From a virus: 42,595 nucleotides of DNA. Below the pieces are notes generated by a model. It was not told the DNA's origin, did no database searches, and was given only the letters and a program-made list of their open reading frames with translations. Both the position numbers and the translations under genes were made by a program. Below are positions 1 through 42,595 of the stretch, in pieces; positions within the stretch are counted from its first letter, which is position 1, and every line of letters starts with the position of its first letter. The stretch is from positions 1 through 42,595 of the IMG/VR virus record IMGVR_UViG_3300017963_003879. One strand, 5' to 3'.

Positions 1-1
1 C

Positions 2-1651
2 ATAGATATAACCGCTGAACCTAATGCTATTCTGGCTCAAGAACCGGCAGGAGGAAAAAATACTACTACTTTGACCGCTGTTGTTAGAGATAATTTTGGA
101 GTAGGTATACCATCTAAAGACGTAGAATTTTTTAAAAGTGGAGAAACTGGGGATTCATTTACTCCTATCGATGGTAAAGCAACCACTAATTCATCGGGTG
201 TTGCTCAAATTACTTATACGGCCAGAGACTACCCTGTGCCTGGTGCACCTGTTAGTAAAGTTATATCTATTACAGCTAGAACTGATGGTGCTTCCAATAG
301 TTTAGGTGCTCCAGGATCTTATAATGGGTGGATTTGGGATGGTATAGAGCTTCTGGTAAAACACCAGTTTAATTCATATCTAGGTGCTGGTACACCTACA
401 GAAGCAGGCGGTATAATACAAAAGCCTACACTTAGTGGTGCCGGAGTAGATCCATTTGATCCATCTACGGTAGATGCAGAATTAAAGAGCTCAGTAGCTT
501 TGAATCAGTTGTTGAGAGTTAGTGATAGTGTTCATTTAAAAGGGCTTAGCAAATTTCAATTTCCAGGTGGGCACTGGGGTCCCACTGGAGCACCAACAGC
601 TGATGTTGCCATATTGGAGCAGCTAGAAGATTTTGAATCCGATCTTTGGGTGAATCAAATAGACAATGAGTTTGATAATTCAACGCATGCCAGACAAATA
701 GCATCAAAGTCAAATGATTTACAAATTAGTAATACTTATATTAGTAGGCATTTACTATCTGGACATAAAGATGATGTGGATATAGATCAATTTAATTTTA
801 TATCAAATTTTATACCACCGCAGTTTTCGGAGAAAAACCCAGTTAATACTAATATTAGTGGGAGATTGTTACCATTCGGATTTACTTTGAATCAGAGTAC
901 TTTTGTTATGCGGGTTAGAGAAATTTCGTATGCTGGAGACACTGGTTTTATAGATGTTACTGATTTAGTTAGTGTTACTCCAACTGGTGACCCTGGAGAT
1001 CCGCCCCCATTAGGAATAGATTTTATATATAATCCAGTGAACAATTTTCATCACAATGGTATAGTATATGTGGAGATAGAGGTTTATGATCAAGCCCCAA
1101 CGCCGAACATTATAATAACAGAGTATTGGTTTAAAATAATTCCTGACTTTAAGGCACCATACATAGATAACGAAGATCCTGCCAGGGAAGAGGAAGACGT
1201 TGCTCTGGACACTAATATTTCGTTCGATATATTTGATGCTGGAGTCGGGGTAAATATAGATACATTAGAATTTTATGTAAACAATAGGTTAAAGACACCT
1301 ATAACGTCAACTATTTCTGGTGGATATCATGTTAGTTATAGTCCGGCGGATGATTTTTTTTACGGTGAAACAGTTGAGATTACGGTAAAGGTAGATGATG
1401 CGTCAGATAATCAAAACACTCTATATGATACATGGAGATTTTATTGTGTTGGTAGCACTGGCCCTTGGATTGATAGGGATAGTTTTGTACCTCAAAATTG
1501 TGCTGAGGGAGTGGATAGGCATCAATCAAATATTTCAGTAAATGTTCTAGCTATTGAAGACACGGGCGTGGATAGGGAAAGTATTATGGTTCATATAGGC
1601 GGTAAGGAACGAGATGTAAAAATCAGACCCATAATTTATCGTGTAAGTTAA
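2..1651 (+). CDS. Ig-like (Big-1 type) phage surface/tail protein, 5' end missing
   Basis: The reading frame is open from base 2 with no start codon, so the gene begins upstream of the window; 549 residues are visible. Residues about 1-80 look like a bacterial Ig-like Big-1 (invasin-type) domain: a TLTAVVRDNFG strand, a GxA-TTNSSGVAQITYTA stretch, then an ISITARTDG end strand. Residues about 385-480 form a different beta-sandwich repeat (IDNEDP, GVNIDTLEFYVN, GETVEITVKVDD). A second copy begins at about 481 (IDRDSFVP, GVDRESIMVHIGGK) but stops after roughly two thirds of the unit, at tandem TAA TAA. A virion appendage or adhesin role is inferred from domain type and neighbours. The abrupt end inside a repeat, with the next gene in the same frame, suggests truncation or an unusual readout. 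The protein is recognised as a fold class only. Confidence 0.75.
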   Translation: MDITAEPNAILAQEPAGGKNTTTLTAVVRDNFGVGIPSKDVEFFKSGETGDSFTPIDGKATTNSSGVAQITYTARDYPVPGAPVSKVISITARTDGASNSLGAPGSYNGWIWDGIELLVKHQFNSYLGAGTPTEAGGIIQKPTLSGAGVDPFDPSTVDAELKSSVALNQLLRVSDSVHLKGLSKFQFPGGHWGPTGAPTADVAILEQLEDFESDLWVNQIDNEFDNSTHARQIASKSNDLQISNTYISRHLLSGHKDDVDIDQFNFISNFIPPQFSEKNPVNTNISGRLLPFGFTLNQSTFVMRVREISYAGDTGFIDVTDLVSVTPTGDPGDPPPLGIDFIYNPVNNFHHNGIVYVEIEVYDQAPTPNIIITEYWFKIIPDFKAPYIDNEDPAREEEDVALDTNISFDIFDAGVGVNIDTLEFYVNNRLKTPITSTISGGYHVSYSPADDFFYGETVEITVKVDDASDNQNTLYDTWRFYCVGSTGPWIDRDSFVPQNCAEGVDRHQSNISVNVLAIEDTGVDRESIMVHIGGKERDVKIRPIIYRVS

Positions 1652-1690
1652 TAATCTAACTCATATATTATAGAGGACTATACAAGTAAA

Positions 1691-2314
1691 ATGCCTATTT
1701 TAATTGACAATTTTTCGATAGATGAGAATGAATGGGTTTTGGTTTCTGAACTAGGGTCATTTAGAGTTGATGCGACTGAAACGGCGTCTGGAGTACAGAT
1801 AAGTACGTCTGGGACTTACTTTTTACACGATGGTCAGCAGGTACCTACTACTTTTTCTGGAATTACTAACGGGTACAGAATGTTTTATACCCCCGTTAGT
1901 GTGGTTTCTAGTGGAACCATAGTTATTACTGCTCACGTTCTTAATACTATTGCGCAGGTAGAAGAGCAGGATTTTTATTTGTTATACGGATATAACCTTT
2001 TGTTTGATGAAATGGTTGATTGGGGACCTAATAGACAGGTAGACATTTTGGTTCAGGCTACAAACGAGGTTACATGTCCTAATACTAACGGTGAGGGATT
2101 TTATTTTACTACAGCGGATTTACCCTCGGTAAATTTAGGAGCCAGTATTCGAGCTGTGGAGCCTGTGGATTTAGGGGCCACAATTTATCCACAATCTACG
2201 TTCTTTTTCTATGGAAGGACTTATACTGTTACCGTTAGTGGTGTGAGAGATTTTAGCGGTAATAAAATGGATCCGTATATGCTTGTTTTCACAATAGAAG
2301 ATCCGACTACTTAG
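1691..2314 (+). CDS. Ig-like repeat tail protein with two dodecad-type repeats
   Basis: This 207-residue beta-rich protein has an Ig-like unit at about residues 35-85 (SGVQISTSGTYFLHDG ... SGTIVITAHVLN). That unit resembles the GVNIDTLEFYVN ... ETVEITVKVDD repeat of the gene before it. Residues about 147-167 hold two copies of the NLGASI/DLGATI motif that fills the 581-residue protein at 23934. The C-terminus (YTVTVSGVRDFSGN) is another Ig-like strand pair. The gene lies in the same frame as the upstream gene, 39 bases after its double TAA. Its ribosome site is poor: GAGGA ends 13 bases before the ATG, whereas neighbours have spacings near 7. It may be a separate gene or the detached 3' part of the upstream one. 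A structural virion role is inferred. Confidence 0.7.
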   Translation: MPILIDNFSIDENEWVLVSELGSFRVDATETASGVQISTSGTYFLHDGQQVPTTFSGITNGYRMFYTPVSVVSSGTIVITAHVLNTIAQVEEQDFYLLYGYNLLFDEMVDWGPNRQVDILVQATNEVTCPNTNGEGFYFTTADLPSVNLGASIRAVEPVDLGATIYPQSTFFFYGRTYTVTVSGVRDFSGNKMDPYMLVFTIEDPTT

Positions 2315-2322
2315 GAGAATTT

Positions 2323-3186
2323 ATGAGACGACTTACGTATGAATTTGTAAAGGAACAATTTGAAAATGAAGGATATATGTTATTGGATAATTTATATAAA
2401 GAGGCGCACCATAAATTAAAATATAAATGTTCAAATGGACATGTTCATGAGGTTAGTTGGGCCAAATGGAAAGTAGGTAGAAGATGTCCTTATTGTTCTG
2501 GTAAGGCTAAACCTTCTATAGATTTAATACGACAAGAATTCGAAAAGGAAGGTTATTTGTTGTTATCCACAGAATATGTTAATATACGTACTAGACTAAA
2601 ATATAAATGTCCTAAAGGACATATACACTATGTAAGATGGAGCGACTGGAGACATAAAGGTACTAGATGTTTTTATTGTTCTGGTAACGAAAGTCCCACT
2701 ATAGGTTTTATTAGAAGATCGTTTGCTAAAGAAAATTATATAATGTTAACTAATGAATATGTTAATAATAAAAAGAAATTATCCTATATATGCCCAGAGG
2801 GACATGTCGGTAAGATTAGTTGGAATGATTGGAGTTATAGGGGTGGAAGATGCCCAGCTTGTTTTTTCATAAACAACTCTGGTGATAAGCACTACAATTG
2901 GAAAGGCGGTATTTCATGTGAGCCTTATTGTGATATGTGGGCAGATAAAGAGTTTAAGGAAGATATAAAGTCACGTGATAATTATGAATGCCAAAACCCA
3001 GATTGCTGGGGAACTAATAAACAATTATGCCTTCATCATATAAATTATAATAAAAAAGAATGTGGCCCTACTAATCTTATAACTCTTTGCAAATCTTGTA
3101 ACAGTAGAGCTAATTATAATAGAAAATGGCATAAAAAGTTTTATAGTAATATAATTAAAAAGAAATATAATTACAGGGAGGTTTAA
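2323..3186 (+). CDS. HNH homing endonuclease with three zinc-ribbon repeats
   Basis: This is probably a free-standing homing endonuclease, a selfish DNA-cutting protein; no host function is expected. Residues 1-185 hold three tandem units of about 60 residues. Each has a F..EGY-LL--EY helix, a K-KYKCxxGH strand, an S-W---W segment and a CPYCSG-type knuckle, giving a C-x2-GH ... C-x2-C zinc site (the third knuckle is CPAC). Residues about 215-275 form the nuclease: CQNPDC, then HHIN near residue 238, NLITLC and a closing CxxC, a zinc-supported HNH fold. It is paralogous to the gene at 37253, with the same three-repeat plan and the same GGISCEPYC linker. AGGAG lies seven bases before the ATG. 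Its last codons contain the GGGAGG ribosome site of the next gene, so it sits exactly in a gene junction. Confidence 0.85.
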   Translation: MRRLTYEFVKEQFENEGYMLLDNLYKEAHHKLKYKCSNGHVHEVSWAKWKVGRRCPYCSGKAKPSIDLIRQEFEKEGYLLLSTEYVNIRTRLKYKCPKGHIHYVRWSDWRHKGTRCFYCSGNESPTIGFIRRSFAKENYIMLTNEYVNNKKKLSYICPEGHVGKISWNDWSYRGGRCPACFFINNSGDKHYNWKGGISCEPYCDMWADKEFKEDIKSRDNYECQNPDCWGTNKQLCLHHINYNKKECGPTNLITLCKSCNSRANYNRKWHKKFYSNIIKKKYNYREV

Positions 3187-3188
3187 TT

Positions 3189-4775
3189 ATGTGCGCAGCG
3201 ACAACAAGGTGGGTAAAATATGATCTGAATGCTGTTGGCTCAGCTGGAGACGGTAACGGATCTAAAGGACTTGGTACTAGAGGGTTTTCTTTAGGTCGAG
3301 GTACAGTAGATGCCGACGGGATTGATATAGGACCCACAACTAATAGATTGTATATAGCGATAGACGGTGTAGCAGTTAATGATGGTGGCAATAATTATAT
3401 TACTCTATACTCTGGTACTGGACTAGATCCAAGATTTGTAGCTAGGGATATTACAGAGAAGTTGCTTGCTACTGCGCCAACTGACGAAAAATTTGCTAAT
3501 GCGGTATGCCTTTGGGAAGACCAATATTGGGGAACTGATCCTAATATAAACGGCAGCAACAAATTAAAGATTTATTCTGGTACATTAGGTGCCGCATCTA
3601 GTGTGACTGTAGCCACTAGTGGTACTAATAGTGCACATGCTGTACTAGGTTTTGATACCAAAACGGAGACTGGTGGATCAGCGAGTAATAATAATGATTC
3701 AGCAGATCCTTATATAGTTATATCGGGAACCTATCATGGATTTCTACATGAGACTTATCACATTGTTATAAGTAATGATTATAATGAAACTAGAGGTATA
3801 GGCACTCCCGTGAAAAGCATTAGTTATGACGGCACGGCCACTTTTGACGGACTGTTTAATGGTCCTTCAGATACCACTTATACCATAACTATAAATGTTG
3901 ATAATGGAACGACAATGGGTGGAGGCACCGGTAATGTACCAAGAATGAGATGGACATCGGCTAATGATAGTATGGCGGCTGGACAATATGTAGAATTACT
4001 ATATCCTAACCATTGGTATCATATCGGTTCTTATGGAGTTATGGTAAAATTTACGGACGCTGTTTTCGGTGCTGGGACATGGACTTTACCAGTATATAAA
4101 CCCGATTATGCAGAAGGTAGTAATGTTAGTGCAGCTATAGGATCTGCTGAATATATTTATGCGTCTACGAGAGGTGATAGCAGTGCTTCTCCAGTTACCA
4201 CTGTTAACGGTGGATATACTGCACTTGGAACTAAAGGTTTGTATATTACATTTAGTGGGTCCAATGAACTATACGCTGGTGATGAATTTTATGTAATTTG
4301 TGCCGGGCCATATCCAGGAGCGGCGGCTAATTATAATATTTCTAGTTTGAATTACGGAAATGTGACTGTATCTACTGATTCTGATGTTAAAGCCATTATG
4401 TTTGAAATAGAATCGGGCGCTGTGGAGATGACCACTGTTAAATTTGGTGTACAGAGTCATGGAACCTTTAATCACCATGATGCAAACAATGATGATACTA
4501 GGTTTAAGTTCGGTACGGTTGGGCCATCTAATATTAAAAATGGATATGAGTGGGTGCAGAATGTAACTGCTACAGATATAAATACTGATGTACCTCCAGC
4601 TTATTTATATGCTACGAAGGGCGATTTGGCAGTTGTTTCTACTGCTGATGCTTCTGAGTCCGTGGGTAATACTGGACTTACATCAGATCCTATATGGTTG
4701 AATATATTTCTTGGAGCAAGTGAGGTAGGCGCTAACGCGTCCATCAACTACAGATTATATTTCGACTATAATTAA
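3189..4775 (+). CDS. beta-rich virion structural protein, function unknown
   Basis: I do not recognise this 528-residue protein. It is rich in Gly, Ser, Thr and Asn, with alternating beta-strand patterns and no membrane segment or signal peptide. Residues about 215-255 (GPSDTTYTITINVDNG, then RMRWTSA) resemble the tandem D-TYTV-V--G strand pairs seen in flagellin-like and phage fibre proteins. That similarity is from memory and is only a fold hint. There are few cysteines and a short, strand-like C-terminus. The strong GGGAGG site eight bases before the ATG suggests high translation, which fits an abundant virion component. It ends the first gene block and is followed by an AT-rich gap containing a promoter. 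A fibre, decoration or baseplate part is most likely. Confidence 0.6.
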   Translation: MCAATTRWVKYDLNAVGSAGDGNGSKGLGTRGFSLGRGTVDADGIDIGPTTNRLYIAIDGVAVNDGGNNYITLYSGTGLDPRFVARDITEKLLATAPTDEKFANAVCLWEDQYWGTDPNINGSNKLKIYSGTLGAASSVTVATSGTNSAHAVLGFDTKTETGGSASNNNDSADPYIVISGTYHGFLHETYHIVISNDYNETRGIGTPVKSISYDGTATFDGLFNGPSDTTYTITINVDNGTTMGGGTGNVPRMRWTSANDSMAAGQYVELLYPNHWYHIGSYGVMVKFTDAVFGAGTWTLPVYKPDYAEGSNVSAAIGSAEYIYASTRGDSSASPVTTVNGGYTALGTKGLYITFSGSNELYAGDEFYVICAGPYPGAAANYNISSLNYGNVTVSTDSDVKAIMFEIESGAVEMTTVKFGVQSHGTFNHHDANNDDTRFKFGTVGPSNIKNGYEWVQNVTATDINTDVPPAYLYATKGDLAVVSTADASESVGNTGLTSDPIWLNIFLGASEVGANASINYRLYFDYN

Positions 4776-4789
4776 TAAATAATTTCAAT

Positions 4790-4828
4790 AACTTACATAT
4801 TTTTATTATTATAATTTATTATGTAGTT
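4790..4828 (+). other. weak AT-rich inverted repeat after the 528-residue gene
   Basis: AACTTACATA (4790-4799) can pair with TATGTAGTT (4820-4828), giving nine base pairs with one bulged T around a 20-base AT-only loop. It lies between the stop at 4775 and the promoter at 4844, where a terminator would be expected. However, the stem has few G-C pairs and no T-run follows. It could be a weak terminator or a chance palindrome in very AT-rich DNA. Confidence 0.2.
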
Positions 4829-4843
4829 TATACCACATTTTAG

Positions 4844-4875
4844 CTAGCAAATAAGTAAAAATATTCTATAATATA
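4844..4875 (+). promoter_or_regulatory. phage promoter, copy A (CTAGCAAAT ... TATAAT)
   Basis: A perfect TATAAT at 4867-4872 sits in ATATTCTATAATATA. It is 17 bases after CTAGCA at the -35 position, which lies in CTAGCAAAT. The same 32-base arrangement recurs at 25703-25734 with 27 of 32 bases identical and no length change. It points to the homing endonuclease at 4905, about 30 bases before its ATG. The -35 hexamer matches TTGACA at only three positions, so recognition may need a phage factor or the extended upstream box. The two matched copies, each in one of the only two sizeable gaps, are the main evidence. Confidence 0.75.
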
Positions 4876-4904
4876 TATAGAAGATATTTACTAGGAGTTA
4901 TAAT

Positions 4905-5957
4905 ATGAAATTATGTAAATGTGGTTGTGGGAAAGAAACTAATAGTATAACGGGTTTTGTCCGTGGGCACAAATCCAAAGATTGGACTGGTTGGGCTAAA
5001 AAGTATAATAAGTGTACTAAATGTAAAACAACCAATTATCCCCATCAAGGTAGGGGATTATGCACCTCTTGTTATAGTAAATCTCTTTACTATAATAGGA
5101 AGAAAAAGAAATTTAAAAAATGGGCTAGGAATTATGATAGATGTGTAGATTGTGGTCGTATAGATAGACCCCACGCTTCTAAAGGTTTATGCGTCACTTG
5201 TCATGTTAATAATTTAAATAGGAAAAAAGGCAAACCAAAAAGAAATTTTGGTGGATGGTCGTGGTACTATAATAAATGTCAAAACTGCGGGACAAATAAA
5301 CGACCCCACGCCGCAAAAGGATTATGTGTAGATTGTTATAGAATATCAGATATATCTAAAATATCTAAATGCCCAGTGTGTAATGCTAAAGTTGTGAATC
5401 TAAATCAGCATGTATCTATGAGATCAAAAAAATGTGAAAAGCATAGAAAATATCAACACAAACGATTCAAAATGTATTTTGATAGCGATTTAAATTTGAC
5501 GGATATAGGTAAAGAATTAAATATGGATAGACATTCTATAACTAGGCAGTTTGTAAAATTTTTTGGGACTGAGAAAACTAAAAAGCGTAATGAGTTAATT
5601 AGAAGATGTAACATATCCGAAAAAGCTGTAATAAATCATAATTACAAAAATATGTATGGTACAATTGTTGAATATGATTCACCCAATCAAGGTGTGGTAA
5701 AATTTAGATCTAAATTGGAATTAAAATATGCTAAAAAATTAGATAAGCTAAAATTGGATTGGTATTATGAACGTGATTCGTTTCAATATATAGATAAGAA
5801 TGGTAAAATGAGAACTTACACTCCAGATTTTTATATTACAGAGTATGACAAGTATATTGAAGTAAAAGGAAAAAATTTGTTAGACGATGATGACCTATAT
5901 AAGATTAACTGGGTCAGAGAAAATGCGAATGTAAGTGTAGAAATAGTAGAATTATAA
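4905..5957 (+). CDS. PD-(D/E)XK homing endonuclease with zinc-knuckle repeats
   Basis: This is probably a free-standing homing endonuclease. The N-terminus (CKCGCGKET ... FVRGHKS) is a small Cys/His site. Three tandem knuckles follow, at about residues 27-65, 68-105 and 111-150, each W---Y--CxxC--...-H--KGLCxxCY. Another CxxC-H-C site (CPVC ... CEKH) covers about 161-185. A helix-turn-helix-like segment near 195-220 (DIGKELNMDRHSITRQF) should bind DNA. The nuclease core is at about 255-335: a KLELKYAKKL helix, then PD308F and E319-V-K321, the PD-(D/E)XK signature. It has its own promoter (4844-4875) and AGGAG before the ATG, unlike the two HNH endonuclease genes in this window. It lies between structural genes. 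The nuclease type is clear; homing activity is inferred from the architecture and position. Confidence 0.8.
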   Translation: MKLCKCGCGKETNSITGFVRGHKSKDWTGWAKKYNKCTKCKTTNYPHQGRGLCTSCYSKSLYYNRKKKKFKKWARNYDRCVDCGRIDRPHASKGLCVTCHVNNLNRKKGKPKRNFGGWSWYYNKCQNCGTNKRPHAAKGLCVDCYRISDISKISKCPVCNAKVVNLNQHVSMRSKKCEKHRKYQHKRFKMYFDSDLNLTDIGKELNMDRHSITRQFVKFFGTEKTKKRNELIRRCNISEKAVINHNYKNMYGTIVEYDSPNQGVVKFRSKLELKYAKKLDKLKLDWYYERDSFQYIDKNGKMRTYTPDFYITEYDKYIEVKGKNLLDDDDLYKINWVRENANVSVEIVEL

Positions 5958-5976
5958 TAGGCCAAGGAGAAGCATT

Positions 5977-6300
5977 ATGAATAAGGAATTTGTAGGATGG
6001 GAAGTACAACTTATGAATGGAGATATTATAAGGGAGGGACAGCTAGACTGGCTTAAAGTGCCGAAAAGAACTATAGTCAGGCTGTCCCTTTATCATTATG
6101 GTGGAAAACGTTGGGATCTAACAGGTAAAGAAGCGTATGGAGTAAAAACTAGATGCTCTATGATACCAGGTATACAGCAAAGTTTTAGAATAGAACGTAG
6201 AACCATATTTTATTACGAAGGCGCTAAAAAGATATGCTATCATGTAGAAGAAGCTACGGGTAAGTTTAGTATGGAGGTAATAGACAATAGTGGTAGATGA
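5977..6300 (+). CDS. hypothetical protein, 107 residues
   Basis: I do not recognise this gene. The product is a small basic protein with a strand-rich N-terminus (FVGWEVQLMNGDII), a central VPKRTIVRLSLY segment and a C-terminal FYYEGAKKICYH hairpin. It has no signal peptide or membrane helix. AAGGAG lies eight bases before the ATG. Its last 11 bases overlap the GTG start of the 1817-residue gene, so the two are probably translationally coupled. A chaperone or small structural partner of that protein is possible, but nothing in the sequence proves it. Confidence 0.6.
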   Translation: MNKEFVGWEVQLMNGDIIREGQLDWLKVPKRTIVRLSLYHYGGKRWDLTGKEAYGVKTRCSMIPGIQQSFRIERRTIFYYEGAKKICYHVEEATGKFSMEVIDNSGR

Positions 6301-9300
6301 AGTTACTCCTAATGTGTGTCAACATTGGAGTGTAGACAGTAATGGAAATCCAATAGAACCCGGTAAGTGTCCTCACTGGGATGCGGATAATATTATCTGC
6401 ACTTATGAGGGATCTAGGTCGTCTGACGGTAATACTTATTTAAAAGCTGATTTTTATCCATTCTGTAATATGTTAGGTACACAGCTTAAATGCAATCAAT
6501 ACGAAGGTGATGCTAGTGCTACTAGAGCTATATGTAGAGCTCCTGATCCCGATAGAAGTAAAGTAAATAGAATAGATGCAGACAGTGAAGGTAGGTGGGT
6601 AGTAGCTCCAACATTAGACGAGAGTGGTAAAATAATTTCGCCGGGTAATTATGATTACATAACCGAATATAATGGGGGCTTATGTGATGGTGCTGGTACA
6701 GCAGGTACTTGCCATGCATACTCTCCGTATCATATGGGTTTTTCAACTGTTCAACCAGATGACGCGGACGGATCTCTGGGTTATGACGACGAAGGTGAAG
6801 TTACTTCAGCCAGCGGTCTTTCATTTAGATTACCACTTCACTATGAAATATTTAATCGTAGAGCACTTCTGAGTAAATGCGCACATTGGGATGGACAATT
6901 AGAAACTTTTACTGTAAATTCAGGTACTGGTAGAGTAGAAGAAATACAGTTCAAGTGCCAACATTCTGACACGGGATATGTGGCTAAATTTGATGGTCAT
7001 AGATACGATAGTGAGTCTAAATCTTATATAGCGCCTTGTAATGGGTGTAAGCCTGAATGCCAATATTATACTGGGGTTTGTTGGCGATATAACATAGACG
7101 AGAAAATAAAGCAGGGGGACAAAGTTCTAGCCGAGCAGATATTGGAATTAAGATGGCACCTAAGACGTAACAGGTGGACCGCCGAAAAATTTACAGCAGC
7201 TTTTATAGAACCTATAATATATGCTTGGGATGGTACGTATGAGTTCCAGTACGATGAGAATTTTAATTATCAATCAAATTGGAGTATAGGATCTTATAAA
7301 GCTGAAATTACTGATTTTGATGCGTTTGAAGTTTCTATAAGTCAGCTAAGATTGACAGCGGGCAATCCCGATCAAAATGGTTTACCAGACTACCCCCATT
7401 TGGTTAGAGAACTTAAAGATTTACCACTAAAACCTATAATAAGGAATAAGTTCGATGAAGATAGCGAAGGTAATTTAGTGTTCGAATCCTCGTCTTTTGA
7501 TTTTGATTCTATATTGATTTTCGGTGATAGTTTTTATACCTCACCTACGTATGCTATAAATCTCAGTGATCCAAGTTTGAGTTATTTTGCTAATAGATTT
7601 AGGACTTTATTAGTAAAAACTACTGGTACACCTGGAGCCGAAGATTTTGATACTACCTTGAATGAGAGATATTACGACAGCATGGCAGAGATAGAATCTG
7701 CTTACGAGATACAAGAGGAGTTTAATGTTTTTTATAATAAGTTTGATACTGCTGTCCAACAGCTGTTGAAGTACGCCCCTGAAAAAATCGCTGAAAGCGA
7801 ACTCAGTGCAAATAATTATATGTTTTATACTGATGTGCCAGTTTTCTGGGGCGAAAATATTATAATGGTAATAAATGAGGGGAGTGGTCAGTGGGAGTTT
7901 GATTTATTAAAATTAAATGTGAATTTTTGTGGTGGAGTAATAGCTCAGACAAGTTTTTCTATTGAAGGGCAAGCTGGCAAGACCATAGATTATCTACCAG
8001 CTTATGAACAAGACTTTTTTTCTTATTTAAATAATAATGGGACCATCACATTTGATTTTGCACCATTTGGTAATGCATATGGTAAATCAGCAGAAGCCGC
8101 TTATATATATAATGATGCTGTAATTACTTTACTACCAGCTAATCCATTTTTTCCTAGTAGCGATAACACTTATAATATGGGATATCAATTATATAAAGTT
8201 AAACTTGATGGTTTAGATGATGGTATATCATCTGATTATATAAGGTTTTTTGGTAATTCTGGATACGCAATGGTTGAGATACCTGACCCAGATAAAAAAT
8301 TAAGTACAGCTTTTCGTGATTGGGAAATTAGTGGTAATATTAGGTTGGAAATAACTGGTGTAGATGGAACTACTAAAACCATAAGAATGGCGGTGCATGA
8401 GAAATGCACCGATAGATTGGAAGTAAACCAGATGATCATTAAACCAGTTGATATAGAAGATTTTAGACAGCCTTGTGATCCAGTTATAAAATTTACTGCA
8501 TTATATTATTATGAAAAAAGAAGTTTTAATGAAACTCCAGACGGAGAGTATGAAGTTGTACAAGAGGATTTTATATCAGATGATGACACTGTAAATTATA
8601 TAAGAAATATAGTATTGGAAGATGGCGGTGATGATAGCTATCAATTGACCAAATTTGGTAGAGATACTATGTTTATCTCGGCTGTTTTTAGAGGTCGTAT
8701 AAGTGGTAGAATTAAAGGAATTACTAGGACTAAAATGTTGACGTGGGTTAGACAACCCTTTTGTAGAGATGTGGAGATAAGATATAGCTGGCAGGCAGCT
8801 TATAATCAAGCCACTCTACTACCAGAAAGAGTATGCTATGGGAGGACGAGTTATAGGTACGAGCCTGAACTAGTTACTAGAAATTATACTCCTATATGTG
8901 GAGATCATGATTTAGGATTTTTTAGTGGTGTTGGTCCTATGTGGTATCCATATGAGGCATGCGATGATTATGCATTATACCCCACCGATCCTTTGACTAA
9001 ACGTGTAACATTATTGACTAATAGGATAATGGAAGTTTTTACGGATGAGAATGAAGATCATGGATCATTCGATTTAAGAATGTTAGGGCCCCAAGATAGG
9101 GTAGGATTCGTGTGTGATAATCACGCTTCTATATGGAATTGTACTTGTGATTGGTCCTATTGTAACTTGACTAAGGTTAGCGAGAATATTTTTACCGGAT
9201 CTGGTAGGTATAGGGGTAATATGGATGCGATAGCTAAGTATAGGGCTACTTTATTTGGTGGGTCACTACCTAAGTTTGGTAATCCAGTAAGAGATTTTAT

Positions 9301-11743
9301 AAGGAGTTATAGATCAATAGATAATGTGGATTATTATGTGCCTATAGGACTTAGTTTTGTTCGTCGACAAAAATGGATGCCGTTATATTATTTTTACACC
9401 AGTGCTGATGTGACTAGGGGATCTTCTTTATATCCATATAAATTATATACAGAGGATTTAGAGTCCCCGTTTGTACATCCACTCGGTTTGTTTCTAGCTA
9501 GGGGTAGTATTGAGGGTGTAAGAATAGATGAACAAATAGATGTAGATGACGAGGGGAATCCAAAAAGGTACCATTTTGAAGAGGTCTTTAAAACTCATAG
9601 TAGTACACAAAGTTTGACATACCCATTTCCTACACAGGTTTATTATCAGGGATTAGCTAATCAACTAATGAGTTGGTACACTTATAAAGATTACCCGGCC
9701 GGGGGGAAATCTATACAATGGGCATGGCAAGAAATATGGGAGCCTATAATAAGATCAGAGGTGGATACTGACATATTGTTGGGAAACGACAGCGGTTATG
9801 ATATAGAAAATGTCGGATCTGCATCATCTGATCCGTCAATAAGTGATCCTGACGATGAGATAGAAGAACTAGTATTTTCTAGACCATTTACTTTTTCTGA
9901 AAACGGAGTTGATCTAGAGGGAATATTTTTATTTACCAATATAGAGTACCCAGATTATCAATATGATGCGCAAATAGCAGAGCACAGGTTAACTGTAGAA
10001 GAGGGTGAATATGTACTATCTCTTAGAGCTCCAGAAAGAAATGATGACGGAGAATATGATGATCCTTATTTCACTTTACAACTTGGAACAGGCCCAGCCA
10101 GAACTTTTGACGTAGATGGTAATTGGGATGTCGATAGTGGTCATGAACATTATGATTTGTATAATACTTGCACTAACGATCCATGGACAGACAAAGTAAC
10201 TTTGTTTGGTCCAGGATATACAAACAAGACTACAAGTCAAGCTGAAACTGATGGTAGAGTAATAGTAACTTATGATATAGTCGGTGACCAGGAGAAAGAG
10301 TACTATCAGAGAGGACTAAATGTATCTCTAGATACTAGTAAGTTTCAGTATTTACCTCGACAAAAAACAATAGTGGATTCCGAACAGTATGAGATGGAAT
10401 TTAGCGAAGCACCCAGTTTTGTACCAGATGCAAATAATCCTGCTGGAGCTATAGAAGCCGGTGAGCCGTATCCTATGTCACATTGTATAGAGATAGGATA
10501 TAATAGTGCTGATGAAGAAGTGGATTTTACAATAGAATTCAGTTCTAGAGCTGCTGTGGATAGAATAATGTTCATATTCAAATTCGGGCCAGAGGGCATA
10601 GAATTTGATGATGCTGATCCTGAACAAGTAACTAAATGGCGCCTGTATCATATTCCCACAGTTGAAGTTGCGGAATTACGATTATTAGAATTGGTGCCTT
10701 TTACTGTATTTTCTAGTGGTGGCGGTATGAGACTAGCAACTAATACTGACAATTTAGAAGATAAAAAAGTAGTTTTTGATTGGAACATGTCCGCCGAAGA
10801 TGTTTTAGACCCTCAAGATAATTTAAGATTTAGATTTAGATTAAAACCCACTACTAGCGAAATAAATACAAAGACAGGTCTTTCCGAATATTATGATGAT
10901 AGTGAAAATGTGGTTTATTTTAAATGCATATACATATACGATACAGAATTTGTGGATGCTTCTGAAAATATAGAAGTATTCGAGCGTATGTATAATATAT
11001 CTTACGGTAGCCACGGTGATATACCACCCCATGGTTTAGAATCCACGGGATCTTTACTATACCCTGCTGAGAATGAGGGGTCTACTGTATATCAGAAAGA
11101 TACTCTGAATGGGATGGTAGGACTGATAGGGTCCGCTGGTGAGTTGAAAAGCATGAATAAAATACGTGGTAGAATAATGAAGGAGACCCACGACGATAAA
11201 GAAGAATTACCAGTAAATACTTTAGCGGGGATGGAGCGAGAGCAAAAAAGAATATATGATAAAATAGCTATAGAAGAAGGTAGTACCTCTTTTTCATTAG
11301 TTTCCGTAGCTCCCCCTGGATTAGAAGATAAATTATCTGAGGTAGGAGCTACTTTTCCTGGAAGATGGACTTGTAGTTTTAAAAACACAATAGTATTACC
11401 GCTAACTGATTTAAGTAGTTATGTGCCATATAGCCCTTGTGGTGAATTTTGGGATTGGGATTTTTCTGATTTTCACTGGGAGAGTAGATGCGCTGGTAGC
11501 ACAACTGGAGTGTTTTCTGTTGGATCAAGGGAGGTATTCGAATACAGGTTGTTCTCTGCGTGTGATCAGTCAGCTTTGGCTGAAGCTCAGGAAGCTACTA
11601 CTGTGTATTATCGTGGTATAGGTAATATATTGGTACATGCTATGAATTTTTTGTCGGGGGGAGAACCATCGGAAATAGCTTCTATTAAAAGAGATTCAAA
11701 TGAAACTACTTATTCTAATCCAAATCCAGTAGATACATATTAA
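6290..11743 (+). CDS. very large Cys-rich virion appendage protein (1817 residues)
   Basis: This is an acidic, beta-rich giant protein with no family I can name. Residues about 8-280 are cysteine-rich and repeat a CxHW motif (CQHW, CPHW, CAHW, with CQHS as a variant), ending in CNGCKPECQYYTGVC. They may form metal sites or disulphides. A second Cys cluster lies near residues 940-965 (CDNH ... CTCDWSYC), and a few Cys occur near the C-terminus (SPCGEFWDWDF). The rest has many Tyr/Asp/Glu-rich strands and no signal peptide or membrane segment. The start is GTG at 6290 with GGAGG 12 bases upstream, overlapping the 107-residue gene. Position at the head of a run of giant adhesin-like genes suggests a baseplate, tail-tip or whisker component. 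The function is inferred from context and is moderate at best. Confidence 0.65.
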   Translation: MVDEVTPNVCQHWSVDSNGNPIEPGKCPHWDADNIICTYEGSRSSDGNTYLKADFYPFCNMLGTQLKCNQYEGDASATRAICRAPDPDRSKVNRIDADSEGRWVVAPTLDESGKIISPGNYDYITEYNGGLCDGAGTAGTCHAYSPYHMGFSTVQPDDADGSLGYDDEGEVTSASGLSFRLPLHYEIFNRRALLSKCAHWDGQLETFTVNSGTGRVEEIQFKCQHSDTGYVAKFDGHRYDSESKSYIAPCNGCKPECQYYTGVCWRYNIDEKIKQGDKVLAEQILELRWHLRRNRWTAEKFTAAFIEPIIYAWDGTYEFQYDENFNYQSNWSIGSYKAEITDFDAFEVSISQLRLTAGNPDQNGLPDYPHLVRELKDLPLKPIIRNKFDEDSEGNLVFESSSFDFDSILIFGDSFYTSPTYAINLSDPSLSYFANRFRTLLVKTTGTPGAEDFDTTLNERYYDSMAEIESAYEIQEEFNVFYNKFDTAVQQLLKYAPEKIAESELSANNYMFYTDVPVFWGENIIMVINEGSGQWEFDLLKLNVNFCGGVIAQTSFSIEGQAGKTIDYLPAYEQDFFSYLNNNGTITFDFAPFGNAYGKSAEAAYIYNDAVITLLPANPFFPSSDNTYNMGYQLYKVKLDGLDDGISSDYIRFFGNSGYAMVEIPDPDKKLSTAFRDWEISGNIRLEITGVDGTTKTIRMAVHEKCTDRLEVNQMIIKPVDIEDFRQPCDPVIKFTALYYYEKRSFNETPDGEYEVVQEDFISDDDTVNYIRNIVLEDGGDDSYQLTKFGRDTMFISAVFRGRISGRIKGITRTKMLTWVRQPFCRDVEIRYSWQAAYNQATLLPERVCYGRTSYRYEPELVTRNYTPICGDHDLGFFSGVGPMWYPYEACDDYALYPTDPLTKRVTLLTNRIMEVFTDENEDHGSFDLRMLGPQDRVGFVCDNHASIWNCTCDWSYCNLTKVSENIFTGSGRYRGNMDAIAKYRATLFGGSLPKFGNPVRDFIRSYRSIDNVDYYVPIGLSFVRRQKWMPLYYFYTSADVTRGSSLYPYKLYTEDLESPFVHPLGLFLARGSIEGVRIDEQIDVDDEGNPKRYHFEEVFKTHSSTQSLTYPFPTQVYYQGLANQLMSWYTYKDYPAGGKSIQWAWQEIWEPIIRSEVDTDILLGNDSGYDIENVGSASSDPSISDPDDEIEELVFSRPFTFSENGVDLEGIFLFTNIEYPDYQYDAQIAEHRLTVEEGEYVLSLRAPERNDDGEYDDPYFTLQLGTGPARTFDVDGNWDVDSGHEHYDLYNTCTNDPWTDKVTLFGPGYTNKTTSQAETDGRVIVTYDIVGDQEKEYYQRGLNVSLDTSKFQYLPRQKTIVDSEQYEMEFSEAPSFVPDANNPAGAIEAGEPYPMSHCIEIGYNSADEEVDFTIEFSSRAAVDRIMFIFKFGPEGIEFDDADPEQVTKWRLYHIPTVEVAELRLLELVPFTVFSSGGGMRLATNTDNLEDKKVVFDWNMSAEDVLDPQDNLRFRFRLKPTTSEINTKTGLSEYYDDSENVVYFKCIYIYDTEFVDASENIEVFERMYNISYGSHGDIPPHGLESTGSLLYPAENEGSTVYQKDTLNGMVGLIGSAGELKSMNKIRGRIMKETHDDKEELPVNTLAGMEREQKRIYDKIAIEEGSTSFSLVSVAPPGLEDKLSEVGATFPGRWTCSFKNTIVLPLTDLSSYVPYSPCGEFWDWDFSDFHWESRCAGSTTGVFSVGSREVFEYRLFSACDQSALAEAQEATTVYYRGIGNILVHAMNFLSGGEPSEIASIKRDSNETTYSNPNPVDTY

Positions 11744-11753
11744 TGGAGTAATT

Positions 11754-12143
11754 ATGTTACCGATCGTTTGTGATAAATGTAATGGAGAATTAATACTTGA
11801 CGAAGCTCTAACAATAGAAGAGTATATGAAAGACATGGATTATCTTGTGGATGAAACAGGAAAAATTCAAGATTCTTGTGTACAGCAATATATGTTTTAT
11901 ACTTGTTCATTCTGTAAAGAATCTTATAAATTTACGTATAAAGACTGGGAAAAGAGAATGAGATATAGAATTGCTGAAGAAGCCATGAGTATAAAGAAGC
12001 AAAAAATGTTTGCTAACGATATAAATCCGTATACCATAAATCCCGATAATGGTATTGAGTATTGCGGTCAATGTGATGGGTATGATGGTGAAGGTAATTG
12101 TTTGGTGGATATAATTAGACAGTGTACTATAAGGAAAAAATAA
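11754..12143 (+). CDS. small zinc-ribbon protein, 129 residues
   Basis: The N-terminus has CDKC (residues 6-9) and a later CSFC (near 52-55) flanked by beta-strand residues, a typical four-Cys zinc ribbon. A second Cys group (YCGQCDGYDGEGNC, then QC) is at the C-terminus. The helix between them is charged. It lies between two giant appendage genes, with GGAG before its ATG and its TAA directly abutting the next ATG. It is therefore co-translated with them and may be an assembly factor or minor component. No enzyme motif is visible and the role is unknown. Confidence 0.65.
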   Translation: MLPIVCDKCNGELILDEALTIEEYMKDMDYLVDETGKIQDSCVQQYMFYTCSFCKESYKFTYKDWEKRMRYRIAEEAMSIKKQKMFANDINPYTINPDNGIEYCGQCDGYDGEGNCLVDIIRQCTIRKK

Positions 12144-15100
12144 ATGTCATATAATTTCCTAAGAAGAGCTAGATCTATAAAGAACTCAATGTTGTGTAAA
12201 CACGACACGTTGAATGCATACCAGACTAATCTTGATACTAATGGAGATTTTGATGGGTGGGATGTGTATAACAACATTTATCTCTATGGTTCGTGGAATG
12301 GTACACTATTTGGTACTTCTTATGGAAGAGAATGTTATATAGGTAGAAGCGTTGGTATAATACCAGTGGCAGCCGAGACTTACTATATTGTCAAAGTTAT
12401 GATGAAGATTACTGACAATAATAATAAAGCGGTGGGCGGATTAACTACTGGTAAGATAAGATGGGTAACTTTGAATGATGGTTCGTGGAATTCCGATAAA
12501 GAAGAAGAATTCGATTTAATAAATGATGACGAATGGCATTTATATCAAATAAATATGGGCCCCGTTAAGGATTGGCAAGGTGATATTAGCAATTTGAGAG
12601 TATATCCCTTTACTGATGGATGGGAAAAAGATCAGTTTGCTATTAAATTTATTCGTATTAGTTCTATAGATACTTTTATATGTGATAATACTCAGTGTTC
12701 ATATTATACTAGATTTGAACATAATTGTCCCGGAGCTGGAGTGAGAGGAAGTATAGAAGCTGGTGTATCAAAGCAACTATACAGTACTATATCTGGAGTA
12801 AGTGATAAGTTAATTGTAAACATAAATGGTTATGGAGACGAGGAATTTGAACTTGGCACTAATACAAATCTAAACGGCATAGAAATGGCTAGGGTCATAG
12901 GTAATGCTTTAGGCATGCTAAATGTAGGCGGGTATGTTTTTTCCGAGGTTGAATATTCTGAATTAGATAAAATAAAAATAACATCGGGAAGTCCTGGTAC
13001 TCATACATCAGTGTCTATACCGTATTCGTTAGCTGCTGAGGAACTAGGTTTTTATAATAGTGGTCAAGTGGATATATCTGCATATGAATCTGGGGTAAAT
13101 CCTGCTACTGGATTTGATTTTGCCGCATCAAGAAGATTTAAGGCTTTTGAAATAAACAAAATGATAGATGGTAATCAAGATCAATTTGCTTATGAACATA
13201 ACCCTGATCAGTTTAGTGTGGAAGGTGGTCGTAGCGATTTTTCAGAAATAGGAAATTCCAGGTTGATATCTGATTTAAATAGTAATGAATATTTTGAGTC
13301 TCTTAATAATACCAATCGAACCATAATAGATGCTTCACATCCTATAAATAATAATGGTCGTATAAAAGCAATATATATTTTTGGTAAAATACGTGATGAT
13401 ACTCAAGGTAAAATAAAAATATGCCGTCCCAAAAAAGATGGTACTATGGAGGTTATCCATTCTTTTACATTTGATAGCAAAATAAATAATGTTTTATATA
13501 CTAAACGACCATTAACTTCAAAAATAGATGTGGACGTGCTAGTAGAAAAAGGGGATTTAATAGGAGTTTATAATGCTAATTTATATGTAGGAGTATCTAT
13601 AACAGGTCTGCCAGATGCAAGTTTTTATCAATATAGTGGAGAGGTTTCTGGTACATTTGATCCTGGTAGATTATATTCATTCGGTGTAGCTGGATTAGCC
13701 GTTTATGCTAGAGGAGAGCGCAAGCAGAACAACGTTATATTAGATATAGATATGGGAGACCGAGTAAATATAGAACAAGTAGATATATATGGTCTGGAAG
13801 AATCGGAATACTTTGAATTTAATTTAGCGTCTTGTCTCGATGTAACATGGGATGTGAATTTATATGGAGAGAGTCATTTCCACTCTGGTTATAATATGTG
13901 GACTGGCCAACCTTTCTACGATGTGCACACTAATCTTTATTATGGGAAAGAAACATTAGAAGATATGGTTACTACTCCTGATGGCGGGCAGTGTGGTGAT
14001 AGTTGGGGGTATAATAATGGACTTGCAACATACGGTACACACACCTATTTTTATGTAAATGGAGACGCTGAATGGCTATACTCTGGAGATCCAAACGAAA
14101 TAGCTGAATATCACTGGCCGTATGAGATTAGGGTAACCGGCGGATTTACTAAAGATCCAATATCGTTTACTATGTTATTTCCTAATGAGTCGGATGCTAA
14201 TATACATAAAAGTATAATATATTTCAAAGAGGATGATAACTTTCGTAATCTGGAATTATCGTATTATTTAGGTAGTAAGAATGGCACCGGCAACGCTTAT
14301 AGGGATAATTTTTTCAAACGCATTCCTTCATATACTTCTATAAAACTGGACGGAATGGTATATGATTCAACCAATAATGAATCTGTGGAGGAATATTTGT
14401 TTAATAACCCCATGAGTGATGAAGCCACTTATGCTGGAGGCGTTGTTTCTAATGCTAGCGCGGTTAAAGCAGCCCACAGAACTTATTGGAATATAATAGA
14501 GCATAATTTCAATGATATAGAGTGTAAGGGTTTTAGGATATATACCAACAAACATAACAGTACCAAAATAATGGAAATAGAATTGTATAGCAGGGTAAGG
14601 ACTGATCCAGCTCTACTTGATAATATCACTATGTCCTTTTCTGACTATGGCGAGACTTGGATAGATGTTTCATTTGAAGAGCCTGAGGAGGGCCGTGTAA
14701 GCTCTTTTATTGGCGGATCTCCTAGGTATTTTAGGTTAGAATTTGAATCTACTAACAAATTTGATATTAATGAAATACATTTTTCTGTCGGCGACCAATT
14801 AAAATTGTCAGACTGCGAGGATGTAGTTTTGCTAGAAGAGTCAAAAATAGGTGCTGTTAATGAAGCTACGTCTGTAGATATTAAGAATATATATGACAGA
14901 CCATTTGATTTGATAATTGATCTTCCGAAAGAAACCGATGAAAATAATGGGTTGATATTCTGGAGTAAAATGAATTCTGAAGACGATGTAGAAAATCCAG
15001 ATATAGGTCCAGCATGCTTTTTACGCAAAGAAGATGATTATGATATTCTAAATGACAATAAACAATGCGCTATAAATGTTCCTGCTTATGGATTAAAAAA

Positions 15101-18100
15101 TTTGGTGGAAGGTAAAACAGCTTATTATAGTCAAGATAGCATGGGTCATTGGCAGAGTTTTGGTACTTTATCCAGCGGTGTATCATTAGATTTTTGTACA
15201 AATAATTACAGGAAAACTGAATTTACATTTAATCCAGTAGCAGCGTCTCACTGGAAGATAGGATTTCCATCAATTGTTCCTGCTAGTCCTGCCGTGGATA
15301 TAAAATATATAGATGCTTATTACAATGACACACTAGTACCTCTGGAAACCGTATATTTTACTAGTAGTAGAGGATCTAGTGCGCAAAGTGGTGGTATAGT
15401 ATCCGATGGTGTGGATATGAGTCCAGCGCCTGAGATATCTGATTCTAATGATGCTTTTGGATTGAGATTTAGCAGCATTACAATTATAAACAAGATAAGG
15501 ATTATACATGATAGTTCTTCATTTTTTGATACCGCTGACGTTTATATTAATTATGTAAATGATAATCACTATATGCTTTGGGATAATGAGAGCGGCACTT
15601 TAAACATGATACACGGTAACGACACTTATAATACCTATTTTGCTATAGATATGGGCAAAAGATATAAGTTGGATATAATACGAAATTATGGGAGTGCTAC
15701 CAACAAATTATTATTGGGATCAAATGTAGATCATTCAAACACAGACGTATCTTCGCCAGATTCAGTTGTATGGGATAATAGTGATATTGATGATACGAGA
15801 TGGGTTAGAGTAAACTTACTAACTGGTGATGGTACTACAAGGTGCTTAAGAAAATTGGGTATATATCCTGATATAAGCCAAAACGCTGCTCCTGGAGGAG
15901 GATATAATTGTGAGTGGCAATCTATGGGTAATATTTTATCGGATTATAATATATCGACAAATGTTGCATATGGAGCTACAGTAACTGGTACAAATAATTA
16001 TTTTGCAAATTGGTATCCTACTAATGCGGTAGATGGAGTGCATGATGAATATTTCGAAGAACAATGCTGGGGATTTCAAAAAGAGGGCGGAGTTGATCCA
16101 TATATAGAAATAGACTTTGGACAGGTTTATACAATAGAGAAAGTAGTTTTAGCCCATGGATACAATCCTGGTGACAGTACATATATGAACAATGATTATA
16201 ACATTAGCGTATCCGATTCTGTAAGTGGGTCGTTTACACAAGTACTAAGCGTTACTGGTAATAGTAGTTTTTCCAGAACTCATTATTTTGATCCGGTAGA
16301 AGCTAGAAGACTTCGATTAACAATAACTGATTATGATTATGGGTCTTTGGTTGTGCAAGATCTAGACGGTGATTACAATGTTTTTAGGGGTAGTTTTTTA
16401 AGAGAGATAGAGGTATATACAGATCCAGAAATTAGGTATGTAAACAGTGAAGATTGGCCAGTCATGATACAGCATCTGAATGAACCGTTTTTAGTAACTA
16501 ACCATGATATATCTAATATTGGTACTGCGCCTACTGGGACTGATTGGGATAATGATGAGCAGTTTTTTAGATACTCCGACGATTTATTTGATGATCCTCA
16601 GAAAGTGACTTTTTATACTGGTGGGCAATATGTGATTGTATATTATAAAAACGATACTTCTGGAGACGCAGCTGGTCAGCAAATATATTGGCAAGGTAAT
16701 ACAGAGTATATATTTGATCAGAATGTTTTTTTATCAGAAGGTACTTATAGAGTTAATTATGATGCTTATGATGCAGATACGGCTGATGAGATAAGCCTTA
16801 GATTTGAAGGCCCGCAAACGGTAGACGTTTTTGCTGTAAACACAGGTAGCAATTCATGGAAATCCCAAGACGAAATGGTACAAATACCAGAAGATGGGTT
16901 CTATGATATCAAAGGAGTACAGCATCTAGATTTTCAAGATATTTGGGGTGTAAGGAACCCTCTAGTGCGTATAGTGCAAGGTGAAACCACATGGGTTTCT
17001 ATTACTCGTGACACAGCTACTAACTATTCTTACGATGACGATTCTGGTAAGTATGGCATAGACACTATAGATAAACTAAAGATATATGGCGACAGAAAAT
17101 ATAGACCTACAGAATATAGTTGGTGGTGGAGTTCACAGTTAAGTACTTTGTCTAACAATGCGATATATACTAAGGTGGGTAGTAGATCTTTACAGATAGA
17201 TTATCCAGTTTCATCTGGTACTGATACCATATCATTCAGAGAGGGGGATGATTTTGGTCAGGATTCTTACTGGTCCCCTAAAGATGTTTTACGATTCTGG
17301 TGGAGAATAGACGACGTATCAAAGCTTGATACGACTATAGGCGATATAACGTTCGGGAGCATTAACAGAGGGAACCCATTTTATTATGTTTGGGATATAG
17401 AAAATATGAGCTTGTCTAATGGATGGAATTTAATGAAGCTTAAGTTCGATGAGTATGACCACATTTTTCCAGAGGTTGATGAGTATGCGATAAACCAATT
17501 TTTGGATGACGATCTCGATCTTAGAATTAATGGAAAAGATTTAAAGTCATTCAGACTTAGGTTCCGGGGTGTAGGTCAATCACTGACTATGCATATAGAT
17601 GCTATTCATATAGAGAGAAATAAGTTTGAGGATGACGTTCAATTCGGTAAAGGATTATGTCTAGTAGGTAGGGAAATGTTGGAGATACCTGTGTCTGGAC
17701 TTACTCTAGAAAAAGGTGCTATAGAATTTTGGCTAAAAACTTACTACGATTCTTATGGTCGGGATGCTTTTGGTAATATGGCGTCAAAAACTTTATTTAC
17801 TTTAACTAATAACAACAATGATATAATATCCTTGGGGTTAAGAGCGGGGTCGTGGTTTGAGTCAACCAACGGCAATATAAGAAGTGATTTGAATAAGTTC
17901 GAAACGGAATTTGCTAATCTTATAGAAGAAAATTTTGTCGAGCTGGGCGGAATAGTACATTTGGCTTTGGCTTGGAGCAACGACAGCGAATACTTTGATA
18001 ATGACGATTCCATAAGACTGTATTTAAACGGAGAAGCAGTATATTCTAGTGAGGTTAAATGGACAGTAAAAGATACTAAAAGTGTCAATATAAAATTTGG

Positions 18101-18431
18101 CGGGGCAAGCACACAATTGGCATTTAATAGAGAATCGTACGGAGCCGGTGTATTTGATAATATAAAAATCTATAATTATACCAAAACTGACTTTAATCCT
18201 TATAGACAGGGTATAGACAAGGACATTACATACACACCTAATGAGTTTCTTGAGGTCTCGCCAGATAATGTGAATTTTTATGGTATAGGTTCAGCTAATT
18301 TGCCTATAATTTTTGAGCAGGTTCCTGTAAACGAAACAAAGACAATTTATTTAAGGTCAAACAAGAATGACAATATTTTACAAAGCAGAAAGACTGCGAG
18401 CTTAGTTATTCAATGGCTCACAACAGTATAG
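12144..18431 (+). CDS. giant multidomain adhesin with discoidin and LamG domains (2095 residues)
   Basis: This is likely a receptor- or glycan-binding tail fibre or tail-tip protein. Residues about 25-170 look like a jelly-roll binding domain. CDNTQC ... CPG near 175-195 is a Cys site. Residues about 205-309 contain a strand-helix module ending SGSPGTHTSVSI ... AAEELGF. Residues about 1270-1435 are a discoidin (F5/8 type C) domain: NAVDG, IEIDFGQ, ARRLRLTI, REIEVY. Another jelly-roll spans about 1655-1825. Residues about 1829-2012 are a LamG/concanavalin-type domain (GAIEFWLKT, HLALAW, IRLYLNGE, FDNIKIYN). The last 70 residues share a module with the next protein (TKTIYLRSN). There is no membrane anchor. 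The ATG abuts the upstream stop, with AAGGA before it. Domain calls are strong for discoidin and LamG, weaker elsewhere; the virion role is inferred. Confidence 0.8.
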   Translation: MSYNFLRRARSIKNSMLCKHDTLNAYQTNLDTNGDFDGWDVYNNIYLYGSWNGTLFGTSYGRECYIGRSVGIIPVAAETYYIVKVMMKITDNNNKAVGGLTTGKIRWVTLNDGSWNSDKEEEFDLINDDEWHLYQINMGPVKDWQGDISNLRVYPFTDGWEKDQFAIKFIRISSIDTFICDNTQCSYYTRFEHNCPGAGVRGSIEAGVSKQLYSTISGVSDKLIVNINGYGDEEFELGTNTNLNGIEMARVIGNALGMLNVGGYVFSEVEYSELDKIKITSGSPGTHTSVSIPYSLAAEELGFYNSGQVDISAYESGVNPATGFDFAASRRFKAFEINKMIDGNQDQFAYEHNPDQFSVEGGRSDFSEIGNSRLISDLNSNEYFESLNNTNRTIIDASHPINNNGRIKAIYIFGKIRDDTQGKIKICRPKKDGTMEVIHSFTFDSKINNVLYTKRPLTSKIDVDVLVEKGDLIGVYNANLYVGVSITGLPDASFYQYSGEVSGTFDPGRLYSFGVAGLAVYARGERKQNNVILDIDMGDRVNIEQVDIYGLEESEYFEFNLASCLDVTWDVNLYGESHFHSGYNMWTGQPFYDVHTNLYYGKETLEDMVTTPDGGQCGDSWGYNNGLATYGTHTYFYVNGDAEWLYSGDPNEIAEYHWPYEIRVTGGFTKDPISFTMLFPNESDANIHKSIIYFKEDDNFRNLELSYYLGSKNGTGNAYRDNFFKRIPSYTSIKLDGMVYDSTNNESVEEYLFNNPMSDEATYAGGVVSNASAVKAAHRTYWNIIEHNFNDIECKGFRIYTNKHNSTKIMEIELYSRVRTDPALLDNITMSFSDYGETWIDVSFEEPEEGRVSSFIGGSPRYFRLEFESTNKFDINEIHFSVGDQLKLSDCEDVVLLEESKIGAVNEATSVDIKNIYDRPFDLIIDLPKETDENNGLIFWSKMNSEDDVENPDIGPACFLRKEDDYDILNDNKQCAINVPAYGLKNLVEGKTAYYSQDSMGHWQSFGTLSSGVSLDFCTNNYRKTEFTFNPVAASHWKIGFPSIVPASPAVDIKYIDAYYNDTLVPLETVYFTSSRGSSAQSGGIVSDGVDMSPAPEISDSNDAFGLRFSSITIINKIRIIHDSSSFFDTADVYINYVNDNHYMLWDNESGTLNMIHGNDTYNTYFAIDMGKRYKLDIIRNYGSATNKLLLGSNVDHSNTDVSSPDSVVWDNSDIDDTRWVRVNLLTGDGTTRCLRKLGIYPDISQNAAPGGGYNCEWQSMGNILSDYNISTNVAYGATVTGTNNYFANWYPTNAVDGVHDEYFEEQCWGFQKEGGVDPYIEIDFGQVYTIEKVVLAHGYNPGDSTYMNNDYNISVSDSVSGSFTQVLSVTGNSSFSRTHYFDPVEARRLRLTITDYDYGSLVVQDLDGDYNVFRGSFLREIEVYTDPEIRYVNSEDWPVMIQHLNEPFLVTNHDISNIGTAPTGTDWDNDEQFFRYSDDLFDDPQKVTFYTGGQYVIVYYKNDTSGDAAGQQIYWQGNTEYIFDQNVFLSEGTYRVNYDAYDADTADEISLRFEGPQTVDVFAVNTGSNSWKSQDEMVQIPEDGFYDIKGVQHLDFQDIWGVRNPLVRIVQGETTWVSITRDTATNYSYDDDSGKYGIDTIDKLKIYGDRKYRPTEYSWWWSSQLSTLSNNAIYTKVGSRSLQIDYPVSSGTDTISFREGDDFGQDSYWSPKDVLRFWWRIDDVSKLDTTIGDITFGSINRGNPFYYVWDIENMSLSNGWNLMKLKFDEYDHIFPEVDEYAINQFLDDDLDLRINGKDLKSFRLRFRGVGQSLTMHIDAIHIERNKFEDDVQFGKGLCLVGREMLEIPVSGLTLEKGAIEFWLKTYYDSYGRDAFGNMASKTLFTLTNNNNDIISLGLRAGSWFESTNGNIRSDLNKFETEFANLIEENFVELGGIVHLALAWSNDSEYFDNDDSIRLYLNGEAVYSSEVKWTVKDTKSVNIKFGGASTQLAFNRESYGAGVFDNIKIYNYTKTDFNPYRQGIDKDITYTPNEFLEVSPDNVNFYGIGSANLPIIFEQVPVNETKTIYLRSNKNDNILQSRKTASLVIQWLTTV

Positions 18432-18441
18432 GAGAATAAAG

Positions 18442-21400
18442 ATGCAGTATAATTTAATTAGGAACGGGTCGTTACAAGCACTAACATCGCCTGGTACTGG
18501 TGATATATCATTGACGTACTCGGAGTTGGAAAGTCTACAAAACCAGAATTTTACAAGTTCGGGGGTGGAAATAACAAACTCTGGAATTTTATATCTTGAG
18601 GTAGATCTTTCTCAACGTATAAAAATAGACGGGATACGATTATATGCTGATGATCTCACTAAATCTAGTAATATATCATTTGCTTATAAAAACGAGGAAA
18701 GCGATAGTTATACCCCTTTAAATACATCCGTTGGATCTTATTATTATGCTTCTGCTATAGCAAACCCATCAGCCCCACAGTTTGTCAGAGCTGTTATAAG
18801 TGGCACTAATATAGAGCTATATGAGTTTCAAGTTTTCAATGACGACTACATAGTCGCGTTTGGTACGGATGGTCAATTGTATGCGGAATATATAGACGAC
18901 ACGCCTGTAGGAGATACTGGTACTGCACAGTCAATAGCTCTTTATAATAACGGTACTTCGGTTATACCCGCTGTTGCATATACGTGTATTGATTTAACAG
19001 GTAATGATGGGGATAATTATATTGAGATATCTAATAACATAAATAGCGGGTACGTTTCTTTAGACGATGGTGCATTGATAGAAGATGATGATTTAGATTC
19101 TGATTTTAGATGGTCGGATGGTGAATTTGATGACACACAGGTTAATGGAAATATTGTAGAAACCACAGGTGCAGCAACCGCTGCGTTAAGTCAGATACCT
19201 TCGGATACCAAAACCTATAATTGGTATGTATCGACATCCTGTTGGGATTTCGATCCTGTTAGTAAGCGAATGTTTGTTACTGGTTCTGATGGTATATATA
19301 AACTTTGGGAATACCATTATGAAACAGATACTTATACTTATTTTGGAGAAATAGGTGGAGGTATAATTACCAGCGAAGAATGGGATGGATCAATGTGCTA
19401 TATGAATAATAAAATTTATTCTTTACCACATTCTTCTAGCTACTTTGGATATTATGATCTAGATGGCCCACAAGATAATTGGACTAGCCAGCCTTATCCA
19501 CCAGCTGGAACCGGGAATCATCCTAGAAGACTTTTATGCAGCGATTATAATAGATATATATATTGTATTGATTTTGCTAGATATAATCTTACTAAGGCAT
19601 TCCGTAGATATGATACTGTTACCTCTGGGTGGTCTAGTCTTAGTAATGGGTATAATTGGGTTGGAGAACTTAATAATTTTTCTACATCTTGTTATATGAC
19701 ATATGATACCGATAGAGATTATATTTACGTATCTTTTCAAGTTTCAAGTCAATCAAGTTTATGGTATATTCAGAGATATAATATAGCTGCTGATAGCTGG
19801 AATACTACTTATTATAATCTAAGTAATTTAAAATCAGGCCAGAATAATAGTAGTTATGCCGCTATATCCTATAACAATAACAATTTATGGATTGCTTTTA
19901 GTTCTGATAAAGCTTCCGATGACATCTATAGATTTGATTTTGATACAGGCACAACGGTTAGGCATACTAACATAGGGTGGGAATTGGAATTTTGGTCTTC
20001 TGGTAATGATGATCCTAGAGCCGCATCTTATTTAATAGCAATAGATCCTCTACCCTTTGATATCGCGCCTTCGAGAGTATTTGCGGGTCAGATAGAGGGG
20101 GATCACACTAGAATTTATCAATTTGGACAAGCTGCACAAGGGACTTATACGTCTCCTATATTTAAATTAGATGATAAATACAAATCTAGTTATTTTGTAA
20201 TTGATGGGGAGACTGACTCATCAACAGGAAGTATAAGTTATGACCCCTATATTTACAATGGAACTATAAGAGTTAAAAACAGTGATACAGCACCGCTTAC
20301 AGTAGACGAGGTGTATTATGCGTATAGTTATGGTTATATAGGTAGATGGAGGCCTTATATTAATTCACTTACTCAGCCTTGGAAGACGATTACGGCTGAT
20401 AGTGGTTATACGGCCTATGCGGCTATTGTTGATAGAAGAACTGGTAATATAGCGTTTTCAATGAAAAGGGACGCTGGTGGTGATGAAAATAGTTACGTGT
20501 ATATATTTAATAGATCTGGAAGTATACTGTATAGTACTAGTATATCACCTGATCATTGGACTTATGCTTTTAATGCTTATATGGACTTTGATAAAAACGG
20601 CGGTATTTGGGGGTATGCAGATCATGGTGGATCCTTCAACGACAGACATCTTATACATTTTGCGGATAATTTAAATGTTCAAGCTGACATAAGTGACGGA
20701 AGTGATTTTGTATATACGTTAGCAGCGGAGATGGACGGGGATGGGGTGTGGTATATACATCAACAAGACAAAATTCTCTATCATTTGAGTTGGGATGGAT
20801 CAGTACAACATACTATACCGTTGTTAGATCCTGTGTGGTTGTGTGGTACACTAGACAACGGGTGTTGGGTTAATGATAGATCTTTGAGCCAGTTATTAAG
20901 GTATGATAGCGACGGCGCTTTAGTTAAAACAGTGGATATAAGTGGTATCCAAGACGATGATTATATAGACGCAATGTGCCATGATTTTAATAATGGGTGC
21001 TGGTTTAGGATTAATCATAATATATTTCACATGACTTCTGTGGGTGTGATAGATGTCGGGCCAGTTTATGCTGTTAATACCAATAGATTACAACCATCAC
21101 ACAACGGTGTATATGTGCTTAGAACATCGACCCCAGACACACTGTTTTTTATAAGTAATGCGGGAATTATAGAAAAAACACAAGCATTGACTGGTTCTTC
21201 TAGAACCGTGTTTGGTGCGTTTTCCTATAATTATGATGATTTTGTTGATTTTAAAACGACAGGGATATTACCAATATCATATGATCCAGTATGGGGCACT
21301 GGAGGATCAGCAGAGTGGTTAGAAGTAAGAAAGGATGGTTATTTTCTGCCGAAACATTCATACCATCAAGCAGAAATTACTTTGCGGGGGGAAGCAGAAC

Positions 21401-21552
21401 TAACAAAAGTTATAATGGCTCCAGCAATAAAAACAGAAGATATACCAGCTGGACAATATAAAAATATATATATTAGATCAAACATACCAGAGAGTGCTGG
21501 ACTAGGAGATTACTCAACAAGACTTAAAACATGGTGGGGGTTAGAAGAATAA
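18442..21552 (+). CDS. receptor-binding-like protein with two beta-propellers (1036 residues)
   Basis: Residues about 1-135 are discoidin-like (LEVDLSQRIKIDGIRLYADD ... FQVFND). Residues about 255-545 show repeated kelch-like blades: a small residue, hydrophobic strands, aromatic Y/W, then a D-T or D-W turn (YDTVTSGWSSL, YNIAADSWNTT, FDFDTGT). Residues about 650-920 show a second propeller with NHL-like blades (DKNGGIWGYAD, AEMDGDGVWYI, DNGCWVND, HNGVYVLR). Residues about 955-1036 share a C-terminal module with the 2095-residue protein (YKNIYIRSN). Propellers in phage fibres usually bind surface glycans or proteins, so a receptor-binding role is plausible. GGAG lies ten bases before the ATG. 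Its TAA overlaps the next ATG by one base. Confidence 0.75.
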   Translation: MQYNLIRNGSLQALTSPGTGDISLTYSELESLQNQNFTSSGVEITNSGILYLEVDLSQRIKIDGIRLYADDLTKSSNISFAYKNEESDSYTPLNTSVGSYYYASAIANPSAPQFVRAVISGTNIELYEFQVFNDDYIVAFGTDGQLYAEYIDDTPVGDTGTAQSIALYNNGTSVIPAVAYTCIDLTGNDGDNYIEISNNINSGYVSLDDGALIEDDDLDSDFRWSDGEFDDTQVNGNIVETTGAATAALSQIPSDTKTYNWYVSTSCWDFDPVSKRMFVTGSDGIYKLWEYHYETDTYTYFGEIGGGIITSEEWDGSMCYMNNKIYSLPHSSSYFGYYDLDGPQDNWTSQPYPPAGTGNHPRRLLCSDYNRYIYCIDFARYNLTKAFRRYDTVTSGWSSLSNGYNWVGELNNFSTSCYMTYDTDRDYIYVSFQVSSQSSLWYIQRYNIAADSWNTTYYNLSNLKSGQNNSSYAAISYNNNNLWIAFSSDKASDDIYRFDFDTGTTVRHTNIGWELEFWSSGNDDPRAASYLIAIDPLPFDIAPSRVFAGQIEGDHTRIYQFGQAAQGTYTSPIFKLDDKYKSSYFVIDGETDSSTGSISYDPYIYNGTIRVKNSDTAPLTVDEVYYAYSYGYIGRWRPYINSLTQPWKTITADSGYTAYAAIVDRRTGNIAFSMKRDAGGDENSYVYIFNRSGSILYSTSISPDHWTYAFNAYMDFDKNGGIWGYADHGGSFNDRHLIHFADNLNVQADISDGSDFVYTLAAEMDGDGVWYIHQQDKILYHLSWDGSVQHTIPLLDPVWLCGTLDNGCWVNDRSLSQLLRYDSDGALVKTVDISGIQDDDYIDAMCHDFNNGCWFRINHNIFHMTSVGVIDVGPVYAVNTNRLQPSHNGVYVLRTSTPDTLFFISNAGIIEKTQALTGSSRTVFGAFSYNYDDFVDFKTTGILPISYDPVWGTGGSAEWLEVRKDGYFLPKHSYHQAEITLRGEAELTKVIMAPAIKTEDIPAGQYKNIYIRSNIPESAGLGDYSTRLKTWWGLEE

Positions 21553-23924
21553 TGGATGCTACATATATTTCAAGTAATCAATTTATAGTAAGTACAGATA
21601 GAACTAGTGAATTTATCGCGGGGAGAAGATTAAAACTAGATTGTTTAGGGGACGGCATAAAGTACTGTACCGTTGATAGCGCTACTGTATCAGGATTATA
21701 CACAATTATTACTACTAAGGAAAGCGAGCTTACTTCTAATTTATCCACCGCCCTGTATGGAATAGTTGAGCCTGGAGAATCTGGAAGTTTACCTGATCAC
21801 AATCATGACGGTAGCGAAGGTAGTGGAGGCACTTTAAGTATATCCGGAGGTGGAACTTCTGATGTTCAAACATTTCTGGATTTAACAGATACGCCTAGTA
21901 GTTATGGCGGAGCTGGACAATATGTTATAACTACTGCTTCTGGATTAGAATTTAGCACACCACCGAGTTCAGTTATATCCGATTATTATGGATATGAACT
22001 CGTTGAGACTATAGAAGCATCCGATGAAACCATTGATGTAACTATTAGTGGTTTAGACGGGGCTTATGATAAAGAAATATATATAACTTTTAGTTTAGAA
22101 GGCACTGGTGTTGGAGCGACGTTATTATCAGCTCAATTTAACGGTGATACAGGTAATAACTATAATATTAGGTGGGATGGTACTACTACTGGTGGAGCTA
22201 ATAGTAATGGGGAGGCCACAACCAATTCGTCTTTATCTTTGGGATATGCTCCATTAAATGGTGGGGCCGCTGGATATGCGAATATATTTATAGAATCGAC
22301 TCAGGAAAAAAATTCTATAGCTCATTTATCTAGAGCTGATAATAGATATTATGCTTATGCAGGATTTTGGACTAATACTGTTGATGATGTTATTTCTATA
22401 AGAATATTTACTACTGATGATGTAACTGGATATGTTAGGGTTTATAAATTCAAACCCATATCAATGCCTATACCAGACGGATCTAAAGGTGTACAAACTA
22501 TTAGCTACGACTACTTGACCGCTAGTGGTATAACCATTAACCCTGGAACTATATATTTGAATGATGGAGTTAGTGAGCGACTTTGTAGTGTATCACAACA
22601 ATTTACAAAGGAAGTAACTGGATTATCATCGGCTACTTGGTATTATTTATATGTAAATCCTGCGGGGGTAGAAATTACCTCTGATAACATAGAATATTCT
22701 ACGACAGCCCCAGAATTGAACTGGAATAGATATGGATATTATCATACAACTAGTTCTGGCTGGAGATGTATAGGATCATTTTATGCGAATGTATCTAGTT
22801 CGATTGGTATATTTGAACGGAGAGATAATAAAATACATTTTGGTAGCGCAGCTAACTCTGGGGACATGACTTTAACTACTAGTTATGAAACTTTTACATG
22901 GCGTGTGCCTAAATGGGAAGGCGGTATGTCTATAGGTAAGATACTCTTGTCTGCTAATGATGCGAACAAACCATATATATATTATAGACCTAAAGATAGT
23001 AACTGGGGCGGGCATATACTTGCTAGGTCTGCGTCTACTGGAACTGGTGGTTGGTTTACTACTATGGCTGATATGATGTATAATTCAGACGGGCAGGTAG
23101 AATGTTGGGTTTCAGACTCATATTCTTCTGGTAATATTTATTATTTTCAATCTGGTTTTTATTTGCCGGATCTTATTTATACAGGTGCCGCTGCACAACT
23201 TGGTACAACACAAGACGATACTTTAGTCTCTCTGTATGAGGGTAAGCAGTCTGTTAAATTAGAATATGCTACCGCTAGTGGAATTTATGTGAACCCCGGA
23301 AAAGTAGAAATTAATGGCGTATTATATAAAGTAACTAGTCAATTGACTAAGCAGCTTACTGGTATGGCGTCCGACGACTGGTATTATCTTTATGCTAAAC
23401 CACCTACGTCTGGTAAGATTATTACAACAAATGAAATAGAATATACTAATACAGAACCAACAGAAGATTTGGTTAGGATGGGTTATTTTCACAGCACTAA
23501 TACAAATTGGAGATGCATAGGAGCTGTTTATTCTAATTCAAGTAGCGATATATCCCCCTTTGTTATAGTAGATAATAGATTTAAATTTGCCGATTCTTAC
23601 ATAAGGGATGTTAATGCAAGTACTGTTAGTACATGGACAACTGCTATATTTACAGTTCCATTTGGAAATACACATGTGGATTTTAGAATTTTGGGACTTT
23701 ATGGTGACTCTGCGAGTAGTGTGATTTATAGGAGAAAGGGCGACTCTGGCGCTGGATTTATTATAGTATCTGTAAGAAATGATAGTACACGTGATACTAG
23801 TATGCCCGTTTTACCTGTTAATGATAATAAACAGGGAGAATATTACTGGACTGGTGGCACTAGTAATGCTGTTACTTTTGATACACTGGGGTATGTGATA
23901 CCAGAAGCAATATACAACCGATAA
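21552..23924 (+). CDS. tail fibre protein with tandem C-terminal duplication (790 residues)
   Basis: The N-terminus (FIVSTDRTSEFIAGRRLKL ... STALYGIVEPG) matches the common phage tail-fibre opening module. DHNHDG and FLDLTDTPSSYGGAGQ, also frequent in phage fibres, follow near residues 85-140. A beta-sandwich occupies about 140-305. Two related units of about 230-250 residues begin near 311 and 563; both have LTASGI-or-ATASGI, NPG, WYYLY, NxIEY, GYYHTT-or-GYFHST and WRCIG. The start is set at the ATG of the TAATG junction. An in-frame ATG 21 bases earlier (21531) would overlap the previous gene by 22 bases and adds only seven residues lacking the fibre motif. It acts in the virion tail and probably contacts the host surface. 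Confidence 0.8.
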   Translation: MDATYISSNQFIVSTDRTSEFIAGRRLKLDCLGDGIKYCTVDSATVSGLYTIITTKESELTSNLSTALYGIVEPGESGSLPDHNHDGSEGSGGTLSISGGGTSDVQTFLDLTDTPSSYGGAGQYVITTASGLEFSTPPSSVISDYYGYELVETIEASDETIDVTISGLDGAYDKEIYITFSLEGTGVGATLLSAQFNGDTGNNYNIRWDGTTTGGANSNGEATTNSSLSLGYAPLNGGAAGYANIFIESTQEKNSIAHLSRADNRYYAYAGFWTNTVDDVISIRIFTTDDVTGYVRVYKFKPISMPIPDGSKGVQTISYDYLTASGITINPGTIYLNDGVSERLCSVSQQFTKEVTGLSSATWYYLYVNPAGVEITSDNIEYSTTAPELNWNRYGYYHTTSSGWRCIGSFYANVSSSIGIFERRDNKIHFGSAANSGDMTLTTSYETFTWRVPKWEGGMSIGKILLSANDANKPYIYYRPKDSNWGGHILARSASTGTGGWFTTMADMMYNSDGQVECWVSDSYSSGNIYYFQSGFYLPDLIYTGAAAQLGTTQDDTLVSLYEGKQSVKLEYATASGIYVNPGKVEINGVLYKVTSQLTKQLTGMASDDWYYLYAKPPTSGKIITTNEIEYTNTEPTEDLVRMGYFHSTNTNWRCIGAVYSNSSSDISPFVIVDNRFKFADSYIRDVNASTVSTWTTAIFTVPFGNTHVDFRILGLYGDSASSVIYRRKGDSGAGFIIVSVRNDSTRDTSMPVLPVNDNKQGEYYWTGGTSNAVTFDTLGYVIPEAIYNR
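22486..23910 (+). repeat. tandem protein-level duplication in tail fibre gene
   Basis: Two coding units start at about 22486 and 23241. They share the order LTASGITINPG / ATASGIYVNPG, a TKEVTGL / TKQLTGM strand, WYYLY, NIEYS / EIEYT, GYYHT / GYFHS and WRCIGS / WRCIGA. The DNA has diverged, so this is an old internal duplication. The first halves of the units are much better conserved than the second halves. Confidence 0.75.
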
Positions 23925-23933
23925 GGATAATTT

Positions 23934-25679
23934 ATGACTCAGTGGGTTGAAAATAATGATTATCAGTGGGTAGATAATAATGACTCCCAGTGGATAGGTG
24001 CTACTTTTAGCGGAGTTGATCTAGGCGCTTATCTTAAATCTATGATTCAAGCCGCTAGTAATGTTGGCGCTTATGTCAAACCCTTTGAAAGAGCTTCAAA
24101 AGATATTTCAGCGTCGATAGGTTCACAACATAAAAAAGATTTGACAGCTGATATTTTTGGTTATGAACCTATAAATTTACCAGCTATATTAAGAGTGGTA
24201 GAAATAGAGAATCTACCAGCTTCTCTAATTGGTATATTAAATAAGGGTGATAAAGATATATCAGCCGATATTTTTGGTTTCCCCCCTGCCGATTTAGGTG
24301 GTTATTTGAAAGCTTGGTCTATAAAAGATCTTGGAGCTACTTTAAATATTGTTTTTAAAACGAATTTGGGTGCTACCATAACAGCTGTGCAGCCGGATTC
24401 ATTTGATTTGGGGGCTTTTCTAAAGGCTTGGCCACAAGATGATTTACCATCATTAATACATGGGTGGGATACTAAAGATCTAGGAGCTTCATCTATTGGT
24501 GGTTATGGGCCTAATGATATACAAGCATCCATAACTGGTACTGGTGGGTTTAAAGACGCAATGGCTTATATTAAAGGTATGCTGGGTACCGAAGTGCCCG
24601 CTAATTTGTCAGCGACTTTATTAGGATCTTTTAGTTCTGACTTATCAGCTTTTCTTAATATCACGCCTGCTATTAATTTACCAGCTATAATTAATGCAGT
24701 TGGTAAAGCGGTTGATTTAGCTGCAACAATAATACCGAAGGTGATATATATATCCAAAGTATTAGAAGTGTCTTTACTTGAGCATAAAAATCTGCGAGCG
24801 ATGATAAATGCTTCTTGTTTTGGCACGGGCCATAAAAATCTTTCCGCATACATAAGATCTATAGAAAAACTGGATCTGTCAGCCAGTATATTTGGACATG
24901 TGGATATTTCTAGCCACAGGCATGATCTAGCCATGTATATAAATACAGAGGATTACATTGTCGAGGACAGGATAGATATAAGTTTTTTCGGCGAGGATAC
25001 AAGAAAATTTACTCAAGTAAATATAAATTTTACGGCGACGGGGGAATTATACAAAACATTTGATACATTTGATATATTGTTTGGGTTTAAGAATAGAGTA
25101 GACTTAGGCGCAAGCTTAACTGGTGTACTCACATCATCTGATCTAGGCGCTACTTTGACGCCTATATGGGATTGGAATTATACGGAACTACCTTATTATG
25201 TAAAACCAAAAACCCATGAAGTGGTAATAAAATTTGACGAAAAGTGGAGAGAAAGATGGCGTAGATTTGTAGAAATATTCTTTGATTTCACTGGTAGTAG
25301 CCCATATCACTATTTTTACGTGAGTGGATCAAATGAAGTATATAGAGTAGATAGGACTAGACATTGGACTGTATGGTTTAAGTCGTATGATGAAGTCGAA
25401 GGCAGTATGATAGATCGACATAATGTCAGACAAAAACATATGTTTAGGGTATCTGACTATAATACTGTAGATGAAGCGGTTAGAGATTTTATAGATAGAG
25501 TGTCTGCATATAGAGAAAGAAATCTTTCAGCATTTATATACGGTATACTTCCCACCCATTCAAATTTGAGTGCAAGTATAGTACCGGATATAAAATATTC
25601 GTGGGTAAAACACTTAAATGCATCTATAACACCCTTCCATTCCTTTGATATGGGTGCATCTATAAATGGTGTCCCATAA
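23934..25679 (+). CDS. dodecad-repeat structural protein (581 residues)
   Basis: The N-terminus repeats QWVENND / QWVDNND / QWIG. From residue about 28 to 340 the protein is a chain of units of about 12-13 residues (some longer) with consensus [DN]-[LI]-x-A-x-[IL] followed by a turn: DLGAYL, DISASI, DLTADI, NLPAIL, DLGATL, NLSATL and others. Further copies occur at about 390-410 and 515-580, separated by non-repeat inserts, one of them rich in Trp, Arg and Tyr (about 425-510). The regular hydrophobic spacing suggests a beta-solenoid rod, but this is inferred. It has no signal peptide, membrane helix or Cys pattern. It follows the tail fibre gene and ends the structural block, so a fibre shaft or spike is likely. 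Two copies of the same motif occur in the gene at 1691. Confidence 0.7.
   Translation: MTQWVENNDYQWVDNNDSQWIGATFSGVDLGAYLKSMIQAASNVGAYVKPFERASKDISASIGSQHKKDLTADIFGYEPINLPAILRVVEIENLPASLIGILNKGDKDISADIFGFPPADLGGYLKAWSIKDLGATLNIVFKTNLGATITAVQPDSFDLGAFLKAWPQDDLPSLIHGWDTKDLGASSIGGYGPNDIQASITGTGGFKDAMAYIKGMLGTEVPANLSATLLGSFSSDLSAFLNITPAINLPAIINAVGKAVDLAATIIPKVIYISKVLEVSLLEHKNLRAMINASCFGTGHKNLSAYIRSIEKLDLSASIFGHVDISSHRHDLAMYINTEDYIVEDRIDISFFGEDTRKFTQVNINFTATGELYKTFDTFDILFGFKNRVDLGASLTGVLTSSDLGATLTPIWDWNYTELPYYVKPKTHEVVIKFDEKWRERWRRFVEIFFDFTGSSPYHYFYVSGSNEVYRVDRTRHWTVWFKSYDEVEGSMIDRHNVRQKHMFRVSDYNTVDEAVRDFIDRVSAYRERNLSAFIYGILPTHSNLSASIVPDIKYSWVKHLNASITPFHSFDMGASINGVP
24016..24957 (+). repeat. array of ~12-residue [DN]LxAx[IL] coding repeats
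   Basis: Roughly two dozen degenerate units lie in a row in the coding frame. Each opens with Asp or Asn, then Leu/Ile, a variable residue (often Gly, Pro or Ser), Ala, a variable residue and Ile/Leu. Spacing is mostly 12-13 residues, with some longer units. At DNA level the opening often reads GATTTAGGAGCT-like but varies widely, so selection is on the protein pattern rather than recent DNA amplification. Confidence 0.75.
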
Positions 25680-25702
25680 TTTTTATTTTGTTCATTTTCT
25701 CT

Positions 25703-25734
25703 CTAGCAAATGCGTGATTATATTCTATAATATA
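25703..25734 (+). promoter_or_regulatory. phage promoter, copy B (CTAGCAAAT ... TATAAT)
   Basis: TATAAT at 25726-25731 lies in ATATTCTATAATATA, with CTAGCA at the -35 position 17 bases upstream, inside CTAGCAAAT. It has the same length and layout as copy A at 4844. It drives the nucleotide metabolism and replication operon starting at 25779, leaving a leader of about 40 bases. No other comparable promoter is visible between here and the end of the window, so this site probably serves many downstream genes. Confidence 0.8.
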
Positions 25735-25744
25735 GTCGTGAATG

Positions 25745-25763
25745 GAAATTTTAGATAAATTTC
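25745..25763 (+). other. leader hairpin before the thymidylate synthase-like gene
   Basis: GAAATTT and AAATTTC form a perfect seven-pair stem around a TAGAT loop. It sits in the leader just after promoter B and directly before the GAGGGAG ribosome site (25764-25770). It contains one G-C pair only, so it is weak. It could affect mRNA stability or ribosome access, or be chance. Confidence 0.3.
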
Positions 25764-25778
25764 GAGGGAGATGTTTAT

Positions 25779-26435
25779 ATGAATTTAGAGTTTATAGAAG
25801 CGACTACACTTCCAGACGCATGGTTTCAATGCGTTTATAGAATATTAGAAGTCGGATCAAAATATACAATAGATAGAGGAAGTTACAAGGGGCAACAGCG
25901 CCTCGAATTTGATTATATAACTGTCCATATAAAACACCCAGGAGTCAGACCCCTGATTCCTGATATCCCACCAGCTTTAGGTATACCTAACCCTGTAGCA
26001 GAAGGATACATTGAAGAATACCTACCTTATTTAATGACATCAATCAAACAACCTGAAGAAGATTATACATACGGCGAAAGACTAGAATATCAAATTCAAG
26101 CTGTTATAGATATGTTCAAAAATGATGGTTATAGAACCAATCAGGCGTGTATGTCCGTATCTATGCCAAGCGACATAGATTTAGGTGATCCACCCTGCTT
26201 GAGGTCTATCGATTGTCGGATTAAAGACGGTAAACTTCATTTTGTGGTTTATTTTAGATCTTGGTGCCTATGGAATGGTTTCCCAGCTAATCTCGGCGCT
26301 ATACAGATTATGAAAGAGTATATGTCATCAGAAATAGGTGTGGAAGATGGTGAGATAATTGCTTCGTCGAAAGGAATGCATTTGTATGACTATGCATGGG
26401 ATATAGCTAAATTAAGGACTTATAAAAATGAATAA
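25779..26435 (+). CDS. thymidylate synthase-like protein, archaeal type
   Basis: Thymidylate synthase methylates dUMP to dTMP with methylene-tetrahydrofolate; relatives hydroxymethylate dUMP or dCMP. The 218-residue length fits the short archaeal-type family better than the longer bacterial ThyA. PPC140 carries the expected nucleophile Cys. R160-S161 and P169-A170-N171 match the phosphate- and base-binding RS ... PxN block, where Asn favours a uracil base. H201-L-Y203 matches the HxY motif. The position usually Asp after RSx appears to be Cys163, which is unusual. GAGGGAG lies eight bases before the ATG. It is first in the operon driven by promoter B, upstream of NDK and MazG. It may make dTMP or a modified pyrimidine; the sequence does not decide between these. 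Confidence 0.75.
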   Translation: MNLEFIEATTLPDAWFQCVYRILEVGSKYTIDRGSYKGQQRLEFDYITVHIKHPGVRPLIPDIPPALGIPNPVAEGYIEEYLPYLMTSIKQPEEDYTYGERLEYQIQAVIDMFKNDGYRTNQACMSVSMPSDIDLGDPPCLRSIDCRIKDGKLHFVVYFRSWCLWNGFPANLGAIQIMKEYMSSEIGVEDGEIIASSKGMHLYDYAWDIAKLRTYKNE

Positions 26436-26703
26436 ACAATTCATAAGTAAATTTTGGGAAAAAGTATCAAAGTGTAAACACGAAAATATGAACCCGAATT
26501 ATTTTGAACACGTGCCGTGTGGAACTCCTTATTGCAGTGGACACGAAGAACATTGTTTAGATTGTGGAGTTTTCATAACCAGATGTGGTTGTGGTTTTAA
26601 CAATGGTATGAGTGGGTGGCCGGATAGAAGGTGGCGAGAAATAGAACGCAAAAAGGAAATGGAATGGAGAAGAAAATATGCAAAGAACGCTAGCAATAAT
26701 TAA
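26428..26703 (+). CDS. Cys/His-rich small phage protein, 91 residues
   Basis: The product contains CKHEN, PNYFEHVPCGTPYC, HCLDCG and RCGCG followed by a GMSGWPDRRWR segment. This is enough Cys and His for one or two zinc sites. The C-terminus is basic and helical. I recall similar small conserved proteins in diverse phage genomes but know no function. It overlaps the gene before it by eight bases and the NDK gene after it by 26, so it is translated as part of the nucleotide operon. A DNA- or RNA-binding or regulatory role is possible but unproven. Confidence 0.65.
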   Translation: MNKQFISKFWEKVSKCKHENMNPNYFEHVPCGTPYCSGHEEHCLDCGVFITRCGCGFNNGMSGWPDRRWREIERKKEMEWRRKYAKNASNN

Positions 26704-27193
26704 ACCAGATGTTGTAGCTCAAGGGTATATAGGATCTATTATTAATATAATAGAGGAAAATTCTTTCAATATTGTAGCTATGAAGATGGTGCATTTAACA
26801 CTTGAACAAACGATGGAGTTTTATGCCGTGCACAAGGGCAAAGATTTTTTTGTATCAAATGCAAAATTTATGTCAAGTGGTCCATGCATAATGATGGTGC
26901 TGGAAGGGAAAAATGCTATAAAGGAATGGCGAGAATTAATGGGTCCGACAGATTACACGCAAGCTCGTGAAGGAACAATAAGATCCGAATTTGCTACAAG
27001 TATACAGCGGAATGCCGTCCATGGATCTGATTCAGTTGAATCAGCTGATATGGAAATAACTTTTTTTAACAATGTTACTAATAGCAACGCACTTACTAAT
27101 TATGAAGGCGTGTTTTGTTTTTTCTGCGGTAATCCTATGTCAGAACCGCATGATGAGACCTGTCCTAGAAGCATTTTTAAAAAGGCGGCATAA
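26678..27193 (+). CDS. ndk: nucleoside diphosphate kinase with zinc-knuckle tail
   Basis: NDK transfers the terminal phosphate from an NTP to NDPs or dNDPs through a phosphohistidine, balancing nucleotide pools. The N-terminus (RTLAIIKPDVV) and NAVHGSDS, with His115 as the active-site residue, are diagnostic. GTIRSEF and the preceding GPTD segment also fit. The normal NDK fold ends near residue 140. Here a further 30 residues contain C147-x2-C150-x7-H158-x3-C162, a CCHC zinc knuckle not found in ordinary NDKs. The gene starts inside the preceding gene (26-base overlap), and its TAA overlaps the next ATG by one base. It is placed between thymidylate synthase-like and MazG genes, consistent with dNTP supply for phage replication. 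Confidence 0.9.
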   Translation: MQRTLAIIKPDVVAQGYIGSIINIIEENSFNIVAMKMVHLTLEQTMEFYAVHKGKDFFVSNAKFMSSGPCIMMVLEGKNAIKEWRELMGPTDYTQAREGTIRSEFATSIQRNAVHGSDSVESADMEITFFNNVTNSNALTNYEGVFCFFCGNPMSEPHDETCPRSIFKKAA

Positions 27194-27369
27194 TGAGAGA
27201 AATCGAACAAAAATTAAATAAAGTAGAAGAAGCTATTGGAAAAGTTTTGGATTCGTGGGTGGATCTTGAGGTTCAGCCCAATGGGTTACCAAATAGGAAA
27301 TGGGTTTTACAACATATTACTTTACGCAATCTAAAAAGATTATCATTAAAATATCACAAGGAATTATAG
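27193..27369 (+). CDS. small helical hypothetical protein, 58 residues
   Basis: An ATG overlaps the NDK stop in a TAATG junction and opens a 58-codon frame ending TAG. It fills what would otherwise be a 180-base hole in a tightly packed operon. The N-terminal half (EIEQKLNKVEEAIGKVLDSW) is predicted amphipathic helix. The C-terminal half (WVLQHITLRNLKRLSLKY) is basic. I do not recognise it. Support comes from the coupling geometry and exact fit between neighbours. Confidence 0.55.
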   Translation: MREIEQKLNKVEEAIGKVLDSWVDLEVQPNGLPNRKWVLQHITLRNLKRLSLKYHKEL

Positions 27370-27375
27370 ATACGG

Positions 27376-27669
27376 GTGAAAACAGAAGAAGAGTTAAATC
27401 AGTTATATGATGACTGTTTGAATTTTTGGGGTGAAGAAGAACAACTTAAAGTGGTTCAGGAAGAATGTGCCGAGTTGATTGTAGCTATATCTCATTACCT
27501 TAGAAACAGGAAAGGGAGTCGTGATAATGTAATAGAAGAGTTAGCGGATGTAAAATTAATAACAGACCAAATGATACGTCATTTTGGTGAACATGAAGTA
27601 ATGAATGTATTTGATGCTAAGTCAGATAGGACGGCAAAAAAGTTAGAGAAATATAAGGAGAAGGATTAA
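27376..27669 (+). CDS. MazG-like nucleotide pyrophosphohydrolase
   Basis: MazG-type enzymes hydrolyse (d)NTPs or related nucleotides to monophosphates and pyrophosphate. The 97-residue size is that of a single all-alpha NTP-PPase domain. The metal-binding signature is present: QEECAELI, where the EExxE Glu residues lie, and about 25 residues later EELADVKL, the ExxD half. The start is GTG at 27376; AAGGA lies about 13 bases upstream. Its TAA shares one base with the ATG of the clamp gene. It may cleanse dNTP pools, or lower ppGpp as proposed for phage MazG homologues; the substrate cannot be told from sequence. Confidence 0.8.
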   Translation: MKTEEELNQLYDDCLNFWGEEEQLKVVQEECAELIVAISHYLRNRKGSRDNVIEELADVKLITDQMIRHFGEHEVMNVFDAKSDRTAKKLEKYKEKD

Positions 27670-28784
27670 TGGAATTTAAGATTTTAGTTGATGACATGCA
27701 ATCAGTTATTTCTCGTTTAGCTCATGTAGTGAGATTAAACGAGGAAGATGTGACGGGTATGGTGCTGATAGAAGCGTCAGATCACGTGGAATTTAAAGCC
27801 ACTGATGGTAAAACTTCTTTGGTGATAGTTAGTGAAGCTGAAGTGATTGAAAAGGGTCGAACTCTTATGAGGCTCAGAGATGTCAAGGGTTATTTGTCAA
27901 AATTTGTACCGTTAATGGACAACTATGGTACAAAAGATTTTCATTTTGTAATAGAAGAAAATAAGGGATTAATTAAAACCAAAACGCAGTTCCAATCAGG
28001 AAAACCTTCCTATAGACGACTTAAGTTTCAGACCTTTCAGGACAACTTCCCATCAGTTAAATCTTTTGATGACCCAGACTTAATTTTAAATAGCGTTATA
28101 CTAAAGAAAGGTATTAATAGAGTACTCCACTGTGTTAACGCTAAAGAAGTTAGAAGAGCTCTGACCGGAGTCAATGTAACCATTGATGCTGGTAGAATAG
28201 TTTTTGCCGGTGCTAATGGTGTTAAATTGGCGGAATTTGGTTTTAATACTGCGGCCGATATCGAGCAAAAATCATATATTTTGAGTTATGGGTTAGCTTC
28301 GATATTGAGAGCTGTATTAGAGGATGATGCTCAGGTGTTTCTGAAATTTGAAGGAAGGCATGCATATATTAAGTCAAATAATATTTATATCGTTGGTTCT
28401 TTGATTATTAACGAGAGCTATCCTGATTACAAAGCAATGTTCGAATTAGTGAACGTATTGCGTGTACCAAGGATAGATTTTTCCGATACAGTTACTACGG
28501 TCATGGACGTATTGGATCCTGAGGACAATAAAAGATTGAGTGTTAAATTAAGCGGTAACGAATTAATTTTGAAAAACGATGTTGTGGAGACCTCTCAGGA
28601 ATTCGACGATACATTTGAACATGAATTGGATGTTGACGTTAATGGTGAATATCTTGATTCAATTCTTAGAGATTTTACTGGTACTATGGTTGATATTCAT
28701 TTTACTCATGGAAATAATTATATTGTTTTTAAAGGCGAAGACGAAAATCATACAGCACTATTGTCAATAGTAAAGAGGCGATAA
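27669..28784 (+). CDS. dnaN: DNA polymerase III beta sliding clamp-like protein
   Basis: The 371-residue length matches bacterial beta clamps (about 366-380). The three-domain pattern is visible: an N-terminal domain with IEASDHVEFKATDGKTSL, a middle domain with NAKEVRRALTGVNVTI and GANGVKLAEF, and a final domain. A YPDYKAMF segment near residue 255 matches the conserved FPDY junction between domains 2 and 3. The clamp holds the polymerase on DNA. A bacterial-type clamp in a phage suggests it either recruits the host polymerase III or serves a phage C-family polymerase outside the window. It is joined to the MazG-like gene by a TAATG overlap. Confidence 0.85.
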   Translation: MEFKILVDDMQSVISRLAHVVRLNEEDVTGMVLIEASDHVEFKATDGKTSLVIVSEAEVIEKGRTLMRLRDVKGYLSKFVPLMDNYGTKDFHFVIEENKGLIKTKTQFQSGKPSYRRLKFQTFQDNFPSVKSFDDPDLILNSVILKKGINRVLHCVNAKEVRRALTGVNVTIDAGRIVFAGANGVKLAEFGFNTAADIEQKSYILSYGLASILRAVLEDDAQVFLKFEGRHAYIKSNNIYIVGSLIINESYPDYKAMFELVNVLRVPRIDFSDTVTTVMDVLDPEDNKRLSVKLSGNELILKNDVVETSQEFDDTFEHELDVDVNGEYLDSILRDFTGTMVDIHFTHGNNYIVFKGEDENHTALLSIVKRR

Positions 28785-28785
28785 T

Positions 28786-29409
28786 ATGAACGTAGATCAA
28801 ATGGATGCATTTAGTGAAGGCAAATCTGTAGAAGAAATACAAATAGAAAAAGCTATCGAGATACTATATAAAAATGAGTATAGGGTCGCTAAAACTGCGG
28901 AAGACGCAAAAGAATTAGCTATTGAAGCTGGTTATAAGGTCTCGGAACCTGTAGTAGTCAATAGTAAGGTTGTAAATTTAACTGATCTACGCAATTATTT
29001 TTATATGCGTTTATGGAATCACTATCCTAATCAACAACCTTACCATATAGAGGGTAATATTAAGAATGAGTTGCGAGCTTTTAGATTATTCGTTGAATCC
29101 CGAGAAAAAACTGGTTTGAATAGATTCAACGCGATACAAGAGTGTGTAGAAATAATAGACACAATATTTGATCATGTGTCTAAGTTTAAATTCAAAAAGC
29201 CTATAGATCTTAGAGTTATAGGTCAGGGTAAGGCTGGATGGATAACTCAAAAAGCTATACTTATTATGAACGACGAGCATCAGAAAAAACGAGAGAAAGA
29301 AATAAAAGAAATTATAGATAAATATGACGAAGAGGTGGAAGTAGATTTAAACGAAAAGGCAAATGAGTTAGATACTTTGTTAGCTAGAATGGAGGCGAAT
29401 AATGGCTAA
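28786..29409 (+). CDS. hypothetical replication-operon protein, 207 residues
   Basis: I do not recognise this gene. The product is charged and mostly helical. The N-terminus (EEIQIEKAIEILYKNEY) and C-terminus (EKEIKEIIDKYDEEVEVDL) look like helices or short coiled coils. The middle has basic strands (KPIDLRVIGQGKAGWITQKA). There are no metal motifs apart from a lone Cys. It lies between the clamp and RecA and overlaps recA by eight bases; its last codons encode the GGAGG ribosome site of recA. A role in replication or recombination is suggested only by position. Confidence 0.6.
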   Translation: MNVDQMDAFSEGKSVEEIQIEKAIEILYKNEYRVAKTAEDAKELAIEAGYKVSEPVVVNSKVVNLTDLRNYFYMRLWNHYPNQQPYHIEGNIKNELRAFRLFVESREKTGLNRFNAIQECVEIIDTIFDHVSKFKFKKPIDLRVIGQGKAGWITQKAILIMNDEHQKKREKEIKEIIDKYDEEVEVDLNEKANELDTLLARMEANNG

Positions 29410-30436
29410 GAAGACGGCAAAGACAAAAGAAAATCCGTCCGCTTTATCGATAGTAGAAAAGAATATTGAAAAGAAGTACGGAAAAGGTGTAATAAGTGTT
29501 CTGGGCGAACATGAGGATTTAGTAATTGACTCAGTATCGACTGGATGTTTATCGCTGGATGCTGCTACGGGTGTCGGCGGGTTTGCTAGAGGTAGAATTT
29601 ACGAGGTTTTTGGGCCCAACAGTAGTGGTAAGTCGACATTAGCATTGAGTGTAGTTATGCAGGGCTTATTAAGAGATATGACAGTAGTGTATATCGACGC
29701 AGAACACGCACTTGATCCAAAATTAGTAAGAAGTATGGGCTCCGTTGTGGGCGCAAAGGTTGATAATATAAAACTTGTACAAGCTTATACAGGCGATGCT
29801 AATCTTCAAATAGCTGAAGATCTTATGAAGACTGAAGAAATTGATATTATAGTAGTCGATAGTGTATCCGCTCTTTTACCGCAAGCTATGGCGGATGGAG
29901 AAATAGGTGATAATTATATTGGGCAACTAGCTCGGTTAATGAGCAAAGCTTGTAATAAATTGACACCTATAGTAAATAGGACTAATACATTGCTTATTTT
30001 TATTAATCAGACAAGAGTGGATATTGGACGATATGGGGATAATAATGTTCCCACTGGAGGAGCTTCCATACCCTTTTATGCAACGGGTAGAATAAAAGTT
30101 ATTGGCGGTGAGTCAAAAAGTTCAAGGATTATTGATGACGAAGGCTTGGTTATAGGGCATGAAAGTGAATTCACTATTATTAAGAACAAATTAGCCGCTC
30201 CATGGCGTAAAGCTAAAATAAACCTTATTTATGGATATGGTTATGATTTTGTTGCGGAAGTAGTAGACATATCTATAGATCTCGGTTTGATAGAGCAGGC
30301 GGGTGCTTGGTATGAGTTTGGAGAACAACGGGTCCAGGGTAAAAAGAACTTGGTTGATATATTCAGAGAAAACAATGACATATATAATGAATTTAGGTCT
30401 AAATGTATGATAATGTTAGGACTAGCCGATGAGTAA
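29402..30436 (+). CDS. recA: RecA-family recombinase
   Basis: RecA forms ATP-dependent filaments on single-stranded DNA and drives strand exchange for repair, recombination and recombination-dependent replication. The 344 residues are close to bacterial RecA. Walker A is G71-PNSSGKS-T79, with FGPNSSG where bacteria usually have FGPESSG. YIDAEHALDP, IIVVDSVSALLP (Walker B) and the L1/L2 region with INQTRVDIG and PTGG are all present. The N-terminal IEKKYGKGVI helix is typical. The C-terminal acidic tail is short. GGAGG lies seven bases before the ATG. It overlaps the gene before and after by eight bases each. This is bacterial-type RecA rather than T4 UvsX type. Confidence 0.95.
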   Translation: MAKKTAKTKENPSALSIVEKNIEKKYGKGVISVLGEHEDLVIDSVSTGCLSLDAATGVGGFARGRIYEVFGPNSSGKSTLALSVVMQGLLRDMTVVYIDAEHALDPKLVRSMGSVVGAKVDNIKLVQAYTGDANLQIAEDLMKTEEIDIIVVDSVSALLPQAMADGEIGDNYIGQLARLMSKACNKLTPIVNRTNTLLIFINQTRVDIGRYGDNNVPTGGASIPFYATGRIKVIGGESKSSRIIDDEGLVIGHESEFTIIKNKLAAPWRKAKINLIYGYGYDFVAEVVDISIDLGLIEQAGAWYEFGEQRVQGKKNLVDIFRENNDIYNEFRSKCMIMLGLADE

Positions 30437-30770
30437 TCTGTCTGATAAAACTTACGAGGAATTAAAAAAATGGTTTCCCCATTTTTCTATTTATAAAGAA
30501 CATTATATAAGATATAAGGGAACTCGTTTGTTCTTTGATTTTTACATAAAAGAGATGGGAGTTTTAGTGGAAGTTCAAGGTAGACAACATGATCAGTTCG
30601 TTAAGCATTTCCACACTGATAGAGAAGGATTCGTTGAGTCAAAAAGAAGAGATAACTTAAAAAAATCTTATTGTGAAAAGGCTGGGAAAGTGTTGTTGGA
30701 AGTTAGGAGTGAAAAAGAGTTGGACAGAGATAAATTTATAGAAAGAATTTGGAAAGGAATTAAAGCATGA
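30429..30770 (+). CDS. PD-(D/E)XK (VSR-like) endonuclease
   Basis: This compact 113-residue protein has the VSR/DUF559-like restriction endonuclease fold signature. F-D37-FYI is followed by a strand V-E48-V-Q50-G, then GRQH with His54, and a C-terminal helix-strand pair (KKSYCEKAGKVLLEV). Lys of the usual E-x-K is replaced by Gln, as in some VSR-like nucleases. Such proteins nick or cut DNA at mismatches or branched structures. Direct overlap with recA (eight bases) and with the next gene (four bases) suggests a repair or recombination role, perhaps junction or flap processing. Substrate is unknown. Confidence 0.7.
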   Translation: MSNLSDKTYEELKKWFPHFSIYKEHYIRYKGTRLFFDFYIKEMGVLVEVQGRQHDQFVKHFHTDREGFVESKRRDNLKKSYCEKAGKVLLEVRSEKELDRDKFIERIWKGIKA

Positions 30771-30988
30771 AACTAGAAGAGGCTACTCATTTTAGCTGTG
30801 ATGGATGTGGTAAGATAAAATTAACTAAGTATGCAAATAAAGCTAAGGTAGCGTATAGCATACATAACTCAGATACTCAGAAAGGATTTTACTATAGGCC
30901 TTTCTGGGTAATGTTGTGTACCGAATGTTTTGAGGGTGGTGTAGAGAAAGAGGAAAGCAAAGATGACAGAGATAATAATTCCGAATAA
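30767..30988 (+). CDS. small zinc-ribbon protein, 73 residues
   Basis: CDGC near the N-terminus and CTEC about 40 residues later form a four-Cys zinc ribbon, with an aromatic strand (FYYRPFWVML) before the second knuckle. The C-terminus is highly charged ([11 protein letters not shown]). AAGGA precedes the ATG, which overlaps the previous stop in an ATGA junction. The next gene starts within its last 26 bases. It is probably a small DNA- or protein-binding factor; no specific family is recognised. Confidence 0.65.
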   Translation: MKLEEATHFSCDGCGKIKLTKYANKAKVAYSIHNSDTQKGFYYRPFWVMLCTECFEGGVEKEESKDDRDNNSE

Positions 30989-31229
30989 AAAAGATCCACA
31001 CGATCCTGATACAGAGAAGGATTGTCCAGATTTTGTTGCCATGAAAGATGGAACAATTCACGGTGAAAAAAGATACTGCGATTTGTCTTTTGCATGTAAA
31101 CAGATAGGTATGTTATCACATTGGGTTGAGTTGGAAGACAAAAATGGTAACATTATTGCAAGAGATTATCTTTGCACCGGGAAGTGTCCTGTGTGGGAGG
31201 AACGAAGTGAAGATACAGAAGCAGAATAA
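30963..31229 (+). CDS. hypothetical protein with Cys residues, 88 residues
   Basis: The product has [13 protein letters not shown] and CTGKCPVW, five Cys in all, which could bind a metal. The N-terminus is rich in Lys, Asp and Pro. No enzyme motif is seen. It overlaps the preceding gene by 26 bases, and its last codons overlap the GTG start of the release-factor-like gene, so translation is likely coupled. It is unknown in function. Confidence 0.6.
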
Positions 31230-31569
31230 AGAACCATTATTAACGCTGACTAAAAAAGATTTTAGGATAGACACATTCAGGTCTGGTGGTAAGGGTGGTC
31301 AGAACCAGAATAAGAGAGATACAGGAGTGAGGATAACTCATATTGAAACTGGTATATCTGCTGAAAGTAGGGAAGAAAGAAGTCAAGCTCAAAATAAAAA
31401 AATTGCTTTTAAAAGATTGTGTGATAATCCTAAATTTAAAAGTTGGTTGAAAATAGAATCTATGTATGCGAAAGAGATAAAACAAAAAGTAGATGAGTCT
31501 ATGAATTCAGAAAATTTAAAAATAGAAATATTTGAAGAGGGAGAATGGCATGAAAGTAAAAGTAGGTGA
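31207..31569 (+). CDS. peptide chain release factor-like (GGQ) protein
   Basis: The product has the peptidyl-tRNA hydrolase domain of class I release factors: SGGKG30-G31-Q32[11 protein letters not shown], then [21 protein letters not shown]. It lacks the codon-recognition domain, so at 120 residues it resembles ArfB/PrfH-type rescue factors more than RF1 or RF2. The GGQ Gln hydrolyses the ester bond of peptidyl-tRNA in the ribosome. The start is set at GTG 31207 because GGAGG (31197-31201) is well spaced. An upstream TTG at 31126 would create an 81-base overlap and 27 residues unlike the family. The C-terminal tail ([19 protein letters not shown] ... EEGEW) is less basic than that of ArfB. 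It may rescue ribosomes stalled on broken mRNA during infection. Confidence 0.8.
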
Positions 31570-31741
31570 TAAAGTTTATGATAGTGCCGAAGAACCTATA
31601 ATGGTAATTTTGACTGATGGCGATAAGAAAAATATTGCTAACATGAGTCCAGAAGCAACCAAGTATTGTAGTTACCCCGGCGAAGAAAAATGGACTAAAG
31701 ATGATTATAAAGCAATAAAAGAGTGGATGAGAGATGCATAG
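31550..31741 (+). CDS. small hypothetical protein, 63 residues
   Basis: The start is set at ATG 31550, with GAGGGAG (31537-31543) six bases upstream, rather than at an in-frame TTG at 31532. It begins [12 protein letters not shown], then [18 protein letters not shown] and KYCSYP, ending in an amphipathic helix ([11 protein letters not shown]). The N-terminal half looks like a small SH3-like or beta-barrel fold (VGDKVYD). I recall similar short proteins in many phages, without known function. It overlaps its neighbours on both sides by 20 and eight bases. Confidence 0.65.
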
Positions 31742-32207
31742 CATAAACGATTATCTAAATAAAAGATCCGAAGATCTGATGGTGTATAAGATGCCAAAGA
31801 ACGAATATTTAATGAACGAAATATTCGCATTTGATCCGAGGAACTTAGAAGCAACACCTTCAGTTAAGATAAGTGAATATACCATAGGACTATCTCAGTT
31901 CTTGATTTATTTCTCGTCTCAAATAAATGCAACAAAAGTCAAATTGATACAAAAGAATAGAGTTATAGATATTGCAGTATCCAACTCGGATATAAAAGGT
32001 GGTACTAAAGCCGAGAAAAGACAAAAAGTTATTGATTCAAATCCTAATCTACAACAAATAGATATGGATATCCAAGCATTGGAGAGTGAAGTGCGGATGA
32101 CTGAGGGGTTAGAAAAATATTACGTCGAGCTAATCAATAGTTTTAAGAGGGAGTTAACGCGTCGTGAGCACGAACAGAAATTTGCAAGGGATGAACGGAG
32201 ATTATAA
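31734..32207 (+). CDS. helical protein, possible UvsY-like recombination mediator
   Basis: This 157-residue, highly charged helical protein has a central helix (LSQFLIYFSSQINATKVKLIQ), a KGGTKAEKRQKV loop and a long C-terminal coiled coil (DMDIQALESEVRMTEGLEKY, then SFKRELTRREHEQKF). Size and order resemble T4 UvsY, which loads the recombinase onto SSB-coated DNA: an aromatic helix near residue 50, a basic loop, then a helix ending in basic and Glu residues. The likeness is architectural and from memory, not a proven homology. Position between recA and the dnaB-type helicase fits a mediator. It might also be a structural or scaffolding helper. The ribosome site is weak and the start overlaps the preceding gene by eight bases. 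Confidence 0.5.
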   Translation: MHSINDYLNKRSEDLMVYKMPKNEYLMNEIFAFDPRNLEATPSVKISEYTIGLSQFLIYFSSQINATKVKLIQKNRVIDIAVSNSDIKGGTKAEKRQKVIDSNPNLQQIDMDIQALESEVRMTEGLEKYYVELINSFKRELTRREHEQKFARDERRL

Positions 32208-33641
32208 ATGAGCGAATCATCTAAAGCGATATTTAGGCAATCATCTTATGAGCGAGCTTTATTGTTCTATTGCTGCCAATCGGTTGACAACTATTATACG
32301 ATAGCCTCTAATGTCAGTAGTCAAGATTTTTTGTTATCTGATCATTCTATGTTATGGATGATTTTGACATCCCTAATAAAAAGAGGTGCGCCCAGAATTG
32401 ATGCTGAACTCGTTATAAGTGAAGCACAAAGTAATGGTATATTACCTCAAGTTGGGGGGTATGAATATATTAGTTCTATAATGAACATGGATATACCAGA
32501 AGATAATATTGAGTATTATATAGATAAAGTATTAAATGCAAGTACCAAGCATCAGTTATATGTGGCACTTAGTAAAAATATGGAAAATCTGGAAGAGAAT
32601 GCAAGTAACGAGGATGTTAGTTCTGCGGACGTATTGGGAGCAGCGGCTAATGATATAATGACGTTATCCATGCAATCAAAAGCAGTGAAAGAAGCTACTA
32701 ATTTTGCAGAAGGATTTGATGAGTTTATAGAAGATAAAATGCAGAACCCTGTGAAATATAATGGTATTAGTACAGGATTTCCTATATTAGATAAGCGCAT
32801 AGATGGTTTAGTTAATGGGTCTTTGACGGTATTTTGTGCAAGGCCTGGTGAAGGTAAAAGTACGTTCTTGTTAAATATAGGTAAGCATATAGCATACGTG
32901 TTGCAAAAACCCGTGTTATATGTTGATACCGAAATGACTTTTGATCAGGTTAGACCTCGTCTTATATCTATGATGTCGGGAGTGTTAGAACGGCGTATAA
33001 AGCGTGGTGGGTATAATGACCAAGAAATATACAATATAAAACGTGCTGGCGAATTAATAAAGAAGGGTAAGTACTTTCATGAGTATATGCCTGGATATAC
33101 CATGGATAAGTTAGTAGCGATATATAAGAAATATAAATATGTGGAAGATATAGGATTAGCTATTTTTGATTATATAAAGTCGCCACCAGGCGCAGATTTT
33201 AATATAAAAAAAGAACACCAATTATTAGGTGATGTTTCTACCACCCTCCATGATTTAGCGGGCGAATTAAATATACCATTTATATGCGCTAGCCAGTTAA
33301 ATAGAGATATGGATGTAGCGGATAGTGATAGGATATTAAGATACGTGGATAATCTTATGTTTTTTCAACCAAAAGAGAAGGAAGATTTAGACCAGGTAAG
33401 ACCGTTTGAGAAAGATTATGGATACCACAAGTTAGTTATTAAGAAAGCCCGATTTGGTGGTACTACCTCTAAAGAGGGTATTGGATATGATTTTACGAAG
33501 AAAATATTATTAATAACCGAAGCAAGCAAGCAATTGATAGATTATGAAAGTAAGGAATATAAAGAAAAAGAGGAATTAATGTATGACGATGGTTCCACAG
33601 AATCCATCAGCACGGCGCCCGATCAGAGAGAAAATTTCTAA
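32208..33641 (+). CDS. dnaB: DnaB-like replicative helicase
   Basis: This is a hexameric 5'-3' helicase that unwinds DNA at the phage fork. Residues about 8-110 form the DnaB N-terminal helical domain (ERALLFYCCQS ... VGGYEYISSI). A linker helix leads to the RecA-like ATPase: the STGFPILDKRIDGL lead, Walker A A211-RPGEGKS-T219, EMTFDQVRPRL, LAIFDYIK (Walker B region), and CASQLNRDMD with the sensor Gln. The C-terminus (ITEASKQLIDYES) is typical. The 477 residues agree with bacterial DnaB (about 470). GGAG lies seven bases before the ATG. The primase gene starts 59 bases before this one ends, in another frame. Confidence 0.9.
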   Translation: MSESSKAIFRQSSYERALLFYCCQSVDNYYTIASNVSSQDFLLSDHSMLWMILTSLIKRGAPRIDAELVISEAQSNGILPQVGGYEYISSIMNMDIPEDNIEYYIDKVLNASTKHQLYVALSKNMENLEENASNEDVSSADVLGAAANDIMTLSMQSKAVKEATNFAEGFDEFIEDKMQNPVKYNGISTGFPILDKRIDGLVNGSLTVFCARPGEGKSTFLLNIGKHIAYVLQKPVLYVDTEMTFDQVRPRLISMMSGVLERRIKRGGYNDQEIYNIKRAGELIKKGKYFHEYMPGYTMDKLVAIYKKYKYVEDIGLAIFDYIKSPPGADFNIKKEHQLLGDVSTTLHDLAGELNIPFICASQLNRDMDVADSDRILRYVDNLMFFQPKEKEDLDQVRPFEKDYGYHKLVIKKARFGGTTSKEGIGYDFTKKILLITEASKQLIDYESKEYKEKEELMYDDGSTESISTAPDQRENF

Positions 33642-34644
33642 GGAAGAATTACGTGCCAAACTAAATAGACTGAAGGAAGCTATTGATGCTGATAAACTTT
33701 TAGGCATGTTAGGATTCGATATTTCTAAGAGTACTTCTACTGAGGTGAGAGCACCCTGCAAAGTACATGGTGGGGACAATAAAACATCATTTAGAATGAA
33801 TAAGCAGACCAAAAACTGGATATGCTTTTCTCATGGATGCCATGAGGAAATAGGATATGATGTTATAAGCTTAGTTATGCATCTTACAAGTAAAAGTTTT
33901 GCTGATACCGTCAGGTACTTAGAGAGTATAACCGGCATAGATATTCATAATGAATCAGAATATTTAAGATATAGAATTGAAAGAGAAAAGCGTGATTTTA
34001 TAGAACGGATGAAAGATAACAGGCAAGTACCTTCCACTTTGACTACGGAGGAATATTTAAAAAGTTTTGCTAAATTTAGGTCTGATTATTTTACGCGGGA
34101 AGAAAATGGAGGGTTTCCATTTGAGTTATTAGACGAGTTTGAAATTGGCGGGGGGTACGTAGATAAATACGGATTTCAGAGAGACGTTATACCTATAAGA
34201 GATGTAAATGGAATATTGAGAGCTTATAGTTGTAGAGACATAACTAATAAAGCGGACGAACATTTTAAATATTTATTGACAAAGGGATTTGATAAAGACA
34301 AAGTACTTTATAATTTACACAGAGCCAAAGATGTATCGAAAAAAATTATAGTAGTTGAGGGTTTTAAGTCCGTGTGGAAATTACATATGGCTGGGTATAA
34401 CGCGGTAGCATGTATGGGAAGTAGAATAACGCCTGGACAACAGAGTTTATTATATAGACATGCGTTTGAAGTAACTTTACTATTTGACGGTGATGAAGCT
34501 GGTGCTAAGGGGACTATTAAAGCTATAGAATCTATGCGAGGAAAGATAAAACTTATACCATTGTTTTTTCCATATGAAGATAGAGATCCAGGTGATCTGA
34601 GTGTTGATGAACTGAGAAAATTATTAGGAGAAAGAAATGACTAA
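33583..34644 (+). CDS. dnaG: DnaG-like primase
   Basis: This enzyme makes RNA primers for phage replication. Residues about 55-115 form a CHC2-type zinc finger (C59-x2-H62 ... C81-FSH-G-C86, then DVISLVMHL). The Toprim domain spans about 255-345: IIVVEGFKSVWKLHMAGY, MGSRITPGQ, LLFDGDEAGAKGT and the DPGDLS metal/nucleotide motif. The 353 residues are shorter than cellular DnaG (about 580), because the C-terminal helicase-binding domain is absent. GAGGAA precedes the ATG. The 59-base overlap with the helicase gene suggests linked expression. The final eight bases overlap the next gene. Confidence 0.9.
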   Translation: MTMVPQNPSARRPIREKISKEELRAKLNRLKEAIDADKLLGMLGFDISKSTSTEVRAPCKVHGGDNKTSFRMNKQTKNWICFSHGCHEEIGYDVISLVMHLTSKSFADTVRYLESITGIDIHNESEYLRYRIEREKRDFIERMKDNRQVPSTLTTEEYLKSFAKFRSDYFTREENGGFPFELLDEFEIGGGYVDKYGFQRDVIPIRDVNGILRAYSCRDITNKADEHFKYLLTKGFDKDKVLYNLHRAKDVSKKIIVVEGFKSVWKLHMAGYNAVACMGSRITPGQQSLLYRHAFEVTLLFDGDEAGAKGTIKAIESMRGKIKLIPLFFPYEDRDPGDLSVDELRKLLGERND

Positions 34645-35029
34645 CAAAAAAAATAGTAAGCAAACTAGTAAGAGGAAAGAAATTAATGCCGTAGGTACAC
34701 CTACAGCGATATTGTTGCCAGCGAGAAATTATAGATTTAAAGTTTTTTCTGAAAAACATATTTTAACAGTACCCGCTGAAGGTAAATATTGTGATTTAGA
34801 TAACGAATTATTTACAGAAAAAGACGGTGAGTTTGATTTTTTGCAGTACTCTGAGGAAGATCAATCGTTTACATTGTTTATACCTGCACTATCTAAGGTA
34901 TTGTTTGCTACACATCAATACCCAGATATGAAAGATAGTCAAGCTTTTACGCCTATTGCGATAACTGTAAAAGGAAATGAAGTGCAAATTGTAGGAAATC
35001 TGATAGAAATGGTGCAGGAGAAAAAATAA
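34637..35029 (+). CDS. hypothetical protein, 130 residues
   Basis: I do not recognise this gene. The N-terminus is a basic tail (NKKNSKQTSKRKE). The rest is beta-rich, with alternating strands (NYRFKVFSEKHILTV, SFTLFIPALSKVLFA, IAITVKGNEVQIVGNLIEMV). It has one Cys and no metal motif. AGGAG precedes the ATG, which overlaps the primase stop by eight bases. A small DNA-binding or SSB-like beta-barrel is possible from the location after primase, but no diagnostic residues were seen. Confidence 0.6.
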   Translation: MTNKKNSKQTSKRKEINAVGTPTAILLPARNYRFKVFSEKHILTVPAEGKYCDLDNELFTEKDGEFDFLQYSEEDQSFTLFIPALSKVLFATHQYPDMKDSQAFTPIAITVKGNEVQIVGNLIEMVQEKK

Positions 35030-35030
35030 C

Positions 35031-35255
35031 ATGGTAGAAGTAGTAGAAATAAATGGAGAAAAGAAGTTCAAAATAGGCACAGTAAAGATTACAGTTAACG
35101 GTGAGCCTGTGGGAGAATTAGATCATTTCCAATATGATGAGCTTCGTATAATAGAACAAAATGCAGTGCAATCTATATATGGTGGGGATATAAACGTACT
35201 AGAAAAAATAACTGATGTAAATACTACTATAGATATTACAATGAAGGAGAATTAA
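35031..35255 (+). CDS. hypothetical protein, 74 residues
   Basis: This is a small acidic protein with a strand-turn-strand opening (VEVVEINGEKKFKIGTVKITVNG), a helix (YDELRIIEQNAVQ) and a closing strand (NTTIDITMK). No Cys or catalytic motif is seen. AGGAG lies about ten bases before the ATG, and the next gene begins one base after its stop. Its function is unknown; its operon position after the primase and before the resolvase is the only clue. Confidence 0.55.
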   Translation: MVEVVEINGEKKFKIGTVKITVNGEPVGELDHFQYDELRIIEQNAVQSIYGGDINVLEKITDVNTTIDITMKEN

Positions 35256-35256
35256 T

Positions 35257-35640
35257 ATGAATTGCCCAGAATGTAATAGTGATGATGTAATAAATATGAG
35301 CAAAGATCCTATACCGTGTACTGATTGTGGATCTACAATAGTTGTGGAATATTTTATGTGTACATCATGTGGTTATAACTTTAGAACTACTAACAATAAA
35401 TTTCTTGATGGATGTCATCCAGTAGAAATGGAGCGGATTATAAAAGATATTTTGGATGATTTTGTTGATGATGTATTTGAGAATAGTTGTGATGGATGCG
35501 GTGAATGTGGTCCAACTTCTATGATGGACACTATATGTAATTGTGTTAGATGTGGTAAAGTAATGGTATTTAGTCCCGATCAAACCGAATATACATGCCC
35601 ATACTGTGGATTTGAGTGGGATATAATAGAAAGTAGGTAA
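35257..35640 (+). CDS. multi-zinc-ribbon protein, 127 residues
   Basis: Six CxxC-type pairs are present: CPEC, CTDC, CTSC, CDGCGEC, CNCVRC and CPYC. This gives two or three zinc ribbons around a central acidic helix (EMERIIKDILDDFVDDVF). Ribbons of this kind bind nucleic acid or proteins and occur in transcription and replication factors. AAGGAG precedes the ATG. The RuvC-like gene starts two bases after its stop. It could be a phage transcription regulator, but no family-specific residues support that. Confidence 0.65.
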   Translation: MNCPECNSDDVINMSKDPIPCTDCGSTIVVEYFMCTSCGYNFRTTNNKFLDGCHPVEMERIIKDILDDFVDDVFENSCDGCGECGPTSMMDTICNCVRCGKVMVFSPDQTEYTCPYCGFEWDIIESR

Positions 35641-35642
35641 AA

Positions 35643-36122
35643 ATGAGTAAATTATTGTCTTTTGACGTATCATCAAAATGTACTGGATATTCTTACTTTG
35701 TTGATGGTATTTTGGAGGAATGTGGAGTTATACAGCTATCTGATAAATTAAATCACTATGAAAAGTTATTTGTATTTAAAAAGAACGTTCAGGTATTGAT
35801 GCATCTTTATATGCCAGACAACGTGGTAATAGAAGAAACCTATCTGAAGAACGTTAGGACTTTGAAGATACTGACCAGTTTTGTTACAGTGGTGGAACTT
35901 GTGTGTTATGATAACCACATTGAGCCGGAATTTGCTCGTACTGTCACGGTTAGAAGTTATTTTGGATTGAAAAACAAAGAGGAAGTTTTTGACTATGTCA
36001 AAGATAAATATAAAGTTAAACTAAGGAATTATGATTTTGAGAGCGGAAATGATATAACTGATTCGATATTGCAGGCGCTGTATTGGATAGACAAGGAGAC
36101 AGAAAATGTCGAAACAAAATAA
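35643..36122 (+). CDS. RuvC-like Holliday junction resolvase
   Basis: The 159-residue protein has the RNase H-type resolvase core. LLSF-D8-VSSKCTGYS is the first strand with the catalytic Asp. NVVIEE near residues 60-65 supplies the Glu. GN-D137-IT-D140-S on the last helix supplies the final acidic pair. Such enzymes cut four-way junctions left by recombination, and in phages also debranch DNA before packaging. It overlaps the RecB-like nuclease gene by 17 bases. The family is clear from the acidic residue layout, although identity to cellular RuvC is low. Confidence 0.85.
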   Translation: MSKLLSFDVSSKCTGYSYFVDGILEECGVIQLSDKLNHYEKLFVFKKNVQVLMHLYMPDNVVIEETYLKNVRTLKILTSFVTVVELVCYDNHIEPEFARTVTVRSYFGLKNKEEVFDYVKDKYKVKLRNYDFESGNDITDSILQALYWIDKETENVETK

Positions 36123-37251
36123 TATGATAATAATGTCGGCTACACGGATGAACATGTATCTTTCATGTAAATGGCGCTATTGGTGTAATTACGTATTGAA
36201 GTTACCGAGAAAGCCAAATGTATCATTTAAACTTGGAATAGCGGTGCATGAGGCGCTAGCGACTGCCGGTGATATTTGGATGCACAAAGAACGATTTGAT
36301 AAGGGGGATATAGAACGTATAAAGGATATGTATAATAAGGTAGCAGCTAAAGAAGGGATTGCTGATACGAACATATATCATGAAGGTTTACAGATGGTAT
36401 TAATGCGGGTTAAAAATTTTGTCAACGGCACCATTCTCACCGTTGAAGATAGGTTTAGAGTAGCTACTGATCAAGGAGTTATGCTAACAGGTGCTATGGA
36501 TAAAGTAGAAGAGCTACGTGATGACACAATCCTAGTAACGGATTATAAGACATCCAAGTATCAGGAAACTTCATCAGAACTTAAATCGGATATCCAGTTG
36601 TCCGTTTATGATGCAGTAGCTCATATAAAATACCCAGATTATAAGAGAATCATTCTATCTTTGGATTATCTAAGAGCGGATCCAGTTTATACTTATAGAA
36701 CCGATTCTGAAAGAGAAAATTTCTTGAGTTATATGTTGGCGATATATAAAGAAATGATGTCAATGCAAGAAAAAGATGCGGTACCGAGTTTGAATGATAT
36801 GTGTAATTGGTGTGATTTTACTGATCATTGCACCACATATAATGAAGCATTATCTAGTAAAACATTTATTAAAAAAAAGCCGGAGGAATACAACGACGAA
36901 GAACTCGTAAAAGATTATCTGGACATAAAAAGTAAAAAGAGAATTTTGGACAATCGTGAAAGAGCGTTAAAAACTTATATATTAGAGAAAATAAAATCCG
37001 AGGAGCAAGACCTAATAGGTAATGGTAAGAGGGTGTTTATAAGACAAAACAGTTCAACTGTTTATGACCCAAAAACCGTTTATGAAAATGTTCCATTAGA
37101 AGTTTTCTTGGATATTGTGAATGTTTCAAAGAAAGAGTTGGATGAGTACTTGATCAAGAACCCTGTTCGTAAAGAACAGATTATAGCAACATCGAGAAAA
37201 AATTATACATCGCCTTTTTTATCTTATAAGAATATAAAACAAGGAAGTTAA
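36106..37251 (+). CDS. RecB/Cas4-like PD-(D/E)XK nuclease with Fe-S cluster motif
   Basis: The N-terminus has SATRMNMYLS-C21-KWRYWCNY, then LGIAVHEAL (motif I His), GAM-D132-KVEEL, and VT-D146-Y-K148-TSK, the catalytic D-x-K. D-QLSVYD is the following QxxxY motif. C233-x2-C236-x5-C242, together with C21, reproduces the one-plus-three Cys pattern of the 4Fe-4S nucleases AddB and Cas4. The last 130 residues are helical and charged. These nucleases resect DNA ends. GGAG lies six bases before the ATG, overlapping the resolvase gene. With recA and ruvC-like genes it makes a recombination set. CRISPR genes are absent, so a Cas4 adaptation role is not supported here. Confidence 0.85.
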   Translation: MSKQNNMIIMSATRMNMYLSCKWRYWCNYVLKLPRKPNVSFKLGIAVHEALATAGDIWMHKERFDKGDIERIKDMYNKVAAKEGIADTNIYHEGLQMVLMRVKNFVNGTILTVEDRFRVATDQGVMLTGAMDKVEELRDDTILVTDYKTSKYQETSSELKSDIQLSVYDAVAHIKYPDYKRIILSLDYLRADPVYTYRTDSERENFLSYMLAIYKEMMSMQEKDAVPSLNDMCNWCDFTDHCTTYNEALSSKTFIKKKPEEYNDEELVKDYLDIKSKKRILDNRERALKTYILEKIKSEEQDLIGNGKRVFIRQNSSTVYDPKTVYENVPLEVFLDIVNVSKKELDEYLIKNPVRKEQIIATSRKNYTSPFLSYKNIKQGS

Positions 37252-37252
37252 T

Positions 37253-38110
37253 GTGTCCAAGAAATTGACATATGAATTTGTGAAAGGGAAGTTCGAAAAA
37301 GAAGGGTATGAATTATTGAGTAACACTTATACAAATAATAAAACTAAATTAAAATACAGATGTCCTAAAGGGCACGAGCATCAAATATCTTACGGCGAAT
37401 GGAATCACTTAGGTAACAGGTGTCCATATTGTTCCGGTAAAGCTAGAAAAACCATTGAGTTTATTAAATTGGAATTTAATAAAGAAGGATATACTCTTGT
37501 AACCACTATATATAAAAATGCTTTTAGAAAATTAAAATATATTTGTCCAAAAGGACATGAGCATAGCATAAACTGGGTTAACTGGAGTAATGGGTATAGA
37601 TGTCCTTATTGTGCGGGGCAGATAAAGCCTGAGATAGAATTTATTAGGAATGAGTTTAAAAAAGAAGGGTATGAACTTTTAAGTAAGGAATATTTAGATA
37701 ATAAACAAAAGCTAAAATGTATTTGTCCGCTAGGTCATAATTATAGTATTTCTTGGAATAAATGGTTGATGGGCAGGCGTTGTTGGGTTTGTTCGTATAT
37801 AAAAAGATCTGGATCAAATAGCTCGAATTGGAGAGGTGGGATTTCATGTGAACCTTACTGTCAAATATGGCTTGATAAAGAGTATAAAGAATCTATTAAA
37901 GAGCGCGATAATTATAAGTGTCAAAATCCAGATTGTTGGGGAACTAGTGAAAGACTAGTAATTCACCACATCGATTATGTTAAGAAACACTGTGATCCAT
38001 GGAATTTAATAACTGTATGTAATTCTTGTAATACAAGAGCCAATAAAAATAGAAAATATTGGCAAAGATTATATGAAAAATGTATGAAGGAGGTATATAA
38101 TGATGAGTAA
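37253..38110 (+). CDS. HNH homing endonuclease, paralogue of the 2323 gene
   Basis: The 285-residue protein has the same plan as the one at 2323. It has three tandem F--EGYELL ... CPKGH ... CPYCSG-type zinc-ribbon units over residues 1-185, the SSNWRGGISCEPYC linker, then an HNH nuclease (CQNPDCWG, HHIDY, NLITVCNSCN). The repeats probably read DNA. The start is GTG at 37253, two bases after the RecB-like stop, because the frame opens there with the family N-terminus KKLTYEFVK; AAGGAAG lies about seven bases upstream. The 3' end encodes the AAGGAGG of the next gene, as at the other copy. It is a mobile gene inserted between the recombination nuclease and glycosyltransferase genes. Confidence 0.85.
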   Translation: MSKKLTYEFVKGKFEKEGYELLSNTYTNNKTKLKYRCPKGHEHQISYGEWNHLGNRCPYCSGKARKTIEFIKLEFNKEGYTLVTTIYKNAFRKLKYICPKGHEHSINWVNWSNGYRCPYCAGQIKPEIEFIRNEFKKEGYELLSKEYLDNKQKLKCICPLGHNYSISWNKWLMGRRCWVCSYIKRSGSNSSNWRGGISCEPYCQIWLDKEYKESIKERDNYKCQNPDCWGTSERLVIHHIDYVKKHCDPWNLITVCNSCNTRANKNRKYWQRLYEKCMKEVYNDE

Positions 38111-39476
38111 GAAGAGAAAGAAAACTAAGAGTGCTGCAAAACCAGCGACTATATCCGCTGTGAAACCTAAAACTGTTGCAACGAATAAAAAGATTAAAGT
38201 TCTAGCTTATTGTGATGCGCCAACGTGTGCGACCGGATTTGGAACCGTGAGCAGAAATATTTTTGAAGGGTTATATAAAACAGGTAGATATGAGATAGAT
38301 ATTCTTGGGATAAACTATTGGGGGGACCCTACGTCGGTTCCGTACAGAATATGGCCTACGGGAACTAATCCCCAAAAAGACCCTTATGGAAGGCAAAAAG
38401 TTTTAAATATGATTCCAAGGATGGAGTTCGATATATTGTTTCTATTACAAGATAGTTTCATTCTTGAGTTTGTACCTAAATTAATAAACCACTTAAGGAC
38501 TAACACTGATAAAAAGTTCAAATCTATTTTGTATTATCCAGTAGATTCCATAATTAAACAAAGTTGGGCAGAAAATATCGCTCCCGCAGATTATTTAGTT
38601 GCTTACTCTGAATTTGGTAAACAAGAGACGCTGAAACGTATTGATAGGGATGATATTATGATAATTCCTCATGGCGCTAATACCCGAGAATTTTTTCCTA
38701 TACCAGGCGATGGTATAAATCAGTTTAAATCACAGTATTTTGGTCCCTATAAAGACCATTTTATTATTACGAATGTAAATAGAAATCAGCAGAGGAAAGA
38801 TATCCCCAGAACTATAAGGGCATTTAAAGAGTTCAGAAAAATAGTACCAGAATCACTTCTATATTTGCATATGGCCGTAAAAGATCAGGGGTGGGATCTT
38901 GGAGAAGTTTGTAAGTATATGGGTTTAGATATTACTAAGGATGTTATTTTCCCCAAAAATTTTGGTCCGAACCAAGGATATCCAAGAGAAATACTGAATA
39001 TGATTTACAACTGTAGTGACGTCGTTGTAAGTACTACTTTGGGTGAAGGTTTTGGACTGGCGTGGATGGAAGCTATGGCTGCTAAAAGACCTATTATTAT
39101 GCCAGCCAATACTATGTTGCCAGAATTTATTAACGAGGAAACTGGCTGGTTAGTAAAGAGTGGTAACAACCCCAGCTTATGGACAACTATACAGTTCGAT
39201 AATGAAGTTCAAAGACCTCTCACAGACGTAGAAGATATGGTAAAAGTTCTAAAAGAAGTACACGATAATCCGGAAGAAGCTAAAAGGCGTGCAGAAAATG
39301 CTTATAAATGGATTAATAAAGAGATGGATTGGTTGAGAAGTATAGCGCCTATGTGGGTAGAACTTTTTGATAAAGCTTGGGAAGATATGCAGGAATCAGA
39401 CAAAGATATAGATAATATTTTAGATCAGTTGGGAGGCAAATCTAAGAATACCATTATTGAAGCCGAAGAGCTGTAA
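38100..39476 (+). CDS. GT4-type glycosyltransferase (458 residues)
   Basis: This is a retaining, nucleotide-sugar dependent glycosyltransferase with a GT-B fold. Residues 1-35 are a Lys/Ala/Pro-rich basic tail. The N-terminal Rossmann half starts at IKVLAYCDAPTCATGFG (an acceptor-side glycine loop). IIPHGANTREFFP and NRNQQRKDIPRTIRAF match the GT4 middle segment. GEGFGLAWMEAMAAKRPII near residue 315 is the E-x7-E donor-binding signature. It has no membrane helix, so it acts in the cytoplasm. GGAGG lies seven bases before the first ATG (a second ATG follows immediately), inside the end of the HNH gene. Acceptor and sugar are unknown. Confidence 0.85.
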   Translation: MMSKKRKKTKSAAKPATISAVKPKTVATNKKIKVLAYCDAPTCATGFGTVSRNIFEGLYKTGRYEIDILGINYWGDPTSVPYRIWPTGTNPQKDPYGRQKVLNMIPRMEFDILFLLQDSFILEFVPKLINHLRTNTDKKFKSILYYPVDSIIKQSWAENIAPADYLVAYSEFGKQETLKRIDRDDIMIIPHGANTREFFPIPGDGINQFKSQYFGPYKDHFIITNVNRNQQRKDIPRTIRAFKEFRKIVPESLLYLHMAVKDQGWDLGEVCKYMGLDITKDVIFPKNFGPNQGYPREILNMIYNCSDVVVSTTLGEGFGLAWMEAMAAKRPIIMPANTMLPEFINEETGWLVKSGNNPSLWTTIQFDNEVQRPLTDVEDMVKVLKEVHDNPEEAKRRAENAYKWINKEMDWLRSIAPMWVELFDKAWEDMQESDKDIDNILDQLGGKSKNTIIEAEEL

Positions 39477-39486
39477 GGAGATTAAA

Positions 39487-40605
39487 ATGAATATAAAAGG
39501 TATAAAATATATAGGACCAATTTTCGACGCATCTGGATATGCACAGGCGTGCCGTGGATACATATTAGCTATGCATAGACTTGGTATACCATTAACACTG
39601 AGACCGATATCATTTGAAAAAAATTTACCAGATTTAGGTAAAGATGGTAAAATTTTAAAGGGATTAGTTAATAAGAAAATTGATTATAATGTAGTGGTGC
39701 TTCATTCAACCCCAGAGCATTGGCCTAATCTTAAAGAGTTAGGTAAAGTAAATGTTGGATACTGTGTGTGGGAAACTGATAAATTACACTCGGACTGGAT
39801 AGGATATATCAATGATAATGTGGGTGCCTGTATGGTATCTTGTGAATGGAGTGTGGAAGTATACAAAGACTCTGGAATAACAGTGCCAGTGTTTAACGTA
39901 CCTCATGGAATAGATATTGCGGAGTATAAGGATATTGATCCTTATGAAGTGCGGGGGGTAGATCCCAATGCATACAAATTTTATGCAATTTTTCAGTTTA
40001 TTGAAAGAAAAAATCCACTAGCTATAGTAAAATCGTACTGGCATGCTTTTCAGAACAATGAAAATGTGGCATTGATATTAAAAACATATAGATTTGGATT
40101 TACTGAACAAGAGAAAAATGTAATAAAAGAAACCATTAAAAGACTTAAACAAGTGATGCCAATGGATAATTATCCATCCATATATTTAGTAGGAGATATG
40201 TTGAGCCGCGAAGAGGTTTTAGGCTTACATAAATTCGGTGATTGCTTGATTAGTTTAGATCGTGGTGAAGGATTTGGGCTAACCCCGTTTGAGGCTGGTG
40301 CTTGCGGTAATCCTATAATTGTGACGGGTCTTGGCGGGGTAAATGAATACGCTAAGCCTGAACATAGTTATATTTGTAATTACACTATGAGCCCAGTTTT
40401 TGGAATGCCTCAATCACCATGGTATAGGGGAGATCAAATGTGGGCAGAACCAGACCTTGGTAATGCAGTTAAGTTGATGAGACATGTTTATAATAATCAA
40501 GTAGAAGCTTCTAATAAGGGGCGTATGCTACAAAGTTATATTGCTAATAACCTTAGCTGGGATGGAATGGGTATGAGAATGGTGGAGGTTATAAAATCGT
40601 TATGA
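39487..40605 (+). CDS. GT4-type glycosyltransferase (372 residues)
   Basis: The start is set at ATG 39487, with AAGGAG six bases upstream. An in-frame TTG at 39457 would add ten residues and overlap the previous gene. YIGPIFDASGYAQACRGY is the N-terminal glycine loop. VPHGIDIAEY and AIFQFIERKNPLAIVKSYW are middle-segment motifs. DRGEGFGLTPFEAGACGNPII near residue 258 is the E-x7-E donor site. It is related in plan to the 458-residue enzyme just upstream but clearly diverged. It overlaps the dehydrogenase gene by four bases (ATGA). The enzyme probably adds a sugar in the same glycan. Confidence 0.85.
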   Translation: MNIKGIKYIGPIFDASGYAQACRGYILAMHRLGIPLTLRPISFEKNLPDLGKDGKILKGLVNKKIDYNVVVLHSTPEHWPNLKELGKVNVGYCVWETDKLHSDWIGYINDNVGACMVSCEWSVEVYKDSGITVPVFNVPHGIDIAEYKDIDPYEVRGVDPNAYKFYAIFQFIERKNPLAIVKSYWHAFQNNENVALILKTYRFGFTEQEKNVIKETIKRLKQVMPMDNYPSIYLVGDMLSREEVLGLHKFGDCLISLDRGEGFGLTPFEAGACGNPIIVTGLGGVNEYAKPEHSYICNYTMSPVFGMPQSPWYRGDQMWAEPDLGNAVKLMRHVYNNQVEASNKGRMLQSYIANNLSWDGMGMRMVEVIKSL

Positions 40606-41600
40606 AGACTAATATAGCGTTAATAGGATTAGGATACTGGGGACCCAATCTACTGAGAAATTTTAATTCATTGGGAGTATTAAAATCAGTATTTGATTTG
40701 GACAGCGACAAGATAGAGAAGTTTGAAGAATCTTATAATAACGTTTACTTTGGCACTGATTGGGAGCCGCATGTAAAGGACAAGAGATTCGGAATAGATG
40801 CTGTGGCTATAGCTACTCCTCCAGAAACACACTGTGACATAGCAATTAGAGCTCTTAATATGGGGAAGCATGTATTTATAGAAAAACCTATGACGGCTAC
40901 TGTTGAGGAGGCTGAAAAAATAATAAAAGTTGCTAAGAAAAAAAATAAAATAGTTATGGTGGGTCATACTTTTTTGTATACTCCTGAGGTTAGAAAGATA
41001 AAAGAACTCATAGATGCTGGTGAGTTGGGAGATATTCAATATATACATGCACTTAGACTGAATCTTGGCAAATTTCAAAAGTCAAATGTTGTTATGGATT
41101 TAGCTCCCCACGACCTATCCATATTTAACTATCTATTAAATAGTAGAGTGAGAAAAACCCATACTAAAGGGTATAGTTTCATAGATAAAAAAGTAGTGGA
41201 AGTAGCGTTTTTAACCTTGGAATACGATAACGGATCGGTGTGTCATTTGCATCTAAGTTGGTTAGATCCGCTTAAGACTAGAACTACTACTATAGTTGGC
41301 ACTAAAAAAATGTTAATATACGATATGCTTGCGGAAGAGAAAATAAAAGTTTATGATAAAGGTGTTGATGTAGACAATATAAGTAGTTATGGTGATTACT
41401 TATTGACGTATAGACACGGAGATATTTGGTCACCTCATACTAAGGTATGGGAGCCTCTTGGTTTGGAGTGCAAGCATTTTATCGAGTGTATAGAAACTAA
41501 TAAAACACCATTGACTGATGGTGAAAATGGTTTAGAAGTGGTTAAAGCTCTTTCAGGGGCTATGAAATCTTTGAAGACAGGAGTAGAGGTATGGCTTTAG
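40602..41600 (+). CDS. Gfo/Idh/MocA family sugar dehydrogenase (WlbA/WbpB-like)
   Basis: This is an NAD(P)-dependent oxidoreductase acting on a (nucleotide) sugar. The N-terminus has ALIGLGYWGPNLLRNF, a Rossmann GxGxxG. AIATPPETHCDIA, FI-E94-K95-P96 (catalytic Lys) and MVGHTFLYTPEV follow, then APHD with His170. The 332 residues are typical. WlbA/WbpB oxidise the C3 hydroxyl of UDP-GlcNAc uronate. The neighbouring acetyltransferase makes that route the best guess, but a dTDP- or other UDP-sugar substrate is possible. The ATG overlaps the upstream stop (ATGA) and the end overlaps the acetyltransferase by ten bases, so all three are coupled. Confidence 0.85.
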   Translation: MKTNIALIGLGYWGPNLLRNFNSLGVLKSVFDLDSDKIEKFEESYNNVYFGTDWEPHVKDKRFGIDAVAIATPPETHCDIAIRALNMGKHVFIEKPMTATVEEAEKIIKVAKKKNKIVMVGHTFLYTPEVRKIKELIDAGELGDIQYIHALRLNLGKFQKSNVVMDLAPHDLSIFNYLLNSRVRKTHTKGYSFIDKKVVEVAFLTLEYDNGSVCHLHLSWLDPLKTRTTTIVGTKKMLIYDMLAEEKIKVYDKGVDVDNISSYGDYLLTYRHGDIWSPHTKVWEPLGLECKHFIECIETNKTPLTDGENGLEVVKALSGAMKSLKTGVEVWL

Positions 41601-42031
41601 ATGATACTGTGGTAGTGGGTAAAGGCACTAAGATATGGCACCCAGAAACCAGTAATATATATGGCGAGGGGTACATAGGGGAAAATTGTAATATTGGTAC
41701 GTTTGTGGAGATACGTGCTCCAAAAATTGGAGACACTTGTAAGATACAAGCATTTGTATTTATCCCAGAGGGAGTTGTAATTGGAAGTAATGTTTTTGTA
41801 GGACCACATGTTTGTTTTACTAATGATAAATATCCTACTGTCAGAGAGTTCGGCAAAGGTGATTGGTTAGAGACTCATGTAAAGGACGGGGCTAATATAG
41901 GAGCTAACGCTACTATAGTATGTGGAGTAACTATTGGCGAAGGTGCTACTATAGGGTCTGGTGCCGTTGTAACAAAGGACGTTGCTCCAGGAATTACAGT
42001 AGTAGGGAATCCAGCGAGGGAATTAAAATGA
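41591..42031 (+). CDS. hexapeptide-repeat N-acetyltransferase (WlbB/WbpD-like)
   Basis: The 146-residue protein is a left-handed beta-helix built from hexapeptide turns ([LIV]-G-x-x-x-x): IGENCNIG, IGDTCKIQ, VIGSNVFVG, IGANATIVCGVTIG, IGSGAVVTKDV, and the closing VGNPAREL. FVGPHVCFTNDKYP is the loop with Asn/Asp typical of sugar N-acetyltransferases. The family uses acetyl-CoA to acetylate an amino sugar, as trimers. The neighbouring dehydrogenase suggests the WlbA-WlbC-WlbB route, in which an aminotransferase is needed between the two steps. That gene is not in the window. The start overlaps the dehydrogenase by ten bases; the stop overlaps the next ATG. Confidence 0.85.
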   Translation: MALDDTVVVGKGTKIWHPETSNIYGEGYIGENCNIGTFVEIRAPKIGDTCKIQAFVFIPEGVVIGSNVFVGPHVCFTNDKYPTVREFGKGDWLETHVKDGANIGANATIVCGVTIGEGATIGSGAVVTKDVAPGITVVGNPARELK

Positions 42032-42595
42032 AAAATATAATACTTTTTGCAGTTTGGAATAGACCAGAAATGTTACAAATAGTGACGGAAAGTTTGGTAG
42101 AAGCTTATGATTATCATCCGTTACCCGATATGGAATTTGTTTTTGCGGTTGAATACCCAAATGATCCTAAGGTTTTGGAACTGGTTAAAAATTTCCCGTT
42201 GCCAGTTAGGGACGTGGTTGTGCGTAAAGAAAGATATGCACTTAGTAAAAATATTTTAGAGGGTATGAAAACTGCCATGGCTCATAGTAACGATTATATC
42301 ATGTTTCAAGCCGATGATATAGTTGTGCATAAGACTTTTTTCAAATTTTATGATACTTTAATTAATACTATAAATTTGGACGAGATTTCTACTTGTACTA
42401 CAGCTATATACAAAGAAGGCGGGGATGTAAATCTGGTATATAAGGGTCATTTTTATGATGCTGCTGGTGCTTTTATAACTCGTAATTTTTATGAGAATTA
42501 TATAAAGCACTGTTCTGTGCCCCAATTCTACAATAATAAGCCAGGGTTTGTTACAGCGCTTGATGCTAAATATAAACAACATTGGAAGCCTGGTA
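42028..42595 (+). CDS. GT2-like glycosyltransferase, 3' end missing
   Basis: An ATG overlapping the acetyltransferase stop (ATGA) opens a frame that runs off the window; 189 residues are visible. The start IILFAVWNRPEMLQIVTESL is the GT-A N-terminal strand and nucleotide loop. LSKNILEGMKTA is the typical helix before the central strand. YIMFQADDIVVHKTFF carries an ADD motif at the DxD metal-binding position of GT2 enzymes. DAAGAFITRNFYENY follows, as in the acceptor loop of GT2. It is presumably the third glycosyltransferase of the glycan module. The fold is supported by order and DD motif only, since the C-terminus is not seen. Confidence 0.65.
   Translation, partial: MKNIILFAVWNRPEMLQIVTESLVEAYDYHPLPDMEFVFAVEYPNDPKVLELVKNFPLPVRDVVVRKERYALSKNILEGMKTAMAHSNDYIMFQADDIVVHKTFFKFYDTLINTINLDEISTCTTAIYKEGGDVNLVYKGHFYDAAGAFITRNFYENYIKHCSVPQFYNNKPGFVTALDAKYKQHWKPG

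Follow-up and report, generated by a model that had tools for sequence, protein, structure and literature searches.

Phage genes predicted to form a 3-amino-sugar pathway coupled to a glycosyltransferase island in an uncultured virus

The GnnA/GnnB pathway to UDP-GlcNAc3N, known from the lipid A of Acidithiobacillus ferrooxidans, combines a 3-dehydrogenase of the Gfo/Idh/MocA family with a DegT aminotransferase, and the WlbA/WlbB and WbpB/WbpE/WbpD systems lead to UDP-GlcNAc3NAcA. Among viruses, the chloroviruses glycosylate their virions by means of virus-encoded soluble glycosyltransferases. Enzymes of this kind also act in mycobacteriophage virion glycosylation, as far as the account of Freeman et al. 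2023 given in PMC12619734 extends, and in YerA41 the modified thymidine carries about 1 kDa of material that is thought to be an oligosaccharide and that blocks conventional polymerases (PMC9023294). The DNA analysed here, referred to as the window, comprises the full 42,595 bp of an IMG/VR virus record which, like all virus records used, is probably a fragment. We consider it reasonably probable that, during infection, this phage synthesises a nucleotide-linked 3-amino sugar and feeds it into its own glycan assembly, for which a phage structural protein is the likeliest acceptor.

In silico analysis of the window established that five intact open reading frames without internal stops lie on the + strand at 38100-42595 in the order GT4a, GT4b, DH1, LbH and GT2x (Table 1), in agreement with the five coupled genes of the original prediction. 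Their coupling is tight, as the starts of DH1 and GT2x fall within the stop codon of the preceding gene (ATGA overlaps) and LbH begins within DH1, and GT2x is cut by the window end. For GT4b, the ATG at 39487 is probably the start rather than the TTG at 39457 listed for the open reading frame, since it matches the homologue start MEIRGIKY. The HNH/CapR endonuclease gene preceding GT4a is mobile and outside the sugar pathway. Elsewhere in the window (25779-27193), the short thymidylate-synthase-like protein has an RSWD motif in which C replaces D, and its gene is followed by one for a nucleoside diphosphate kinase.

Table 1. Position and family assignment of the window genes considered in the text
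Feature	Position	Strand	Supporting match
Thymidylate-synthase-like protein, 218 aa	25779..26435	+	PF00303 3e-8
PD-(D/E)XK exonuclease, conserved upstream neighbour of GT4a	36106..37251	+	PF12705 6e-21
HNH/CapR homing-type endonuclease, directly before GT4a	37253..38110	+	CapR 1.7e-9; HNH phrogs
GT4a, GT-B family 4 glycosyltransferase, 458 aa	38100..39476	+	PF00534 8e-13, phrog_2170 5e-54
GT4b, second GT4, 372 aa from ATG 39487	39487..40605	+	PF00534 3e-6, phrog_2170 6e-21
DH1, Gfo/Idh/MocA dehydrogenase, GnnA-like, probable UDP-GlcNAc 3-dehydrogenase	40602..41600	+	PF01408 2e-25
LbH, left-handed beta-helix N-acetyltransferase, WlbB/WxcM/QdtC type	41591..42031	+	Hexapep 1.5e-20
GT2x, GT-A-fold glycosyltransferase, truncated by window end	42028..42595	+	Model and Foldseek

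A scan for DH1 relatives yielded IMGVR_UViG_3300017971_003292 (27,851 bp), the first 14,812 bases of which are 100% identical to window positions 27784-42595, so that its other 13,039 bases lie directly downstream of the window, in this phage or one nearly identical to it (adding 27,783 to a contig coordinate gives the window coordinate). The module predicted at 38100-42595 was found in place, albeit larger than claimed, as it runs for 13 kb more beyond the window. Past the window end, GT2x is followed by a mini UDP-glucose-dehydrogenase-like protein, two glycosyltransferase-like genes flanking an FMN reductase, an ATP-grasp enzyme, a PIG-L deacetylase, a GT4-like gene, a sulfotransferase-like gene, and two methyltransferases flanking a glycosyltransferase. 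They are followed by a PP-loop protein (recognised by eye), the second Gfo/Idh/MocA dehydrogenase of the phage, the DegT aminotransferase and one more sulfotransferase-like gene; at least seven genes of this island are glycosyltransferase-like. In one related phage, G008, the gene immediately past the sugar island (L074, 3028-5508) encodes a DUF2341 protein that weakly matches H-type lectin.

Both predicted GT4 enzymes are supported by Glycos_transf_1 and phrog_2170 matches, and the pair represents predicted core genes of a large phage lineage, present in no fewer than 100 related viral contigs. The viral relatives of GT4a number 119, for which 80 loci were fetched and 79 tabulated; GT4b adjoins GT4a in most of the latter, and the pair is preceded by RecA, DnaB, primase, RuvC and PDDEXK genes. 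As DH1 and DegT occur in 17 and 9, respectively, of the 79 loci as fetched, it looks as if the GT4 pair is constant in this arrangement while sugar synthesis varies. The best GT4a relative among isolated phages is that of Tetrasphaera phage TJE1 (39%), which lies near nucleotidyltransferase and epimerase genes in a genome with no annotated thymidylate synthase, and no isolated phage with the whole module was found. The fifth enzyme had been called GT2-like, for which Pfam gave just 0.0075, below cut-off; a glycosyltransferase of GT-A fold is predicted, as a model based on homologues from four phages (mean pLDDT 69.5) matched GnT-I, EXTL2 and TarP with a Foldseek probability of 1.00 against the PDB. 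The complete GT2x, of 302 aa, is present in the overlapping contig (L002, 11427-12335) and its QADD motif is invariant in four phages.

Unusually long GT4a and GT4b frames in G008 (L013, 1119-3668 and 4322-7915) were attributed to intein insertions, and glycosyltransferase fusions were rejected. The inteins carry LAGLIDADG domains and interrupt the catalytic motif (GEGWGL/C...HN/S and GEGFGL/C...HN/C); inteins are also present in L014, L016 and L017, further GT4b insertion sites are VFGMP and FQW/ERK, and frames above 600 aa were seen for 4 of 79 GT4a and 10 of 65 GT4b genes. On the - strand of phage G005 (L085-L087, contig 79535-103780), one open reading frame extends over 8,081 codons.

The GT4 pair lies among replication rather than structural genes, a position that would also fit decoration of DNA, and for this reason, together with the thymidylate-synthase-like genes, DNA is a possible acceptor. 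According to this alternative, which we hold to be unlikely, the thymidylate-synthase-like enzyme would yield a hydroxymethylated pyrimidine to which the GT4 pair adds a phage-made amino-sugar glycan as a defence against host restriction. Consistent with such a role, the pair is placed between the RecA-to-PDDEXK genes and, in G008, those for a clamp loader, DNA polymerase A and ribonucleotide reductase which come after the island, while YerA41 and, as cited by other papers, the work of Pyle et al. 2024 (doi 10.1016/j.celrep.2024.114631) provide precedents. Moreover, in 23 of the 69 loci with both glycosyltransferases a ThyA-like (11) or ThyX-like (12) gene is situated between them; however, the exchange of the two types at one place suits plain thymidylate synthesis, and 43 of the 69 have neither gene within the flank. 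Furthermore, more than 100 contigs of this lineage could be assembled from ordinary metagenomes, whereas YerA41 DNA is unusable by conventional polymerases (PMC9023294). A route through a DNA methylase and a TET-type enzyme was rejected, as neither the TET/JBP (PF12851) nor the C5-methylase family (PF00145) was present in 12 records.

The reading in which the phage supplies its own glycan assembly with an amino sugar depends on three enzymes. DH1 has the two-domain Gfo/Idh/MocA fold and, as predicted, the E94-K95-P96 motif (GFO_IDH_MocA 2e-25, plus C-terminal domains), with the lysine kept by all 40 homologues and H170 by every one that is aligned, these being the EKP lysine and catalytic histidine of GnnA-type enzymes. 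Its original assignment as WlbA was rejected, as a profile of 33 DH1 homologues scored 133 bits against GnnA (7bvj), a value exceeded in the PDB only by that of an uncharacterised protein, and about 74 bits against the WlbA structures 3q2i/3q2k. Of the solved structures of characterised proteins, GnnA is accordingly one of the nearest to DH1, and the DH1 model (pLDDT 93.5) superimposes on it with TM 0.85/0.90. The substrate of DH1 is not fixed by these comparisons, owing to an identity to GnnA of just 22% and a score of 182 bits against the archaeal equivalog NF040723, short of its cut-off of 450; the enzyme is probably a GnnA-like UDP-GlcNAc 3-dehydrogenase, as predicted from relatives this distant. 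When phage records were searched with the DH1 protein, the matches were distant, at about 30% at most. Relatives at 46-68% identity occur in further phages, mostly collinear with the window, and ten DH1s of collinear phages form one clade (support 100/100).

The downstream aminotransferase that the original prediction called for was located 12-13 kb beyond the window module, at 26286-27401 of the extending contig (PF01041, E=2e-114), and the absence of such a gene, which together with a lack of the sugar on virion, DNA and infected cells was to refute the prediction, is thereby rejected. Its nearest named structures are QdtB, WbpE and related aminotransferases, with ArnB clearly more distant, which places DegT, as judged by its relatives, closest to the C3-aminotransferases; its catalytic-type Lys187 is invariant. 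LbH was likewise found to be an acetyltransferase of the WlbB/WbpD type, matching 7s43 (1.6e-30), the WxcM-like 4mzu (2e-26) and the WlbB structure 3mqg (3e-25), and it carries an FTNDKYP motif. Counting against a joint pathway, the LbH-type proteins near DH1 in phages G009 and G010 lack FTNDK, and in the phage studied DegT is 12 kb from DH1 and has a different, WbpB-like dehydrogenase as its neighbour. DH1, LbH-type and DegT genes co-occur in G008, G009 and G010, DegT also being present in G001, and of 29 bacterial or archaeal DH1 loci, 18 have DegT in the flanks that were fetched, thereby suggesting that phages and bacteria alike use the set as a unit. Given this co-occurrence and the likeness of DH1 to GnnA, of DegT to QdtB and WbpE, and of LbH to the structures above, a phage-encoded 3-amino-sugar pathway is well supported as a prediction, and the original call of an amino-sugar and glycosyltransfer module was borne out.

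As regards the product, UDP-GlcNAc3NAc, the simplest, appears likelier than the diacetamido uronic sugar originally proposed, which lacks support as no convincing 6-dehydrogenase and no 2-epimerase was seen. A WlbA/WlbB-type route to UDP-GlcNAc3NAcA, using the second dehydrogenase and the mini UDP-glucose-dehydrogenase-like protein, strikes us as quite improbable. The second dehydrogenase, about 12 kb downstream and adjoining DegT, is the predicted WbpB/WlbA-type enzyme of the phage, its best match among solved structures being WbpB (7e-16), with a further match to T. thermophilus wbpB, and its relation to DH1 being distant; however, it is short (238 aa as compared to 312-318), and at full score it recurs in no other contig, in contrast to DH1. 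Similarly, the mini protein of 257 aa, the sole 6-dehydrogenase-like candidate, matches PF00984 and retains GGHC but has neither an N-terminal Pfam match nor the C-terminal domain, and neither UDPG_MGDP_dh_C nor Epimerase_2 was detected in six records, all fragments. Such mini proteins (240-265 aa, GGHC, without the C-terminal domain) constitute a phage family, represented here at L002 12335-13105 and by homologues in L009, L010, L012, L013, L025 and L026.

The proximity of DegT to DH1 is typical of gene clusters for surface polysaccharides, and phage serotype conversion is well known. Remodelling of the host surface polysaccharide, leading to superinfection exclusion, is nevertheless a doubtful explanation, despite that precedent and the DegT neighbours of bacterial DH1 homologues, as it is disfavoured by the absence from six records of the initiating phosphoglycosyltransferase (PF02397) and flippase (PF01943) families, by the few and weak hydrophobic segments of the island proteins in a simple hydropathy scan, and by the location of the islands within replication blocks.

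We therefore return to a glycan assembled by the phage from its own amino sugar, with a virion protein chosen as acceptor by elimination and precedent. In the reaction order that we infer, DH1 would oxidise C3 of host UDP-GlcNAc using NAD, DegT would aminate the resulting 3-keto sugar, and LbH would acetylate the amino sugar with acetyl-CoA to give UDP-GlcNAc3NAc. GT4a and GT4b would then start a glycan that GT2x, together with four or more other transferases, may extend and that the sulfotransferase-like, methyltransferase and PIG-L deacetylase gene products may trim, the acceptor most likely being a phage structural protein. No obvious mucin-like Ser/Thr-rich target protein was seen. A weakly supported ranking of acceptors gives the virion a little less than an even chance, with DNA unlikely, the host envelope somewhat more so and any other acceptor improbable. 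The conservation of the GT4 pair in at least 100 viral contigs and the inteins in its catalytic motif point to a core function. It is a speculative and rather unlikely extension of this that the pair is the core two-enzyme machine of a large uncultured lineage, placing a phage-made, sulfated and methylated amino-sugar oligosaccharide on phage DNA or a single virion protein, with side-chain genes that vary by phage like an antigenic cassette. Possession of the full dehydrogenase-aminotransferase-acetyltransferase set would free the phage from dependence on its host for this sugar.

As in YerA41 (PMC9023294), several phage glycosyltransferases and a probable oligosaccharide are involved, but the present lineage was sequenced by ordinary metagenomics and is known here from sequence alone. 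The soluble glycosyltransferases are shared with the mycobacteriophages, within the account cited above, and with the chloroviruses; as compared to these, the phage described here would also make the amino-sugar donor. The WlbA/WlbB and WbpB/WbpE/WbpD systems resemble the island in their types of acetyltransferase and aminotransferase and in the WbpB-like dehydrogenase downstream, whereas DH1 is not WlbA-like, the 6-dehydrogenase is doubtful and a 2-epimerase was not found. The GnnA/GnnB pathway provides, in GnnA, one of the nearest relatives of DH1 by both sequence and fold, and a DegT partner; the present system differs in being phage-encoded, in the 22% identity of its dehydrogenase and in the addition of an LbH acetyltransferase and a glycosyltransferase island.
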